Below, in pieces: positions 1 to 64,000 of a DNA stretch of 64,000 nt. The DNA comes from Turritopsis dohrnii (lineage: Eukaryota; Cnidaria; Hydrozoa; Anthoathecata; Oceaniidae). Position numbers and translations under genes: made by a program. Position 1 is the stretch's first letter; every line of letters begins with the position of its first letter. The notes below the pieces were generated by a model that worked only from the letters and a program-made list of their open reading frames with translations, was not told where the DNA came from and ran no database searches. The stretch is from NCBI GenBank assembly GCA_027922465.2, contig BQMF02000231.1, positions 1 to 64,000 on the forward strand. Reading direction: 5' to 3'.

Positions 1-289
1 AATCAATCTATAAATTTATTTGTGAATTCGTCGAAACCAGTGGAGCGATCTTGTTGCAACTTATGAAATAGCGAAACCTTCCGTTTGAAGACGCTTATTT
101 GAAACTGAATATCAAATAAAAGATTAGAAGAAACAAACATGGTTAAAGAGAAGGTTAAATGAAAATTTACGTAATGTGGTCGATATTGGCTTGAAAAAAG
201 ACGAATGTACAAAAGACGATAACAAATGCGTCTTGTCGACAGCTTGTTTTTGGTTTAATAGTGTTGAATCAATGAATGAAAAATTTTTT

Positions 290-880
290 TTACAAATTGA
301 GTTTTTTACCACCGTTTACCGGTGGTAAAAAATGCTTGGAAAAACCACTGCTCCAATGTCCGCTTTTTCCGCAACTGAAGCAAGTTCCTGTTGGCTTGAA
401 GTTGACAGCATTGGTGCGAACAACGCGTCTGAAGTCGGGCTCTGCATTCCGAAACTGGATCTTGTCCGGCGCTTTAGAGATTGTAGAGGATGCGTTAGCA
501 ACTGATTTTCTGACACGCCGAAACGAACTCTGCTTCTTCTTCAAAGCTCGAGCTTCAGCCGATTTTATCTTCCGCTCATCAGCAGAGTCACTGGCCAGAT
601 CATCTGATACGTACTCATCGACAGTACTCCATCCTGCAATAGATCTGTCTGCTATTTTTATTAATTTGTTTCTTTTACAAACATTGGAAGATATTTTACG
701 TAAAAGTTTCTCTGATCTATGCTTTGAACCCTTCTTTATGAGGTCACTCAACGCATCGAGGTCATGCAAAACAGACTCATTGAATTTGTATTGTTTTTTA
801 TTTCCTTTAAACCTAAAAGTATGTTCAGAATTGACTTGTGAGCAATTTTTGGTGGGAACACTGTATTTAGCATGCGCCAT
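290..880 (-). pseudogene. ORF1 of a tyrosine-recombinase retroelement (relic)
   Basis: Open frame of 196 residues from an ATG at 880. It is hydrophilic and basic. Its central segment (KIADRS, then GWSTVDEY and DDLASDSADE) resembles the first protein of tyrosine-recombinase (Ngaro/DIRS-like) retroelements common in cnidarians; this is recognition from memory. Near the C-terminus is a retroviral-type zinc knuckle, CFSCGKSGHWSSGF, in which the fourth ligand (normally Cys) is Phe (TTT where TGT is expected). The knuckle is therefore broken or altered, suggesting a decayed copy. No reverse transcriptase or recombinase follows in the 289 bases to the window edge. The frame lies on the same strand as, and downstream of, the Helitron 5' end at 2194, so it could be nested in that Helitron. 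A long antisense frame here (276-971, +) is a shadow. Confidence 0.6.
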
Positions 881-1964
881 AAAATGCGCATGCGTAACTT
901 TCCTCGATTACTCCGAAAATAAGTTATATTATCAAACTAGTATCCCGTGTCAAATTTTTTTCGGGTTTTAATTCTGAAAGTGACATCTCAAACCTGGTGT
1001 CCAAAAATTAAATCACAGCATGATGAACAGAAAGGGTTTCAGTGCTGTAAGTACTTTAAACTTTAGAAATAGGAGCGCAGAACAGTCGTTTTACTTGGAA
1101 GATCTTAAACCCATCAAAAATAAAAATACGCGCTGCGTGTGCATCGGCTTTTTTCACTTTGTAAAATAAATTGTATCGATTGAAGATGCAATGGTTGCCC
1201 ATGATGAAAAATCTAACGTCAATACGAAAAAAAACACTTCTCACCCTTTTAATTAAAAAGCTCTAGGTATTCCAGCTAAAGCATTTTTAGTTCACTATCA
1301 ACACTGGAGTTATGAACAGAAAAACTTTTTAATCGGAAGATCTGACACACATCAAAATATTCATAATACATCTTTCATGATAGTAGTAAAAATAAATTGT
1401 GCGTACAGGAAAACAACAAAAATGCTGGATAAATAAACTGTGTTCTAACTAAATAGATCTATAATATTTTAACTTTGGTTTAACTTCAAACAAAGAGAAT
1501 ATACCTATCCATACTAATTCACATCATCATGTTAGTAAACAACAACATCTTCTGCAGCCATTTTCAAACACTTATAAACTCTTTACTTTCCATATTTCAT
1601 ATCTGTAAACTAAAATAATAATACTTTAAACTACTATTAATTTAAACTACTACTTTCCAGCACACTTTCCTACTGTAAACATATACTTAAAACACCTTTC
1701 TTCTGCTATTTCTTTTCCACTGAAATTACGCTACCATATTTATACACTGAAAAAACATAAAACTGCTTTCTTCGTTTGGAAAAACTGCTTTTATGCTTAT
1801 GTGAGGTAACTTTCTCTATTTTGAAAAGATTTTCTACTATAAACATACACTAAATACCTCTGTAAACTTTCTTTTCTTTCCAGTAAGTGTAGTAAACCTT
1901 TCAACTTTCACCTTCGTCTGCTTCGCGCTAAACTGTCTGTAGACTAGCGGATTTACTAACGGAT
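881..1964. other. No gene seen
   Basis: AT-rich sequence without a supported frame. It may be the interior of the minus-strand Helitron copy that begins at 2194. Confidence 0.5.
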
Positions 1965-2194
1965 TCCGTCAGCAACCAATCAAAACGGCGAAAAAAGAAT
2001 TTCTTGCGTTTTGATTGGCTTACAAATAACTGACGTTAGATGCCCCGTGCTATTATACTAATCGTGAATGTGTCTTGCGTGGTCTAACTGCGGCTATATG
2101 ACCACGATTAAGAAGATTTTGGCCGTAAATTTTTAAAAAACCATCACTCTCTAAGTTAATGTGTTACACACGATTGCGGATTATTATAAGTAGA
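1965..2194 (-). mobile_element. Helitron 5' terminus (second, diverged copy)
   Basis: Read on the minus strand from 2194, the sequence begins A|TCTACTTATAATAATCCGC. This aligns with the start of the 55-kb Helitron, A|TCTATATATACTAATCCGC. The similarity continues through a TTAGAGAGTG block and a long stretch around AAAATCTTCTTAATCGTGG, and recurs at a CCAAT-like ATTGGTTG segment about 200 bases in. A TC start preceded by A fits Helitron insertion between A and T. Its 3' end is not visible and would lie beyond the left edge. Confidence 0.6.
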
Positions 2195-2441
2195 TATCGC
2201 TATACAGAAGAAAGTGCAGTGAAGAAATGCAGAACGGAATGATGTTTATTTACACAGTAAGGAATGGTTTTTTAATTTAGTTTTGAATAGATATCTGAGT
2301 ATATGAGTCAAAATAATTCTTTCGTTTAGTATGTATATGCTGAGGGATGAAAACGAAGACGAGAGAAGTTTGTTTTGGTAACTGGCGCTATTATTATTGT
2401 TATAGTTAGCAAAGAAGATTTGATGCTTGATGCTTTGTCTG

Positions 2442-2464
2442 CACTGACAATTTTAATAGAGTCA
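2442..2464 (+). repeat. Left terminal inverted repeat of the CACTA element
   Basis: Starts CACTGACA and ends GAGTCA. It pairs with 9279-9301 at roughly 18 of 23 positions. Confidence 0.8.
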
Positions 2465-2860
2465 ATATGAGAACTCCACGGGAGTCATTTCAGAGTGCCT
2501 GTGGCGACTCCTTTTGCGAGTCATTTTGACTCCCTTACAAGTATCTTTTTTTACTCCCTTTGGCTTCTCATTACCATGAATGACTCCCTTTCAGTTCTCA
2601 AAAATGGCGACATTCGTGACCCTTCAAAGGGAGTCATTTGGAAAAGACTCTCTTACGATTCTCATTTCTTGACTCCCGTTTGAGCATCATTTCGAAATAA
2701 TGCCCAAACAAGAGTCATTTTTTGATCACCTTTAGAGCTTCAATCCGCTATTACTCCCTTCAGAGCATCATTGCGTTGATATCAAATGACGCTTGTACGG
2801 GCATAATGTGTTAATATTAAATGACTCCCATTCCAGTATCATAATATTGACGCTTGGCCA
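2465..2860. repeat. Left subterminal repeat region of the CACTA element
   Basis: About ten copies of a short motif, TGACTCCCTT and variants such as GAGTCATTT, occur in both orientations. In CACTA elements such subterminal motifs are the transposase binding sites. The same motif fills 9050-9278 at the other end and is absent elsewhere in the window. Confidence 0.8.
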
Positions 2861-3503
2861 TCTGCTTATCTTGCCCCCGGATTTCAGGGTGATCTCAAGA
2901 TAATTAAGAAAACAATGCAATTTACTTGAAATCATGTGTCGATCTTTTCATAAAAACACTGCGAATATATACATGCAAAAACATTTATGAAAACGCAAAT
3001 ACATTATAAACTATAAACTTGATATTTCTTAACAATAAATATTTTTTGCGTGTTTTTTAATTGCTACAATATACGATATTTCTTTTTTATATATCATAAT
3101 TCGATTGTCTCTCCAACTTTTCAATAAAAGGTAGACCAAGAATGAAAGAAAAACACGAAGAAAGTTTCACGGCGTTAATTTTTGTTAATGAATATTTCAG
3201 TTAAAGTAAATACCAGTTCTGTCTCGAAAAATAGTGAGAATATGAAGAAACACAAAGAAAAATCAAATAGATGGAGATTAAATAAGATATTTTTTCGAAA
3301 TTTACGTCACATACAGATAAATAACGAGGTTTACAAACGAAATAGTACCTCAAGAAAAAATGTTTTTACGATGTTTTAATATGATCTTTAAGTACGTTGC
3401 AGTTACTAACATTAGAAACGAGATGAAGAATCATAACAGACAAAAGAAGTTCTTTATTATTCACTTTACATGCAATCTCTGTGAAACAAGAATGAGACAA
3501 AAT
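2861..3503. other. CACTA interior without a gene
   Basis: AT-rich spacer between the left subterminal repeats and the end of the second gene. No supported coding signal on either strand. Confidence 0.5.
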
Positions 3504-5521
3504 TTAAATACAATTACTAAAAACTTCACTCTTGTTCAATTTAGTAATAAGATTTATTACTTTAGCAACAGGTTGTGTCGCATCGTGAATTCTAAGTACT
3601 TCTTTTTGAATAAAAAGTAATGTTCCATTAATAGCTTTCGGGTACGCCAAGTTATAAACATAAAAGGTACCAAATAACAGCATTATTGCTGAAATGAAAT
3701 CGTCTGCATGCCCAACTTTAACTTTGTCGACAATGACATCAAAATCGTCAGCAATTATAATTTCTAGCAATGTGTTTACATCTTTTTTGCAAACAATCTG
3801 CGGATGAATTTTTGCTCCAAAATTCTGGAACATCGTTGAAGCATCTTCCCGAAGTAACGACGGCAAAAGAATAGCAGCATAGGATACGACATCTAAAACC
3901 AAACGTTACATACATAAAGTTGAACAAAAAATGATGTGAAAACAATGATCCATTTAAATCACCTATAATTAGCGTGTGGAAACATTAGACTCTCAGGGTG
4001 CTAAAATTCAAAGAGTGCTTTAAAATTATAAAAAGCTAACGTTCATCTCCGACTGCAATTTGTTGAATAAAGGACTCCAAGTAATCGACACGAGCAGACT
4101 TTGGTGCCTTGCATTTCAACATAGCAGGTGCCATTTTTCGGAAATAACTGTTCCAATTTTTTGCCAGTGAAATGTCCGTTGTTCGCTCAAATTCGTTAAG
4201 TAGCTGAGAAACACAAAAGAAGTAATATATCCATAGAATCAATGCTGTGAAAATACCAATATTTCTATTTTGACAAAAGAAAACTAAAATAAGAGACAAG
4301 ACTTACTTGCAATACCTCTCCTAAGAATGGAAATTCATCGATTATCTCTGCCACTCCAAATTCACCAGAGGTAATCATTTCTCTTCTCCTAGCGAATGTT
4401 TTTTCCATTCCAGTGTCAATTATACTTAGTTTTCTTTTGTATGAATGGACAGCAAATTGCTCCTTCATTTCTGTGTGTGCAATGCTACTGTTCGCTCATC
4501 TTCTCCATCTTGCAAGCTCGGCAAGAAATTCTTAACACCCCACACATTGGAAATCTGGACTGTTTTCTTTTGTTCTGAGACTTTCCTTTTTTTAAAGCTA
4601 ATAACTTCGGGAACATGTCCACATTTTCTTTTTCTCGTATTTTTGAAAAAATTCCTTAGTTTCTTCTTCAGATCCCACTAGAAAGGCAGATTTAAGAAAT
4701 AAATGAAGAAATAAAGGTTCTACTAGGCATAACACAATAGATAACTGAACTAACCTTTGAATCGCGTTCAGTAGGGTAATGACGCATCAAATATTTCCAT
4801 CTTGACAGTATGGAGTGTACCATCTCGTCGTACTGCCACGATTTAGGGAAGCTAAAAAGTAAGTAGCAAAACGAATGACATTCCAATTTCTTTATATTTT
4901 ATCGGAGAAAATTACAAAATTACAAGGTTCCAGTTTTTAAAAAAAAACTTACTATGTCACTTTTGAACACTCATCAAGGACGCAGGAAAACAAGCTGGTA
5001 TAACTACCAGAGTTCAAATCAATTTTGCTGTTTAATTTTTCCAAAAGCATAGGTGGAAGAACAGAATCTTTTAGTACAAAAGGATTCGGCCAAATTGGTG
5101 GATTAGGATTGCATCTGTCGTCAACCAGGCTTAAACCAGCAAAGACATCCTCATTGTTGATGGTTGGTTCATTGATGTCTGGTGTTTCATCAAATGCAGT
5201 TATTTCCGCAAACGCTGTATCATTCTGTTCTGTAGATGGCGACAATGATGCAGATGACGATAATGATGGATTTAAATCCAGAACACGCAAACGACTGGAA
5301 CTGACAACAGATTCTTTATCATTCAAATGCAAGTCAACGTAGTCTTCAAATTCTGAGTGCCAATACTGCAGCAAGAATGAAGCTGGTAAAGCAACTGGAC
5401 ATCCAAGGAAGGCAGCTTGAATTGCGTCAACCAACTCTCCTGCGTCAATAACGCTAACAATTTTACTAAGATTCTGATACTTCACAAGATACTTTTTAGG
5501 TTGATCAAATATGTAACTCAT
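3504..5521 (-). pseudogene. Second CACTA protein (SAMD3-like accessory), spliced, one frameshift
   Basis: Five exons join in phase on the minus strand: 5521-4953, 4851-4755, 4677-4307, 4203-4041 and 3892-3504. Splice sites include donors GTAAGT, GTTAGT, GTAAGT and GTTAGC and acceptors ending TTTTAG, TTCTAG, TTCTCAG and TTTTAG. The last exon contains LLFGTFYVYNLAYPKAING, the conserved C-terminal signature of the family often annotated 'sterile alpha motif domain-containing protein 3-like' in animal genomes. That protein travels with this transposase type, probably as a transposition cofactor (inference). The third exon needs a one-base shift near 4470, where the frame ending HTQK meets the one beginning KEQFAVHSY, so the copy is broken there. 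The middle of exon 1 is acidic and Ser-rich. I see no SAM domain. Confidence 0.7.
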
Positions 5522-5820
5522 TTCTATTTATTTTCTATGAAATACAACTGATAGCAAGACAGTAATATAGGAGATCAATCACAAAAAAAACAAATTTTAA
5601 ACTTGTTTCAAGAAAATAGACAACAACACAATATTAGCCCAGGGTTATATTACAGAGATACTGACGCTTGCATCAATCTTCGGAGAAACATTTTCACTAT
5701 TCCTTTATCCTGGTTTAACCATGTAAAATTTTAAAAAATAACAAATCAGGTAAATATTGTATAAGAAATGTCTAAATGTCTAAATACTATCAAGCACCCA
5801 CAATATATATGAATTTACAA

Positions 5821-8413
5821 CTATACATGCACATAATGTCTCAAAATAATACACTGTTTTGAACGAACTTTGTAAATACCAAGTGGATGAAAGTCTGCCA
5901 ATTGAGGTATTTTGATAATGACATTTCGTTCGGTACGAGATATCATAAACCCATTGATACGGTTATCATAGTCTGAAATTGCTAGCTCTGTGCAAAATAA
6001 ATGAGGCATATCATTAACTATAAAGATACTAACAACTTCACCAAAAACATATGATCCATTACAAATACTTAACAAAACAGCACATCCGCTAGAATATCTT
6101 TGGCCATTATAGGAAACCGATTTTCCTTCCATAAATGACTCTGAAATGAAGTCACAACTTTCAGATAACAGTTTATTCAAGTAATCTGGAACATCATGGA
6201 GTGATACTTCCTTTGCGCTAGTCAGCTTTGATTCTTCCAAAGAAAAGTACAAATCTTTCTTATAATTCAAATACATTAGCATTTGGTGGTGAGTTGACAT
6301 GGATTTACAAACATTAACTCTGTTTTTAGAGGATGTAATGCAGTTTTTAAAATAGCTATGCTTTGACTCAAATCTCAAAGTTTTGATCTAAGGCCCAAAT
6401 TTTCGTATGTTTAAAGGGTAATGTAACAGGAAGTGCGCCTTTGGTTTGACTGTACTTTCTGGGAAAATTTTGATGTGTTCTTCCAAAAATGCTTTTATTC
6501 GAAACTCCAACATCTCCAGATCATTGTCAGTAAAAACATGAGCACAAAGCCTTTGCACTACATCATGAAACTTCAAGAACAACATCAACACTTTATCACC
6601 CGTTGAAAACAAATCGCCTAATATCAATGGAAATAGCAAAATTAAATTCCACATTTCACATGCTGTCTGCCTAACCTTCAGTTGACTGATTGGCTTCTCT
6701 TTTATTGGCTGCGGTTTATTTCTCTTATGGACTTCAGCATATTCAAAGTTGACAATGCGATCATTGATTTCACCTAATGTAACATCATATGTTTTCAGCA
6801 AATAAACGACAATACCAGCCAGAAAATCCATGGCAAATCCCTCAAAAACATCATGTGCAAGATCACCAGGCGAACCATCTGCAATATGAAAAAAGTTGAG
6901 TTCGTTTAGAACAGATCTCTTTTTGATTCCATAAAGTTTGCTAAGTTCAGGTGATTTTTCAACTTCAGCTACTTGAGCATCATAAGCTTCTCGGGTACGT
7001 ACTACATCAACACAAGAATGATCAGCTATGGCATCTTTTGTTCGGTTGCATGTGCGACAAAATCTTTGGACTGTAGAAAGATTTTCATAGTACCCGCCAA
7101 TGGCATGAGCAGAAAGGTTGTCCGCAACAAGCATTGTTAAAGTTCCAAAGAAATGATGAGTTGAGTTGTGAAAATTGAATTTAATTCCACATGTTTCCAA
7201 CAACCTTACGTCTTCAGTTAAAGGAGCGAGAATTGATTTGTAACCATACGTTTTCACATGCACAGCTTTACAGAGTATGGCAAGGTGTAAATCTTTCAAT
7301 CGTGATCGATGCTCTGGCCTGACATTACCTGTAAACATAGAAAAAACATAATTGCCTTGTATTGCATTTTACATAAGGAAATCAATTTATTAGCAAGACA
7401 AGCAAGTTAATGGACAGAAAATGCAACTCACCAATCAGGTAATAAAATCCAGAAATCTTGAACTTAACAGTTTTGTTACCAAGTGGATTGCAAACTTGGA
7501 AATCATCATGATACAATACAACCTGCAACGCATTCGGCTGAACTGAGAACAAAGGACTGTTGCTAAAATTACATCCATCCTTGAAATCTTCCAAAGAGTC
7601 ACTGCTTTTCACACGAGGATTCACTATATCCCCAATAACGTCCTCATGACACAGATAATTTTCTAATGTTTTTAAGATAGGGGTATAATAAATACAGTCT
7701 GTACAAGAAGTCTTTGGATCAATTCCAAGTGTAATTTCACATGGAGGCACATATGCTGTTTTTTGAGAAATATAAGCATTCAATGTCTGACTGTTGGAAA
7801 ACTTTTGAAACGGTCTTATGAATGGACTCTCACATTCCAAAATAAGTTTACTTTCATAATCCAGTACAAAACTAGGATGATTCTCACGTAGAGATTTCTG
7901 CAGCTTCTGCCTTTGTGAAAATCTATCTGTTTTTAAAATATCAATAATTTTATCGCAAATGAATGAAATTGCGCTTTGAGTAACGTTATGTATTTCTCTC
8001 AATTCAATTAAAACATCCGCTACGCCATCGTCAACATTCATGGAGCAGTACGGCTCAAAATACTGATCATGAACATCTTCATCATCACTGCTATCAAGAT
8101 TGCTGTCACTTCCATTAATATCCAAAGTCACACTGGTATCAGGTGTATCATTCTCCGCACTAGGTCCACTATCATCTGATTTGACCGCTTGAGTTGTCAC
8201 ATACTCCCCCAAGAATTTATCATTGAATTGTTTGTGTTTAATTCGGATGTGTCTTGCAAAGCTCTTTTGACTTGTGAATTTTGACAGACATCCAGAAATA
8301 TTACATTGCACAGCGAAATTAGCCTGCATTGAGTGAAAGTTCCATAAATGTTTCATGAGCCATTTGTAATTAACTGTTTTATACGAACAGTCAAATTGAC
8401 AGGAAAACTTCAT
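5821..8413 (-). pseudogene. CACTA/EnSpm-like transposase, two exons, one nonsense codon
   Basis: Exon 1 runs from the ATG at 8413 to 7432 and exon 2 from 7328 to 5821. The 103-nt intron has GTGAGT/TTTACAG borders, and splicing restores YYLIGNVRPEHRS, a conserved stretch of this transposase family. The N-terminus has two C2H2-type zinc fingers (residues ~1-65), followed by an acidic region. The catalytic core includes LVADNLSAHAIGG, a CRTC pair and GDLAHDVFEG, the D-x2-H-type motif of Transposase_21-like proteins. A single in-frame TAG at 6388-6390, between KFGP and IKTLRFESKHSY, interrupts an otherwise continuous exon. Without it the protein would be about 830 residues. I did not assign all catalytic acidic residues with certainty. 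Confidence 0.8.
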
Positions 8414-9049
8414 ATTAAATTTCTATAGAAAAAATTATCACTAAAGTTAGAATTAACAAAAAAATAGTAATCATTCAAAATCATTCAACTTTTTTCCGAA
8501 TACTTTCTCTTTAAGATTATTTAAGAACAAGAAAAAGAACGAAAGAAACTGTCAGTCACACGAACACAGCAATTCAATTTTATCAAGAAGGAAATCCAAG
8601 AATAGTACAACTGCATGCCTCCTAATATGAAATATGTATGCAATTTGTGTATCATATCCGTTAAACCGTTAAAATAAAAATCGATATGTATTATCGATAT
8701 GTAACTAGTGTTGCAGAGAAATCCATCTCAAAAAAAACACGTTACCTTTTAATGTTGAAGTTACAGAAAAAGCACGACACGTTTTTTATCCACAAGTTAT
8801 ATTTTCATCTTAAACTTTCGCTCACATGTGTGAGCACGAGAATATCAAATAAGTTCACAATTCTTGTGATTATGTAGGGAAATATCTATACAAAAGAATG
8901 ATTATTTATTAAAAGGCAAAGAAAGTACACTCAGGAGTTAATAGCCGTATCTTTATTGTTCAAATGTGTTAAATTCTTTCTACTCTCAATTAAGCAATTG
9001 CTTACAAAAAAAATTATTCAAATGTGCGAAACAGTGGCTTTGTTTTTCC
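8414..9049. other. CACTA 5' region upstream of the transposase
   Basis: Should hold the transposase promoter (minus strand). No clear TATA box or other gene seen. Confidence 0.4.
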
Positions 9050-9278
9050 ATTTGACTCTCCAACGAGCATCAAAATGATTCCTTTAAAGATTCATTTGAC
9101 TTACATCACTTCTGATCACTTAAAGGAGTCAAAATGACTCCCTTCAAGGTGGTCATTTTAAGGAAATTGAAATTGACACCCCGTAAAAACAAAATGACTC
9201 CCTTAAGATGCTCTTCGTATCATCTGATTTACTCCCTTAGGTTATCATTGTTCAATGACTCCCTTTCAGGAGTCGCGA
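9050..9278. repeat. Right subterminal repeat region of the CACTA element
   Basis: Multiple TGACTCCCTT-type motifs in both orientations, matching 2465-2860. Confidence 0.8.
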
Positions 9279-9301
9279 TGACTCCGCTATAACTGTCAGT
9301 G
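9279..9301 (-). repeat. Right terminal inverted repeat of the CACTA element
   Basis: Ends ACTGTCAGTG, the inverse of the left end. Confidence 0.8.
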
Positions 9302-9404
9302 TGCCTGTCTGCCAGCTATTTATGTCTTGTTTTTGTTTGCTTAAATATGGTTGCAGTAGTAAGTATTGTGGCTGTTCTTCACTAAAATCTTTTTTAGTGC
9401 TTGT

Positions 9405-9766
9405 GTTTTCATGGGACGAAGTTACTGGTATGAAACTGTTTCAAGAAAGCCGTATTTAGTGAAACGAAAGAAGATAAAAGCGATGATCCATCAAAACAAG
9501 AACCTCAATCAGATGAAGGTATCGTTGCGAGTTTTATTAGTGCTGAATCCCATCAAGATTCCAACAATGAAGACTCTGTTCTTGAAGTTTCCGAGATTAT
9601 TGTTAAACCAAGTCCGACTCAATTACGTACAGCAATCAAGACACTGATAGATTATTCTATGATAACTGGTACTTCCGGGTTAGCGATAAATATATCAAGT
9701 ATATTGGAAAACCGTATTAGAAAATCTGCACACCAGAAAAAAATAACTGACTTTTTGGTTGAATAA
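9405..9766 (+). pseudogene. Pogo/Tigger (CENP-B-like) transposase C-terminal relic
   Basis: A continuous frame of 110 codons from 9434 to the TAA at 9764 begins NCFKKAVFSET and ends with KKITDFLVE. NCFKKA, the acidic linker and the closing K-x-x-x-I-T-D-F motif are typical of the C-terminus of Tigger/jerky-type transposases. Upstream, WDEV (from about 9407) is in a different frame, so an indel lies near 9430. The catalytic domain is missing. The CACTA element ends about 100 bp upstream and may have separated this tail from its body, but no matching N-terminal half was found left of 2440. Confidence 0.65.
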
Positions 9767-12090
9767 ATTACAAAGTAAGTTATAAAGTGCGTAATTATAT
9801 TAAAGATAGAAAACAGTAAGCATTACAATTTAAGTTGATATTGGTGTTGCTTTCATTTTTCGTGAACAATCCCTATCTTCGTCAAAAATTAAAATTCAAA
9901 ACTCTATTTAACTGGGACAATTTCACTTCTTTTGTCCAAGTCCCACTTGTATGGATGTAATACGTCAATACATAACGGTAAGATAGGCAAGCGATTCAGC
10001 AACAACGTTTTTACAACAATCTTTCTTTTTTATCAAAAATGGTATCAAAATATCTTTTTCATAAATTAGAATGTAATATGATGTTTTTCCACTATGTACA
10101 TGTTCGTTGTGCTATGTAGAATGGTTTTTTTCAGTGATAAAAAATAAAGGATACGAAAAGAAAAATAACGCCCTTAATTTGAATCAACGAATCAGACGCA
10201 GTCGGATGAAAGATGATTTGCTGAAAGAAGTTAACAATGCTTTTAAAGAATGAAATTTTAATATTCTTTTCAGATCAAAAAAGTGTTGCCATGGAGATGA
10301 TGAAGGTCAGCGCTTGATTTCAATAGGAAGGCTATTGAAGACGTCGAAATTTTGCCAAACTATCCTATCCTGCCTCGTTTTGATGTGATAATTTGATAAA
10401 AAATTATCACAAATTGTTCCATAGCGACTTGAAGTTATGCAAAACATATAATCAACTAACTCGAGTGTAACAATTCAACACATCAAAACGAGGTTGGGTT
10501 TGATAGTTTGACAAAATATTGTCGTGTAAACTGAGATTCTGGAAATGTGTATGGACTTCATACATATGATGCATGAAATATTGCGGCACTACTATTTGAA
10601 CGTATACAGTGGAGACACGAAAGGATTGATTTCGTGATGTTCTTTCTGTGGGCTGGTTGAAATATTTGTCATCAGATCAAAAAGTGTGCAATTAAAAATA
10701 TTTGTTGATTTGAAATTGACATCGATTAACTGGAAGTTACTACAATGACTGTGGCCACACTTTCTATACCTGCCTCTTTTTAATACGCTATTTTGAGGAA
10801 AACGAAGGTCTGTTGAAAATGTTTTCTCCTGAAATTAACTACAAATGTGGATGTTGTACATTTAGTGAAACGACTCTCCAGAGAATACTTCTTTTTGAAA
10901 TGTTCCGTTAATCTCACTTAATAACTTGAACTCGAAATGCGAATGCTATGAAAGATGCAAATGGTTTAAGACTTTGGTATTCATAAAAAATGATTTATGA
11001 GTTCACGGAAAAGAAAGAAGTGTATACAGGTATCAACAGGTATCAACGCTTATTTTTCATTTAAAAACTTTTTACTTTATCTTTATCATGAAAATCCATT
11101 CGTATAATCAAACGAACTTATTCTTAGTAACAAGATTTGTAACATTTTGAAAAACGTTTTGCCAATACCTACAAAATTAAATGAAGATACCGCCATTTTG
11201 CCGCCCACAATTTTCTTATTGACTCCTTTTGTCAACGCCGCCCCACTCCTCCGTCCACCCCAATGATGTAAATTTTTCAGCCAGTTTCCCAAAATTTTGG
11301 ATATTTCCTATAAGCAATAATCTATATAATTATATTCCATAAAAAAAAATGATCATATGTATCCATACGTATAACATAGTATGTCATAGTAATTAGCGAA
11401 AGGAAGCGATCTAAATTATTCACAAATGGCTATTAACTCAAGCAGCTTTAGGCTTTAACACAACGGATGTTTTGGACTCAGATGACCTTAATATACTGTA
11501 TATAAACTAATGGCAATACGAACTTTGTATATGTCGGTCGTCAGATATTGTTTAACTTCCAGTATAAAACCTTATAACAAATTGGTGTTAATTGAGTAAA
11601 ACTCACCTTAGTAATATTGATGTCAAGAACCATTCTTTCAAAATCGAATTCCGAATTTGCATTTATGACATCGATATCATTAATCCGATTGAGTTGGACT
11701 CGACTGCCTTGCTTATCAAACATACAAGAAACGTCCAAATTATTATACACGTGTGTGTGTCTTTACAAATTGCTATGAATAAAAGAAAATTTCAGGTCAA
11801 TGACTGTTTTAAAAATAAGAGGCTATCCCACCCTGTGTATCATCTAACGCTCTGATTAAACGTGTGTGACGGTGATCATCGAAAGTCCCACTATTATATT
11901 CCTTTACAAATTTGCTTACTATTGAGTAAGTCACACTTTATCCAAATTGAAGCAAGGAACCATACTTTGATGAACCATAGCAATACTTGCACTAATGCCA
12001 TCGAATTCGCTAGTTTGATGACTTTTGACTCGATGGCCTCGCTATGACGTTTTTGAGTCAATTCCGCTTGCACGTGCCCTAGAAGCGTGG
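9767..12090. other. No gene seen (one foldback element, one diverged duplication)
   Basis: Noncoding apart from the MITE at 10349-10517. Around 11590-12050 two half-copies of a diverged segment follow each other: ATTGAGTAA, then AAGAACCAT or AAGGAACCAT, then ACTCGA and a final GCCTCGCTAT-like end, about 330 bp apart. A 68-residue frame at 11086-11292 has no recognisable features. Confidence 0.5.
10349..10517. mobile_element. 169-bp foldback MITE
   Basis: Inverted arms at 10349-10387 and 10479-10517 share ATTTTGCCAAACTATC and CCTCGTTTTGATGTG with few mismatches. No coding capacity. The CCTCGTTTT core recurs in other MITEs of the window. Confidence 0.75.
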
Positions 12091-12410
12091 TTTATTTATT
12101 TATTTATTTATTTACGAATATTTTTACAGGATATGTCAAATCAAAAATAAGAAATACATATATATATACATATTTACAAATTTCTGTTGTTATATGGGTC
12201 CTGTGTTAAAAACATATAAGAAAATCTAAAATATTATAAGGAATTGATAAAATAACTAAAATGCGATATAAAAAGACGACTTAAGGTGATAAAATGAGAA
12301 TGTGAAAGATAGAACAATGGCCATTAAGTTCACCAATCTGTGCTGTATAAGCATAACAGTAGCAAAGACTGCAAAGTAAATAATTTTAACAGTGTAAGAT
12401 GTAGATAAAA

Positions 12411-15274
12411 TTAAATATTATTATTAAAAATTGTGTTAAATAATGTCATGAAATGATTTGTTGAATCGGCATTCCGTAATTCTAATGGTAGGCTGTTGTA
12501 TTCCTTAGCTCCAGTGAATTTGAAGCTCTTCTTCGCGCATTCTAGTTTCACGTATGGCAGTCTGAGCAGCTTGTCTGCATTCCGGGTATTATTTGACATT
12601 ACCTCAAAGTAGCTTTTCATATTGTTGCAGACATTTCCATTTATACAATTAAAAACTTGTGTACATAATCTACGCTTTTGGAGACGTAGTATGGACACTT
12701 TGCCAATGTCATTACCAACTACGTGGCGATTAAAGATGATGCGATATGCTCTATTTTCGAAATTTGTGATCTTTTTTTCGTATATTCTGTTGTACGTGGT
12801 CAGAATCGAACAATATGTAAATATTGATAGAGCCATCGACTTGTAAATTTGAAGCGCTCCCTTTACTGTTAGTTGTGGCCGAACTCTTTTCAACAGGTAA
12901 AGACGTCCAGTAGCTTTCTTGTAAGATGACTCCATGTAGTTACGCAGAGATAATGTTTGATCTAGTTTCACTCCAAGATACTTATAAGACACTGTAGATG
13001 ACAACTTGTTATCTCGATGTTCGATAGTCAAAGAGCGATCCTTTACTTTTTGTGAAGTTCCGAAGAGCATGGCTTCAGTTTTACCTTTTTTCATATTGCA
13101 CACCAAGTCCCTCGACTCAAGCCAAGTAACAATTGCCTGGAAGTCGTCAGTCAAACGCTTTTCAATATCCTTGAGTGATTTTCCTGGAACGTAAATGACA
13201 GTGTCGTCTGCATAGGTGATGATTTTCGAGTTAGAAAGGACTGATTCGATATCATTGAAGGTTAGCAAAAAGAGCAATGGCCCAAGGATGGATCCTTGTG
13301 GGACACCACAGGTAACATAACTAAATTTTGACATGACTGATCCATAACACACGGCTTGCTTTCGGTTGAAGAGATAATTCGTGAAGAGGTCTTTCTCTTT
13401 ACCATGAATACCATAATTCGGAAGATTTTCTATGATTTGGGCGTGATTAAGAGTATCAAATGCTTTACTCAAATCTATAAATATTGCTCCTGTCATTTTA
13501 CCTGCGTCCATGTTGAAACGAATTTCATCGAGGAACAGAGTCGCTGCCATTTCCGTATTTCGTTTTTTTCGAAAACCAAACTGGGCTTGAGATAATATAT
13601 CTTTTTCTTCAAGAAAACGTGAAATTTGAGAATGAACACATTTCTCAAATATTTTCGAGCATGTCAGCAGTACTGTCACAGGGCGATAATTGTCCAAATC
13701 GGATTTCGAACCAGATTTGAAAATAGGTGAGGTAACGCCAAATTTGAAGTCATCAGGGACGATTGCAGATTTAAGTGACATATTTATTACGTGTGCGAGA
13801 GGTGCAGCAATGTATCGAGCAGAATCTTTTGGGGGCAGATCATCGTGACCAGTTGCCTTATTTCTCGAAAGTTTCTTAAGGTGTTTGAAAACGTCGGCAA
13901 CAAGAACTTCTTTAAAATGGAACGTAGAATACGTTCTAGGATGTTGAACAGTAGGTCTGGACCAAACAAAATTTTTCAGCAGTATGGATTTCTCTTTAAC
14001 ACGTCTGGCCATGTTTGTAAAGAATTCACAAAAGCTTGAGGATATTGTTTTAGGGCATGATATTAATGATCCATCAATCAGGAAAGATTTTGCGGTGGAT
14101 TGAACATTTTTCATTGGAAAAATTCTTTTCAAGGTCTTCCAGAACCTTTTTGGGTCATTCGAACTTTCTGTCAATAGATTTCTAAACTGATTTCTTTTAG
14201 CTTTTCTTACTAGCACATTAACTTTATTCCTTTGTTTTCTATAGTTATCATGGTCCACTTCCGATCTCGAATTCCGAAATTTTCGGTAGAGACTATCACG
14301 ATTGTTCATTTCTGCTTTGATATCACGATTAAGCCAAGGTGAACTTTTACCTTTTACACGTTTGGATATTATTGGGGCATGGGTATTGAAAACATTGATA
14401 AGAATCGATTTTAGAGCGGTCCAGGCTTCGTTTGGATTTTTTCTTGTAAAAACAGATGAAAAGTCCTTGTCACGTAGGTCGTTTTGAATTGCTTCAGGAA
14501 GGTAATACGAGTAATCACGACATCGTATCGTTTGAGGAGGTTCTTTTTCCTTTTTCATATTTTTCACACAACAGATTGCATCATGATCACTTAATGCACA
14601 CGGGATGACATCATTATTTGACAACAACTCGGGTTTATTTGATAATATGACATCAATCAATGTAATAAAACCATAAAACCATTCAACGATAACAAATCTT
14701 TAAACGGTTTTTCGTGGTTAATGTCTAAATAATTACAGTTGATATCTCCGATAATTATGATCTCTTTGTTTTTCGATACATTTTTAATTTTTGATAATGT
14801 TTGATCAAAAATTTGAATATAATCTTTACACAAGTGTTTTGATGAACTTGGTGGGCGATATAAAATACATAAAAAATATGATTTTGTATATTTCGGCAAA
14901 ACCTCCAAACAAATGAGCTCTGTGTTACCATTTTCCAGATCATCTCGTCTCAAATAATCAATACTTGTTTTCATATAAACTACAACTCCGCCACCGTCCT
15001 TTTTACGGTCTTTTCTTTCGAAATTATATCCATCGATGTTCACAAGAGTTGTTGGTATGGGCTCCTTCAGTAAAGTTTCGGTGACACCAAAGATATCGAA
15101 GTCATTTTCTCGAACAAATAAAGATAACAAATCAATTTTTCCAACCAAACCACAAATATTCAAATGACCGATACAAAATTTATTCTTCTTTGATGTAACA
15201 GCACTACAAAACTGTAGTAACACAAGTAAAACGAGCAGCCATGAAAAAGCGCGTCTGACCGCCATGATGGCCAT
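12411..15274 (-). pseudogene. LINE ORF2: endonuclease plus reverse transcriptase, one internal lesion
   Basis: The first part (15274-14657) has endonuclease motifs: HLNICGL, TETLL, YRPPSSS and IIIGDINCNYLD. The second part (14660-12411, 749 residues) supplies the endonuclease C-terminus (ALSDHDAI) and the RT: LDNYRPVTVL, AQFGFRKKRNTE, FIDLSKAFDT, GVPQGSILGPLLF and the catalytic YADDT at ~13200-13217. The junction near 14657-14690 reads GGTTTTATGGTTTTAT. The protein is out of frame there and appears to lack about ten residues of the usual 'PTRIT' linker, so a small deletion killed the ORF. The translated N-terminus begins with a hydrophobic, signal-peptide-like stretch before the endonuclease. 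The ORF2 start overlaps the ORF1 end by ~70 nt. Confidence 0.85.
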
Positions 15275-15525
15275 GATGGCTGAGGCACATTTGTAAAAGT
15301 TCTTTGTAGCTCATAGAGGAACCTGTTTCGTTTTTGTCGAAATCGTCAAGGATCATTTGATTAATTTTGGCAAAAATGTTGATGCCTTTTGCCACGTAAT
15401 TTTGGATGGAGTATAGTGACTTCTCTTTGGCGTTAACATAAATAACATTCTTTTGATAGCCTGCATTTAGTTCAATTTCCCTGTTCAGTTTTGGGACCTT
15501 TGTTTCCAGATTTCCTGGTCGGGAG
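15204..15525 (-). pseudogene. LINE ORF1 C-terminal fragment
   Basis: Open from the truncation point to a stop at 15204 (about 106 residues), including NVIYVNAKEKS and INQMILDDFD. It is in a different frame from ORF2 and overlaps its start, as in many LINEs. No zinc knuckle is present in this part. The family is not recognised. Confidence 0.5.
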
Positions 15526-15527
15526 TA

Positions 15528-15542
15528 TATTTATTTATTAAT

Positions 15543-15605
<63 letters not shown>

Positions 15606-15610
15606 TGAAT
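15528..15610. repeat. (TTTA)n microsatellite
   Basis: About 20 near-perfect TTTA units. On the minus strand this is the (AAAT)n tail of the element at 15611-15860. Confidence 0.95.
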
Positions 15611-15860
15611 CTTTATACAGGATAAAAAACTTCAGTTTATATACAAAAGTAAAAAACTGTTATCAACGTTTGTCCTGTAACTTCATTAGCTGTTGTAAAG
15701 TGCCTGCTTCAAAGCTAGCCACCATGAAGGCATGTTTGATCTGTTGAGCCCATCTTGGTGCGACGCTCTTTCCAGTTTCCTTTTCCATTTCCATATCTTC
15801 CTCTATTGAGGCCAGTACCTCGTCACTCAAGATTAGTGTTTGTTCGTCACGTTACCTCTT
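15611..15860 (-). mobile_element. Retroelement 3'-end fragment with (AAAT)n tail
   Basis: On the minus strand the sequence ATCCTGTATAAAGATTCAT before the tail matches the 12.1-kb LINE end ATCCTGTAAAAATATTCGT. A frame closing with QQIKHAFMVASFEAG and LQQLMKLQDKR ends at 15667. It is open for about 60 codons back to an in-frame TAA near 15853, beyond which FDRVSHLFNTRDTRK continues in the same frame. It is a related but distinct LINE or a nonautonomous derivative. Confidence 0.55.
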
Positions 15861-16512
15861 ACGAGTGTCTCGAGTGTTGAAAAGATGACTGACTCTGTCA
15901 AAATTATCAGTAATTTGAGCACCTATGTCTCTTATGTTGTTTGGAGCACCCACGTCTCCTGTTGATTCATTTGGAGTACCTACGCCTCCTGTTCATTTGA
16001 AGTACCTATGTCATCTTGTTGGGATGTTTTTTCTCTTTGATCTGAAGTTATTTCATTACCACCCGACATGGACAGAGCTCTTTCCCTTTCATTTCCAGGT
16101 GTTCTTCAATCAGTGCGGGTTGGTGTTAGGCTATGCCTTTTACAGCTTCTTGAATAATCATCTCTGCACTAATTGCTGTTGGTGGAGGATCCACTCCTGT
16201 GTTTTAGTTTGCTCTTCTGACATTTTCTTATTCAATCTTTGCTAAAAAATACAAATTCATTATAATATGTATAATTATATGTATTGAATACAAGTATAAT
16301 GTTGTAGTATCCAATATAGTGGACTAATATTATCAGATTCAAGAGATATATAAAGATATAATATGGAAGAAAAACTTAAGTATGCAGTGCATGCCCGCCA
16401 TCTTACACTATCTTGAAAGAAGAGAAACATACAGCCCTATCTACACGATACGTTCTTCAGTTATTCATCAGCGGAGGAGAGTGAAATGGGATAAGTATAT
16501 ATCGTTAACTAA
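15861..16512. other. No gene seen
   Basis: A 106-residue plus-strand frame at 15925-16245 has internal short repeats (codons for APTSP / GVPTPP) but is antisense to retroelement remnants. I do not accept it as a gene. Confidence 0.4.
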
Positions 16513-17061
16513 TACAGTGTGTCCTGAAAAAACACGGAATCCTAACTTTTATCAGTCATATCTTTGATATTTTGGATTAAATTATGCGATTTTTACACCA
16601 AAAGAAAGAAGATTTTCTCGTCTTTCCATATGTAATTTTTATTTTCAAATTAAAAATATTTGGGCTATAATAAGGACTGTTGGCATGAGATCATGTAATT
16701 GAAACGTTAAAGATTAATTAGAAAATACGTAAATGCAGATTAATGACCCGTTCAATACAAAACACGATCGAATCGTCAATACGTTTCTCTCTTGTGACTA
16801 TGCTAAAATGTAACGCTACATTTACATGACAAAAATATTTTTTCGTGAAATCCTTGCTAAAAACAACTTTTTCACACAAAATAACAAAAAAAAATTCAAG
16901 TTAGGTACATTCGACATGTGAGCCATTTCTCTGCATACAATGGTTATTTCGCCCCATCATGGCATTAAAAGAACTCCTGATAATGGCAGGATTTTGTCTT
17001 AGTACGTTTACTTCATCAACTATCCTCCTTCGTAATTCCACCAAATTAGCAGGAGGGGTAC
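16513..17061 (-). mobile_element. Mariner-like 3' end with transposase C-terminal relic
   Basis: TA followed by CAGTGTGTCCTGAAAAAAC at 16513 is a mariner-type terminal repeat at a TA target. On the minus strand a frame at about 17061-16915 reads RTPPANLVELRRRIVDEV and ends GRNNHCMQRNGSHVE before a stop. This matches the layout of a Tc1/mariner C-terminus (leading R-R-I-V, final C-x5-G-x-H-x-E). The catalytic D,D(D/E) core and the opposite terminus are absent, so the copy is truncated at the THAP junction. Confidence 0.6.
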
Positions 17062-17249
17062 GAAAAACTTTTTTCAATCTGATTCTTCAAGCTCTGATCA
17101 ACAACACGATCTCTGATAATAATATTCACAATTTTTTCTCTCCATTGTGTACTATATTCGTCGTCTCCAGTCGGTACACGAAAAAGGGATATTCCTTTAC
17201 ACTTTCTGGAAGTTGCACAGCCAAAAATAGCACAATTAGCACCAGGCAT
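17052..17249 (-). pseudogene. THAP-domain N-terminal fragment
   Basis: Starts MPGANCAIFGCATSR and continues GISLFRVPTGDDEYSTQW, the N-terminal half of a THAP zinc finger (C-x4-C, then the P and W landmarks). The second zinc-binding pair (C-x2-H) is missing because the frame runs into the mariner fragment near 17060, where the continuation is in another frame. THAP proteins of this type occur both as host genes and as parts of P- and Harbinger-type transposons; the source cannot be told here. Confidence 0.6.
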
Positions 17250-18260
17250 GTTTGCATTTCCCCACTGATTCTCCTTAAAAATGTTTTTTTAACTTTCGCG
17301 CTATGCACTCAAAAGTAGGTTGGGAACGAATTTGAAACGAAATTCATGATAAAGATAGAGACGGCCCGAATCGGGTCGAATTTCCAGACTATCTTTTTTC
17401 TTGTGACTATGGTCAAACATTATACCGCGTGTTCACAAAATTCGCAAGTTGCTGTTTAAACAGAGATTCTTTGCTTTTCAATATCAAAGTGAAAGATTTT
17501 ACACAAGAGCTTAGGAGTGGTATTTCAATGGCAATAATTATAGGAAAGCACCCTAAGGGCAATTCTGTGGAAATATGGGGCCACTTGGGAAAATGAGATA
17601 GACATGTTGTGCTATCATGTGTAGCTTTAGCAGTTAGGAAAAATAAGTCATGATGGGGTTTACAAGGACTAAAAACTGTTTCAATTATGTATAATTGCAC
17701 CATAAAAACTATTTCAAAGTATTTATTTTCATTCCAAACCTTGTTATCACGTCACCTAAAAATTATAGCCAGATTTCAGTAGATTTCAGTTTAAAAAGTT
17801 TCACTATTTATTATAAAGTAAAAACTGAACTCAGTATTTACAATTTGAGATTTCAACAATCCTGAAAGTTTTTCTAGATCAAGTTGACTATACAAAAACT
17901 TGGTCGATAGTATACAGGTGCATTTTTTCTCCATTAGTTGTTGTCACATCTTAACAAAACAAGTGAGGAATCGTAATTTGATACACTGGATCAACAAGTG
18001 TATCTTCAGAGATTGTTACTTCCTCTTCGGCAGTTCCCTCCTCAGCATTCTCTCTCTACATCAACAATATACATTTAGAAACGATTGCTTCTTCAACGGT
18101 TTTCTCTTCGATGATAATATAAGAATCACAAAATATATTGATGTTCAAAGATAGAGTACAGACATCGTATTCCTTTTTTCATGTGCATATACTACCTGTG
18201 AACTGAAATTTTACTTCGAAACTTCCATACTTTTAATATTAAATGTTTTTTATCTTTATT
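17250..18260. other. No gene seen
   Basis: Several short frames without recognisable content. A mariner-like TATACCGCGTGTTCACAAAA string lies at ~17420. Confidence 0.4.
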
Positions 18261-18271
18261 ACCCAGTAAAC

Positions 18272-18640
18272 ACAAGACGCCTTGAAGACGTCTTTGAGAC
18301 GTCTTTTCAGGACCAGTTAAGACGTCTCTAAGACGTCCTCAACTAGTCTCCAGGTGTTACACCGAAAGACGTCTTTTAAGGACGAGAAAAAGACGTCTTT
18401 CGAAAACGTCTTTGAGACGTCTTAATCTCGTATCTAAAAGACGTCTTTCGTTGTTACACCTGGAGACTAGTTGAGGACGTCTTAAAGACGTCTTAACTGG
18501 TCCTGAAAAGACGTCTTAATCTCGTATCTAAAAGACGTCTTTCGTTGTTACGCCTGGAGACTAGTTGAGGACGTCTTAGAGACGTCTTAACTGGTCCTGA
18601 AAAGACGTTTCAAAGACGTCTCCAAAAGATCTCTTTAAAC
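18272..18640. repeat. Left subterminal AAGACGTCTT array (palindromic)
   Basis: More than a dozen (A)AGACGTCTT sites. The segment is also folded: CAACTAGTCTCCAGGTG near 18342 reappears inverted as CACCTGGAGACTAGTTG near 18460 and, nearly identically, near 18550. Confidence 0.85.
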
Positions 18641-19027
18641 AAAATTTACAGTTCAGGGAGCACAGTAACAACACGTTCTTAGTGGCCTTCAAGTCGTACC
18701 AGGGCAAAAAAAAGTAGAAAACGAATATTGATAAGAAATGGGTATTCTTTCAGAGTAAATAAATTAAAATCCATCATAAATTCTTTACATATAACAGAAA
18801 CAGTTAAATAGATTACAGCTAAATAAATTAAATAAATTACTAATCAAATAATTCATCCAAACTGATTATTGTTTAAACACAACCCCCATCACTCTTGTAT
18901 GTCAGAGGCTGTTGAAGTCGCATAGTTCTTCAAAACGGCATCTAGAAAGAAATTTGTTTTGAATTCTGAAACACATGACTGGTTTTTATTAGCATCTACA
19001 ATGGCATTTATTTGCCGTCTCAATTTA

Positions 19028-19029
19028 CC

Positions 19030-19080
<51 letters not shown>
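19028..19080. repeat. (ATT)n microsatellite, LINE tail
   Basis: About 17 ATT units. They form the 3' tail of the minus-strand CR1-like element. Confidence 0.9.
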
Positions 19081-19139
19081 TACGAAATACAATTCGCAGG
19101 CTTCCAAAGCCTCTATGAATCGCTCATTGTTAGGTTAGG

Positions 19140-22064
19140 TCATACGTATCGTTGTTGCATCCAATGCTCGTCTAAATTACGCTTGAATTCGCCAATGCTC
19201 TTTGCATGGGCAACAGATTTTGGTAGTTCGTTCCATGTTTTTACAGCACAGTGGTAAAACGAGTTGGTTTCTACCCCACGAATCCCGTCTTTCGGCGTCT
19301 GTCTTTCAATTTGATTTGCATGCTTCCTACTCGGTCGTGTTGTACGTTTGAATTTGCTAGACAATATTTCGGCGTCGTAATTGTGGAAGTGCTTAAATAG
19401 CTCAATCATATCACCACAGGCTCGACGGTACTTCAGGGACGGAAGGTTCAAATTCCGGAGACGTGTTGCATAGTCAAGATAAGAGAACCCATCAATGAAC
19501 TTTGTGGCGCGACATTGAACGTTTTCTACAGTGTTGATATCTTTCAGCAAGTGTGGACTCCATACTGACTGCCCGTATTCGAGATGCGGTCTTACAAATG
19601 ATGTGAAGAGTTTAACAAATAGATTGCCATCCAGAAAGCTAAAACTTCGCCGTATTAATCCCATCATTGCATTAGCCTTCTTTGTTTTCTCAGCCATATG
19701 CGCTTGAAAATTTAACTCACTGTCCAATAAAACTCCAAGATCTTTTTCTATGGACGTTGTTTCTAGTTTGTGACCATTTAGCGTGTAGGGGTAGGTACAT
19801 TTAATGTTTCGAGGTTTACCAAGGTGGAGAACGTGGCACTTTTTGTTGTTAAATTGAAGGAGCCACTTTCTTGACCATTCTTCTAAGCAGTTGATATCAT
19901 CTTGTAGTAGCTTCGCATCATCGTTTGAATTTACCTCTTTCATAAGCTTCGTGTCATCAGCGAATAAAAATATGTTGGATTTGACATTATCAGGTAGGTC
20001 GTTGATATAAATGATAAAAAGTAAGGGACCGAGAACACTTCCTTGCGGTATTCCACTCAATACTTCTGCTGGCTCAGAATCAGTTCCATTAACTCTTACT
20101 ACTTGTAGCCGATTTGAAAGAAACGCCTTTATCCATAGTAGCATGTTTCCATGAATGCCATACGCTTCGAGTTTTTTTAACAGTCTTTTATGCGGGACGG
20201 TATCAAACGCTTTGGCGAAATCAAAGTATATAGCATCAACGATTCCCCCTTTTCCAATAATTTCGGTACATTTATCTAAGTATAATAACAACTGAGTTGT
20301 TGTTGAGCGTCCTTTTATGAAACCATGTTGGTATTTCGACACAAGATTCAAGTTCCTCAGATGACTAACAATGGAATTTTTTATCAAAGTTTCCATAATT
20401 TTGCAAACAATGGATGTTAAGCTTATCGGCCTGTAGTTTTCTGCAATATTTTTTGGACCTTTTTTGTATATCGGGGAGACAATGGCTTTCTTCCAGTCCA
20501 CGTCCTTCAGCAAGTGTCTTTCGGTAAAGAAGAGTGAGTGGGGATACGATGTAGTTTTTAAGTTCAATTAGCATCATTGGGTGTATTTCATCTGGTCCAC
20601 AGGATTTGTTGGGGCTAAGTTTAAGAATAACCGACATGACATCTTCTTCGGAAATTTTGAGGTTAGATAATTTCTCTCGTGTTTGTTGTTCGAGTGTTGG
20701 AATTATTATATCTTTTTCTTTCGTAAAGACGCTGACAAATTGTCGCTGCAGAATATTAGCTTTCTCTTTGTCTTCGAATTTGATGGACCTCTCGTCAGCA
20801 TTTTCGTCCTGAGTTTGCTTCGTGTATACGCCCAGAACCTTTTAGGATTTTTCGTTGCTTCATCAGCAATGCCTTTTTCGAATGATCGCTTTTCTTTTCG
20901 GATTAATCCCCTAACTTTGTTCCGTTCTTTAGTGTACGCATTGCGGCTGGCTATGGTAATCACACCAAGATTATCTTTTTTTGACATCCATCGTCTAAAC
21001 AGTGTACGCTTATTTTTTATTGATGTTCGGAGTGATTGAGATATGGGGATGCTGCCTTTTAGATTCCATTTTGCTGCACCTTTACTAACAGGTACAAAAC
21101 GATTTCGCAGATCCATTAACTTTTCCTTGAGTGCGTTCCAAATTTCTTCTACTTTTTTGTTTTTGTTTTGGGCTACAAAGGTGTTACTCCAAGACGAAGT
21201 GTCAAGCTCTTCTCGCATAGAATCGTAATTTGCTTTGTGATAAACATGCCGCTTTCCATCTGTGGAGTAGTCTAAGTAACAGTGATAATTAAAAGAGATC
21301 ACAGAGTGGTCACTTTTGCCAAGCGGTGCCTGATGATCTATGTTTGAAACTTGCATTAATTCGTCAGTTAGTATCAGGTCGATTAATGATGGATTGTCTG
21401 TTCCACGTTGTCGCGTGGCTTCTTTTACGTGTTGAAAAAGATAACAGTCACGTACAGTCTCGATAAAATTCGATTCCTTACTTTCTTCATTGCAGTTGGT
21501 AGTCATGTTCCGCCAGTTGATACGCCTGAAGTTATAGTCGCCAACAAAGCATTTATGAGTATACTTTTTCCTACCACATACAGTCTTGAGTAATTCATTC
21601 AATTTTTTGTTGTTCTCTTCAGCACCAGTGCGAGGGGTGGGACTGCGATACATGCAACCAAACAAGAGCAAATCTCCAGCGTGAAGCTTTATTTCTAGTA
21701 AACAGACTTCTTCGAATTTGTTTAGGCCTTTAATTTGAATCACTGAATTTGATATTGATGAGTGAGTGTAGATAGCAATACCGCGACCAATAGTTGAATC
21801 TGCTTCCAAATTAACGTGGTGGAATGTGTAATTGGGTATATCGTAGTCTTGGCCCATGCGCTCGCTTCCATTTTTCGGTTTCATTTCGCAGATTGCAATA
21901 ATATGTGGCTTAGACTTTTGTACGCGATCTAAAAGTTCGACTTTCTTCGATGCTGTGAATTGATCTGCGTTGGTGTATAGAATGCGAAGAGAGTGGTGCT
22001 TATTGCTAAGATTTCTTCTCCGGTTAGATCTTGTTGGTAGCGTGTTTTGGTTTATGTCTTCCAA
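19140..22064 (-). pseudogene. CR1-like ORF2: endonuclease and reverse transcriptase
   Basis: From the ATG at 22064: endonuclease motifs YTNADQF, ICEMKPKNG, YRSPTPR, VGDYNFRRINW and GKSDHSVI. The reverse transcriptase follows: SCGPDEIHP, ENYRPISLTS, QHGFIKGRSTT, YFDFAKAFDTVPH, GIPQGSVLGPLLF and the catalytic FADDT at ~19951-19964. The C-terminal part (PHLEYGQSVWSP and beyond) ends at 19140. The frame breaks near 20815 (KLRT followed by DENADERSI in another frame) and near 20510-20560 (before DWKKAIVSPIYKKG). All catalytic residues are present, so only indels disable it. Confidence 0.85.
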
Positions 22065-22401
22065 AAGACATTTTCAGCGAGTTTACTTGATCAAGGAAGT
22101 CTTTAACACGAGATTTTTCTAAGTTAGTTAACGAGTCGAATCCATCAAGTTCTTGTGTATTTTCCGGCATTACCTTGTAGGGTGTAGTCTGTGATTCTAG
22201 TCGACCACCGCAGAAAAAGACGTGGATGTACTGAAGAATATATTGGCTTTTATATGAAACGTATTTTCCAAGAAGAAGATCACCTTTTTTAATAGTTTTG
22301 TGACAGATTATGCACTTTGCGGTACCCAACTTTGAGTGGTCGACATGGAATTTTTTTGTTGTGTTACATTTTTTTGTAAGGTCATCTTTGATTGAATGCA
22401 C
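22024..22401 (-). CDS. Small ORF between LINE ORF1 and ORF2, Cys-containing
   Basis: A 125-residue open frame from an ATG at 22401. It overlaps the ORF2 start (22064) in another frame, and ORF1 ends just upstream. It contains AKCIICHKTIKKGDLLLGKY and, about 25 residues on, HVFFCGG. This C-x2-C...H/C spacing with the I-K-K-G core resembles a PARP-type or related treble-clef zinc finger; the resemblance is by eye and weak. It may be the C-terminal exon or domain of ORF1 displaced by a frameshift, or a separate third ORF of this LINE. Confidence 0.45.
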   Translation of the reverse strand: MHSIKDDLTKKCNTTKKFHVDHSKLGTAKCIICHKTIKKGDLLLGKYVSYKSQYILQYIHVFFCGGRLESQTTPYKVMPENTQELDGFDSLTNLEKSRVKDFLDQVNSLKMSFGRHKPKHATNKI

Positions 22402-22405
22402 TGTT

Positions 22406-23799
22406 TTATTTTTTTGATTCTTTATTCGGGTTATTTTTTATAATTGAAAGGTCACTTTCTTTCGTATTTGCTGCAGAATGGGTTGACTCTTCAGGAACTT
22501 CATAAGACGGAGGCCGTTTTTTGGATTCCCTCTCACTTTCCAAATATGTTGGGATTCGCTTCCTTCTTCTTGGTTTTTCTCTTTCGCTTTCTCTCCCCAC
22601 CGTTTAATTAAAGCTCTTTCTGCCAATGTGTAGTCGTCTGTTACACTAATTTTTCTGAATGCTTCATTTCCTTTCAAATTTGAAAGGTTATTCATTACTT
22701 TCGCTTTATCATCGTTACTTTCTAGGATGATCTTCAAAGGTCTTATTATATCTGGTGATATCTGACCAAGTCGCATGACGTTCTTTATACCCACTGGTGA
22801 TACGTGTATATTTACCAGTAGCTCATCAAAAACGTCTCTATCATGTAGCTTGTTGGTTTTTTCATCAACGCCTGGTTTCAGCAATTCCATGAATGATGAT
22901 GTTACAGGACCTAAGCTTCTTTTGCTGATCTTCCGCTAACTCTTCATTTTTCGCATCAAGTATGATCTTTTGTATGTCGTTCTTCCTTTCGAATTTGCTG
23001 TTCTCACTTTGTTTAACCGCATTAGCGTATGAAAATATTTTGTCGTCAGGTTCAGGAGCATCGACATTTCGTTGCGGAATGATATCTTTCATAGTATTAA
23101 TCAGGGATTGTTTGATGCTTTCTTCCATTCTCTCCAGTTTTTCGTTCATTTTGAATTCTAGATGTGATATAGGGTCGTAGTTTAAGTTGGGCTTGCTTTG
23201 ATTCTCGCGCTGCAGAATATCGTGCGTCATACTTTCGTGCTGTGTTTTAAGCAGCATTTCGTTTTCTTGTTGGCCATCATTTTCCCCACGGTTTCCACCT
23301 GTCCATGATCTCAACTCACTCTCCAAGCTGTCAATTTTGTTCTTCAACTCAGCTTCTATTTTTTCGTTAGCCTTAATTAGCTCTTTGTTTTTCTCAATGG
23401 TGCCACTGAGGGCTGTGTTTCGTGCCTGTAGTTCAATGAGCAATGACTTTTGGTCATGCTTTTTCTGTCGCTGTCGAAAGACAATCTCGCAACGGCTGCA
23501 GATAGTTCCTCAACTTCTAATGATTGGTTCAGACGATCGTTCATTTGTCCTTCTGCCATATGCAGCACGATTTCCTTATCGACGGGGGTGCAGCTTCCGC
23601 ACCTGAATATATTGCCTTTTTTCTTTTTTTTACGGTGATTGATGATATTTTGTATTTCGTATGCGGGGAGCTTAGAGCACCGGTAGTGGACGAAGCGCTT
23701 ACATTCGCAGCAGGTGAGTCTGAAGTCTTGATTTTCACTTTCATTGTTACATACCGTCCACGTGCATGTAGCTGATTCGTTGCTTTCACTTTCTTCCAT
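22406..23799 (-). pseudogene. CR1-like ORF1: PHD finger, coiled coil, nucleic-acid-binding domain
   Basis: The first segment (23799-23460) holds a PHD-type zinc finger: CTWTVC, then CCECKRFVHYRC and FRCGSC. The second (about 23443-22890) is a heptad-rich coiled coil (ELQARNTALSGTIEKNKEL and onward) ending at NIIIHGIAE, the first strand of an RRM-like fold. The third (22885-22600) continues that domain (VMRLGQISPDIIRPLKIIL). A basic Arg/Lys/Glu-rich tail in another frame ends at 22406. Breaks are visible near 23460, 22880 and 22595. This architecture is usual for CR1/L2-type ORF1 proteins that chaperone element RNA. Confidence 0.75.
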
Positions 23800-23930
23800 T
23801 TGGTGTCGTAGAGTTTACAGGGAGATTCTTCTTCGCGTTCTGAGTTGTATTTCGGTGTTCTGTAGTGTTGCTTTTTTTTGTAGGATTTTAAAAGCTTGTT
23901 CACGGAGCTCTTGCAAACACGAACGCTCTA

Positions 23931-24889
23931 TTTGACGTCAAATTGGTATCCTTTTAAACCCAGAAGTTATAACTTCTAATATTTCAAACTCAAAATTAGA
24001 AAGTTTGGTGATGGTGTCAAGGCAAAATTTAAACTTATTACATTCACGAGCTAGGGAAACCCACTACCAATAAGTAGAAACCATCCACAATGACACTGCA
24101 TAAATTTTAGAACAAATTTTCGAACGCATGAAATCAATGTTGCAGTGACAAAAAAAAACTTTTTCAAAGCAAAGTATTTACAATGTTTTGATACAGAAAT
24201 GTCGAGAAATAATCGGAGTGCTTCACCCAAACCGAAAGAGCATGCCCTGATTTTTTTTTGAAGCAGATAATTCCACCACTTATGTGTTGAAGTGTTCCAT
24301 TCTAGAAATCCACTTTGCGTTCTTAAAAATGGTATTTGGCTAAATCTATTTATCAGAAATCATAAGTTGTTATGATTTTCACTCAAACCGTCACACTATA
24401 CATAAAACTAAAATGTTAGTGTTGTCCCCCACCACCACCATAAACTGTGTTAGTATGGATCATTAGCTAGCAAAATTAGGAAAAAAATAAAATCAAATGC
24501 ATAAATCAATAACACTATAGCAAATTATCGGGGAAAACTTTAGAAGTAAAAAGTACTTAGCTCAGCAGTCTTTATCTTCAAACAAGCAAGAATTTATAAC
24601 AAGGAAAACCTTCGGAATAAAATACTCCGTTCCTCAACGATTCTTTGTTTGATCTCCGAAAGTTTTTATTTGCTGTTCGAAAAATTCTAAATTCCCGCGA
24701 ATTTTTAGAACGAGAGGGTACGTTAAACATTTTAAAAAGTTGTTTTTTATAAAATAGAGAACAATGACAAAACCGAACTTCTATAAAGGGTTTCCCTTTT
24801 ATTAAATTAATTTTTATTAAGCTTAAAGTCACTAATTTCAAAGAAATCTAAACTTTGCATCACGCTAATGAAAAACAGTACCCCCGTCT
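23931..24889. other. No gene seen (interior of the AAGACGTCTT element)
   Basis: AT-rich, no supported frame. Confidence 0.5.
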
Positions 24890-25400
24890 TTTAACTATCG
24901 TTTTTGAAGAACGAGAAAAAGACGTCTTTGAAACATCTTGTATAGAGACCAGTGGAAATCCACTTTTTTAAGGACGACAACAAGGCGTATTTGAAACATT
25001 GAATTTTGACAAGTGAAAACTCGCTTACAAGAACAACGAATTGCAACGCATCACGTCACATCACAGCACAATACGTCTTTAAAACGTCTCGTTGCGACCA
25101 GTAAAAACACGTTTTACTGAGGACAAGAAAAAGACGTCTTTAAAACGTCTCGTAGCGACCAGTGGAAACTCGTTTTACCGAGGACAAGAAAAAGACGTCT
25201 TTAAAACGTCTCGTTGCGACCAGTGAAAACTCGTCTTTAAAGGACAACAAAAAGACGTCTTTCAGACGTCCTCTTAGGACGAAAATTAACTGGTTGTTCA
25301 AAACCCAAGAAAAGACGTCTCAAAGACGTCTTATCTGGTCGAAAGACGTCCGTACCAGTATGAGACCAGAAAAGACGTCTTAAAGACGTCTTTGTGTTTA
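24890..25400. repeat. Right subterminal AAGACGTCTT array
   Basis: Includes three tandem units of about 62 bp, each GACCAGT(G/A)(G/A)AAA-CTCGTTTTA-CGAGGACAAGAAAAAGACGTCTTTAAAACGTCTCGT-like, at ~25096, 25158 and 25219. Denser GACGTCTT sites follow toward the end. Confidence 0.85.
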
Positions 25401-25426
25401 CTGGGTATGTTATTGGAGCGTTATAA

Positions 25427-26355
25427 ACAACGAATACAAGGGCAGCATTTTAGGTCCTGTCCTATTCAATTTATATACAATTGATCTTGCAGAGAATGTT
25501 ACCTGTGATACCTTACAATATGCTGATGATTCCACCCTATACAAACATTCAAAACCGAAAAATCTAACAAAATGTATAGAAGAATTAGAATCTGATCTAA
25601 GAACTGTATCAACATGGTCTTCTAATAACCGCTTGGTCTTCAATGACCCTAAAACAAAGTTTATGCTATTCTCAACTACTCAACTAAGCAAGAGACATAA
25701 TCTAATCAACGAAAACCTTAAAGTAATGCATAATGGCAAACGTATTGAAAGAGTTACTGCAAAAAAGATTCTGGGAATTCATTTTGACCTATCCTTGTCA
25801 TGTCACGTAAATAATGTAATTCAATCTTCTTATGCGACACTTAGAAGTCTCCGTCAATTTAAACGCTTCACACCATGTAAAGTTCGTAAATCTCTGGCTG
25901 AAACTTTGATTATATCAAAAATTAGATATTGCTTAGTAGTATACAGTCAGCTACCAAAGTATCAAATTCAACGGCTACAAAAAACACAAAATACGGTTGC
26001 TAGCTATGTATTAGGTCGATACGTGAAAGAACCTGATATGATTAGAACATTAGGTTGGTTACCTATTAGTGAATTAATAAACTTTTCTATTGCAAATTGT
26101 TGCTTCTCAGCCTTACACGATCGAAACTGGCCGAAATACCTGCCTGTCAAACTACAAGAATCTAAGAGAACAACTAGAAAAGATATTGAAATGATGGTTG
26201 AACATGGTGAAAAAAACACCTTTAATGATCAAGTTTTTCATACTTTTATTAATTTACCAAAAGCTATTAGAGTAATTAATAATAAAAAAGTATTTTACAG
26301 GGAAGCTAAACGATATTATAGTGATAGAGCTCTTGTGAGAGTTTTATCTCTATGA
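25427..26355 (+). pseudogene. Non-LTR reverse transcriptase, C-terminal half
   Basis: A frame open for about 300 codons starts with KGSILGPVLFNLYTIDL and has the catalytic YADD at 25519-25530. It continues through the RT thumb (FNDPKTKFMLFSTTQL, ILGIHFDLSLSCHVN) to a stop at 26353. Fingers and most of the palm are missing. The sequence starts about 20 bp inside the right end of the AAGACGTCTT element. Either it is an ordinary 5'-truncated LINE, or the transposon inserted in it and the left part is lost; no upstream half lies left of 18260. A possible 3' end with AATAAAG is at ~26763. Confidence 0.75.
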
Positions 26356-29300
26356 TATTATATGGCGTTTGTAATAGAACTTTGGTATATTCTTCCTGAT
26401 TTGCTGAAGCTACTCTTCCCTTTTCAAGTGTGTTTGGTGAATACTAGTACTTTTGTCATCTTATTTCTGCCATAAAATTATTTTAAACTTTTAATACGAA
26501 ATATTTAATGTGGTAATCTAAATTATTATCTCTTTATACATTTATTTATGGTTTATTTATAGTTAATCTCCTATAGAGGGTGCGTCTTGGTCAGCTTGCA
26601 TATTGCTATATTTCCTCTATTTGCCCAGTTCATCCAGGCTAAGATTCTTTCAATTTAATTTCATAAGGTTTCTTATTGTCGTACTCTAATCAATGACATT
26701 CTCAAGTTGTGTCCTACATTTTATTCAGTTTGTTTTAATCTCGATATTTTAATTTACATACTAATAAAGATATATATTTTAGTATTTTTAGATTTCTGCG
26801 AAAGCAAGAAATACCTTAAAACCGGCTTTGGTTTTTCTTCTTTTTCTTACTGTCCAAACCTAGCGGTTTTTTGAAATCTCGTGCGAATGTTTACACGAAA
26901 CCAAAACCACGCATTTCAGTCAAAGAAACTCACAGCAATGAACCGACAGGATACGAACAAAGTGACTTCAGTCAGTAAATGGATTTAATGTAAAGAAGAT
27001 CCTCATTTCCAAAACTGAAGATGAAGAATGATATAGCATTAATTCATTATTATCTTGAAATGATTCAATGATGATCATTCGTTTCTTAGGAAAAGTTTTT
27101 AATGTTTTGTAAACAGAACGAAAAAGGTATGCCTTTGTTTCTGAGATTAAATTTCTGAGATTGTTTCAAAAAAAGATGGTTGTTTGTTTCATGTGTGGGC
27201 TTTTAAAGCTGTGGATACGTACTGCTCAGCTTACTGTCCTCCTCAACTCCATCATTAAAAATGTGTGTCTGCTCTGTATCACTTTTAATGTTATGCTAAT
27301 GTTTATGTTTTAATGTTTGATCAGTTTTTAAGTTATGCTGCCAATGCCCTTTATTACGAATGGCTTTCCTAATCACAATAGCAAATTGAAACATCTTCCA
27401 ACTGCCTGTAAATGCAATACACCTGCAAATCTTGAGTCACACAAAGAAAATTTTCCTTTCAGTTATATAAAAATGTGTGTGGTGAGTTAAGAGCATAGGT
27501 ATTTATTTTTAATGATCAAATTTTTGGTTTACTTTTTGTGTTTGCATGTTGGGAATTATGTATGTAATTAAGAAGATTGGCAGTACATGTCAAGTGTTTA
27601 AAGAAAATGATTTACGTACGTAACACCACTGCGATATCTGAAAAGTTTAATATGAACTTAATCTTGTTCTGCATCCCCAAAACAAGGGATGTTTTATGTC
27701 ATTCAGATGTAATTAAGTTTATCGGTGGTTATGAAATGAAGTTTCGCATAGTGTCAATAACAATTTTGCAATGCCCTGAGGTGATATCACGTTGCAAGCT
27801 GTCTAGTAAAAATTCAGTGGGACATCAAAAACTACACGTTTTTCGAAAATTCCATGTTTTATTTGACTGACAAGCTTTCGGAGGTGCATATGTAATCAGA
27901 AACGCAATGTTATGTTCAACCTTCCCTAAATTCCCAAACAAAATTTTTAGACAGGTCATACATGTCAACTTAGATCAAGAATGAAAGTGCATGCCATATT
28001 GTTAATCAAACTAAAACAGAAATGTCTGATTTCAGTTATATATATATATATGCTGATTTTCTTTAGTCTATATGAATGTATGTTGCATACTCACAATTGA
28101 TGTATACTTGGAAAAATGTTTTGAGTTTATTAGTTACAAGCATACTCATTAGGATATCTGAAAGGATCGATATATCGTTGATATTAATTGTATTAACAAA
28201 CATATCATTCAGTTTATTGGCAGTATATACATTATAAGAAAGTTTCGCATTGTGTTAATTATATATGCCTTTAAAATTTCCTGAGGAGCATGTAATTGGG
28301 AATGTAAATTTATATATATTGTAGAAATTCTTCCACCATTCAATGATTCAAAATCATTCGAGTTTCAAGAAAGTTGTTATAGTATTTCATTTTTCATTTT
28401 TCAGCTGATTTTGCAGAAATCCTTCTGCCCGTAAGGGCATCTTGTTATTTTTATTTTTAAGTTGTAGGGAGAAGAACCATTTTGTAATTAATGGATCCCA
28501 AATATATAATTTCGATTTACCAATTTAGAATTTTAATTGATCATCGCTTTTGAGAATAGTAATCGAGTTAAAAGTTAAACCGCTGTGCATTCTATTGTAT
28601 TTCATCCGTCAATAGACTCTTTAAGTACATTTGTAGTACAAATGTAAGTAAGTACATTTGTATTGATATCAGTATCAGTTGATGGCAGTCTTTGTCAAAA
28701 ATAAGTGCATCGTATTGAGACTTGAACTGAAAGCTTAACGACGACTTATTGTTATCGTTCTTGTCAGTCTAACACATTCGGTGGACTTACTTACTTACCA
28801 TTGCTTGTATTCGTTGTTCTTTTTAATTAATAGATTATCTTTAGGTTTGTGAGTTTAGGATGGTGTTGGGCGTTTCTGGCATGTGCGTTACGAGAGGCCA
28901 TCGAGTCAGCCACACTTTTATAAAAGAAATTGATGCCACTTTTGGCCTTAGATTTGATAGAGAATTGCTCATTGCTTGAATATTGATAAGGTCAGTATAT
29001 ATCAGTAAAGGTAAAATTCTTGTAAGGCTTTGTTCAGGAAACTTAACAACAAGTGACGTCCGACACATAAATTTTGATAATGAAATTTGATTATATATAG
29101 TGAGTCCAATCAAGGCATTGACGATCCCTGAAACTGTGTGTATTCATGGGCACTTGTTACATAATTGAATTTGTTTTTGTTTTTAGCGGGCACGGCGTAC
29201 ATATGAAAAGATTGGGCAGATGGTGAATCATTCAACTTGAAAACGAGGCAGCTGTGAAGTAATTGATGAATTTGGAGTATCAATTTTCGTTGTTTATTCC

Positions 29301-29543
29301 ATGTATATAGATGAAAGGAAGAAATGTTTTTTGTAGCGGATTCTCTTTTCTCGCTTTGCCATTTCTTGAAGTCGAGAATTCACTATGCACACACTTTAGT
29401 AGCGACTTATTTCGAGTGTTTCGTTTCAAGGAAAACTTCGTCAGGGAAATGTGTTGAGAATTTCAGGTAGATATTTTGGATGATATTATAATTCCTCAAT
29501 TACAATGTTAGATTGTACTACACTTTTATTCATAAAATTTCAA
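26356..29543. other. LINE 3' UTR, then noncoding DNA with a diverged duplication
   Basis: No gene. A diverged direct repeat is visible: GATATCTGAAAAG at ~27640 and GATATCTGAAAGG at ~28155 are each followed about 90 bp later by AGTTTCGCAT(A/T)GTGT, and further on by CCTGAGG. A (TA)n run lies at ~28040. Confidence 0.5.
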
Positions 29544-30760
29544 TTAGCATGTGGCCTCAAGCGGCCTTTCGTGATTGAGGAATTTTATTTCATAAAATCT
29601 CCGTCGATCTAACATTTGGTTTCCAGTCTCCTTGCGCTCCTTATATCCATCGCGGAGCCAATTCGCCAATTCTCTGTTCAAAGCGTTATTATTTTTTAAA
29701 CAATTCTGCTTGAAATTAACTATGGATTTATTATAAAATGTTTGCCAAGTCGATGAATTGGACCAGGAACCTCGACTTAAAATATCTTTAATTGAAAGCC
29801 CTTTTAAACTAGCCATTGAGGTAGAAGCTGCACGGGTAGAATGGCCCTGAAACTTGGAAGTATCTATTCCAACTAAACATAACAAGGACTTGAGCCAGCC
29901 TGAAACAGTACTCGACACTACCTCTTTGTGAGGGTTGACATAGCTCAATAAGAGTTGGGTCTTTTCATTGCTCCTCCAACATTCAGTTCTTTTTAGGTAT
30001 TCATCCAAAACAGAGACTACACATAAAGTGCTGTCTGTAGAGTACCCATAAAATGTCAATTTTGGGGGTACCTTTCCTTTCCGCCACCCTTTATTCAGTT
30101 TTGAGAAATCAAAGGCATAAAAGTCCACGCCTTTTGCCAGGTAACGAATATCAAGAGTGTGAATTGAGCATGCTCTCGAGGCCGATGTCAATGCTAATAA
30201 CATGGTCAATTTTAGGGATAAAAATTTGTCAGACAATTCATCTGTCTTACCCAGTTTAGTGATATAATCTAAAACCTTGTTTACTCTCCAAATAAAATTA
30301 CATTTTGATTACATTTTGATTGAAGGTTCCTGAAAGTAATGCACACACTAAGTGGTTTTCTCCCACTGGTTTGCCCTCTATATATTCATGGTATGCAGAT
30401 ATGGCTGAACGGTAACAGTTTAAAGTGCGGTACTGAAAGCCCCTTTGAAACATATCTGCTAAGAAATTCATTACTTGAGAGACTGGGCATCGAACTGGAT
30501 CAATTTGTCTCTCACCACACCAGCTAGACCACTTTCTCCAGGACGATTCGTAATTAGCCAAAGAGCTTTCTCTCCTTGAATGGTGGACAAGTGAGGCTGC
30601 TGATTCAGAAATTCCTTGGCTTTGTAATCTAAGCCTGAAACTTGCCATGCCACCAGTCTTAATGTCTGGTTTTGTGCTAATGGGTGTACTTGCTCCAGAT
30701 GGTTGAGAAGTAGCCCTGGAAAAGTTGACAACATTATCGGCTTTCTTACTGCCATCTGAA
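29544..30760 (-). pseudogene. DIRS tyrosine recombinase
   Basis: The N-terminal SAM-like core-binding part starts near SQGISESAASLVHHS, followed by NYESSWRKWSSWCG and LNCYRSAISAYH. It ends in a frameshift at 30297-30318, where ATTACATTTTG is tandemly duplicated (11 bp). The catalytic part resumes as NFIWRVNKVLDYITKLG and runs to 29544. It shows the R of TSASRACS, the H-x2-R of GHSTRAASTSMA and the nucleophilic Y in TWQTFYNKS, so R, H, R and Y all appear intact. Apart from the duplication I see no other break. The final residues are encoded in the terminal repeat. Confidence 0.8.
29583..29675 (+). repeat. DIRS inverted terminal repeat (left)
   Basis: Complements 33049-33141 with only a few mismatches. 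The recombinase C-terminus is encoded through it. Confidence 0.85.
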
Positions 30761-32009
30761 GAAGCTGGCTGTACCAAGGCTGTGTTTGCCAGGCTGGGGT
30801 GATAATGATCATGTTTGAAATCTTCTCCCTTCTTATTTTCGCTAGAATTGCACTTATCATGCAAAATGGTGGAAATGCATAAGCTTTTTCCGTGGCTCAG
30901 TCTTGTTGCATTGCATCTGTTGCTACACTGAACGGATCTGGTTTCCATCAGTAGTACCTCTTTATTTGATGACTTAGTCTTGACGCAAAGAGGTCTATGG
31001 TTGGGTGGAAATATCTGTTGCAAATTTCCATGAATACCGTGTTTGCTAGTCTCCATTCTGAGCTGTCCTTGATGTTTCTGGACTCCCAATCTGCCCTGAA
31101 ATTCAATGCACTTGGAAGGTACTCTGCAGAAATTGTAATTGAATGTTTCAACAGGTACTTCCGTATTTCCTTTGAAATTTCTGTCATTTCTGCACTTGAT
31201 GTTCGCCCCATTTTCAGAAGATAGGACAAGGCACTGGTATTGTCTATTTGCAGGTGAATTGATTTTACCAGAGGAAACCTCTTTGTGAAAATCAACAAGG
31301 CATATTGAATCAACATTTCTGAAGATTGAGGTATTATCCTTCTTCCATTGCAGATGTCTAGATTTACTACCCACCAGAGGAGTTCCTCCTGAGATTTTCC
31401 GTTCAAGTAAATTATTTGCTGATACCCTCGAGAATTTTTTAGGGCTGAAATTTGTTGTTCCTGAAGGTATCGATATTGTAGCCTCGCTGGTAAAACTGCC
31501 TGTATAGTGGAACACAGACGATCTATCAGTTTTGTAAGATCCAAGAGGGTTATTTGTGGGTTTACGTACAAATCCCAGCACTGCTTCACAAGGAAGATGT
31601 TGCTCAAAAATTGGTTGGATTCGGGAAAGACTCGTGTGATGGCCCCTATCCCCAACATCTCGTGAATTTCCCTCTGGACAAGTTGTTTTTGTTCTTCTGC
31701 TCTTGGGATTGTATTGTGTGTTGGTTGTTTTGTAAAAGGAAGATTAAAACCTTTTACCAGTGAAATTATGCTTGGATCTTGTGTCAATTTCAGCCAAGCA
31801 GGTAGGAAGTATTTTAACCTTCCTGCCAATGGAATTTTTGGAATTTCTCCAGGAAATAGCCTCTTTATGAGAGGATGAACATGCTCCAATGCGTCCAGAG
31901 GAATCAGTTCTGGGAGATTTTGAGAGAAAGTTGGCATATTTGATTTTAAACTTTCTCTTAACCCTGTTTTGAAATGAATTTGGTCTATTTCCACCTTCTC
32001 CATAGCCAT
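30471..32009 (-). pseudogene. DIRS RT remnant plus RNase H, RT palm deleted in frame
   Basis: Reads from the ATG at 32009 through the pre-RT region (LPELIPLDALEHVHPLIK, LVQREIHEMLGIGAIT, FLSNIFLVK). It then jumps at ~31575 to QCWDLYVNPQITLLDL, which belongs after the RT domain. The central RT motifs, including the catalytic Y-x-D-D, are absent, yet the frame is kept. RNase H follows (HLQIDNTSALSYLLKMG, ALNFRADWESR, IDLFASRLS). Two in-frame TGA codons (~30950 and ~30902) interrupt YY-WKPDP and QQD-ATEKAYAFPPF. The frame then runs on to 30471. A wild-type protein would be roughly 180 residues longer. Confidence 0.75.
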
Positions 32010-32037
32010 ATCTTTGTTGCTGTTGTTTTAAGTTGTT

Positions 32038-32962
32038 TTAGTTTCGATTACCCGTGACTCGAAACAATCGTCTTCCACCATTATTTTGGGCGCTTCCCGG
32101 TGGAACGCCCTTGCGAAAGGGTCGTTTTCGGTTTGATGGTGACAACGAATATTGTTGGAAGGTTTCTCTTGACTTCTTTCGTGTTTTGACAATGTCTTCT
32201 AAGTGTTTCTGGAATTTTTTGCCAAAAAGTCCTTTTTCATCTTCTTCTTCTGATACTTCTTTTTTCTCTTTAAGAAGTTTTTTAACATCACGTGTTTCTT
32301 TGACAATATCATTTAAAATTGTAAACCTTCGGTTGTAATTGATCGAATTAATAGCTTGACCAATAAGGACTACAGCCTGGTCCGCATTTGTTACAAGTTG
32401 ATCAATGTTAATTTCTTGACTTGAATCTGGAGATTCTTTAACTTGATTCAGTTGGGACCACAGTTTTCCTAGTGGCCCCATAATTTGCAAGATTTTAAGT
32501 TGCATACGTTCCAAGGTTTCATCATGCTTCTTGGATTTTTCGTTAACTAATATTTTGACAAAATCATCAAGAATTTTCGGTTGGTTTAAATTATCTGGCA
32601 TGGGATTTTCCCCCATGATATTATCCTTCAAGTCTTTCTCCGGAATATAACAGTTCATGTGCTTGCTTACATACTTGCACATGTCACGAGGAAGACACCA
32701 CTTGTATTCATCTTCCTCTGTGATGATTGTAAATCGTTTAATAGGGTGCTCTTCTTATTCTAAATCAGAACTACTGGATTCAGAACTGCCCGAAGAAGAT
32801 GAGGATGGAGAATGTCGTCGTTTCGACTTTTTTCTTTTTCGTTTCCTTTCAGGTGGTGGTGACTCTTCTCCACGCTCTTTGGTGATGGGGGGCTCATGCT
32901 TTGAGTTTACTGACCCCTCACCGCCTGCACTTATTCAAATGTCTGCAGGTGGAGCTGACATG
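32038..32962 (-). pseudogene. DIRS gag
   Basis: An intact 214-residue segment (32682-32038) contains IMGPLGKLWSQLNQ, the helical run INSINYNRRFTILNDIV and LFGKKFQKHLE, all typical of DIRS gag. The Arg/Gly-rich C-terminus (RKRPFRKGVPPGSAQ) is nucleic-acid binding in character. Upstream the frame continues to an ATG at 32962 through a Ser-rich and Lys/Arg-rich stretch (ERKRKRKKSKRRH) but carries a TGA after SAPPADI and a TAA after SSSSDLE. The N-terminus is therefore broken. Confidence 0.7.
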
Positions 32963-33048
32963 ATTGGAAAAGTATTGAAAGATTATAAATCGTGTGTTGG
33001 ATGTAACAGTTCCCTGTGATGCTATCCTGTTGAGCGCTAAATAAAACT

Positions 33049-33141
33049 AGAGAATTGGCGAATTGGCTCCGCGATGGATATACGGAGCGCTAGGAGAGTG
33101 GAAACCAAATGTTAGATCGACGGAGGTTTTATGAAATAAAA
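33049..33141 (-). repeat. DIRS inverted terminal repeat (right)
   Basis: Inverse of 29583-29675. It marks the 5' side of the minus-strand element. Confidence 0.85.
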
Positions 33142-33880
33142 TAACCAGATCTAACTTAACGAGGGAAATAATCCTATGTAATTTGTTACTTACCATTGTT
33201 CATTGTTCCAATTTAGAGAAGCTCATGTAGTTAATTCAGAAACGTTTCATAGTAATATAAGCTGTTAGCTCAAGAAATAGGTATTAATCTTGTTATTTAT
33301 GATTTATGACTGAAAACAATTTTTCAGTTAGGAAACCCAACAAACTTAAAAAACGGCAGTGGGATTTCCGTAAAGCACCAGAAATAATCACGAAAATCAT
33401 GCACAATGACGAAACACATTCCAATTGGCTTTAGTATTATGTTTTGCGATCAAAATTACTTAGTCTTAACTTAGATACCCAATGTTGAAGAGATGTCGTG
33501 ACTGTCCCTTGTAAAAACCATATACTCGTATACTATGCTTCTGACAGTGTGGTTGCTAGTGGTTCGAAAGCAAAGCAACGTGTCCGAACGTTCAATTACG
33601 AATAAACAATCTAACATAACCACGAAAAATGTGATTTATGCATGGTTCCCAACATGGTAAAACCAAATTTCTAAATAGAATAGGTATTTCTCGAATTTCA
33701 GTTTATCTTCACAAACTCTGTTTTACCCTCATTGCGCATGGAGCCAAGAGAAGAGAACCAAATATTTTTGGAATAAATTGAATCTCGGGAAATGTTTAAT
33801 TGTAAAGGAACATAAAAGAAATTTTATATCAGGATATAACTTTTCGCTTTGAAGGTATAATAGTAATTTATCCGCTAATG
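33142..33880. other. No gene; one foldback MITE
   Basis: 33681-33798 carries TAGGTATTTCTCGAATTT at one end and the inverse AATCTCGGGAAATGTTTA at the other. It is a member of the TAGACCTTTCCCGAATTT family (see 50655-51309). Confidence 0.6.
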
Positions 33881-33884
33881 TAAA

Positions 33885-35945
33885 ACATTCCTCTTCACTT
33901 AATCTGAAACACCATTCCGTAGCTTTAAAATGTTAAAATCAGACCAAGAACTAACATAGCTACGGCCATGTCTCAGTGGCGCACTGGTATAAACTGTCAC
34001 TCTGATAGCAGATTCATCGATGGTTCGAAACCCATGCAAGAAGTTATTTACTACTCTTCACTTCAATATGGAACTTCGTTTAGTTTCTAAGTTGGAAATG
34101 TTGAAATAAGAACAAAAACCATCAGTGCGATAGCCATGTCTCAGTGGCGCACTGGTGTAAACTGTCGCTCTGATAGCAGATTAATCGATGGTTCGAAACC
34201 CATGCAAGAAGTTATTTACTACTCTTCACTTCAATATGGAACTTCGTTTAGTTTCTAAGTTGGAAATGTTGAAATAAGAACAAAAACCATCAGTATGATA
34301 GCCATGTCTCAGTGGCGCACTGGTGTAAACTGTCGCTCTGATAGCAGATTAATCGATGGTTCGAAACCGATGCAAGAAGTTATTTACTACTCTTCACTTC
34401 AATATGGAACTTCGTTTAGTTTCTAAGTTGGAAATGTTGAAATAAGAACAAAAACCATCAGTGCGATAGCCATGTCTCATTGGCGCACTGGTGTAAACTG
34501 TCGCTCTGATAGCAGATTAATCGATGGTTCGAAACCGATGCAAGAAGTTATTTACTACTCTTCACTTCAATATGGAACTTCGTTTAGTTTCTAAGTTGGA
34601 AATGTTGAAATATGAACAAAAACCATCAGTGCGATAGCCATGTCTCAGTGGCGCACTGGTGTAAACTGTCGCTCTGATAGCAGATTAATCGATGGTTCGA
34701 AACCGATGCAAGAAGTTATTTACTACTCTTCACTTCAATATGGAACTTCGTTTAGTTTCTAAGTTGGAAATGTTGAAATATGAACAAAAACCATCAGTGC
34801 GATAGCCATGTCTCAGTGGCGCACTGGTGTAAACTGTCGCTCTGATTGCAGATTAATCGATGGTTCGAAACCGATGCAAGAAGTTATTTACTACTCTTCA
34901 CTTCAATATGGAACTTCGTTTAGTTTCTAAGTTGGAAATGTTGAAATAAGAACAAAAACCATCAGTGCGATAGCCATGTCTCAGTGGCACACTGGTATAA
35001 ACTGTCACTCTGATAGCAGATTAGTCGATGGTTCGAAACCGATGCAAGAAGTTATTTACTACTCTTCACTTCAATATGGAACTTCGTTTAGTTTCTAAGT
35101 TGGAAATGTTGAAATAAGAACAAAAACCATCTGTGCGATAGCGATGTCTCAGTGGCGCACTGGTGTAAACTGTCGCTCTGATAGCAGATTAATCGATGGT
35201 TCGAAACCGATGCAAGAAGTTATTTACTACTCTTCACTTCAATATGGAACTTCGTTTAGTTTCTAAGTTGGAAATGTTGAAATATGAACAAAAACCATCA
35301 GTGCGATAGCGATGTCTCAGTGGCGCACTGGTGTAAACTGTCGCTCTGATAGCAGATTAATCGATGGTTCGAAACCGATGCAAGAAGTTATTTACTACTC
35401 TTCACTTCAATATGGAACTTCGTTTAGTTTCTAAGTTGGAAATGTTGAAATAAGAACAAAAACCATCAGTGCGATAGCCATGTCTCAGTGGCGCACTGGT
35501 GTAAACTGTCGCTCTGATAGCAGATTAGTCGATGGTTCGAAACCGATGCAAGAAGTTATTTACTACTCTTCACTTCAATATGGAACTTCGTTTAGTTTCT
35601 AAGTTGGAAATGTTGAAATAAGAACAAAAACCATCAGTGCGATAGCCATGTCTCAGTGGCGCACTGGTATAAACTGTCACTCTGATAACAGATTAATCGA
35701 TGGTTCGAAACCGATATAAGAATTTAGTTTCTACTCTTCACTTCAATTTGGAACTTCGTTTAGTTTCTAAGTTGGAAATATTGAAGTAAGAACAAAAACC
35801 ATCAGTGCGTTAGCCATGTCTCAGTGGCGCACTGGTATAGCTGTCGCTCTAATAGCAGATTAGTATTAGATAGTAGATTAGTCGATGGTTCGAAACCAGT
35901 CCAGGTCGTATATTCTCTTCACATCAATTTAAACGCCACTTAGTA
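33885..35945. repeat. tRNA-related satellite, 12 units of exactly 168 bp
   Basis: The block TCTCAGTGGCGCACTGG starts at 33971, 34139, 34307, 34475, 34643, 34811, 34979, 35147, 35315, 35483, 35651 and 35819, a constant step of 168. Each unit holds a pol III B-box-like GGTTCGAAACC about 55 bases after an A-box-like TCAGTGGCGCACTGG, so about half the unit is tRNA derived. The rest (ACTCTTCACTTCAATATGG onward) is spacer. Central units are nearly identical. The first and the last two are diverged, as expected at array edges under unequal exchange. Confidence 0.95.
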
Positions 35946-35985
35946 GCAGCATTACAAGGACATCAATAACTGATACTTCTACAGC

Positions 35986-36061
35986 TATCCGCCTGTGGCA
36001 CAGTGGTATAAGGGGTCATTCTGAGTTCAGACTTAATAGTGGTTCGAATCTCATGCGGGTA
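35986..36061 (+). tRNA. tRNA-like pseudogene, 76 nt
   Basis: TATCCGC at the 5' side pairs with GCGGGTA at the 3' side (7-bp acceptor stem with one T-G pair) at the normal tRNA length of 76. TGGCACAGTGG fits the A box and GGTTCGAATC the B box. The anticodon and T stems pair poorly, so this is probably a degenerate tRNA or SINE head rather than a working tRNA. It aligns with the tRNA-like half of the adjacent 168-bp satellite unit. Confidence 0.5.
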
Positions 36062-36442
36062 TATAGAGTCGATTAACTGATAAATGGGGTATATGGAGTC
36101 GCTTAACTGATACACTTACAAAACTCCCAAGATCACTGTGCCACGTTGGATAATTGTAATGTGAATCTGGAGATAGCTGATTGAGGTAAGTGGAGGTACG
36201 AAACAGTAATGCGAAAGCATTATAGGTCGTTCAAAAGACCCGAATGTAAAGCATATGGTAAGTGATAACAGTGTACAAGTGGTCATTGGTAGCGAAAAAT
36301 CAGGTAAGACGTTGCAAGGCAGAGACAAGATGGCTGAGATGGGAAAGGAATCTCATCAAAAGGAGAAAAGAAAAACAGGGGATCTTACTAAATTTTTCGA
36401 TGTCTTTCGAAACAAAAAAATAAAAAAATTACAACGTTTTTA

Positions 36443-36632
36443 CAGCAAGCCAGCAAGCGCTTCTGCAAGTTCTTGCAGTCTCTAACAGATCATGTCCACT
36501 CCATAACAAGCCGAACTAAATATCTCCATAGCTAACGATCTTAGCTTGGCTATAATAAGTTCGGCTTGTTATGGAGTAGACACAATCTGTTAGAGACTGC
36601 AAGAACTCGCAGAAGCGCTCGCTCGCTTGCTG
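36443..36632. mobile_element. 190-bp foldback element
   Basis: Arms at 36443-36518 and 36558-36632 are inverse copies, for example CCATAACAAGCCGAACTA against TAGTTCGGCTTGTTATGG and AGCGCTTCTGCAAGTTCTTG against its inverse. The loop is about 40 bases. No coding capacity. Confidence 0.85.
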
Positions 36633-38261
36633 AAAAATGAGAATGCAATAGCTAATGCCTGAAGCCTTACAAGCAAACACCGTATCGCCCACAGATTTTC
36701 AGTAAGATCCTATCAAGGGATTTTTCAATATTTGTTTTAGGAAACGTTACAAACATGTTTTTGCTACGTAGAAGAAACAGAAGAAAATTAGGTTGCTGAA
36801 GTGTATGTGGGTTTCCTTTAATGACAGCTCGCTGTAGAAAACCCGTTGACCAACATTCAAAAAAAACAAAAAAAAAAACAAAAAAACTGTAAACACTCAA
36901 TCCTGTGATAATGAAAACATATTCAGAAAGGAATTCTCTCCCCAGTTCTCTTTGTTTTGACAAATTCACATATCTAAAAGAGTTTTTGAATTTTCCGTTA
37001 TGTAATCCAGACCAGACCAGGAAATGTTGGTTTAATTTTTAAACTTTGTCCGAAAGCTTTTGTTTTTAGTTACTTCGAATTTTTAACAGTTTTAATGTTT
37101 TTAAAGATTTTCTTTTGTATAAGATGTATGCTACTTAAGTATATGATTTTTCAAGTTGATTTTCATCCATAACTAGGTGTATTTTTCAAGTTTCAACTTT
37201 CATTTCAGTGAAAATAAAATAATGACAAGGTTTTAAAGATTTTTAGAATTTCTCTAAACGTAATCCAATACGCTTCAGAGAAAATGCGACCTTGAGTTTT
37301 GAATTTTTACCTGAAAGAAGTTTTTTTAAAGATTTAATATTTATGTTTGATGTACCTTAGTTAGAATTTGAAATTGCTTAAGGTTGTTTGATTGATATAT
37401 TATCATTAAAGTAAATTGATAAAAAACATTTCCATAGGATTATTCAAGTCATATTGATGATTATGGTCTTTTTGTTGGTGTGGAAATAAATATATAAATT
37501 AGTCGATACTATCTGAGTGAGACTGCTTTTTGGAATTTCACAGCTACTTTAAAGATTACTCTCTTTGCAAACGAAGGATACGAGAATATAATGTTATGAA
37601 GCTTTTAAAATTTGGGGTAGGCTAAGGACGTTTAAGATTATTATTTTTATAAATAAAAAGATGATTAAAAGAAATTTCGTAAAGGAAACTCGTTCTATTG
37701 ATATCAGCAAAATCAGATTAATGCCAATTATAACTTACAAGGAGTTTAAAATTTTCTTCTAAACTTCAAATTAACAAAGTTAACAGGTTCCATTGGCTTT
37801 CTTTTAATTTTAAAGAGAAAATTTAAATCCAGGTTAGTTCTAACTTTTTTAAAAACAACAATCAACAACAAAACAACAATCTTTTATGAAACGGAAGCAG
37901 GTTGGATTACCAAATATATAACATCAAATCAAAATAACTCATCAAAATGATTCGAAGATTTTGAAAAATTTTCAGAATTCCTTTTTAAATACTATCTCCA
38001 TTATATCCCACACAAAAACTATCAACCCCTCTCAAACGCGTTTGGTCAACGCAAAGCCGTCATAGCTTACATGTCAAAAGACTTACCCATATTAGCATGT
38101 CATTTCTCCCCCTGACACGCTTAAACATACACCCGGGGGTTTCAGCAAACTAAATTTCTAACGTCCCTTTCATATCGGAGCTACTAACATCAGATTGCAA
38201 CGTTTTTAACGCCCTAACTCCTCCCTAAAAGCACCCTTTCCTCTTGATAGAATCGTTACTT
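36633..38261. other. No gene seen
   Basis: AT-rich noncoding sequence. A frame at 36667-36969 is low complexity. Confidence 0.5.
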
Positions 38262-41200
38262 AAGCACTATGAAGTTAAATACAGTATGTTCGCAAGTTTA
38301 GCAGCAAGCACAAGGACTGCATTACCATTTTTTCACAAAGGATATTCTAAGTATATTGAAGTTCCATCGATTGTTCAACGTTCCTGATTGACGAATAGAT
38401 GATCGACAACTTGTTCCTTGATAAAACCAACTCGATTCGAAATTTATCGTCGCAACGTTATTAATCAGGTGGAGTTTCGTGTTATATAACAACATGCCAA
38501 GTATATTTTATTGAGTGATCCATTCGTTGTGTCACCGTTCAACTAAATAGAACAAGCCAAAGTAAAAAGAAATACAAAAAAAACTACATAATTTTTCTCA
38601 TAATTCTTCAGAATCACATAACAAAATGGTGAGGGTGTTGGCGTTGACAAAGTTCGATATAAGATTTGACATTTTTTCACGAATTGTAAATAGATTATTA
38701 AACAAAGTTAAATAACTCACTGTCTTGGTGGACATTTTAAAGAAAGGATTTATTAAAGCAAAATATAGAATTATCTTAAATTTAGGTTAATTCTAGCTTT
38801 GTTGAAATTCAACATAACAACAATCTTTTTGAAATGAAAGAACGTTAGATTACCAAAGATGTTGTGTGAAATCAAAATAATTAATCAAAATAATCGATCA
38901 AAATGTAACGTTTTTAAATGTTCTAAAATTTCAAAGGCTGGCGTATTTAGCAAATTCAATGTCTTTAAGCATCTTTTCTTAACAGAGATACTCAAATCCA
39001 GTTTGTAACCTTTATAAATTACCCTCCCAAATAAGAGACCCACTCCTTATATTCTGGCAGACGTTGACAAGACAAAATGTTGCAGATACAGAAGCTAAGC
39101 ATAAAACATTGCATTACCATTTTTTCACAAGTTCTGATCACATTCCATCAGTTCTTTGAAATCACGTCGAAGGTTGCAGGACTTATGAACACCCAGCACA
39201 AAATTCGTATTGATTCCAACAACTTCGTCCCAGTTTATTCATGATTCGAATGCAACACAGGTAATGTATAATAGCTTGCAAATTCATTATTTCTGAAATG
39301 AAAATAGAAATTTTTAAACCCTAACATGTGTATCATCATTTAAATTAGAATTAGAATTCCATAAAATAAACTCTATGGGACGGGACGTTTGCCGGGACGG
39401 GACGAAAAACGGGATCCCGCCTCCACTGAAGTTTTCATAAAAAATCTCGTGTTTATATGAAAAAAACAATCCCGGGACAAAAAACGTCCCGTCCCGGTTA
39501 GGCGAGATCTCGCTTTCTCAAACCGGGATCACGCTTTGAAGCTGGACGTTTTTCATCATATAAACACAGTGTCCCGGGATGTTTTATAATGTTTTAACTG
39601 CGATTGCTGTCTCGTCCCGGCGAAGCTTCTTCTTAATGTTTTCTCATGTAAAGGCGGGATAAAATGTTCAAAGATGTGTATGTATTACAAGAGTTTATCA
39701 AAAGACAATAAAGCTAATTATTATATGTTACTTACCATGTTTATAGCTTCGGTTCGGGTAATAGCTTGCAGTTTCATTATTTCTAAAAAAAAATAACTTT
39801 TTCGTGTATCATGAGATTAAATTAGAAGTACATAAGTAAACTCCATGTTACCTACCAAATTCATAGCCTCGTTTCTGGTCAAAAATGATGAACAGCTTAA
39901 AGTGCTTATTGATATCAGCAACTCTTTTTTCAGGTTTGATCATTCGGATGCAACACAGATAATGATCGCAGTCCCACAGAAGCCACAATAATGCAGTTGG
40001 CGTAAAGAAAATCGTTACTTCAGCATTGTGTAGTTAGATACGGTATGCTTGCAAGTTTAGCAGCAAGCGTAAGAAGTGCATTACCATTTTCTCTCAAAGG
40101 GTATTCTAAAGATATTGAAGTTCCATCAATTGATCGAAGTTCTCGATTAACGAATACACGGTGGAAGATCTTGTTATTGCTAAAACCAACTCAATTTGAA
40201 ATTTATCGTTGCAACGTTATGCAATGTATCGGGTAGAGTTTCATCTCGAAGAAAGATAGATGCAATATCTGTAAAAGCACAAAGTTTTAAAAACCTTCAT
40301 GAACCTTTATTTCTGAATTCATTGATAAAACTCCTTGACCACACAGATCAAATTTTGATTGGTGTTTTCTAAGCATTACAAACTCACTTTTATATCGAAT
40401 GGTGGTCTTCTCCATTACTTGTACAACTCTGTCATGCTGGTTGTCCATGAAAGCGAATTGAAACAATCGGATCGCTGGCATTAGGTGATGTGATTTGTGA
40501 TTTCGTTGTGTGATTTATTCATTGTGTCTTTATTGACTGAACTGAAAAGTAAACGCATAAAACACAGAAAAAACAGAGATTTTCGAAAAGTTATTATTTT
40601 TAATCAATTGACCGACAGTCTTGTTTCACAAATGTATTAATATGATAATGGGCAAAAAAAAATGCCACGTACTTGTCCCTTGATCATAAAAATATGACAC
40701 CATTCTTTGCCACGAACAAGCGTGTACCATTAGGAAAATCGATCCAGGTCTGTGATACTTTTTGCAAATTAGTTTGTTAGGCACAGAAGATGATGTTTAA
40801 ATCCTATTCCGACCATGCTAAAGGAAGAACGTTTTTGATCATAGGAGTAGATATTAATCCAACAAATTTAAAAGGACATGATACCAACATATCACAGATT
40901 ATTCACAGCTGTTTCACTAGGAATTTTTTAACATATCATAACACATGACCCCATTTTCTTAGTAGTTCCAGTGAAGACTTCCACAAACTAATGAGTGGAG
41001 AGTTAGGCACTGTAAATGAAGCGTTGCAAAGTGTAATAGACTTCTCTTAGCCAAAGACGATACAAGAAGATCACAAAATAAAATAAAACCATACCTATAA
41101 CGCCGAACAGGGAAAGAGATGCGGTAAATCATGTTTCCTTCACTTCAATGTTCCGTATTGTTTCAAATATTACTGAAAAAAAATAGAAGAGTTGCATACA

Positions 41201-41640
41201 TATCAGAATCCCAAGAATCACACCTATTCATCTTGATAAAGTTTTTGATCAAACTCCACAAAGTCTAGGTGTAAACATTGCACTACCAGTTTCTCAAAAA
41301 GAACTTACCGACAATCTTAATGTATTGCAGTTCCAACCTACATGTTGACGTTCTTGATAAATGAATTTCGTTGATACAGCAACTCGATTCCAAATTTGTC
41401 ATTGTCGCATTATGCGTCGGGCACAATTTCGTTTGTTATTAAGGGAACTGGGTATGTAACGGAATTCATCCCAACGTCACTCACGCCTCTTGAAAGAATC
41501 GCTACTATCATTTTATTACAAAAAACATGCCACATCCATTTATTGATTTAAGTTCTTGATCGACGAACGGATGACCGATTACTTCTCTCCTGATAGCACC
41601 AACTCGATTCCTAATAAAGTTGTTCGACGGTTCGACCCGT
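38262..41640 (+). repeat. Cluster of diverged ~200-bp repeats
   Basis: Related segments occur at ~38262-38480, ~39070-39140, ~40010-40235, ~41250-41430 and ~41490-41640. The two best, at 38.3 and 40.0 kb, share AGTTTAGCAGCAAGC, GCATTACCATTTT, TATTGAAGTTCCATC and AAACCAACTC in the same order and orientation. In the 40-kb copy the segment is open for 63 codons (40045-40236, starting MLASLAASVRSALPF). In the 38.3-kb copy the same frame stops after about 33 codons. This may be a duplicated small gene or simply a repeat. Confidence 0.6.
39376..39665. repeat. GC-rich foldback with GGGACGGGACGTTT motifs
   Basis: GGGACGGGACG, AATCCCGGGACAAAAAACG and GTGTCCCGGGATG alternate in both orientations. TTTATATGAAAAAAACAATC has an inverse counterpart near ATCATATAAACAC. 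Its GC content is clearly above the surroundings. Likely a nonautonomous DNA element. Confidence 0.6.
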
Positions 41641-41741
41641 GCAGTAGACTTCATTAATTCTGTAAAAGAAGATTTTTTAAGAAACGTTAATAAAATTTTA
41701 AAATCATTCCACATTGAAGGAAACATTTCTGTAGTGACCTT

Positions 41742-41862
41742 CCAGCCGGCACATTTGTTAAAAAATCTCTGCGAAGGAGTGCATTTCTATATAAATATGC
41801 ACACAATTTCAATAAAAATTCTCTCCGTCACAGTGATTTTTTGACGATTTTGCCGACTGGGC
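41742..41862. mobile_element. 121-bp MITE (CCCAGT-GGCAAAAT family), copy 1
   Basis: One end reads CACATTTGTTAAAAAATCTCTGCG; the other, inverted, reads GGCAAAATCGTCAAAAAATCACTG. An internal GAAGGAGTGCATTTCT block is shared with the copies at 53801 and 63329. Confidence 0.7.
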
Positions 41863-42365
41863 TATGGAAACCGTCATTTTGCGCCTGCGCATATACGCAC
41901 TACGCCTACCATCAACACTTGTACGTTATATAAAATTTAAAATTTTAAGCAAACGCACGAATGATGAAGGCGGCTACGAGAGGAAAAAATAGATTTGTAT
42001 TCTTTATGGAACAAATCGGTTAGAAACATGGCCCTGCCTGTATATAACGTGAAAAGTGTTGCTTGGAAGTCGTAATGAAAACGAAGAGTAGTATTATCAT
42101 GTCTGACTATTTTGATGATAACTGAAACCAATGTGTGAATGTCTGTATACGAATGTTCAATGCGCACGCAATGTACCTCTCCAATTTCAGCGAAATGTTA
42201 AATGAAAAAAATAAAAATAAAGAATGAAAATATCATATAATTACATTACATGGAAAATTAAAAACGACGATTACACTATATATATACATATTCAAAAACA
42301 AGCACGAAAAAAAAACAACACCTTTACAAAAAACAATATCGGAAAAAGGAGTGGACGGAAGGCAA

Positions 42366-42539
42366 TAGACGTTTCTCGAATTTCAGTTTAGAAACTGAAT
42401 TTTGGCAGAGTTTCAGATCTAACCTCGTTTTTATGCAATTCATTGTTCCGCTGATTTCATTACTTTATAACTTAATTATAAGGTTAGACACGACAACTCG
42501 GCCACAATGCATCTTTAAACAGATTTCGGGAAAGGTGTA
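42366..42539. mobile_element. TAGACCTTTCCCGAATTT-family MITE
   Basis: Starts TAGACGTTTCTCGAATTTC and ends ATTTCGGGAAAGGTGTA, the inverse. An AACCTCGTTTTTA core lies inside. Confidence 0.65.
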
Positions 42540-43712
42540 TTATAAATGCAATTAAATAACTGGAAAGCAAACGTCGAAAAATACAAACAGAACTTCGGGA
42601 ATAAATGCTGCCACGTGTTGCTATACTGCGTGGTCAGCGATAGTCATCAAGAAGATAGGTCATATGTAAGTGTCGTCTTAATATTTCCCACCACCACAAC
42701 ATACAACTTGGAAAGTTATGTTTTAACTCGTGTTTCTTTGAGGTCTGCTGTTTTCTGAGCATTCCCAATTTACCTTGATCGTCATCGTCAACCTTCATTC
42801 AGGTGTTATTTACGAGAGCTGTCTAAAGTCAGTTCTCCATTTACCGAATTAACAACAGGGATCAATCACTGGCAACTGTATGATCTGTTCGTTGGAAAAC
42901 CAAACGTATGAAATGCATACAAAGATGATAGATAGACAGAAAAGAAAGTTATTGTTACCAATCATTCGACAGCAATAACCACTTGTAAAAAGAAATTGAT
43001 TCCCAGATAATTGCTAATGTTCTTTAACTGTAGGACAATATTTTAATTTATCTCATCGTGTTCACGTCTGTATTCGCCAGCATTTAAAAGATTGTTTTTA
43101 AAATATCATACTTCGGCTTTCGAAAGATAAAAGATTTGCTTGCGTAATTGCAAACAAAGGCAGCAAAATTGACTGTAAAAGAGCTGATTGTGAAATATTT
43201 TGGTTGTTGAACTAAAAACACAAAACTTCATCGCTTTAAAAGATTAAATAAATGTTTGTAAAAGGGAAAATGCCCCTGCAAGTTGAGAAGACAGACCGCC
43301 TGCCCCGAATTCAATTTTGTTTATGCTGAAAGATGACAGATAGTTTTGGGTGTGAAGGAAAGCAGCTGGGTGGTTAGCAGCACTTCATACAACATTGAGA
43401 TATAGTTGGGGCTTGTATCCACAAAAATAAATACACTCCACAAGATTAGCGCAAAATGTTATAAGTTTTCAGGATGTTCGCAAATTAGGAAGACAATGTT
43501 ATACGTAGTTTTATTTCCTTTAAGTCTTTTTTTATCACTCGGAGGCTAGTTAAAGGGTGTATTTTAGTATAGAAGTTTTTAGTCATGCATTTGCGTTATA
43601 AAGTGGGCGTTATAAGGGCGGCCATTTCATTCATTTAACAGATCATTCCTGAATTTTAACCAAGGCTATTTATTATACATTTCAATGATTACTATTAAAT
43701 ACTATTAAATCT
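42540..43712. other. No gene seen
   Basis: Short frames only, none recognisable. Confidence 0.5.
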
Positions 43713-44384
43713 TAGATACGCTTGGCGTGGACTACCGTTTAAATGTCCTTGTGGACAGTCGTACAATGTCAATCACGCCTTCAATTCAAAAAAGGCCGAT
43801 TTGTGACTATAAGACACAATAATATCCGTAACTATGAGGCAGAACTACTCAAACAAGTTCAAGATGACGTTGAAATAGAACCTCTTTTACGACCTTTGAA
43901 TGGCGAAGTAATACATGGCTTAAATGGTGACGAAGCAAGACCAGACATACGTGCTCGTGGTGTATGGAGAAACGGACAGAATGCGTATTTTGATATTCCG
44001 GTGACGAAAACAAACGCAGAATCTCAAATCTCCACATCTATTGAAAACATTTTATGAACGTGAAAAGAAACGTTTAATTATAACAAAAGAATTGTGAATG
44101 TAGAGCTTGGCACCTTTACTCCATTAGTTGTCTCTGTCTGCGGGAGTCAGGGCGCAGAATGCTCTACATTTCATAAACATATTGCTGAAAAGATAGCTGT
44201 GAAGACGGGGGAAAGATACGAGAAGATACTCTCTATCATTCGATGTAGATTGTCCTTTTTAATCTTACGTTCTTCTTTGCTATGTATCAGAGGGAGTCGT
44301 TCACATGAAAGACCTTCCTCTTCGGAGAAAGCTCTTCCAGTGGACGATTTTGCTCTTGCTTACGATTTTTCTAGGTGTACTTGA
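43713..44384 (+). pseudogene. Mobile-element endonuclease-like C-terminal domain, frameshifted
   Basis: Begins LRYAWRGLPFKCPCGQSYN in one frame, with a C-x-C zinc-binding start and HAF. It continues after a one-base shift near 43788 as KKGRFVTIRHNNIR, then DEARPDIRARGVWRNGQNAYF followed by DIPV. A second shift near 44055 leads to NVELGTFTPLVVSVCG and FHKHIAEKIA. The P-D...D arrangement preceded by Cys/His ligands matches the restriction-like (PD-(D/E)XK) endonuclease seen at the end of some retrotransposon polyproteins; I recognise the module from many invertebrate genomes. No RT precedes it here, so it is an isolated fragment. Confidence 0.6.
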
Positions 44385-45554
44385 GTTTTTGAATTCGTCT
44401 GACTTTTATTTGAATGGTATGTTTGTATAGTCTTTTCTTTTCTTTTGTTTTATTTATCTATTTTTTTATTTATCTGTATTTCAGCTTTTAATCTTATTTT
44501 AATGTAAGAGATAATAATAATAATAATGATAATGGTTTATATTTCAGTTCCAAAGTTTTACATTTGGCTAATTCTACTGAAATAGCGAAAGACTAGTGTA
44601 TGTGCACGATCATAAATTATTAGAAAAGTAACATTTGCTAATAAACATATACTTCAGAAAAAAGAACTAGAGGGTTGAGAAGACAAGGTTCCAGAATGAA
44701 AAATGAAGACAGGCGTATGACGTAAACTTGAACGATGTTGAGAATTCTTGTCGTTACTATTGTAGTCACCCTTTCGATGTATACGGAGACAAATTAGCCC
44801 TTAGCGAGAGTACATAAAATATATGAAGAACAGAAAAAAAATCATATGGTCACTATAACCAGAGTCGTTAAACAGATTTGTATCTAACTTAAAAAAATAA
44901 TATAAAAAAAACTACTATAGTTAGAAATATGCTTTAAATTCAGTAAGTAAATTAGTGGGCGGAGAGGCGTTGACTAAGGGGTGCTTACAGTGCGGACGCC
45001 AATCAGAGGAGATTTAGTAACACAATTGAACTTGTTTGATAAGGAAAACGTGACCTGTATATATCATCAGTCCAATAAATGCCGTTGTGATATACTTCTC
45101 AAATAGACAAATAGTATTTGAAAGACAACCGAAATCTTTCATTTCCAAGAAGGGCTTCTCAAAAACACACATCGGCATTTTTTAAAAAAGGGAAATTAAA
45201 GCAGAAATCTTTGATACCTGTATGAAGGTTGTTTTTTCACTTTTTCCATTTTCTTCGATTAATCTCCAAACGTTTTCAAAATCCACGTCTTTTTTACACA
45301 TTTGTGTTTACAGTTACTAAATGTGATTTACAGAAAAATTTCAATTTTTTTTATTCTTTGGAGACTCGTTTCACTTAATGTTAAAACCTTTAAAGCTGTA
45401 TCTACATTTGTAAATAATTTTAGTAAAGAATTACTCAAATCGACGTTGATATCAAAAAATGTGACGTATCAAAAGCAGGATGAGTTGGAAGTTTGTCATT
45501 CAGTCCCTTCAGAAAAACTTCCTGTTGATTTTTGTGCGGATCTTCTAAATAGAT
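44385..45554. other. No gene seen
   Basis: AT-rich sequence. An 84-residue plus-strand frame at 45302-45556 has no recognisable feature. Confidence 0.5.
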
Positions 45555-45880
45555 AATTTTATTTATTTATTTATTTGGTATTGTTTTACGTGGCTAGCCT
45601 CACTCAGTTGCTTTTGCATCTGCTTTCCAGGAGGGGCCACGGCTTCGGTTGGAGGCTCCGAAGTATTTGACACAAACCCAACCAAGGGCCTGTGCTCTTC
45701 TGGATGACCTCCTGCAACACCCGATGTATCATCTACCCAATTTCCCTCACATGGCATGGGTCGAACCGGCGCTATGGTACATTCACTCGCGCATGGTGAA
45801 TCGCCGCAAAGGGGAATTGAACCCCGATCTCTCGCATGAACTACGAGAGTGATAATCTTTGTTTTACGCATTTTTTGATC
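45555..45880 (-). mobile_element. tRNA-derived SINE with (AAAT)n tail
   Basis: On the minus strand, CTCTCG...CGAGAG (an anticodon-stem-like hairpin) is followed by the B-box-bearing GGGGTTCAATTCCCC at 45826-45812. A unique body follows, then an (AAAT)n tail seen as (TTTA)n at 45555-45575. The tail resembles those of the LINEs at 12.1 and 15.5 kb, which are candidate partners for mobilisation (inference). The GC-rich body differs from its surroundings. Confidence 0.7.
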
Positions 45881-46799
45881 ACGTGACAAAAATCCTAACC
45901 AGTCCGCAATAAATAATTCAAATCATGTGATCCAAAACTGTTCACAATAAAATACGGTTACCTATTTCAGGTTAAGTATACCTTTAATGGAACTTCGCAA
46001 CGGACTGCCATTCTTAACCACCCAAAAACAGCATTTTGTAGCAGCAGATATAACCCCACAGTTTATTTTTGTACTTTTCCATTTTCAGCTTTCATTTGTT
46101 CATCTTTTGTTTGAAAAACATACTTAAACGTCCTTCGTACTGTCTTTCGACCAATCATCTTCTGTCTTCCTTTACAGTCGTTCTGATTTGTTGCTTCGAC
46201 ATTTATCCTACATTTCAGACTAGTCAAAGTTTAATTTAAGTTATGAGTGTTACAAACCTCAGACTTAAGCCGGTTTTGCATTCAATACATTTGTATAAAC
46301 GGAAATCAACGTTGGATGACGCCAAGCGCATGAGTACTAAGTCAAACATTCTAAAAGCACAGGCTGTATATGCAAAAATTAACAAGAAAATTTCAACGTA
46401 CTTACGTAGCTAAGAGAATTTAGAGCAATAACTGAATCTTTCTTGTACTTTGTAATGCATACATTCGCCATATTAAGGTGTAATCTGGTAATGAACATTG
46501 CAGTTTAAAATTTTATTAAAGAAAAGCTTTTCGTTACTTTCTTTACACCGTCCTTTATAGTCCTTTTGGGAAAATAGACTTCATTGTCAAAGAAACACAC
46601 GAAAACGAGGCAAGATCTCCCAACATTTCCTACGTTAAAAAATAAAAATTTAAACTAGGATTGTTTTTTCATTAAACTAAAGTTATCCTCCGTAAGTTTT
46701 CGGCGACATCTTCGATTATCTCCATTACATTTAGAAGAATTTCTAAAGGTATGCACACACTTTGTTGTAAATATCGGCTAGCAGGCAGTGCTCGTGTTT
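45881..46799. other. No gene seen
   Basis: Noncoding. A GAAAACGAGGCAAGATCTCCC string at ~46600 recalls the MITE at 50892. Confidence 0.4.
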
Positions 46800-46806
46800 A
46801 AAAAAA

Positions 46807-46872
46807 ATGGATGTTGATGAAACTGATTCTGTTGTATCTATTGAAGAAGAAAAAATTGATGAGCCTATTGGT
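46807..46872 (+). CDS. Possible acidic first exon
   Basis: ATG GAT GTT GAT, encoding MDVDETDSVVSIEEEKIDEP, followed by a plausible donor (TTG|GTAAAT). It is short and very acidic. No partner exon was firmly identified; the frames at 47378 and 47884 are candidates. Low confidence. Confidence 0.25.
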
Positions 46873-46904
46873 AAATATTTCTTTATTTTTTACCGATGCC
46901 TGTA

Positions 46905-47072
46905 GTAGAATATAATGACCCCTTAGAATATTTTCACCCTTCGTGGTTTACGCTTATGACTATTCCCAATCCTAACCCTAACCTTAACCCTAACAATAAC
47001 AAAGAAAACCTAACAAGTCATAAGCGTAAACCACGGGGGGTGAAAATATTCTAAGGGGTCATTATTTTCTAC
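46905..47072. mobile_element. 168-bp palindromic MITE
   Basis: GTAGAATATAATGACCCC and the inverse GGGGTCATTATTTTCTAC flank long arms (TTAGAATATTTTCACCC, GTGGTTTACGCTTATGAC). The loop contains CCTAACCCTAACCTTAACCC, telomere-like by sequence but only a few units. Confidence 0.8.
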
Positions 47073-47377
47073 CACATGCCTCGTGATATTGCCTATCGAT
47101 TCTGCGTAAAGCTTTATCAAGGAATAGCTGATACAAGGGCACGAAATTAAGTGAATGAAATGAGAAAAATGTAGAGTTCTACAAGTAAACCTCTACATGT
47201 TTCTCTTTTTAGACATCAAAAGCATCTCTTTAAATGTAACTTACGTAGATCACTCGTTCGTTTTTGTAGATCGTTTGTTGTTAAAACCTATAGAGGAGAG
47301 CACCTAGTGCTTGGTTGAAGTATAATGGGCAGTTTAGGTTTAGATAACATGAAACTTATCAGAGCTCGTGTACTGCA

Positions 47378-48042
47378 ATGACAATACTCAAAATATTGTC
47401 CATAAATCAACTTCAGAACTTTAGAAAAGTATCTCTTGGTATAAAGATTTTTGTACCAGAAGTCCCATTTGAGAACTGTCCTGAAATTTTGAAGGATAAG
47501 CTGGGTGTGCTGAAATCGACCATTGGTTGGTCAAAATCATTTGTAAACTTAACAAAAATTACTGTTGCTGATATTGAAACATATTTTAATGTTGTTACAA
47601 CTAGATGTGCAGTCAAGTGGAAAAGAACTTTGATCGTGCTTCTCACTCTGTTAGGCCTGGTTCAGACCTGGCGATTATGACGATTAAAATTACTGCGATG
47701 GTCGTAATCGTCTAATGTGAACACTTTTGTGATCGTCGTAATCGTCATAAACGACTGGCGTTTACGACGACAAAATATCAAAAAATTTGAGATACTTGAA
47801 AGTGGACCTGGCGATTGGCGATTACGACGATTGATATTGTATTTAATCGTCGTAATCGTCGTATAGTCAGGTCTGAACCAGGCTTTTGGAATCCTCCATT
47901 CAAAATGGATTCGATTCACACCATGGATACACAAGACTTGCTTTGTGTGAAGGGAGTTTGTACACCTTGTCTAAAAAAGGGTGATAAGTGGGTAACTGTA
48001 GCCCTATCAAAAACAGACGACCAAAATAATCTGGGGTTTTAA
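47378..48042 (+). CDS. Possible coding region split by a MITE
   Basis: 47378-47653 is open and includes KIFVPEVPFENCPEILKD and TVADIETYFNVVTTRCA. After the MITE at 47655-47883 a frame resumes with FWNPPFKMDSIHTMDTQD and CVKGVCTPCLKKGDKWVTV and stops at 48042. The second part has a C-x5-C-x2-C cluster. Neither piece matches a family I know. It could be a host or element gene interrupted by the MITE, or chance frames. Confidence 0.3.
47655..47883. mobile_element. 229-bp MITE with GCCTGGTTCAGACCTG ends
   Basis: Terminal inverted repeats GCCTGGTTCAGACCTG and CAGGTCTGAACCAGGC. The interior is made of repeated GATTACGACGATT and AATCGTCGTAATCGTCG motifs in both orientations. No coding capacity. No clear target duplication. 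Confidence 0.85.
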
Positions 48043-50252
48043 CAAAAAATCATTCCAGAGATGTAATGCTGGTTTCGCTCCCTCCCACAAATGTACTCGT
48101 GAGCCTCCAGGCGGTCTGTATATCAATTGCTTCTCGAAATGTTTTTCACATATCCTATCCAACTGAGAAGCCAAATTTTGTTGTTGTGTCTCTTAATCCA
48201 CATATTCACTGACTTTTCTCCTTTAATGGGAAAGAAAAGAATCTAATTCCTGTTCTTTGTTTTGCACGAGAAAAATAGTCAAAGGAAGCACACAAAATAC
48301 CTTATTTTTTATCAGGGATTTAACCGTCCATTTTCACTTTCGCTTTCCCGCTTCCAAAATCACACATTTGCCTCGTTTTCATGTACACGAGTGTCGATTG
48401 ATTTATTTCCAAAAAGGCCTATTGAAATATAAAGCGTTAAAAAACTATGTTACAGAATACAAATGCTAATATTAAAAACAACGTCTGAAACACTTTCACT
48501 TTGTTCTTTGCTTAGTAGCACAAATTTATTGAATGGGAATCTTAAAGAGCGATAAAAAACACGAAACTTCGCACAAAGTTTTCTTGCAGACATTTTCCTT
48601 GCTTCTAATTGGTTGAAAACTAAGAATAGCTTAGAGCCTGATTACACGAGATAATTTTCAATCAGCTTTAGTTTAAACATTTGCAACAAACAAACGTCAG
48701 AAAAATTTTTTTCGTAATATCTGTTGATGTGACATCAGTAGGGCCTATTTAATATAGAAATGATTTTTATTTTTTTATTTTTTTTACTCTAAGGGGTCAA
48801 ATTCCTTGTTTTTACAAAGTGTAGCTAAGTGAAACTAATTAACACGGTTTATTTTGAAAACATGCTGCATAATGACGTCAATATTGCGGCACAACAGAAC
48901 GAGAGCAGATGGCAACGAAGGAAAAGCAAGAAGCGGTGTGTAGTGAAGAGAGTTTGGGTGACGATGAAAAATTTTGAATATAGCTCTGATGAAGAAGATG
49001 ATACGTTGAAAGTTATTCATGCGCACACACTGCTGTACCATGCCGTCATTAGTGGAGTGCAATGTTGAAAGGAATGTCCTAACCTTGCTGCATTTCTTTT
49101 TTTCCACAAATATTCTAAAAGCTGTTATTTCGTTTCTCACATTCTACATTTGAACAGGTAGTTTATCTCATTAATTATTCATAGTAAGTCACTCTTTCAC
49201 CTGATAACGTTGCATATAACATTCAGAATGATTTCACGAGCATCCGCAACATTGAGGTCACATCACTGAAAGTTATTGCAAAGTTGCTAAGTGATAGATT
49301 GGGACCAAATTGAATGAATTTTGAAAAGAAAAACTTTGGAGGCTGTTACTGATGTTAAAGACTGAGAGTTAAGATGAAAAAAATATCTAACGTTCGTTCT
49401 CCTTTAAATGAAACATCCATAGTGATCTCGAAAGCAACTCACCTATTATGTAAGAAGTGGACGCATCTTTCCCCGAATTCATGTTTTTTTTTTTTTTTTT
49501 CTTTTCTGCGATGTACTCCATATCCTCAGACGTCAACAATTAAATATTACATGATAATTCTTCCAAATCACAATAATTCAATCATTAATGACTTTATATT
49601 CTGCACTCCGAATTCATGTTTTACGTCACAATCGAGCGAAGTTGTCCTGTCAATGCATTAATAAAAGTGCCACTTTGAGATCCCTTTACAGTAGTCTTTG
49701 ACATTCCTAAAATGGAATCATTTGACTCGTCCTAACATCTTGATAGTTAAAAGAATCGAGTCTTCCCATTCAAATTATCGATGTTCATTTTCAGTGAACA
49801 AAACCTCTTATTTCAGAATGACTCTCTTTTGGTATAAACTATATGAAATTTTCTCGTTAGAAATATGATTTCCTCATCAGAACGAAGATAGTACAGTCCA
49901 GATATTTTGTTAAATGAAAACAAATGACTTGGGATTGTTGCAAACGTTAAAAAAACAATGACCCTCCTTTGTTTTAAGTAAATAAGCATGAAATGATTCT
50001 GATTATTTTCGAAAGGAATGCTATGGGTCATCAAGGTTTTGTTTTAGTTGCTATGGTTTTAAATCATGACGTCATTAAATGCGGCTGTACCTTTACGACG
50101 TCGGTATTTCGATGACTTTCAAATTTTAAGATTCAAAATTTGTCACGACTTAATGAGAGCATTTCTTTATACATAAGTGTTTTTGGTACTGGAGGTGCAT
50201 GTCATTCGAATCAGAGTGTTATCCTGCGGTGGTATGATCCACTTCCAAGACA
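48043..50252. other. No recognised gene
   Basis: The frame at 48829-49068 (79 residues, basic then acidic, KNFEYSSDEEDDTLK) is the only one with some coding character. It has no upstream or downstream support. Confidence 0.35.
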
Positions 50253-50373
50253 CCCCAGTTGGCGAATTCGTCAAAACGTCTGCGATGAAGAACAATTTTA
50301 TTGAGATAACGTGCTTTATTCTATAGAGGTTCACTCCTCCGCAATGATTTTTTAACAAATTTACCCACTGGGA
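50253..50373. mobile_element. 121-bp MITE (CCCAGT family), copy 2
   Basis: Starts CCCAGTTGGCGAATTCGTC and ends TTAACAAATTTACCCACTGGG, inverted. Confidence 0.7.
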
Positions 50374-50654
50374 TGTTATGTAAAGCCATCCATCGTGTAC
50401 AGGTAAGAAAAAGAGTACAGTTTATTCTCGTCGAAGCACAAATGTCAAATCTTTATTTAATGTTATGAAACGAAATAGATAAAAATTTAAAGATTTTATT
50501 TTTTATGTGAAATCTAGGCCTTATGAGACACGTGACCAAGTTTATATAAATGGTTTCCTCAGCCTAAACGATTAACGTGTCTATTCGCTCCGTTACCGTT
50601 GGCAACCCACCCATTCTCCCACTTTAAATATATATTTGTCGGCGATGTTAATAA

Positions 50655-50891
50655 TAGACCTTTCCCGAATTTCTGTTTAAACACCGTGTTATAGCCTAGC
50701 CTCTAAGTTTCGCCTCTTTTTCAAACTCTTGATTACTTCTAGTTATTCCACTGGGGAACTCAAAGAACGAGTAACTGTTACTTACTGAAAACATTATGCA
50801 ATTAAAAAAACAATGAAAGACATGGAAACGAGGCAAAACTTGATAACTAAGCATTAACTCAGCATTTAAACAGGAATTCGGGAAAGGTGTA
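50655..50891. mobile_element. MITE A of a three-MITE row
   Basis: Starts TAGACCTTTCCCGAATTTC and ends GAATTCGGGAAAGGTGTA, the inverse. GAAACGAGGC lies inside. Confidence 0.8.
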
Positions 50892-51095
50892 TAGACCTTT
50901 TCGGAAAATACGTCAGAGCAGATCTTGCCTCGCTTTCAACCCAAATAATAGTGGCATTTGTGTTGTTTTTGAAAAGAAATGATACCCGAGAGGAAATCTT
51001 ACACGAACTTTTTTTATGATTCTTAATTACGTAAGTAATTAAAAGCCTTAGAAACGATGCAAGATCTGCCGTGACGTATTTTCCGAAAAGGTCTA
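50892..51095. mobile_element. MITE B of a three-MITE row
   Basis: Starts TAGACCTTTTCGGAAAATAC and ends GTATTTTCCGAAAAGGTCTA, a perfect 20-bp inverse. It abuts A and C with no spacer. Confidence 0.85.
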
Positions 51096-51309
51096 TAGAC
51101 CTTTCCCGAGTTTATTTTTTATCACACTCCGCCTCGTTTTCAATTGCGTTACTATGACAACCGAATCTCTTGTGCTCAATCATTAACACTATCACAATTG
51201 TTACACTTATTGCATATTACTGAAATGAGTCCCGTGACATTTCGTTACCATATTAACCATTGCGAAAACGAGGCGGAGCTTGATAAAAAATAAACTCGGG
51301 AAATGTCTA
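51096..51309. mobile_element. MITE C of a three-MITE row
   Basis: Starts TAGACCTTTCCCGAGTTTAT and ends ATAAACTCGGGAAATGTCTA. Inner arms CCGCCTCGTTTTC / GAAAACGAGGCGG. Confidence 0.85.
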
Positions 51310-53222
51310 TTGCTTCTTGATGTTTTTAAGCTTAATAGCATCATAATGATGTATGAGCTACGATGACTCCAGCACTACCAAAACTGTTGTTCATTCTTTC
51401 CCAATCTCTCCCAGAATCTACCCCGGCGATGACAGCTGCACCTGTAGCCAAAATAAACTCGCTTGTTCATGACATGATAAACTCCCACTTGAACTTCCAT
51501 AGAAAAATAAATTAAGTTATTTTTGGTGAAGTGCAACGAAAAAGAAAACATGATCTAGAATTTATTGACGTGGCTGTTTGTCGGTGTTAATTACGAGGAT
51601 GAACACTACATTGCTTATATTGTCCCAAGTAGATTCACTTTAGCTGTTTTTAGAACCTTTATACAAGCTGTAGACAGTGCCACGTATACATGATATCTCT
51701 GGAAAGCTGAGCTGATACGCCAAACCTGCTGCATCATTAAAAGCAGCTTCCCCTTATTTTGTATCTAGCCTCTTTTATGATTCCCCTCTCTTGTAGAAAT
51801 TTTCACAATGTTACTGTTAAGCAAACAGTGGTGTGGCCTTATTTCGAAGATTTGCTTATCTAGTTACGATCGATCGCGAAACGAAAACACGAGTTTAATC
51901 AGCATATGTGGTGAGTGCATCATGAGAATTCTGTTCATCGAACAACTTCATATCATCAAACCTGTCAGTGAAAACTCTTGTAGAAATGTTTGTAGGAACG
52001 AGACAAATTTAAACATAGGTCGTTACCATGACGTTTTGATGGTCTCCGATTGGTTGGTCGTGGTTGAGATAGTGTTGACCATCTTACTAAATCTAAATAT
52101 TGAAAAAATGCTATAATTCCTCTAATAAGCGCCCGGACGCTATCGGGATATTTATTAGACCTTTACCGATTTTACCGTGCAGCCTCGTTTTAAAGATGAG
52201 ATCTGTGTTTGATTATCCAACTGTGGAATGAAAAAGATAAATGAATATACAAGTCAGGGTATTTCAAAATCACCAGTCAACCCTTTTCTCAAAACCTGTT
52301 CCAGATTTTTCCATGTAATCACAAATCAGATCATTAAAAGCGAGTTAGCAATCAAACTAGAATAAATATGATCATTAATTGTTAGTATTATTAATCGCAG
52401 GTTTGCATATTTCTTGACTCTTTAAGTAGAATGGCTATATGTCAAAGATAGCTATTTGTAGCTTAATATTCATATTTATTGTTAGTATGGGCATACATAA
52501 ATTAAGAGAATTTGTGTTAAAAAATGTGGTAAGAACTTAGGGTTGCATTATGCTGATGTCAGCAGGTGGAGTTCCTTATGTATTAGAAAAAGGGTCTGCA
52601 AACACTGGTTAGCTAATATCAAAATGATGATAAAATGAAGTGAACAGAATAAATGCACACTCTGATATCTTTTGACGCCAACCCGGGGTTACAAACTCGT
52701 TCAGCTAATGCTCGTTTCATCTTCCTATAAAACGTGTACCAATCAACCAACTCAATCCCAACATGCAACTCACTTCATTGTTAAACAGGGTGGTTACGGG
52801 AGGGTGGCCGTTAATTAGGGGAAATCGAAAACTTCGTTCCCAGGTTCCGCGCTGTCTCCAGTAGAAAACAACATTTAGAACACGACATAAAATTTAAACC
52901 ACCACTCTGAAAAGAAAGTTTGAACAGTGGGATAGATTTGTCTTATGTAATCATAATATTTTAGTTTTATACCTGCTATTTCCGTTTGAATGAACGAGGC
53001 GTTTCGCAAAAATATTACAATTAAATGTAAAAAGCTTTCACAACTCATCATATAAGAAAAGTTCCCAAAATGCTTTGCAAATTAATTTTGCTAACTAACA
53101 ACAAAACTAAAAATGGTATCAGTGTGTCTTGCATCAAAAGTTTCACGAAATTAAAAGGAAAATTAGAAACACGAAAGCAGGACAATATCATCAAACCAAA
53201 TCTGCTTCACATCTGCTCTCAT
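51310..53222. other. No gene seen
   Basis: A lone arm of the same MITE family (TAGACCTTTACCGATTTTA) lies at ~52156. The 102-residue frame at 51808-52116 has no recognisable content. Confidence 0.45.
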
Positions 53223-53298
53223 GAAGTGAGGTGAGTATAGTGCACAACATACCTATTGAAGTGAGTTGAGTATATTGCAGAACATACCTATTGAAGTT
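53223..53298 (+). repeat. Two-copy short tandem duplication
   Basis: GAAGTGAGGTGAGTATAGTG and GAAGTGAGTTGAGTATATTG are each followed by CA-AACATACCTATTGAAG. Period about 39. Confidence 0.8.
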
Positions 53299-53800
53299 TT
53301 TCCAAACCTTTGATGGTCGGAAAGAGGTTCGTCTCGTATAAAGGCACAACCAGAGAATTGAATCCCTCTGTAAGAATGAATTAATTAAAAAAAAATGGAC
53401 CAACTTGGACCAAGAGTTTCAATTTTGATTATTTTGAACTCATGATTTTGGCGAGGCGATTAATCCTCAAATATGTTTCAAGTAACGATGGCGTATCTGA
53501 AAGAAAAGTTAAATTCTTTATTTCAGAGAATTTTATTTTAGATAAAAATATCTCCATTCTTAGATTACTTTTAATATGAAGGATGCTAAGATATGCAAGG
53601 ACGTTGTTTTTCCACTTGGGAATCAATGGAAACTGTGCGTTGTATTATGGAGAACAATGTATAAGTAACTACCTTCCGTGAGGGAAGACGAAAGCGACTC
53701 AATTAAATACTTTTTACTAGATTTCTCCCGACTACCTAACTGTAAGACCACCAACAGAGCGTACCTTCACCAACAGTAAAACTTTTACTTTATTTCATTA

Positions 53801-53921
53801 CCCGGTGTGCAAAATTGTCAAAAAGTCACTGCGACGAAGAGCATTTTCAATGAAATTGTGTGTAGGTTTCCACAAAAATGCACTCCTTGGCAGCGATTTT
53901 TTCAACAAATTTGTACACTTA
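53801..53921. mobile_element. 121-bp MITE (CCCAGT family), copy 3
   Basis: Starts CCCGGTGTGCAAAATTGTC after TA and ends CAACAAATTTGTACACTTA. Same length as copies 1 and 2. Confidence 0.7.
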
Positions 53922-54206
53922 GTAAGAGCTTGAGAAAGGAAAACGTTTTTCATAAACAACGTTGCTTTTGGAGGATTTCTCTAGTAAGCATGGTTTACAC
54001 TACGACGATATCATTCTTACTTTTTTATGGCTATTATTTATACGTGAACTGGGGCATTATTTCGTAGTTCAAAGTATTTATCAAAGCGGAAAATATTAGG
54101 AATATATTTAAAGATTTGATATCTCAAAGTCTTGACGCAGTAACGTCTTAAATTGAATTTTGAATTCGAAATCACGAACTTAAATCAAAAAACAAGCGAG
54201 GCTATC

Positions 54207-54359
54207 CATCTAACAATTTGAAAGCAGTTAAACTTCTCGGTTAAAGCTTCTTAAAATAGTCTGTAAGGACGAGGCATATCCTGACCTAACCCTCACTAAC
54301 CCAAACGAATTTTACAAGGTTCACACCATGAAGTTTTGATGCTTTCAAATTGTTAGATG
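54207..54359. mobile_element. Foldback MITE
   Basis: CATCTAACAATTTGAAAGCA at the left is exactly inverted as TGCTTTCAAATTGTTAGATG at the right (153 bp overall). Confidence 0.8.
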
Positions 54360-55034
54360 AACTATAATAGGAATTAATATCAGTAGCAGAAATACGAAAG
54401 AAAATATTAACAAGATAGCAAGCACAAAGACGGTGAGAAAGTTAAAAGGCATGTTTTCTTCATTCCTGAGCCTCAGGTTTAAACATTAATCAATAACACC
54501 CATCTCGTTTAAACTTTCAAGGTTAGTGTTAAGTTTACTACAGGAAGTTTGAATAATCGAGGTCATTTGTAAATAATAAAAGTATACATTCAGTAATACA
54601 ATGAATAACATGGAAACGAGGTTGGTATTGTTGACTTTGCTATAATACAAATGTTTAAAAAAATCGACCAAGAAATTAAAAAAAAGTCGAGAACATCCAC
54701 TGTGAAGGAGAGCATAAACCTACAGAGGAGGGTGGGATTTTTCTAGTTTATCTACGGTAGCATAGAATTCAAGCACGACCAGTGCTGAATGATGTCGTTC
54801 GTGTATGAGGAAGATTTTAAAGTTCAAAACGATTAAAGGATAAGATTGTGGAAGAACTCTTGATAAAAATTGAAACCTGTTTCTTTCATTCAAACATGCA
54901 AAGGGCGGCTTTTATCATCTTTATTTATTGTTGCTACAACCTGTGACTTTTAATCAAGGATACGTCTGCAGTTCAATAGCGCTTCAATAGCGGCATTCAT
55001 CAATGGAAATGATATTACACGGTTGAAGTCTCAA
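54360..55034. other. No gene seen
   Basis: Noncoding flank of the Helitron. Confidence 0.5.
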
Positions 55035-55879
55035 TCTATATATACTAATCCGCGTTGTGCATACCACTTTTATTTTAGAGAGTGTTTTGTTTTTGTTTTT
55101 TTAATGGTCAAAATCTTCTTAATCGTGGTCATATAGCGGCAGTTCGACCAGTGAAGAAACCCTCAAAATGCCTATTTTTCAACATTTGTTTTGACACGTG
55201 ATCGCCGTTTCACAGTTTTTATTGGTTGCCGAAATCGGAAAAACCAAAGCAACCAATTCGTTTGAAAAAGTAAACAAATTAAGTTTTTTATTCAGTGCGG
55301 TTACGCTTGAGAAAAAATAAACAATACGAATAGACAATCGCAATTGTCTGTATATGTATATCAATCAAATTAATAGCAAGTTCACCAGTTCATTATAAAG
55401 TTTATCAGTTTATCGAAAGCGAAAGAATTACGTAACGAGGTAATAATTGTGTTTATTATTTTAAAGATGGCAAACTCCACGAAGATTTTTCCAAGCTGAC
55501 CTAAGAGACCTATTGACTCTTTTATTTTTCACATTAGGTTATTGCTGTTCCATTGCTGTCCTGTGTAGTAGAAAGAAAGATAGTTTTGAAAAGAAAGAAA
55601 GATAGATAGGTTTGTAACCTACACGTTGTTTGTTTGTGTTGTTCGTGATCACATCAATAATCAGTTTTCAGAGTCTCAGTTAATCAGTTTATCAAGTTCA
55701 ATTTTTATTTTCGCTTTCCCCTAGGTTGTTTAGCTCTCTGTTTGCTGCTGTTGACCCTACATTATTAATTTGTAGAAAGAAAGGTTTGTTTTCGCTTCCA
55801 CCAGGTTTTGTAGGTGCTGTTTTTCTTCACTGGGGGTGGTTATATTCCTTTCTTCTATTGTTTGTGTTTATGTATTGTG

Positions 55880-58800
55880 ATGTTTAATATAAGAGGCACT
55901 AATATTATTCCTGGCTTCCAAGCAGTTTTTAGGAATGGTCAGTTTGTTTTGCAGCCTCCTGATCAACAGCAAATGCGCTCTGTTATTCAGCGTAGGCATG
56001 CTAATGAGGATGTAGCTGAAGCAAGGCGCCAACAGCTTCAGGCAAATAACATCCAACCATTATTAGAAAATGAGAGGCTTAGAATCAACAATGCTCAAAG
56101 GCAAGTTGATTATCGTCAAGGTGAAGAGCCAGGTGAAAGATTAGCCAGACGGAATGAGAATGCACAACGTATGAGGGCTAGGCGTGCTGTTCAACGGAAT
56201 GCATTGCATCGTGCTGCTCGACAAGACCAAATGCCTGAGCTACATTATCTTGGTGCCATGGACAAGGTGTGTCAGTTTTGTGGTGCCAAGATGTTTACTG
56301 ACGAGAACAATTTTAAGTGTTGTCACCAAGGTAAAGTTCATTTAGATGATATTTATTATCCTGATGATCTTAAAGATCTTTTAGTAGGTGATTCTAATCA
56401 TTCAAAGAACTTTCAAGAAAATATTCGAAAGTTCAATAGTTCGGTTGCTTTTGCTTCGATGGGTGCAAAATTGGTTGTTCCACAAGGTCGTGGTCCGCCA
56501 GTTTTTCGTATTAATGGCCAGGTATGTCATCGAACAGGTAATTTACACCCACCACCGGGTATTCCTCCATCCTTTGGTCAATTATATATCTATGATGGCA
56601 TGGATGCGTTCAATGAGAGAATGGCAAGACCAGAAAATCAAGGTTGTTCTCCCGAAGTCATGCAAACTTTGCAAGACATCATTTTAAGGGAGAGTCCATA
56701 TGCAGCTGCTTACAAACACATGGGTGAGGTAGAAGCGGAGGAATTTCAACTTGCAAATGAACAAAATCGTCGCCCATCTGAGGTAAACGGAATGTATGAA
56801 AATTAATAATTAAAAATCTTTGAACTAATATTTCCAGATCTTTGCTATTGTTTTCCAGGTTAGAATGCATTTGAGAAGTGGTGGTGATCGGCGTCGATAC
56901 AATCTACCTCACCATGATGAAGTAGCTGCTGTTTTTGTTGGTGAAGATGGTGCACCACCATTGGCTCGGGATATCGTTGTTTACCCTAGAGATAGACCCT
57001 TGCAGGATTTGCCTGTTCATTCACCTAATGTTGATCCAATGGTGTATCCGGTATTTTTCCCAAGAGGAGAGTTCGGTTGGAGTTCCGACATTCCTCATGT
57101 AGCAGAATATGCAGCAGGCCAGCAACGTCGTACGACCATGCTGCAATATTATACTTATAGGTTTGCATTTAGAGAAGCTTTTAGCCCCATATTAAAAGGT
57201 AAAAGATTACTTCAACAATATGCTGTAGATTGTTACTGCAAAGTTGAATCTGACCGTCTTAATTATGTTCGTCAAAACCAGGGCAATTTCCGTGTTGAGC
57301 AATATCAAGGGCTCATTGATTATCTTGAAAATGTTGCAGAAAATCGTGGCCTTCATGCAGGCAGACCGGTGATTCTTCCGTCTTCCTTTCAGGGTGGTCC
57401 TAGGGCCATGCAACAGAATTATCAAGATGCTATGGCTATGGTTACTAGAATGGGCAAGCCGGATTTGTTTTGCACATTTACGTGCAATCCCAAATGGAGG
57501 GAGATCACGGAAAACTTAGATAATGAGCCTGCACATTATCGTCCGGACTTGATTACACGTGTTTTCAATTTGAAATTAAAAGCTCTTTTGGAGGATATAA
57601 ATAAAAATGGTGTTTTGGGAAAGGCCATTTCTCATTTGTATGTTATTGAATTTCAGAAACGTTCTTTGCCTCATGCTCATATTCTTATCCATTTAGCGCA
57701 AGAGGACAAACTTCGTAATGCTGATGACATTGACAGCTTAATTTCTGCTGAAATACCAGATCCTGAACAGGAACCAGAACTTCACAATATCATCAAGTCA
57801 TGTATGATTCATGGTCCCTGTGGGAATGCTAACCCTAATGCAGTTTGTATGGGAGATGATGGCAACTGCACCAAGGATTTTCCAAAGCGATTTTGTGAAA
57901 CAACCCAAATGAATGCAAATGGGTATCCACTCTATCGCAGACGTAACAATGGCCGTACTGTGAGGGTAAGAAATGTGGACTTAGATAATCAATGGGTAGT
58001 TCCATACTGTCCGTGGTTGTCCAAGAAGTATAATGCTCACATAAATTTGGAAGCATGTACCACGATCAGGAGCGTGAAATATCTCTTTAAATATGTTTAC
58101 AAGGGACATGATCGTGCTAATGTGGAGATTAATGAACGTTTGGAACATGACGAAATAAAAACATTTCTGGATGCTCGATATGTCAGTGCGCCTGAAGCAT
58201 TATGGAGAATATTTGAGTTTTCTATGCATGAAAAATCACATACTATTAAGCGATTAGCCGTTCATTTACCTGATCGCCATCAAGTTTATTTTAGAGCTGG
58301 TGAAGAGATGGCAGCAGCTGAAGGGGCATTAAAGGATAGTCACTTGACAGCATGGTTTAATCTGAACATAGACGATCCTGATGCACGCCGGTATCTTTAC
58401 TCAGATATTCCGTATCATTATGTTTTTCATGATAAGGAGAAAAAATGGAAAAAACGAAAAAAGACATTAAAACCAATAGTTGCTCGGTTATACAATGCTC
58501 GACCGTCAGAAGGAGAACGTTTTTTTCTACGAGTTTTGTTGTTGCATGTTGCAGGTGCTACGTCTTTCGAGGATTTGCGTACTTTCAATGGAGTTGTTTA
58601 CGACACATTCCGAGAAGCATGTATTGCCAGACGTCTTCTGCAAGATGATGCAGAATGGCACAATACATTGGAAGAGGCTTCAACGTTTCAAATGCCCCAA
58701 CAGCTTAGACAACTGTTTGTTACTATTTTGACTCACTGTGAGCCCTCTAATCCTCTTGAATTGTGGAATACATTCAAGGGGAATCTGTGTGAAGACTACC

Positions 58801-60380
58801 TTCGAACATTGGCTGTTGCTCAAGCTGAGCAAAGGGTTTTGGGTTACATTGATAATGTCCTGAGACAATTTGGTATGACTTTAACGCAGTTTAATCTTCC
58901 TGAATTGGTTCAACAGGTTGCTCAGGAAGAAGTTGATGTAAATATTTACATCAACAGGGCGGAACAGGTAAGGCCTTTGCTTAACGAACAGCAATTAGTT
59001 GTGGCAGATGCCATTTTGTGTGCAGTTTCAAATGTGCGTAATGGTTTAGCACAAGTTGAAACATTGTTTTACCTAGACGGACCGGCTGGCACAGGTAAGA
59101 CTTTTACATACAATTATGTTATTGCAGCATGCAGAGCCAGAGGTTGGAAAGTTGCTACTGCTGCATATACAGGTATTGCAGCCACCTTACTGTCTGGTGG
59201 TTGTACATTGCATTCATTATTTCGTTTGCCTGTTCCTGTTTTAGAAAATAGCGTATGTAATATAACACCGGCATCAAAACATGCAGAATACCTTCGAAGT
59301 GTCGACCTGTTTCTGATTGATGAAGCGACTATGGTTTCTATCCATGTTTTCCATGCTGTGGACAGATTACTCAAGGATATTTGTGGCAGTGATGCACTTT
59401 TTGGTGGCAAGGTTCTTTTGTGGGGTGGAGATTTTCGTCAGTGTTTGCCGGTTGTGAAAAAGGGAAAGCCAACCGATGTTATTGAAGTTTGCTTGACCAG
59501 TTCTGTGTTATGGGCATCAGTGGCGAAATACTCTCTCACTGAAAATATGAGAGCCAGACCGGAAGAGCAAGAATTCTGTACTTGGCTGTTGCAACTTGGC
59601 AATGGTGAACTTCCAACGAAACAAAGCGAACCTGCTAAAGGTTCCATCGAAATTCCTGATTGTTGTGTTGTTCCTAAAGATACTTCGATTATATCTGTTA
59701 TGTACGATGGACTTGAGCCTCACGAATATGCCACCACAGCCATTCTGACCCCGACAAATGACCAATCACTGATCATTAATAATGAGGTGTTGGACAGACT
59801 ACCTGGAGACGCAGTTTGCTATTACAGTGCTGATGAAGTGGCGTGTGACGATGAAGAAGAGCGGCAAAACTATCCGGTTGATTTTCTGAATAGTATTACA
59901 CCATCCGGTATGCCTCCACATTGTTTGAAACTTAAAGCTGGGGCTATTATTATGCTTTTGAGGAATCTGAACATCAGGAAGGGTCTCTGCAATGGCACCC
60001 GCTTGATTGTTCGTGAATTGTCGCATAACTTTATTAAGGCTGAAGTTTTGACAGGGTCAGCAGTTGGGGAGCTGATTTTCATACCTAGGGTTGAACTGTC
60101 ACCTTCAGATACAGGTATGCCTTTTGTATTAAAACGCAGACAATTGCCTATCCGTTTGGCCTACTCTTTCACTATTAACAAGAGTCAAGGTCAAACATTT
60201 GATAAAATTGGTTTGTTTTTGCAGAAACCGTGTTTTTCACATGGACAGTTGTATGTTGCCTGTTCAAGGGCAAAAGCATTTGGTAATGTTAAAATCAAAG
60301 TTGCCGGTACGGGTAAGCAAGGTTATATTAATGGAAAGATGTATACTCAAAATGTTGTCTTTCCACAGGTGTTGCTGTGA
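55880..60380 (+). CDS. Helitron Rep/helicase (RepHel), two exons, intact
   Basis: Exon 1 is 55880-56782 and exon 2 is 56859-60380. The 76-nt intron has GAG|GTAAAC and TTTTCCAG|GTT borders, giving 1,473 residues without a stop. The start is the first in-frame ATG (MFNIRG). Residues ~131-148 form a zinc finger (CQFC...KCC). The Rep domain has the HUH motif LPHAHILI (H573, H575) and the paired tyrosines YLFKYVYKG (Y709, Y713). The PIF1-type helicase has Walker A GPAGTGKT (~1042), Walker B LIDEAT, GGDFRQCLPVV, ENMRARPEE and the C-terminal INKSQGQTFDKIGL and YVACSRA. Rep nicks and joins single strands and the helicase unwinds during rolling-circle transposition. All key residues I can check are present, so the gene could be functional. 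Confidence 0.93.
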
Positions 60381-60389
60381 ATGTTGTGA

Positions 60390-60805
60390 TTGTCGTGGCC
60401 TATTCGGTTATATAACAAAATAGCATAAATACCTACAGTAGAGGCTACAGTTGATGTTTTTGTGGCTTCTTCTGTACGTCAGCCACTGTTTGATGTTGTG
60501 GCTTATTATAAGTGTAGTTTAAATACCTACAGTAGAGGCCACAGTTGATGTTTTTGTGGCTTCTTCTGTACGTCAGCCACTGTTTGATGTTGTGGCTTAT
60601 TATAAGTGTAGTTTAAATACCTACAGAGTGGCTGCTGTTAATAGTTGTTGTGGCTTCTTCTGTACGTCAGCCACTGTTTGATGTTGTGGCTTATTATAAG
60701 TGTAGTTTAAATACCTACAGAGTGGCTGCTGTTAATAGTTGTTGTGGCTTTTTCTGTACGTCAGCCACTGTTTGATGTTGTGGCTTATTATAAGTGTATC
60801 GTAAA
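60390..60805 (+). repeat. Minisatellite, ~94-bp unit, about four copies
   Basis: AAATACCTACAG recurs at 60428, 60521, 60615 and 60709. Units include TTCTGTACGTCAGCCACTG and TGTTGTGGCTTATTATAAG. It begins within about ten bases of the RepHel stop codon. Confidence 0.9.
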
Positions 60806-60892
60806 CATTTGGTGTGGCCACTGTTGAAATTGTTGTTGTTTGGCAACTTTGTACCTAATGAACAGTCTGTATGTTTTGTTGTTTTTTTAGGT

Positions 60893-60979
60893 GGAGTACA
60901 AGTCCCATTGACTTACGTTCTCGCCGTGTACTCCGTTACCATGAATTGTTCCTGAAGCAAACTTTGTGAACAATTCATG
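60893..60979 (+). other. Possible structured RNA/DNA segment upstream of the micro-exon gene
   Basis: GGAGTACA (from ~60893) pairs with TGTACTCC (to ~60935), enclosing AAGTC/GACTT and ACG/CGT hairpins, a three-way-junction-like fold. Directly after it CATGAATTGTTC (60940-60951) pairs perfectly with GAACAATTCATG (60968-60979) around a 16-nt loop. It could belong to the Helitron 3' terminus or to the leader of the gene at 61064. No hammerhead or other known core was seen. Confidence 0.4.
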
Positions 60980-61063
60980 AACCAAAAGTCAGGGCATGCT
61001 CCATATTATCTCTCCATGATTGTAACTTTTGTTTTTTCTTCATTTAGAGCTATATAAACAATA

Positions 61064-62773
61064 ATGGGTGATGATTTTGAAAGCCCCATGGAATTGTCTC
61101 AGGGTAAAACATTATTTTTTTTAAACGATCTATTAAAGTAATAAAAAATACTTAAAGCTTATTGATTTCATTTTAGGGACAGAAGATAGACTTTTAGGAA
61201 AAGGTAAAAATTTTTGTTTCAGATGAAGATTTCTGCAGAACTTTCATGGATGTCTCAGGCTTTTCTGTATGCTATCGTTATAACATCATCCTTTCCTTCA
61301 ATAGATACTGATGGCATAGTAGATCCAGAAACGAGTAAGGATTTTTATTGAAACTACTTTGGTTTTCGATGTTTCCAATTTGTTTTTTCTTCATTTTTTT
61401 CCTTTTAAGTATATTATGAAGTTTATGACACCTACTTTTTAAACCTTTTTTTATTTAGATGCTTCTTCAACAGCTAATAGTAAGGGTCAATATACATTAA
61501 TGTCTCCTTTCCATATGTTGTAACTTTTACAATATCCTTATATATACTACTTTTTCAATGATGTATTTGCGCTTTATGCTGCCATTATAACATCATTCTT
61601 CCTTCATTAGATACTGGTAATGAAGATAATGTTGAACAGGGTAAGGATATGAGAGCTAGACCGGAAAAGCACACTAATTTGTTTATAATATATTGTGGAT
61701 TTCTGTATGCTGTTATTATTACATCTTCTTTCACTCTATTTGATATAGATACCAGTGAGACACTTAAAAAGAGTAAGGATTATTATTTGAATTGCGTTTT
61801 TATGTTCTATCCATATAGTTGCTTTCAAGTGTATGGGATTTTTGTATGACAGTCACTTTTTAATTTTTTTATATTTAGATGAAGCTTTACCAACAGCTGA
61901 TAGTAAGAGTTGATACACATTAATGTTCCATTGTTAGTGCCACATGTTTTTACTTTTACAATCACTTTATTACATTTCATTTAGTTGCATCATCATCATC
62001 GTCGTCAATAGCTGGAAGTAAGCAATATTTTTGTTTCATTGAAAGATTTGAGAAGTAAATCATATTATTCTTATTCTTAATGTATTTCCATGTTTAACAT
62101 TTTCATTTTCTTTGTCAGATTCTACACCTAATGATGGTGGTGAAAGAGGTAAGGATTTCAATCAGAATTCATTTCAATTTGTTTGAAGATGTAGTATTTG
62201 TAACCTGGGAATTTTGTATGAACATTACTAACATAATAACTTCTTCATATTTATTGATGTTTCATTACATGTCACAATTTTCTCAATCCTCTTATGTCAT
62301 TTCATTTAGCCATCGCTACATCATCTAAAAAGGGTAATACCTCTTATGATTTTAAGCTAAACAAGGTATTTGGCCTAGATTTGTGTCTTAATTGCCTTTT
62401 GTTTTTGCTTTTTTATAGACTCTCAAGCTACAGCACGTATGTTTCTCATTATAGATATTTTCAAATTTTACATGTACTTTTTCACTAACAGAAACTATTT
62501 CTACTATTTATTGTAGATACTTTCAAATCCTTTCTCACCTACCGCCATACGCATCCCGGCCCCCGGTCTCAGGCTGCGTATCGAAAATGGAAGAGTCTCG
62601 GGGGTCGGGATCATCCACAATTCAGGTGGAAAAAAAATCCAAAAAAATTCAAAAAAAATCATGATGCAACAACAGCTGTCTCTGTCGAGCAAAAGAATGA
62701 CCATGTAGTGCCTGAGAGCAGGCACACGATCTATAATAATTTTGCACCTTCAGTTTTCAATGTATTTAAGTGA
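61064..62773 (+). CDS. Micro-exon gene: 12 exons, ten of them 18-33 nt, encoding 185 residues
   Basis: Exons: 61064-61103, 61177-61203, 61305-61334, 61459-61479, 61611-61640, 61749-61772, 61879-61902, 61985-62017, 62119-62148, 62310-62333, 62419-62436, 62517-62773. Lengths: 40, 27, 30, 21, 30, 24, 24, 33, 30, 24, 18 and 257 nt. Every internal exon is a multiple of three and every junction is phase 1. Donors are mostly GTAAGG/A/C; acceptors end in TAG or CAG. Introns are 73-161 nt. An in-frame TAA nine bases upstream fixes the start. The first 100 residues (MGDDFESPMELSQ...) are about half S, T, N, D and E. The terminal exon is basic (YRKWKSLGG, KKNPKKFKKN). No signal peptide or membrane segment. 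The function is unknown and no family is recognised. It lies 680 nt after RepHel on the same strand. Confidence 0.7.
61305..61984 (+). repeat. Tandemly duplicated exon-intron modules within the micro-exon gene
   Basis: Exons 4 and 7 are paralogous, including intron flanks: TTTAG|ATGCTTCTTCAACAGCTAATA and TTTAG|ATGAAGCTTTACCAACAGCTGATA. Both are followed by GTAAG, then TATACATTAATGT or TACACATTAATGT. Exons 3, 5 and 6 start ATACTGA, ATACTGG and ATACCAG after related introns (TATGCT...TTATAACATCAT...TAG for exons 3 and 5, and TATGCT...TTATTACATCTTC...TAG for exon 6). Confidence 0.75.
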
Positions 62774-62944
62774 CCTTAAAAGTTTTAATTGAAAATTGAA
62801 TTGAATATTTGAATTTGATTATTTGATTTGATGATTTAATTTTATTTGAATATTTGATAATTGATAATTGATTTCATCCGTGCAGCTTTACACCAAAAAA
62901 TAATGATAGTCACTTAAATGCGTTGAAAACTGAAGGTGGTACTA
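62743..62944. repeat. Inverted repeat spanning the end of the terminal exon
   Basis: ACCTTCAGTTTTCAATG and TATTTAAGTGAC on the left return inverted as GTCACTTAAATG and CGTTGAAAACTGAAGGT on the right, with about 135 bases of AT-rich, TTGAT-rich sequence between. The last codons and the stop of the micro-exon gene lie in the left arm. Confidence 0.75.
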
Positions 62945-63328
62945 AACTGTTAATTTGTTTATTTAGAATATTGAATTATTATTTAGAATATATAGTTGTT
63001 AGTAGATTTCTTATGTTTACTTATTCTATCACAGTATCCTTGCAGACTATTTGCTTATCATTAGTTCATTTTTGTCTATCAATGAGTTAAAGTTGAAGTT
63101 AATGTTGTTAATGTTTTTTGAATGAAAGTTAAGTTCATTGAATCGAGATTGTATGTGTTGTTGGTTATCTTTACGTTTTCTTTAGAGTATTGGTTTTGGT
63201 GGAGATTGAAATCATATTTATTGTACAGCAAAACTCCACTGTGTTTAGTTATGTCTGTCACTCTATCAATTAGTGTTGCATTAGTGTCCAACAGAAATTT
63301 TACAATTTTAAAAATATTCTTTCCATTT
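62945..63328. other. No gene seen
   Basis: AT-rich. An 81-residue plus-strand frame at 63122-63367 runs into the MITE and is not supported. Confidence 0.5.
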
Positions 63329-63436
63329 AGCACATTAAAAAATATCTGCGAAGGAGTGCATTTCTAAAGAAACCTACATATTTTCACTGAGGATGCTCTC
63401 CATCACAGTGTTTGTTTGATGATTTTGCACACTGGG
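63329..63436. mobile_element. MITE (CCCAGT family), copy 4
   Basis: CACATTAAAAAATATCTGCGAAGG at the left and GATGATTTTGCACACTGGG at the right. It matches copies 1 and 3, including GAAGGAGTGCATTTCT. Confidence 0.7.
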
Positions 63437-64000
63437 TTACAGATCTGCTAACTTACTTTTTGATTACATTTACAGATTGCCAGCAACGAATTATTGCAGA
63501 CAACGTCCGTATCCATTGCTCATGATATTTACTTCATCAAACATTTTGTCTATGCGAAGTTCGAAATAATATCGTTATCGTTACCTCACCAACTTATTTT
63601 GCAAGTTCGATGATGTATGAAATGGCTGTTTAAATGTCGTAGAAAATGGTTAATGCTTAATCAAAACGTTATTTAATACACCTTTCTGATGAACATATTT
63701 TGTTGTAATTACGATAACTAATAATTTATAAAATATATGCCTTTGCTGACTACAACAGACACGCATTCTTTATTAGCACCTGTAAAAACCTTTTACACTG
63801 GATGCAGGTCTTTTTGAACAGGGTTTTTGAAAAAGTTTTGGTGGGATCTGTGATACTAAGATATTTTTTATGTTATCTTATGGTTTTTAAATCTGAATTT
63901 CTGTTGCTGTTCTACGAAACCTGAACCTGTATTATTGTATCACTCTTTTTACCTCAGACACTGCCAGAACCTTATTTTCATGGGCTTTTAATATTATTCT
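63437..64000. other. No gene seen
   Basis: No frame, repeat or structure that I can support. Confidence 0.5.

Follow-up and report, generated by a model that had tools for sequence, protein, structure and literature searches.

A predicted micro-exon gene within a Helitron of the hydrozoan Turritopsis dohrnii

Exon organization, coding signal and product

The window analyzed in this work, that is, the whole 64,000-nucleotide stretch of Turritopsis dohrnii DNA in which positions are counted, carries a predicted micro-exon gene at positions 61064 to 62773 of the forward strand. A preliminary description, in which twelve exons were chosen by splice consensus, had proposed that these exons join in one uninterrupted frame with a common phase and that all ten internal exons are multiples of three. 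We rejoined the 12 predicted exons and obtained a frame of 185 codons plus a stop with all 11 junctions in phase 1, and the internal exons were confirmed to be multiples of three between 18 and 33 nt. The coding part of exon 1 (MGDDFESPMELSQ) lies at 61064 to 61103. It is followed on the same strand by micro-exons 2 (27 nt, 61177 to 61203), 3 (30 nt, 61305 to 61334), 4 (21 nt, 61459 to 61479), 5 (30 nt, 61611 to 61640), 6 (24 nt, 61749 to 61772), 7 (24 nt, 61879 to 61902), 8 (33 nt, 61985 to 62017), 9 (30 nt, 62119 to 62148), 10 (24 nt, 62310 to 62333) and 11 (18 nt, 62419 to 62436), and by exon 12 (257 nt, 62517 to 62773), which encodes a basic tail with the C-terminal motif YNNFAPSVFNSFK. 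The introns are 73 to 161 nt long, and the micro-exons account for 261 of the 558 nt (47%) of the coding sequence. Counterparts in other copies were found for exon 1 and for micro-exon 2 (TEDRLLEG or TENRLLEG), the peptide IATSSKK of micro-exon 10 is common to many copies, and micro-exon 11 recurs in many copies as SQATA or SQATE. Exon 12 is supported by a conserved core (FxxYRxxHPGPRSxAAxxxWxxxGGRDHPxFxW) and by the Hydra protein P0012, micro-exons 3, 4, 5, 7, 8 and 9 by the splice-site chain and its null resampling, and micro-exon 6 by the splice-site chain.

Any exon had been claimed to be skippable in frame, and all 1024 of the 1024 skip combinations of the ten micro-exons indeed stayed open. 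Intron 5 (61641 to 61748, 108 nt) is stop-free in frame and a multiple of three, so that its retention would add 36 codons and leave the frame unbroken. A conserved splice acceptor tract (TTGTTTTTTCTTCATTTAG, 61029 to 61047, forward strand) adjoins exon 1 on the 5' side, and exon 1 probably starts directly after it, at 61048. Exon 1 was alignable in 9 of 13 loci, and in these the tract showed 0 to 1 base changes; exon 1 itself was variable. It may be the acceptor of a 5' UTR intron or of a spliced leader, the latter because hydrozoans use spliced-leader trans-splicing, as described in the available part of PMC11067881.

Exons 3 and 4 with their introns form a tandem duplicate with exons 6 and 7, micro-exon 6 corresponding to the exon 3 region and micro-exon 7 to the exon 4 region. 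The two units were identical at 38 of the 48 sites aligned in exons and at 190 of the 242 in introns, indicating that exons and introns have diverged alike since the duplication. The ten micro-exons are thus not independent of each other. A possible extra micro-exon of 12 nt (AFK; 61819 to 61830, forward strand), which would be the eleventh, joined the splice-site chain only at looser thresholds and is also present in one of the copies (L036).

We searched the 64-kb window for chains of symmetric, phase-consistent exons of 12 to 36 nt, using generic splice matrices based on the general consensus and not fitted to this DNA. At thresholds of 4/4, the longest forward-strand chain consisted of exactly these ten exons, as opposed to a chain of 1 on the reverse strand and of 2 or less in 20 resampled windows. 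At thresholds of 3/5, 5/5 and 2/4, the chain comprised 9, 5 and 11 exons compared to null maxima of 2, 2 and 4, respectively, and at 4/6, the strictest acceptor setting, it comprised only 2 and was no better than the null. Among 3000 second-order, composition-matched resamplings of the locus, the longest chain had 4 exons and occurred once, and chains of 3 occurred 8 times. A frame-blind choice by splice score also gave ten exons at the locus, of which 8 were exact and 9 were multiples of three; it skipped micro-exon 6, picking a 6-nt exon there, and favored a 56-nt version of micro-exon 10. The frame-blind score did not single out the locus, as the rest of the window reached 58.3 and the locus 44.5. 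The unusual property of the locus is its shared frame, not its splice score.

The micro-exons also exhibited a codon-position bias in GC. G or C occupied codon positions 1, 2 and 3 in 41, 45 and 12 of 86 codons, respectively, and this contrast was reached by none of 20000 within-exon permutations; without exons 5 to 7, the counts were 27, 36 and 8 of 60. In five other lineages, the corresponding counts were 145, 159 and 64 of 325. The bias was absent in exon 1 (p 0.48) and in the tail (p 0.64). Overall, 101 of 261 bases were G or C in the micro-exons, compared to 306 of 1152 in the introns.

The predicted product has the two-part composition described before: its first 100 residues are acidic and S/T/N-rich with a pI of 4.05, as opposed to the tail, with a pI of 10.5 and a net charge of +12. 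The N-terminus (MGDDFESPMELSQG), with an in-frame stop directly before the ATG, is hydrophilic, and direct reading agreed with the earlier statement that there is no signal peptide. No known domain was found in the product with Pfam. The structure predicted for exon 12 alone was of low confidence (mean pLDDT of 61 and pTM of 0.20), and its two helices may resemble HMG-type boxes.

Protein searches with the spliced product and with exon 12, which covered proteins of similar length that have short words in common with the query, gave no relative. Owing to this restriction, they missed a tail that lies within a Hydra protein of 1461 aa and that came to light on reading the Helitron matches. Residues 138 to 175 of Hydra vulgaris LOC101240834 (P0012) match the tail core in 20 of 39 columns, with a pair E-value of 1e-11. 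P0012 was the sole significant tail match among 120 listed Helitron proteins (E 1.3e-9 in a single-sequence search); the profile value of 1.8e-20 is not independent, because the Hydra row was included in the profile. By eye, P0012 shows S/A/P/T repeats of 7 to 8 residues, then the tail core and then a Helitron protein, and the repeats look like translated micro-exons. No relative was found for exon 12 in viral and genome collections or for the tail alignment in genome contigs, and Rfam gave no match at gathering thresholds. One match of the tail alignment, to the viral locus L046 (5e-5), was taken as chance, since its contig resembles a phage and is rich in GC, and the matching frame differs from the 756-aa frame there. 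A resemblance over 23 bases between intron 5 (61648) and the helicase frame (59545), noticed by eye, was not listed by blastn-short at E 0.01 and was dropped.

An inverted repeat lies at the end of the gene, with its left arm (62745 to 62774) over the last codons and the stop and its right arm at 62909 to 62938. It was present in 28 of the 29 alignable loci among the 33 compared, with loops of about 39 to 133 nt, and was missing in L013. The pair CTTCAG/CTGAAG of the window is replaced by CATCAG/CTGATG in L031 and L040. As the pair changes on both sides between lineages, the hairpin seems to be kept.

The Helitron around the gene

The preliminary description had missed that the gene sits inside what is, by its ends and its main protein, a canonical Helitron. 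The element occupies 9327 bases of the forward strand, from 55035 to 64361 of the contig (C231; the window ends at 64000), and is delimited by the start of homology between copies, by a 5' end with TC after an A and by a 3' end with CTAG before a T. Its parts follow in the order of 5' end, Rep-helicase, 94-bp repeats, micro-exon gene, and 3' hairpin with CTAG before T, and the second gene starts 0.7 kb downstream of the Rep-helicase on the same strand. These features indicate an autonomous-type Helitron of about 9.3 kb. The gene thus belongs to an element with many copies and is not a free-standing host gene, and we consider it nearly certain that the micro-exon gene is borne by a Helitron.

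The main frame of the Rep-helicase (56829 to 60380, forward strand) encodes 1183 aa with Pfam matches to Helitron_like_N (1.8e-57) and PIF1 (1.2e-52). It is preceded by an N-terminal open stretch at 55814 to 56806 on the same strand, a stop-to-stop frame with tblastn matches adjacent to the helicase in copies, which is probably spliced to the main frame; a similar N-terminal part was seen by eye within one protein in relatives such as P0001. A Rep (HUH) domain and a PIF1-type helicase in one protein, a 5' TC, a 3' hairpin followed by CTRR, and insertion between A and T are all characteristic of Helitrons and are present here. No endonuclease was found by Pfam in the 1183-aa frame, as opposed to Helentrons (Helitron2), in which an AP endonuclease is fused to the helicase at its C-terminus. 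We searched for protein relatives of the Rep-helicase by scoring the 8000 candidates that shared most words. Among the best 30 matches, 9 carried an organism name, and 8 of these were from Hydractinia, Hydra or Clytia, with 56 to 58% identity; the ninth was from a pseudoscorpion, with 44% identity. A comparison with viral contigs gave no match. Between the two genes, a 94-bp tandem repeat in four copies lies at 60426 to 60798 on the forward strand, and a pattern scan found no relative of it.

The ends were read from comparisons between copies. Homology starts at 55033 to 55035 in 5 of 20 loci (L010, L011, L013, L014 and L016), and the A and TC that flank the 5' end at 55034/55035 in the window are likewise found in L011, L013 and L016. 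At the other side, homology reaches the end of the window in L012, L014 and L016. The 3' end was CCCGTAAAA..TTTTACACGGGATACTAG followed by T in L014 and L016, with another 5' end at once or a few bases further on, and L010 and L014 begin directly after the CTAG of another copy. For the element of the window, the 3' end GCCGCCTTGGCGGCTAG followed by T, at C231:64361, was read in L029, where a Helitron 5' end comes next; from this one copy, we infer C231:64361 as the terminus of the element. A hairpin precedes the CTAG and T in L014, L016 and the element of the window.

Copies in the genome and divergence of the gene part

We searched the genome (435.9 Mb in 891 contigs) and found at least 40 DNA matches to exon 12, counting its own (40 scored out of 129 candidates), and at least 150 protein matches to the tail core (150 of 630 candidates scored). 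About 10 kb around the best 20 of the 39 other exon 12 DNA matches were compared. A near-complete upstream Rep-helicase on the same strand was observed in 5 of these 20 loci, in one piece in L015 and L016 and in several pieces in L010, L011 and L014. The Rep-helicase of L009 was cut by the edge of the compared stretch, L017 and L019 had the last quarter, and L013, L024 and L027 had remnants. The absence of a Rep-helicase within about 7 kb upstream in 9 of the 20 loci and the presence of fewer than 5 micro-exons in the chain in 9 of the 20 indicate that many copies are decayed or non-autonomous.

Rep-helicase copies were scored for 39 of 3395 candidates, own included; these are the best-preserved and closest copies and not a random sample, with 96 to 100% identity and 33 of the 39 free of stops. 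A tail match was found 1693 to 4391 bases downstream on the same strand in 37 of the 39 (median of 1960), and on the opposite strand within 9 kb in none of them. The other two, on C593 and C491, had no tail among the matches listed. Full-length tails were present in 10 of 12 copies beside intact Rep-helicases, and the tail of L038 diverged after 43 residues.

Further loci with the same exon pattern, for which the preliminary description had suggested a genome search, were indeed found. Frame-aware chains, which require multiples of three by construction, had at least 5 micro-exons and ended at the tail in 11 of the 20 exon-12 loci, and the 12 loci selected for a well-matching Rep-helicase next to them included 11 with chains of at least 5. 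The exception was L030, in which the tail is 4.4 kb away and beyond the 3.1 kb compared. For L041, whose chain ran to a wrongly chosen acceptor, tblastn coordinates were used to define the tail. The frame-blind choice, applied to 13 related loci that had been chosen from 33 for their good chains, gave a chain in 12 of them (there was none in L036), and 88 of the 96 exons were multiples of three. When only splice-site pairs with scores of 5 or more at both ends were considered, 36 of the 39 lengths in six lineages were multiples of three, compared to 27 of 84 at positions 1 to 55000 of the window on both strands.

The number and lengths of the exons differed between copies. The exons of L015 were 15, 27, 24, 24, 48, 24, 24 and 18 nt long, and those of L027 were 24, 30, 24, 24, 24, 24, 24, 30 and 18 nt long, with identical two-exon units recurring at a spacing of 264 bases. 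Such repeats indicate that some micro-exons were gained through tandem duplication of two-exon units.

Some loci showed larger arrangements. L030 (C38:197200-200300) has a Rep-helicase that is 99% identical and a second Helitron 5' end about 1.9 kb in, and its gene appears interrupted, as if one Helitron had inserted into another. At C257:196430-238863, the tails have a spacing of about 9.25 kb and Rep-helicases lie in the intervals, that is, as head-to-tail tandem Helitrons. Tails are evenly spaced at 3902 bases at C11:1465998-1473936 and at 3383 bases at C28:178686-185577, which is too close for full elements and may reflect tandem arrays of small units with the micro-exon gene but no Rep-helicase.

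The two genes differed strongly in divergence. For five elements compared in ten pairs, the Rep-helicase showed a pS of 0.026 to 0.112 and a pN/pS of 0.06 to 0.11, whereas the tails of the same elements showed a pS of 0.28 to 0.54 and a pN/pS of 0.41 to 0.72. The tail had been described as constant, which holds within one gene but not across copies, given this 28 to 54% difference at synonymous sites. The 55 pairwise comparisons among 11 tails gave a median pN/pS of 0.52 (range of 0.31 to 1.02); 10 of the 21 tails (L009, L017, L019, L020, L022, L025, L034, L035, L037 and L039) were left out as near-duplicate, partial or frame-shifted. These ratios indicate that the tail is constrained on average, albeit much less than the Rep-helicase. 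The two levels of pS are incompatible with one history and one mutation rate, which points to exchange of the 3' part between lineages or homogenization of the Rep-helicase. L036 is a mosaic, with much of its left part 91 to 94% identical to the window and its tail 72% identical. The fast divergence also covers the introns and the 3' end, and exchange of the whole 3' part is thus no less probable than selection acting on the protein. In our view, the gene has probably diversified by exon turnover and exchange, and we are confident in the anatomy and this mode of diversification taken together.

Relation to known systems and possible roles

In the working definition of PMC7653826, as far as its available part goes, a micro-exon gene (MEG) has at least 7 exons, of which at least half are shorter than 70 nt and divisible by three, with a run of at least 4. 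The gene described here falls within this definition, with 12 predicted exons, 10 of them of 18 to 33 nt in a run of 10. Of the nine named Rep-helicase relatives, eight are hydrozoan, which makes a hydrozoan host probable, although a transposon protein may pass from one species to another, and the earlier claim of a micro-exon gene outside the flatworms is supported. MEGs are not restricted to schistosomes, as tapeworms have them as well (PMC7653826). In the available parts of PMC8293314, PMC7653826 and PMC5825161, the MEGs of Schistosoma, Echinococcus and Hymenolepis resemble the gene described here in the long run of short, symmetric and skippable exons, in exon duplication and in fast evolution. 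The claimed schistosome layout is correct for the run of symmetric exons. Schistosome MEGs also yield protein variants through differential splicing, which the 1024 open skip combinations would permit here. In schistosome MEGs, symmetric exons of 6 to 36 nt make up about 80% of the coding sequence, and their products have a signal peptide and are secreted or membrane-anchored, according to the portions of PMC5825161 and PMC8293314 available, whereas the share here is 47%, the N-terminus as read directly has no signal peptide, and no sequence relationship was found. In addition, flatworm MEGs have introns of up to about 5 kb (PMC10526429, available part), as opposed to 73 to 161 nt here, and the gene here is transposon-borne. 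Schistosome MEGs lie in TE-rich regions and are not described as TE-encoded in the available part of PMC8293314. Among the records listed in our literature search of open-licence PMC papers, there was no account of a transposon-encoded micro-exon gene.

The element is like canonical animal Helitrons in its Rep-helicase, 5' TC, 3' hairpin with CTRR, and A and T flanks. However, animal Helitrons typically have a single Rep/helicase frame (PMC4067079, available part), and here there is a second, intron-rich gene. The same portion of PMC4067079 gives the RPA, OTU-protease and SET genes of plant Helitrons and Helentrons as proposed aids to transposition. They are similar as extra genes on rolling-circle transposons, but they encode recognizable enzyme or DNA-binding domains, as opposed to the micro-exon layout and lack of a Pfam match here. 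Hydra P0012 shares the tail core within a Helitron-helicase protein, but there the tail comes before the helicase within a single predicted protein. In head-to-tail copies, the gene would lie ahead of the Rep-helicase of the following element, and the fused P0012 model may be a join of two such copies.

We propose that the transcript would be spliced by intron definition across the introns of 73 to 161 nt and that a spliced leader would perhaps be joined at the conserved acceptor, freeing the gene from the Rep-helicase transcript. The product would consist of a modular acidic region, probably disordered, and a basic domain. The length and content of the acidic region would be set by exon number, and perhaps by exon skipping, and the region could act as a changeable contact surface or spacer. 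The basic domain would bind nucleic acid and serve Helitron movement or shield the element from host silencing. Since the micro-exons share one phase, duplication, loss and crossing-over in any intron keep the frame, and this part can therefore diversify quickly between elements. Regulated exon skipping is suggested tentatively, at somewhat less than even probability, and the same applies to a nucleic-acid-binding accessory role, for which neither Pfam nor the fold gave a supporting domain. The retention and fast change of the gene would be consistent with a role in movement or against silencing, but an anti-silencing or conflict role as such we consider unlikely. It is somewhat unlikely, too, that the gene is a transposon-made combinatorial generator, in which micro-exons are skipped, duplicated and swapped and each Helitron lineage has its own version of a basic accessory protein, perhaps outrunning host silencing.

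All micro-exons might instead always be included, so that the layout would add no protein variety within a cell and would be a record of exon duplication in a disordered region. We give this possibility close to an even chance. Short introns favor splicing of each intron in turn, and both the fairly uniform splice sites and the visible exon gain by tandem duplication (exons 3-4/6-7 and L027) agree with it. A common phase at 11 junctions allows exons to be skipped, but it would equally arise if phase-1 exons were duplicated. Accidental joining in frame of splice-like sites of AT-rich DNA has a negligible probability: the sites were originally picked by eye and splice score without the frame fails to set the locus apart, but the resamplings never exceeded a chain of 4, the micro-exons show a codon-position bias, and the layout is kept in diverged copies, which makes chance very unlikely.

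The origin of the gene was considered in the same way. A host micro-exon gene might have been picked up by the Helitron and be hitchhiking without service to the element, as Helitrons are known to capture host genes (PMC4289320 and PMC4067079, available parts) and many copies are frame-shifted or reduced. We regard this passenger capture as unlikely, because the gene keeps the same position beside 37 of 39 scored Rep-helicases, the tail has a median pN/pS of 0.52 and is of full length in 10 of the 12 copies next to intact Rep-helicases, a Hydra Helitron protein contains the same tail core, and no host copy was identified among the 150 of 630 tail candidates scored, few of which were inspected. 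A true relationship to the schistosome genes, through descent or transfer, would account for an exon layout as in flatworm MEGs; it is extremely unlikely in view of the absent signal peptide, the 47% micro-exon share, the short introns and the lack of a homologue when the full product or exon 12 was searched against proteins (short-word relatives of similar length).

For a micro-exon gene that is carried by a Helitron and diversifies by exon turnover and exchange, several consequences would follow. The micro-exon layout would extend outside the flatworms and into a mobile element, and the many copies in one genome would serve as natural replicates of how exons are gained, lost and exchanged. 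An animal Helitron would gain a second gene, kept beside 37 of 39 scored Rep-helicases and diverging far faster than they do. It would become testable whether phase-symmetric micro-exons arise to diversify proteins under conflict. If the combinatorial generator is real, micro-exon genes would be a convergent answer to conflict, of blood flukes with vertebrate immunity and of a genomic parasite with its host genome. Such genes tend to escape gene finders, and more of them may sit in transposons.

Two minor observations concern the rest of the window. A 32-base stretch in the 3' region of the Helitron (63335 to 63366) is 97% identical to a stretch far upstream (41758 to 41789). Other mobile elements, with reverse transcriptases recognized by Pfam, lie at 12411 to 15310, 19140 to 26355 and 29544 to 32754, and the frames at 29.5 to 32.8 kb resemble, by eye, a DIRS-type element.
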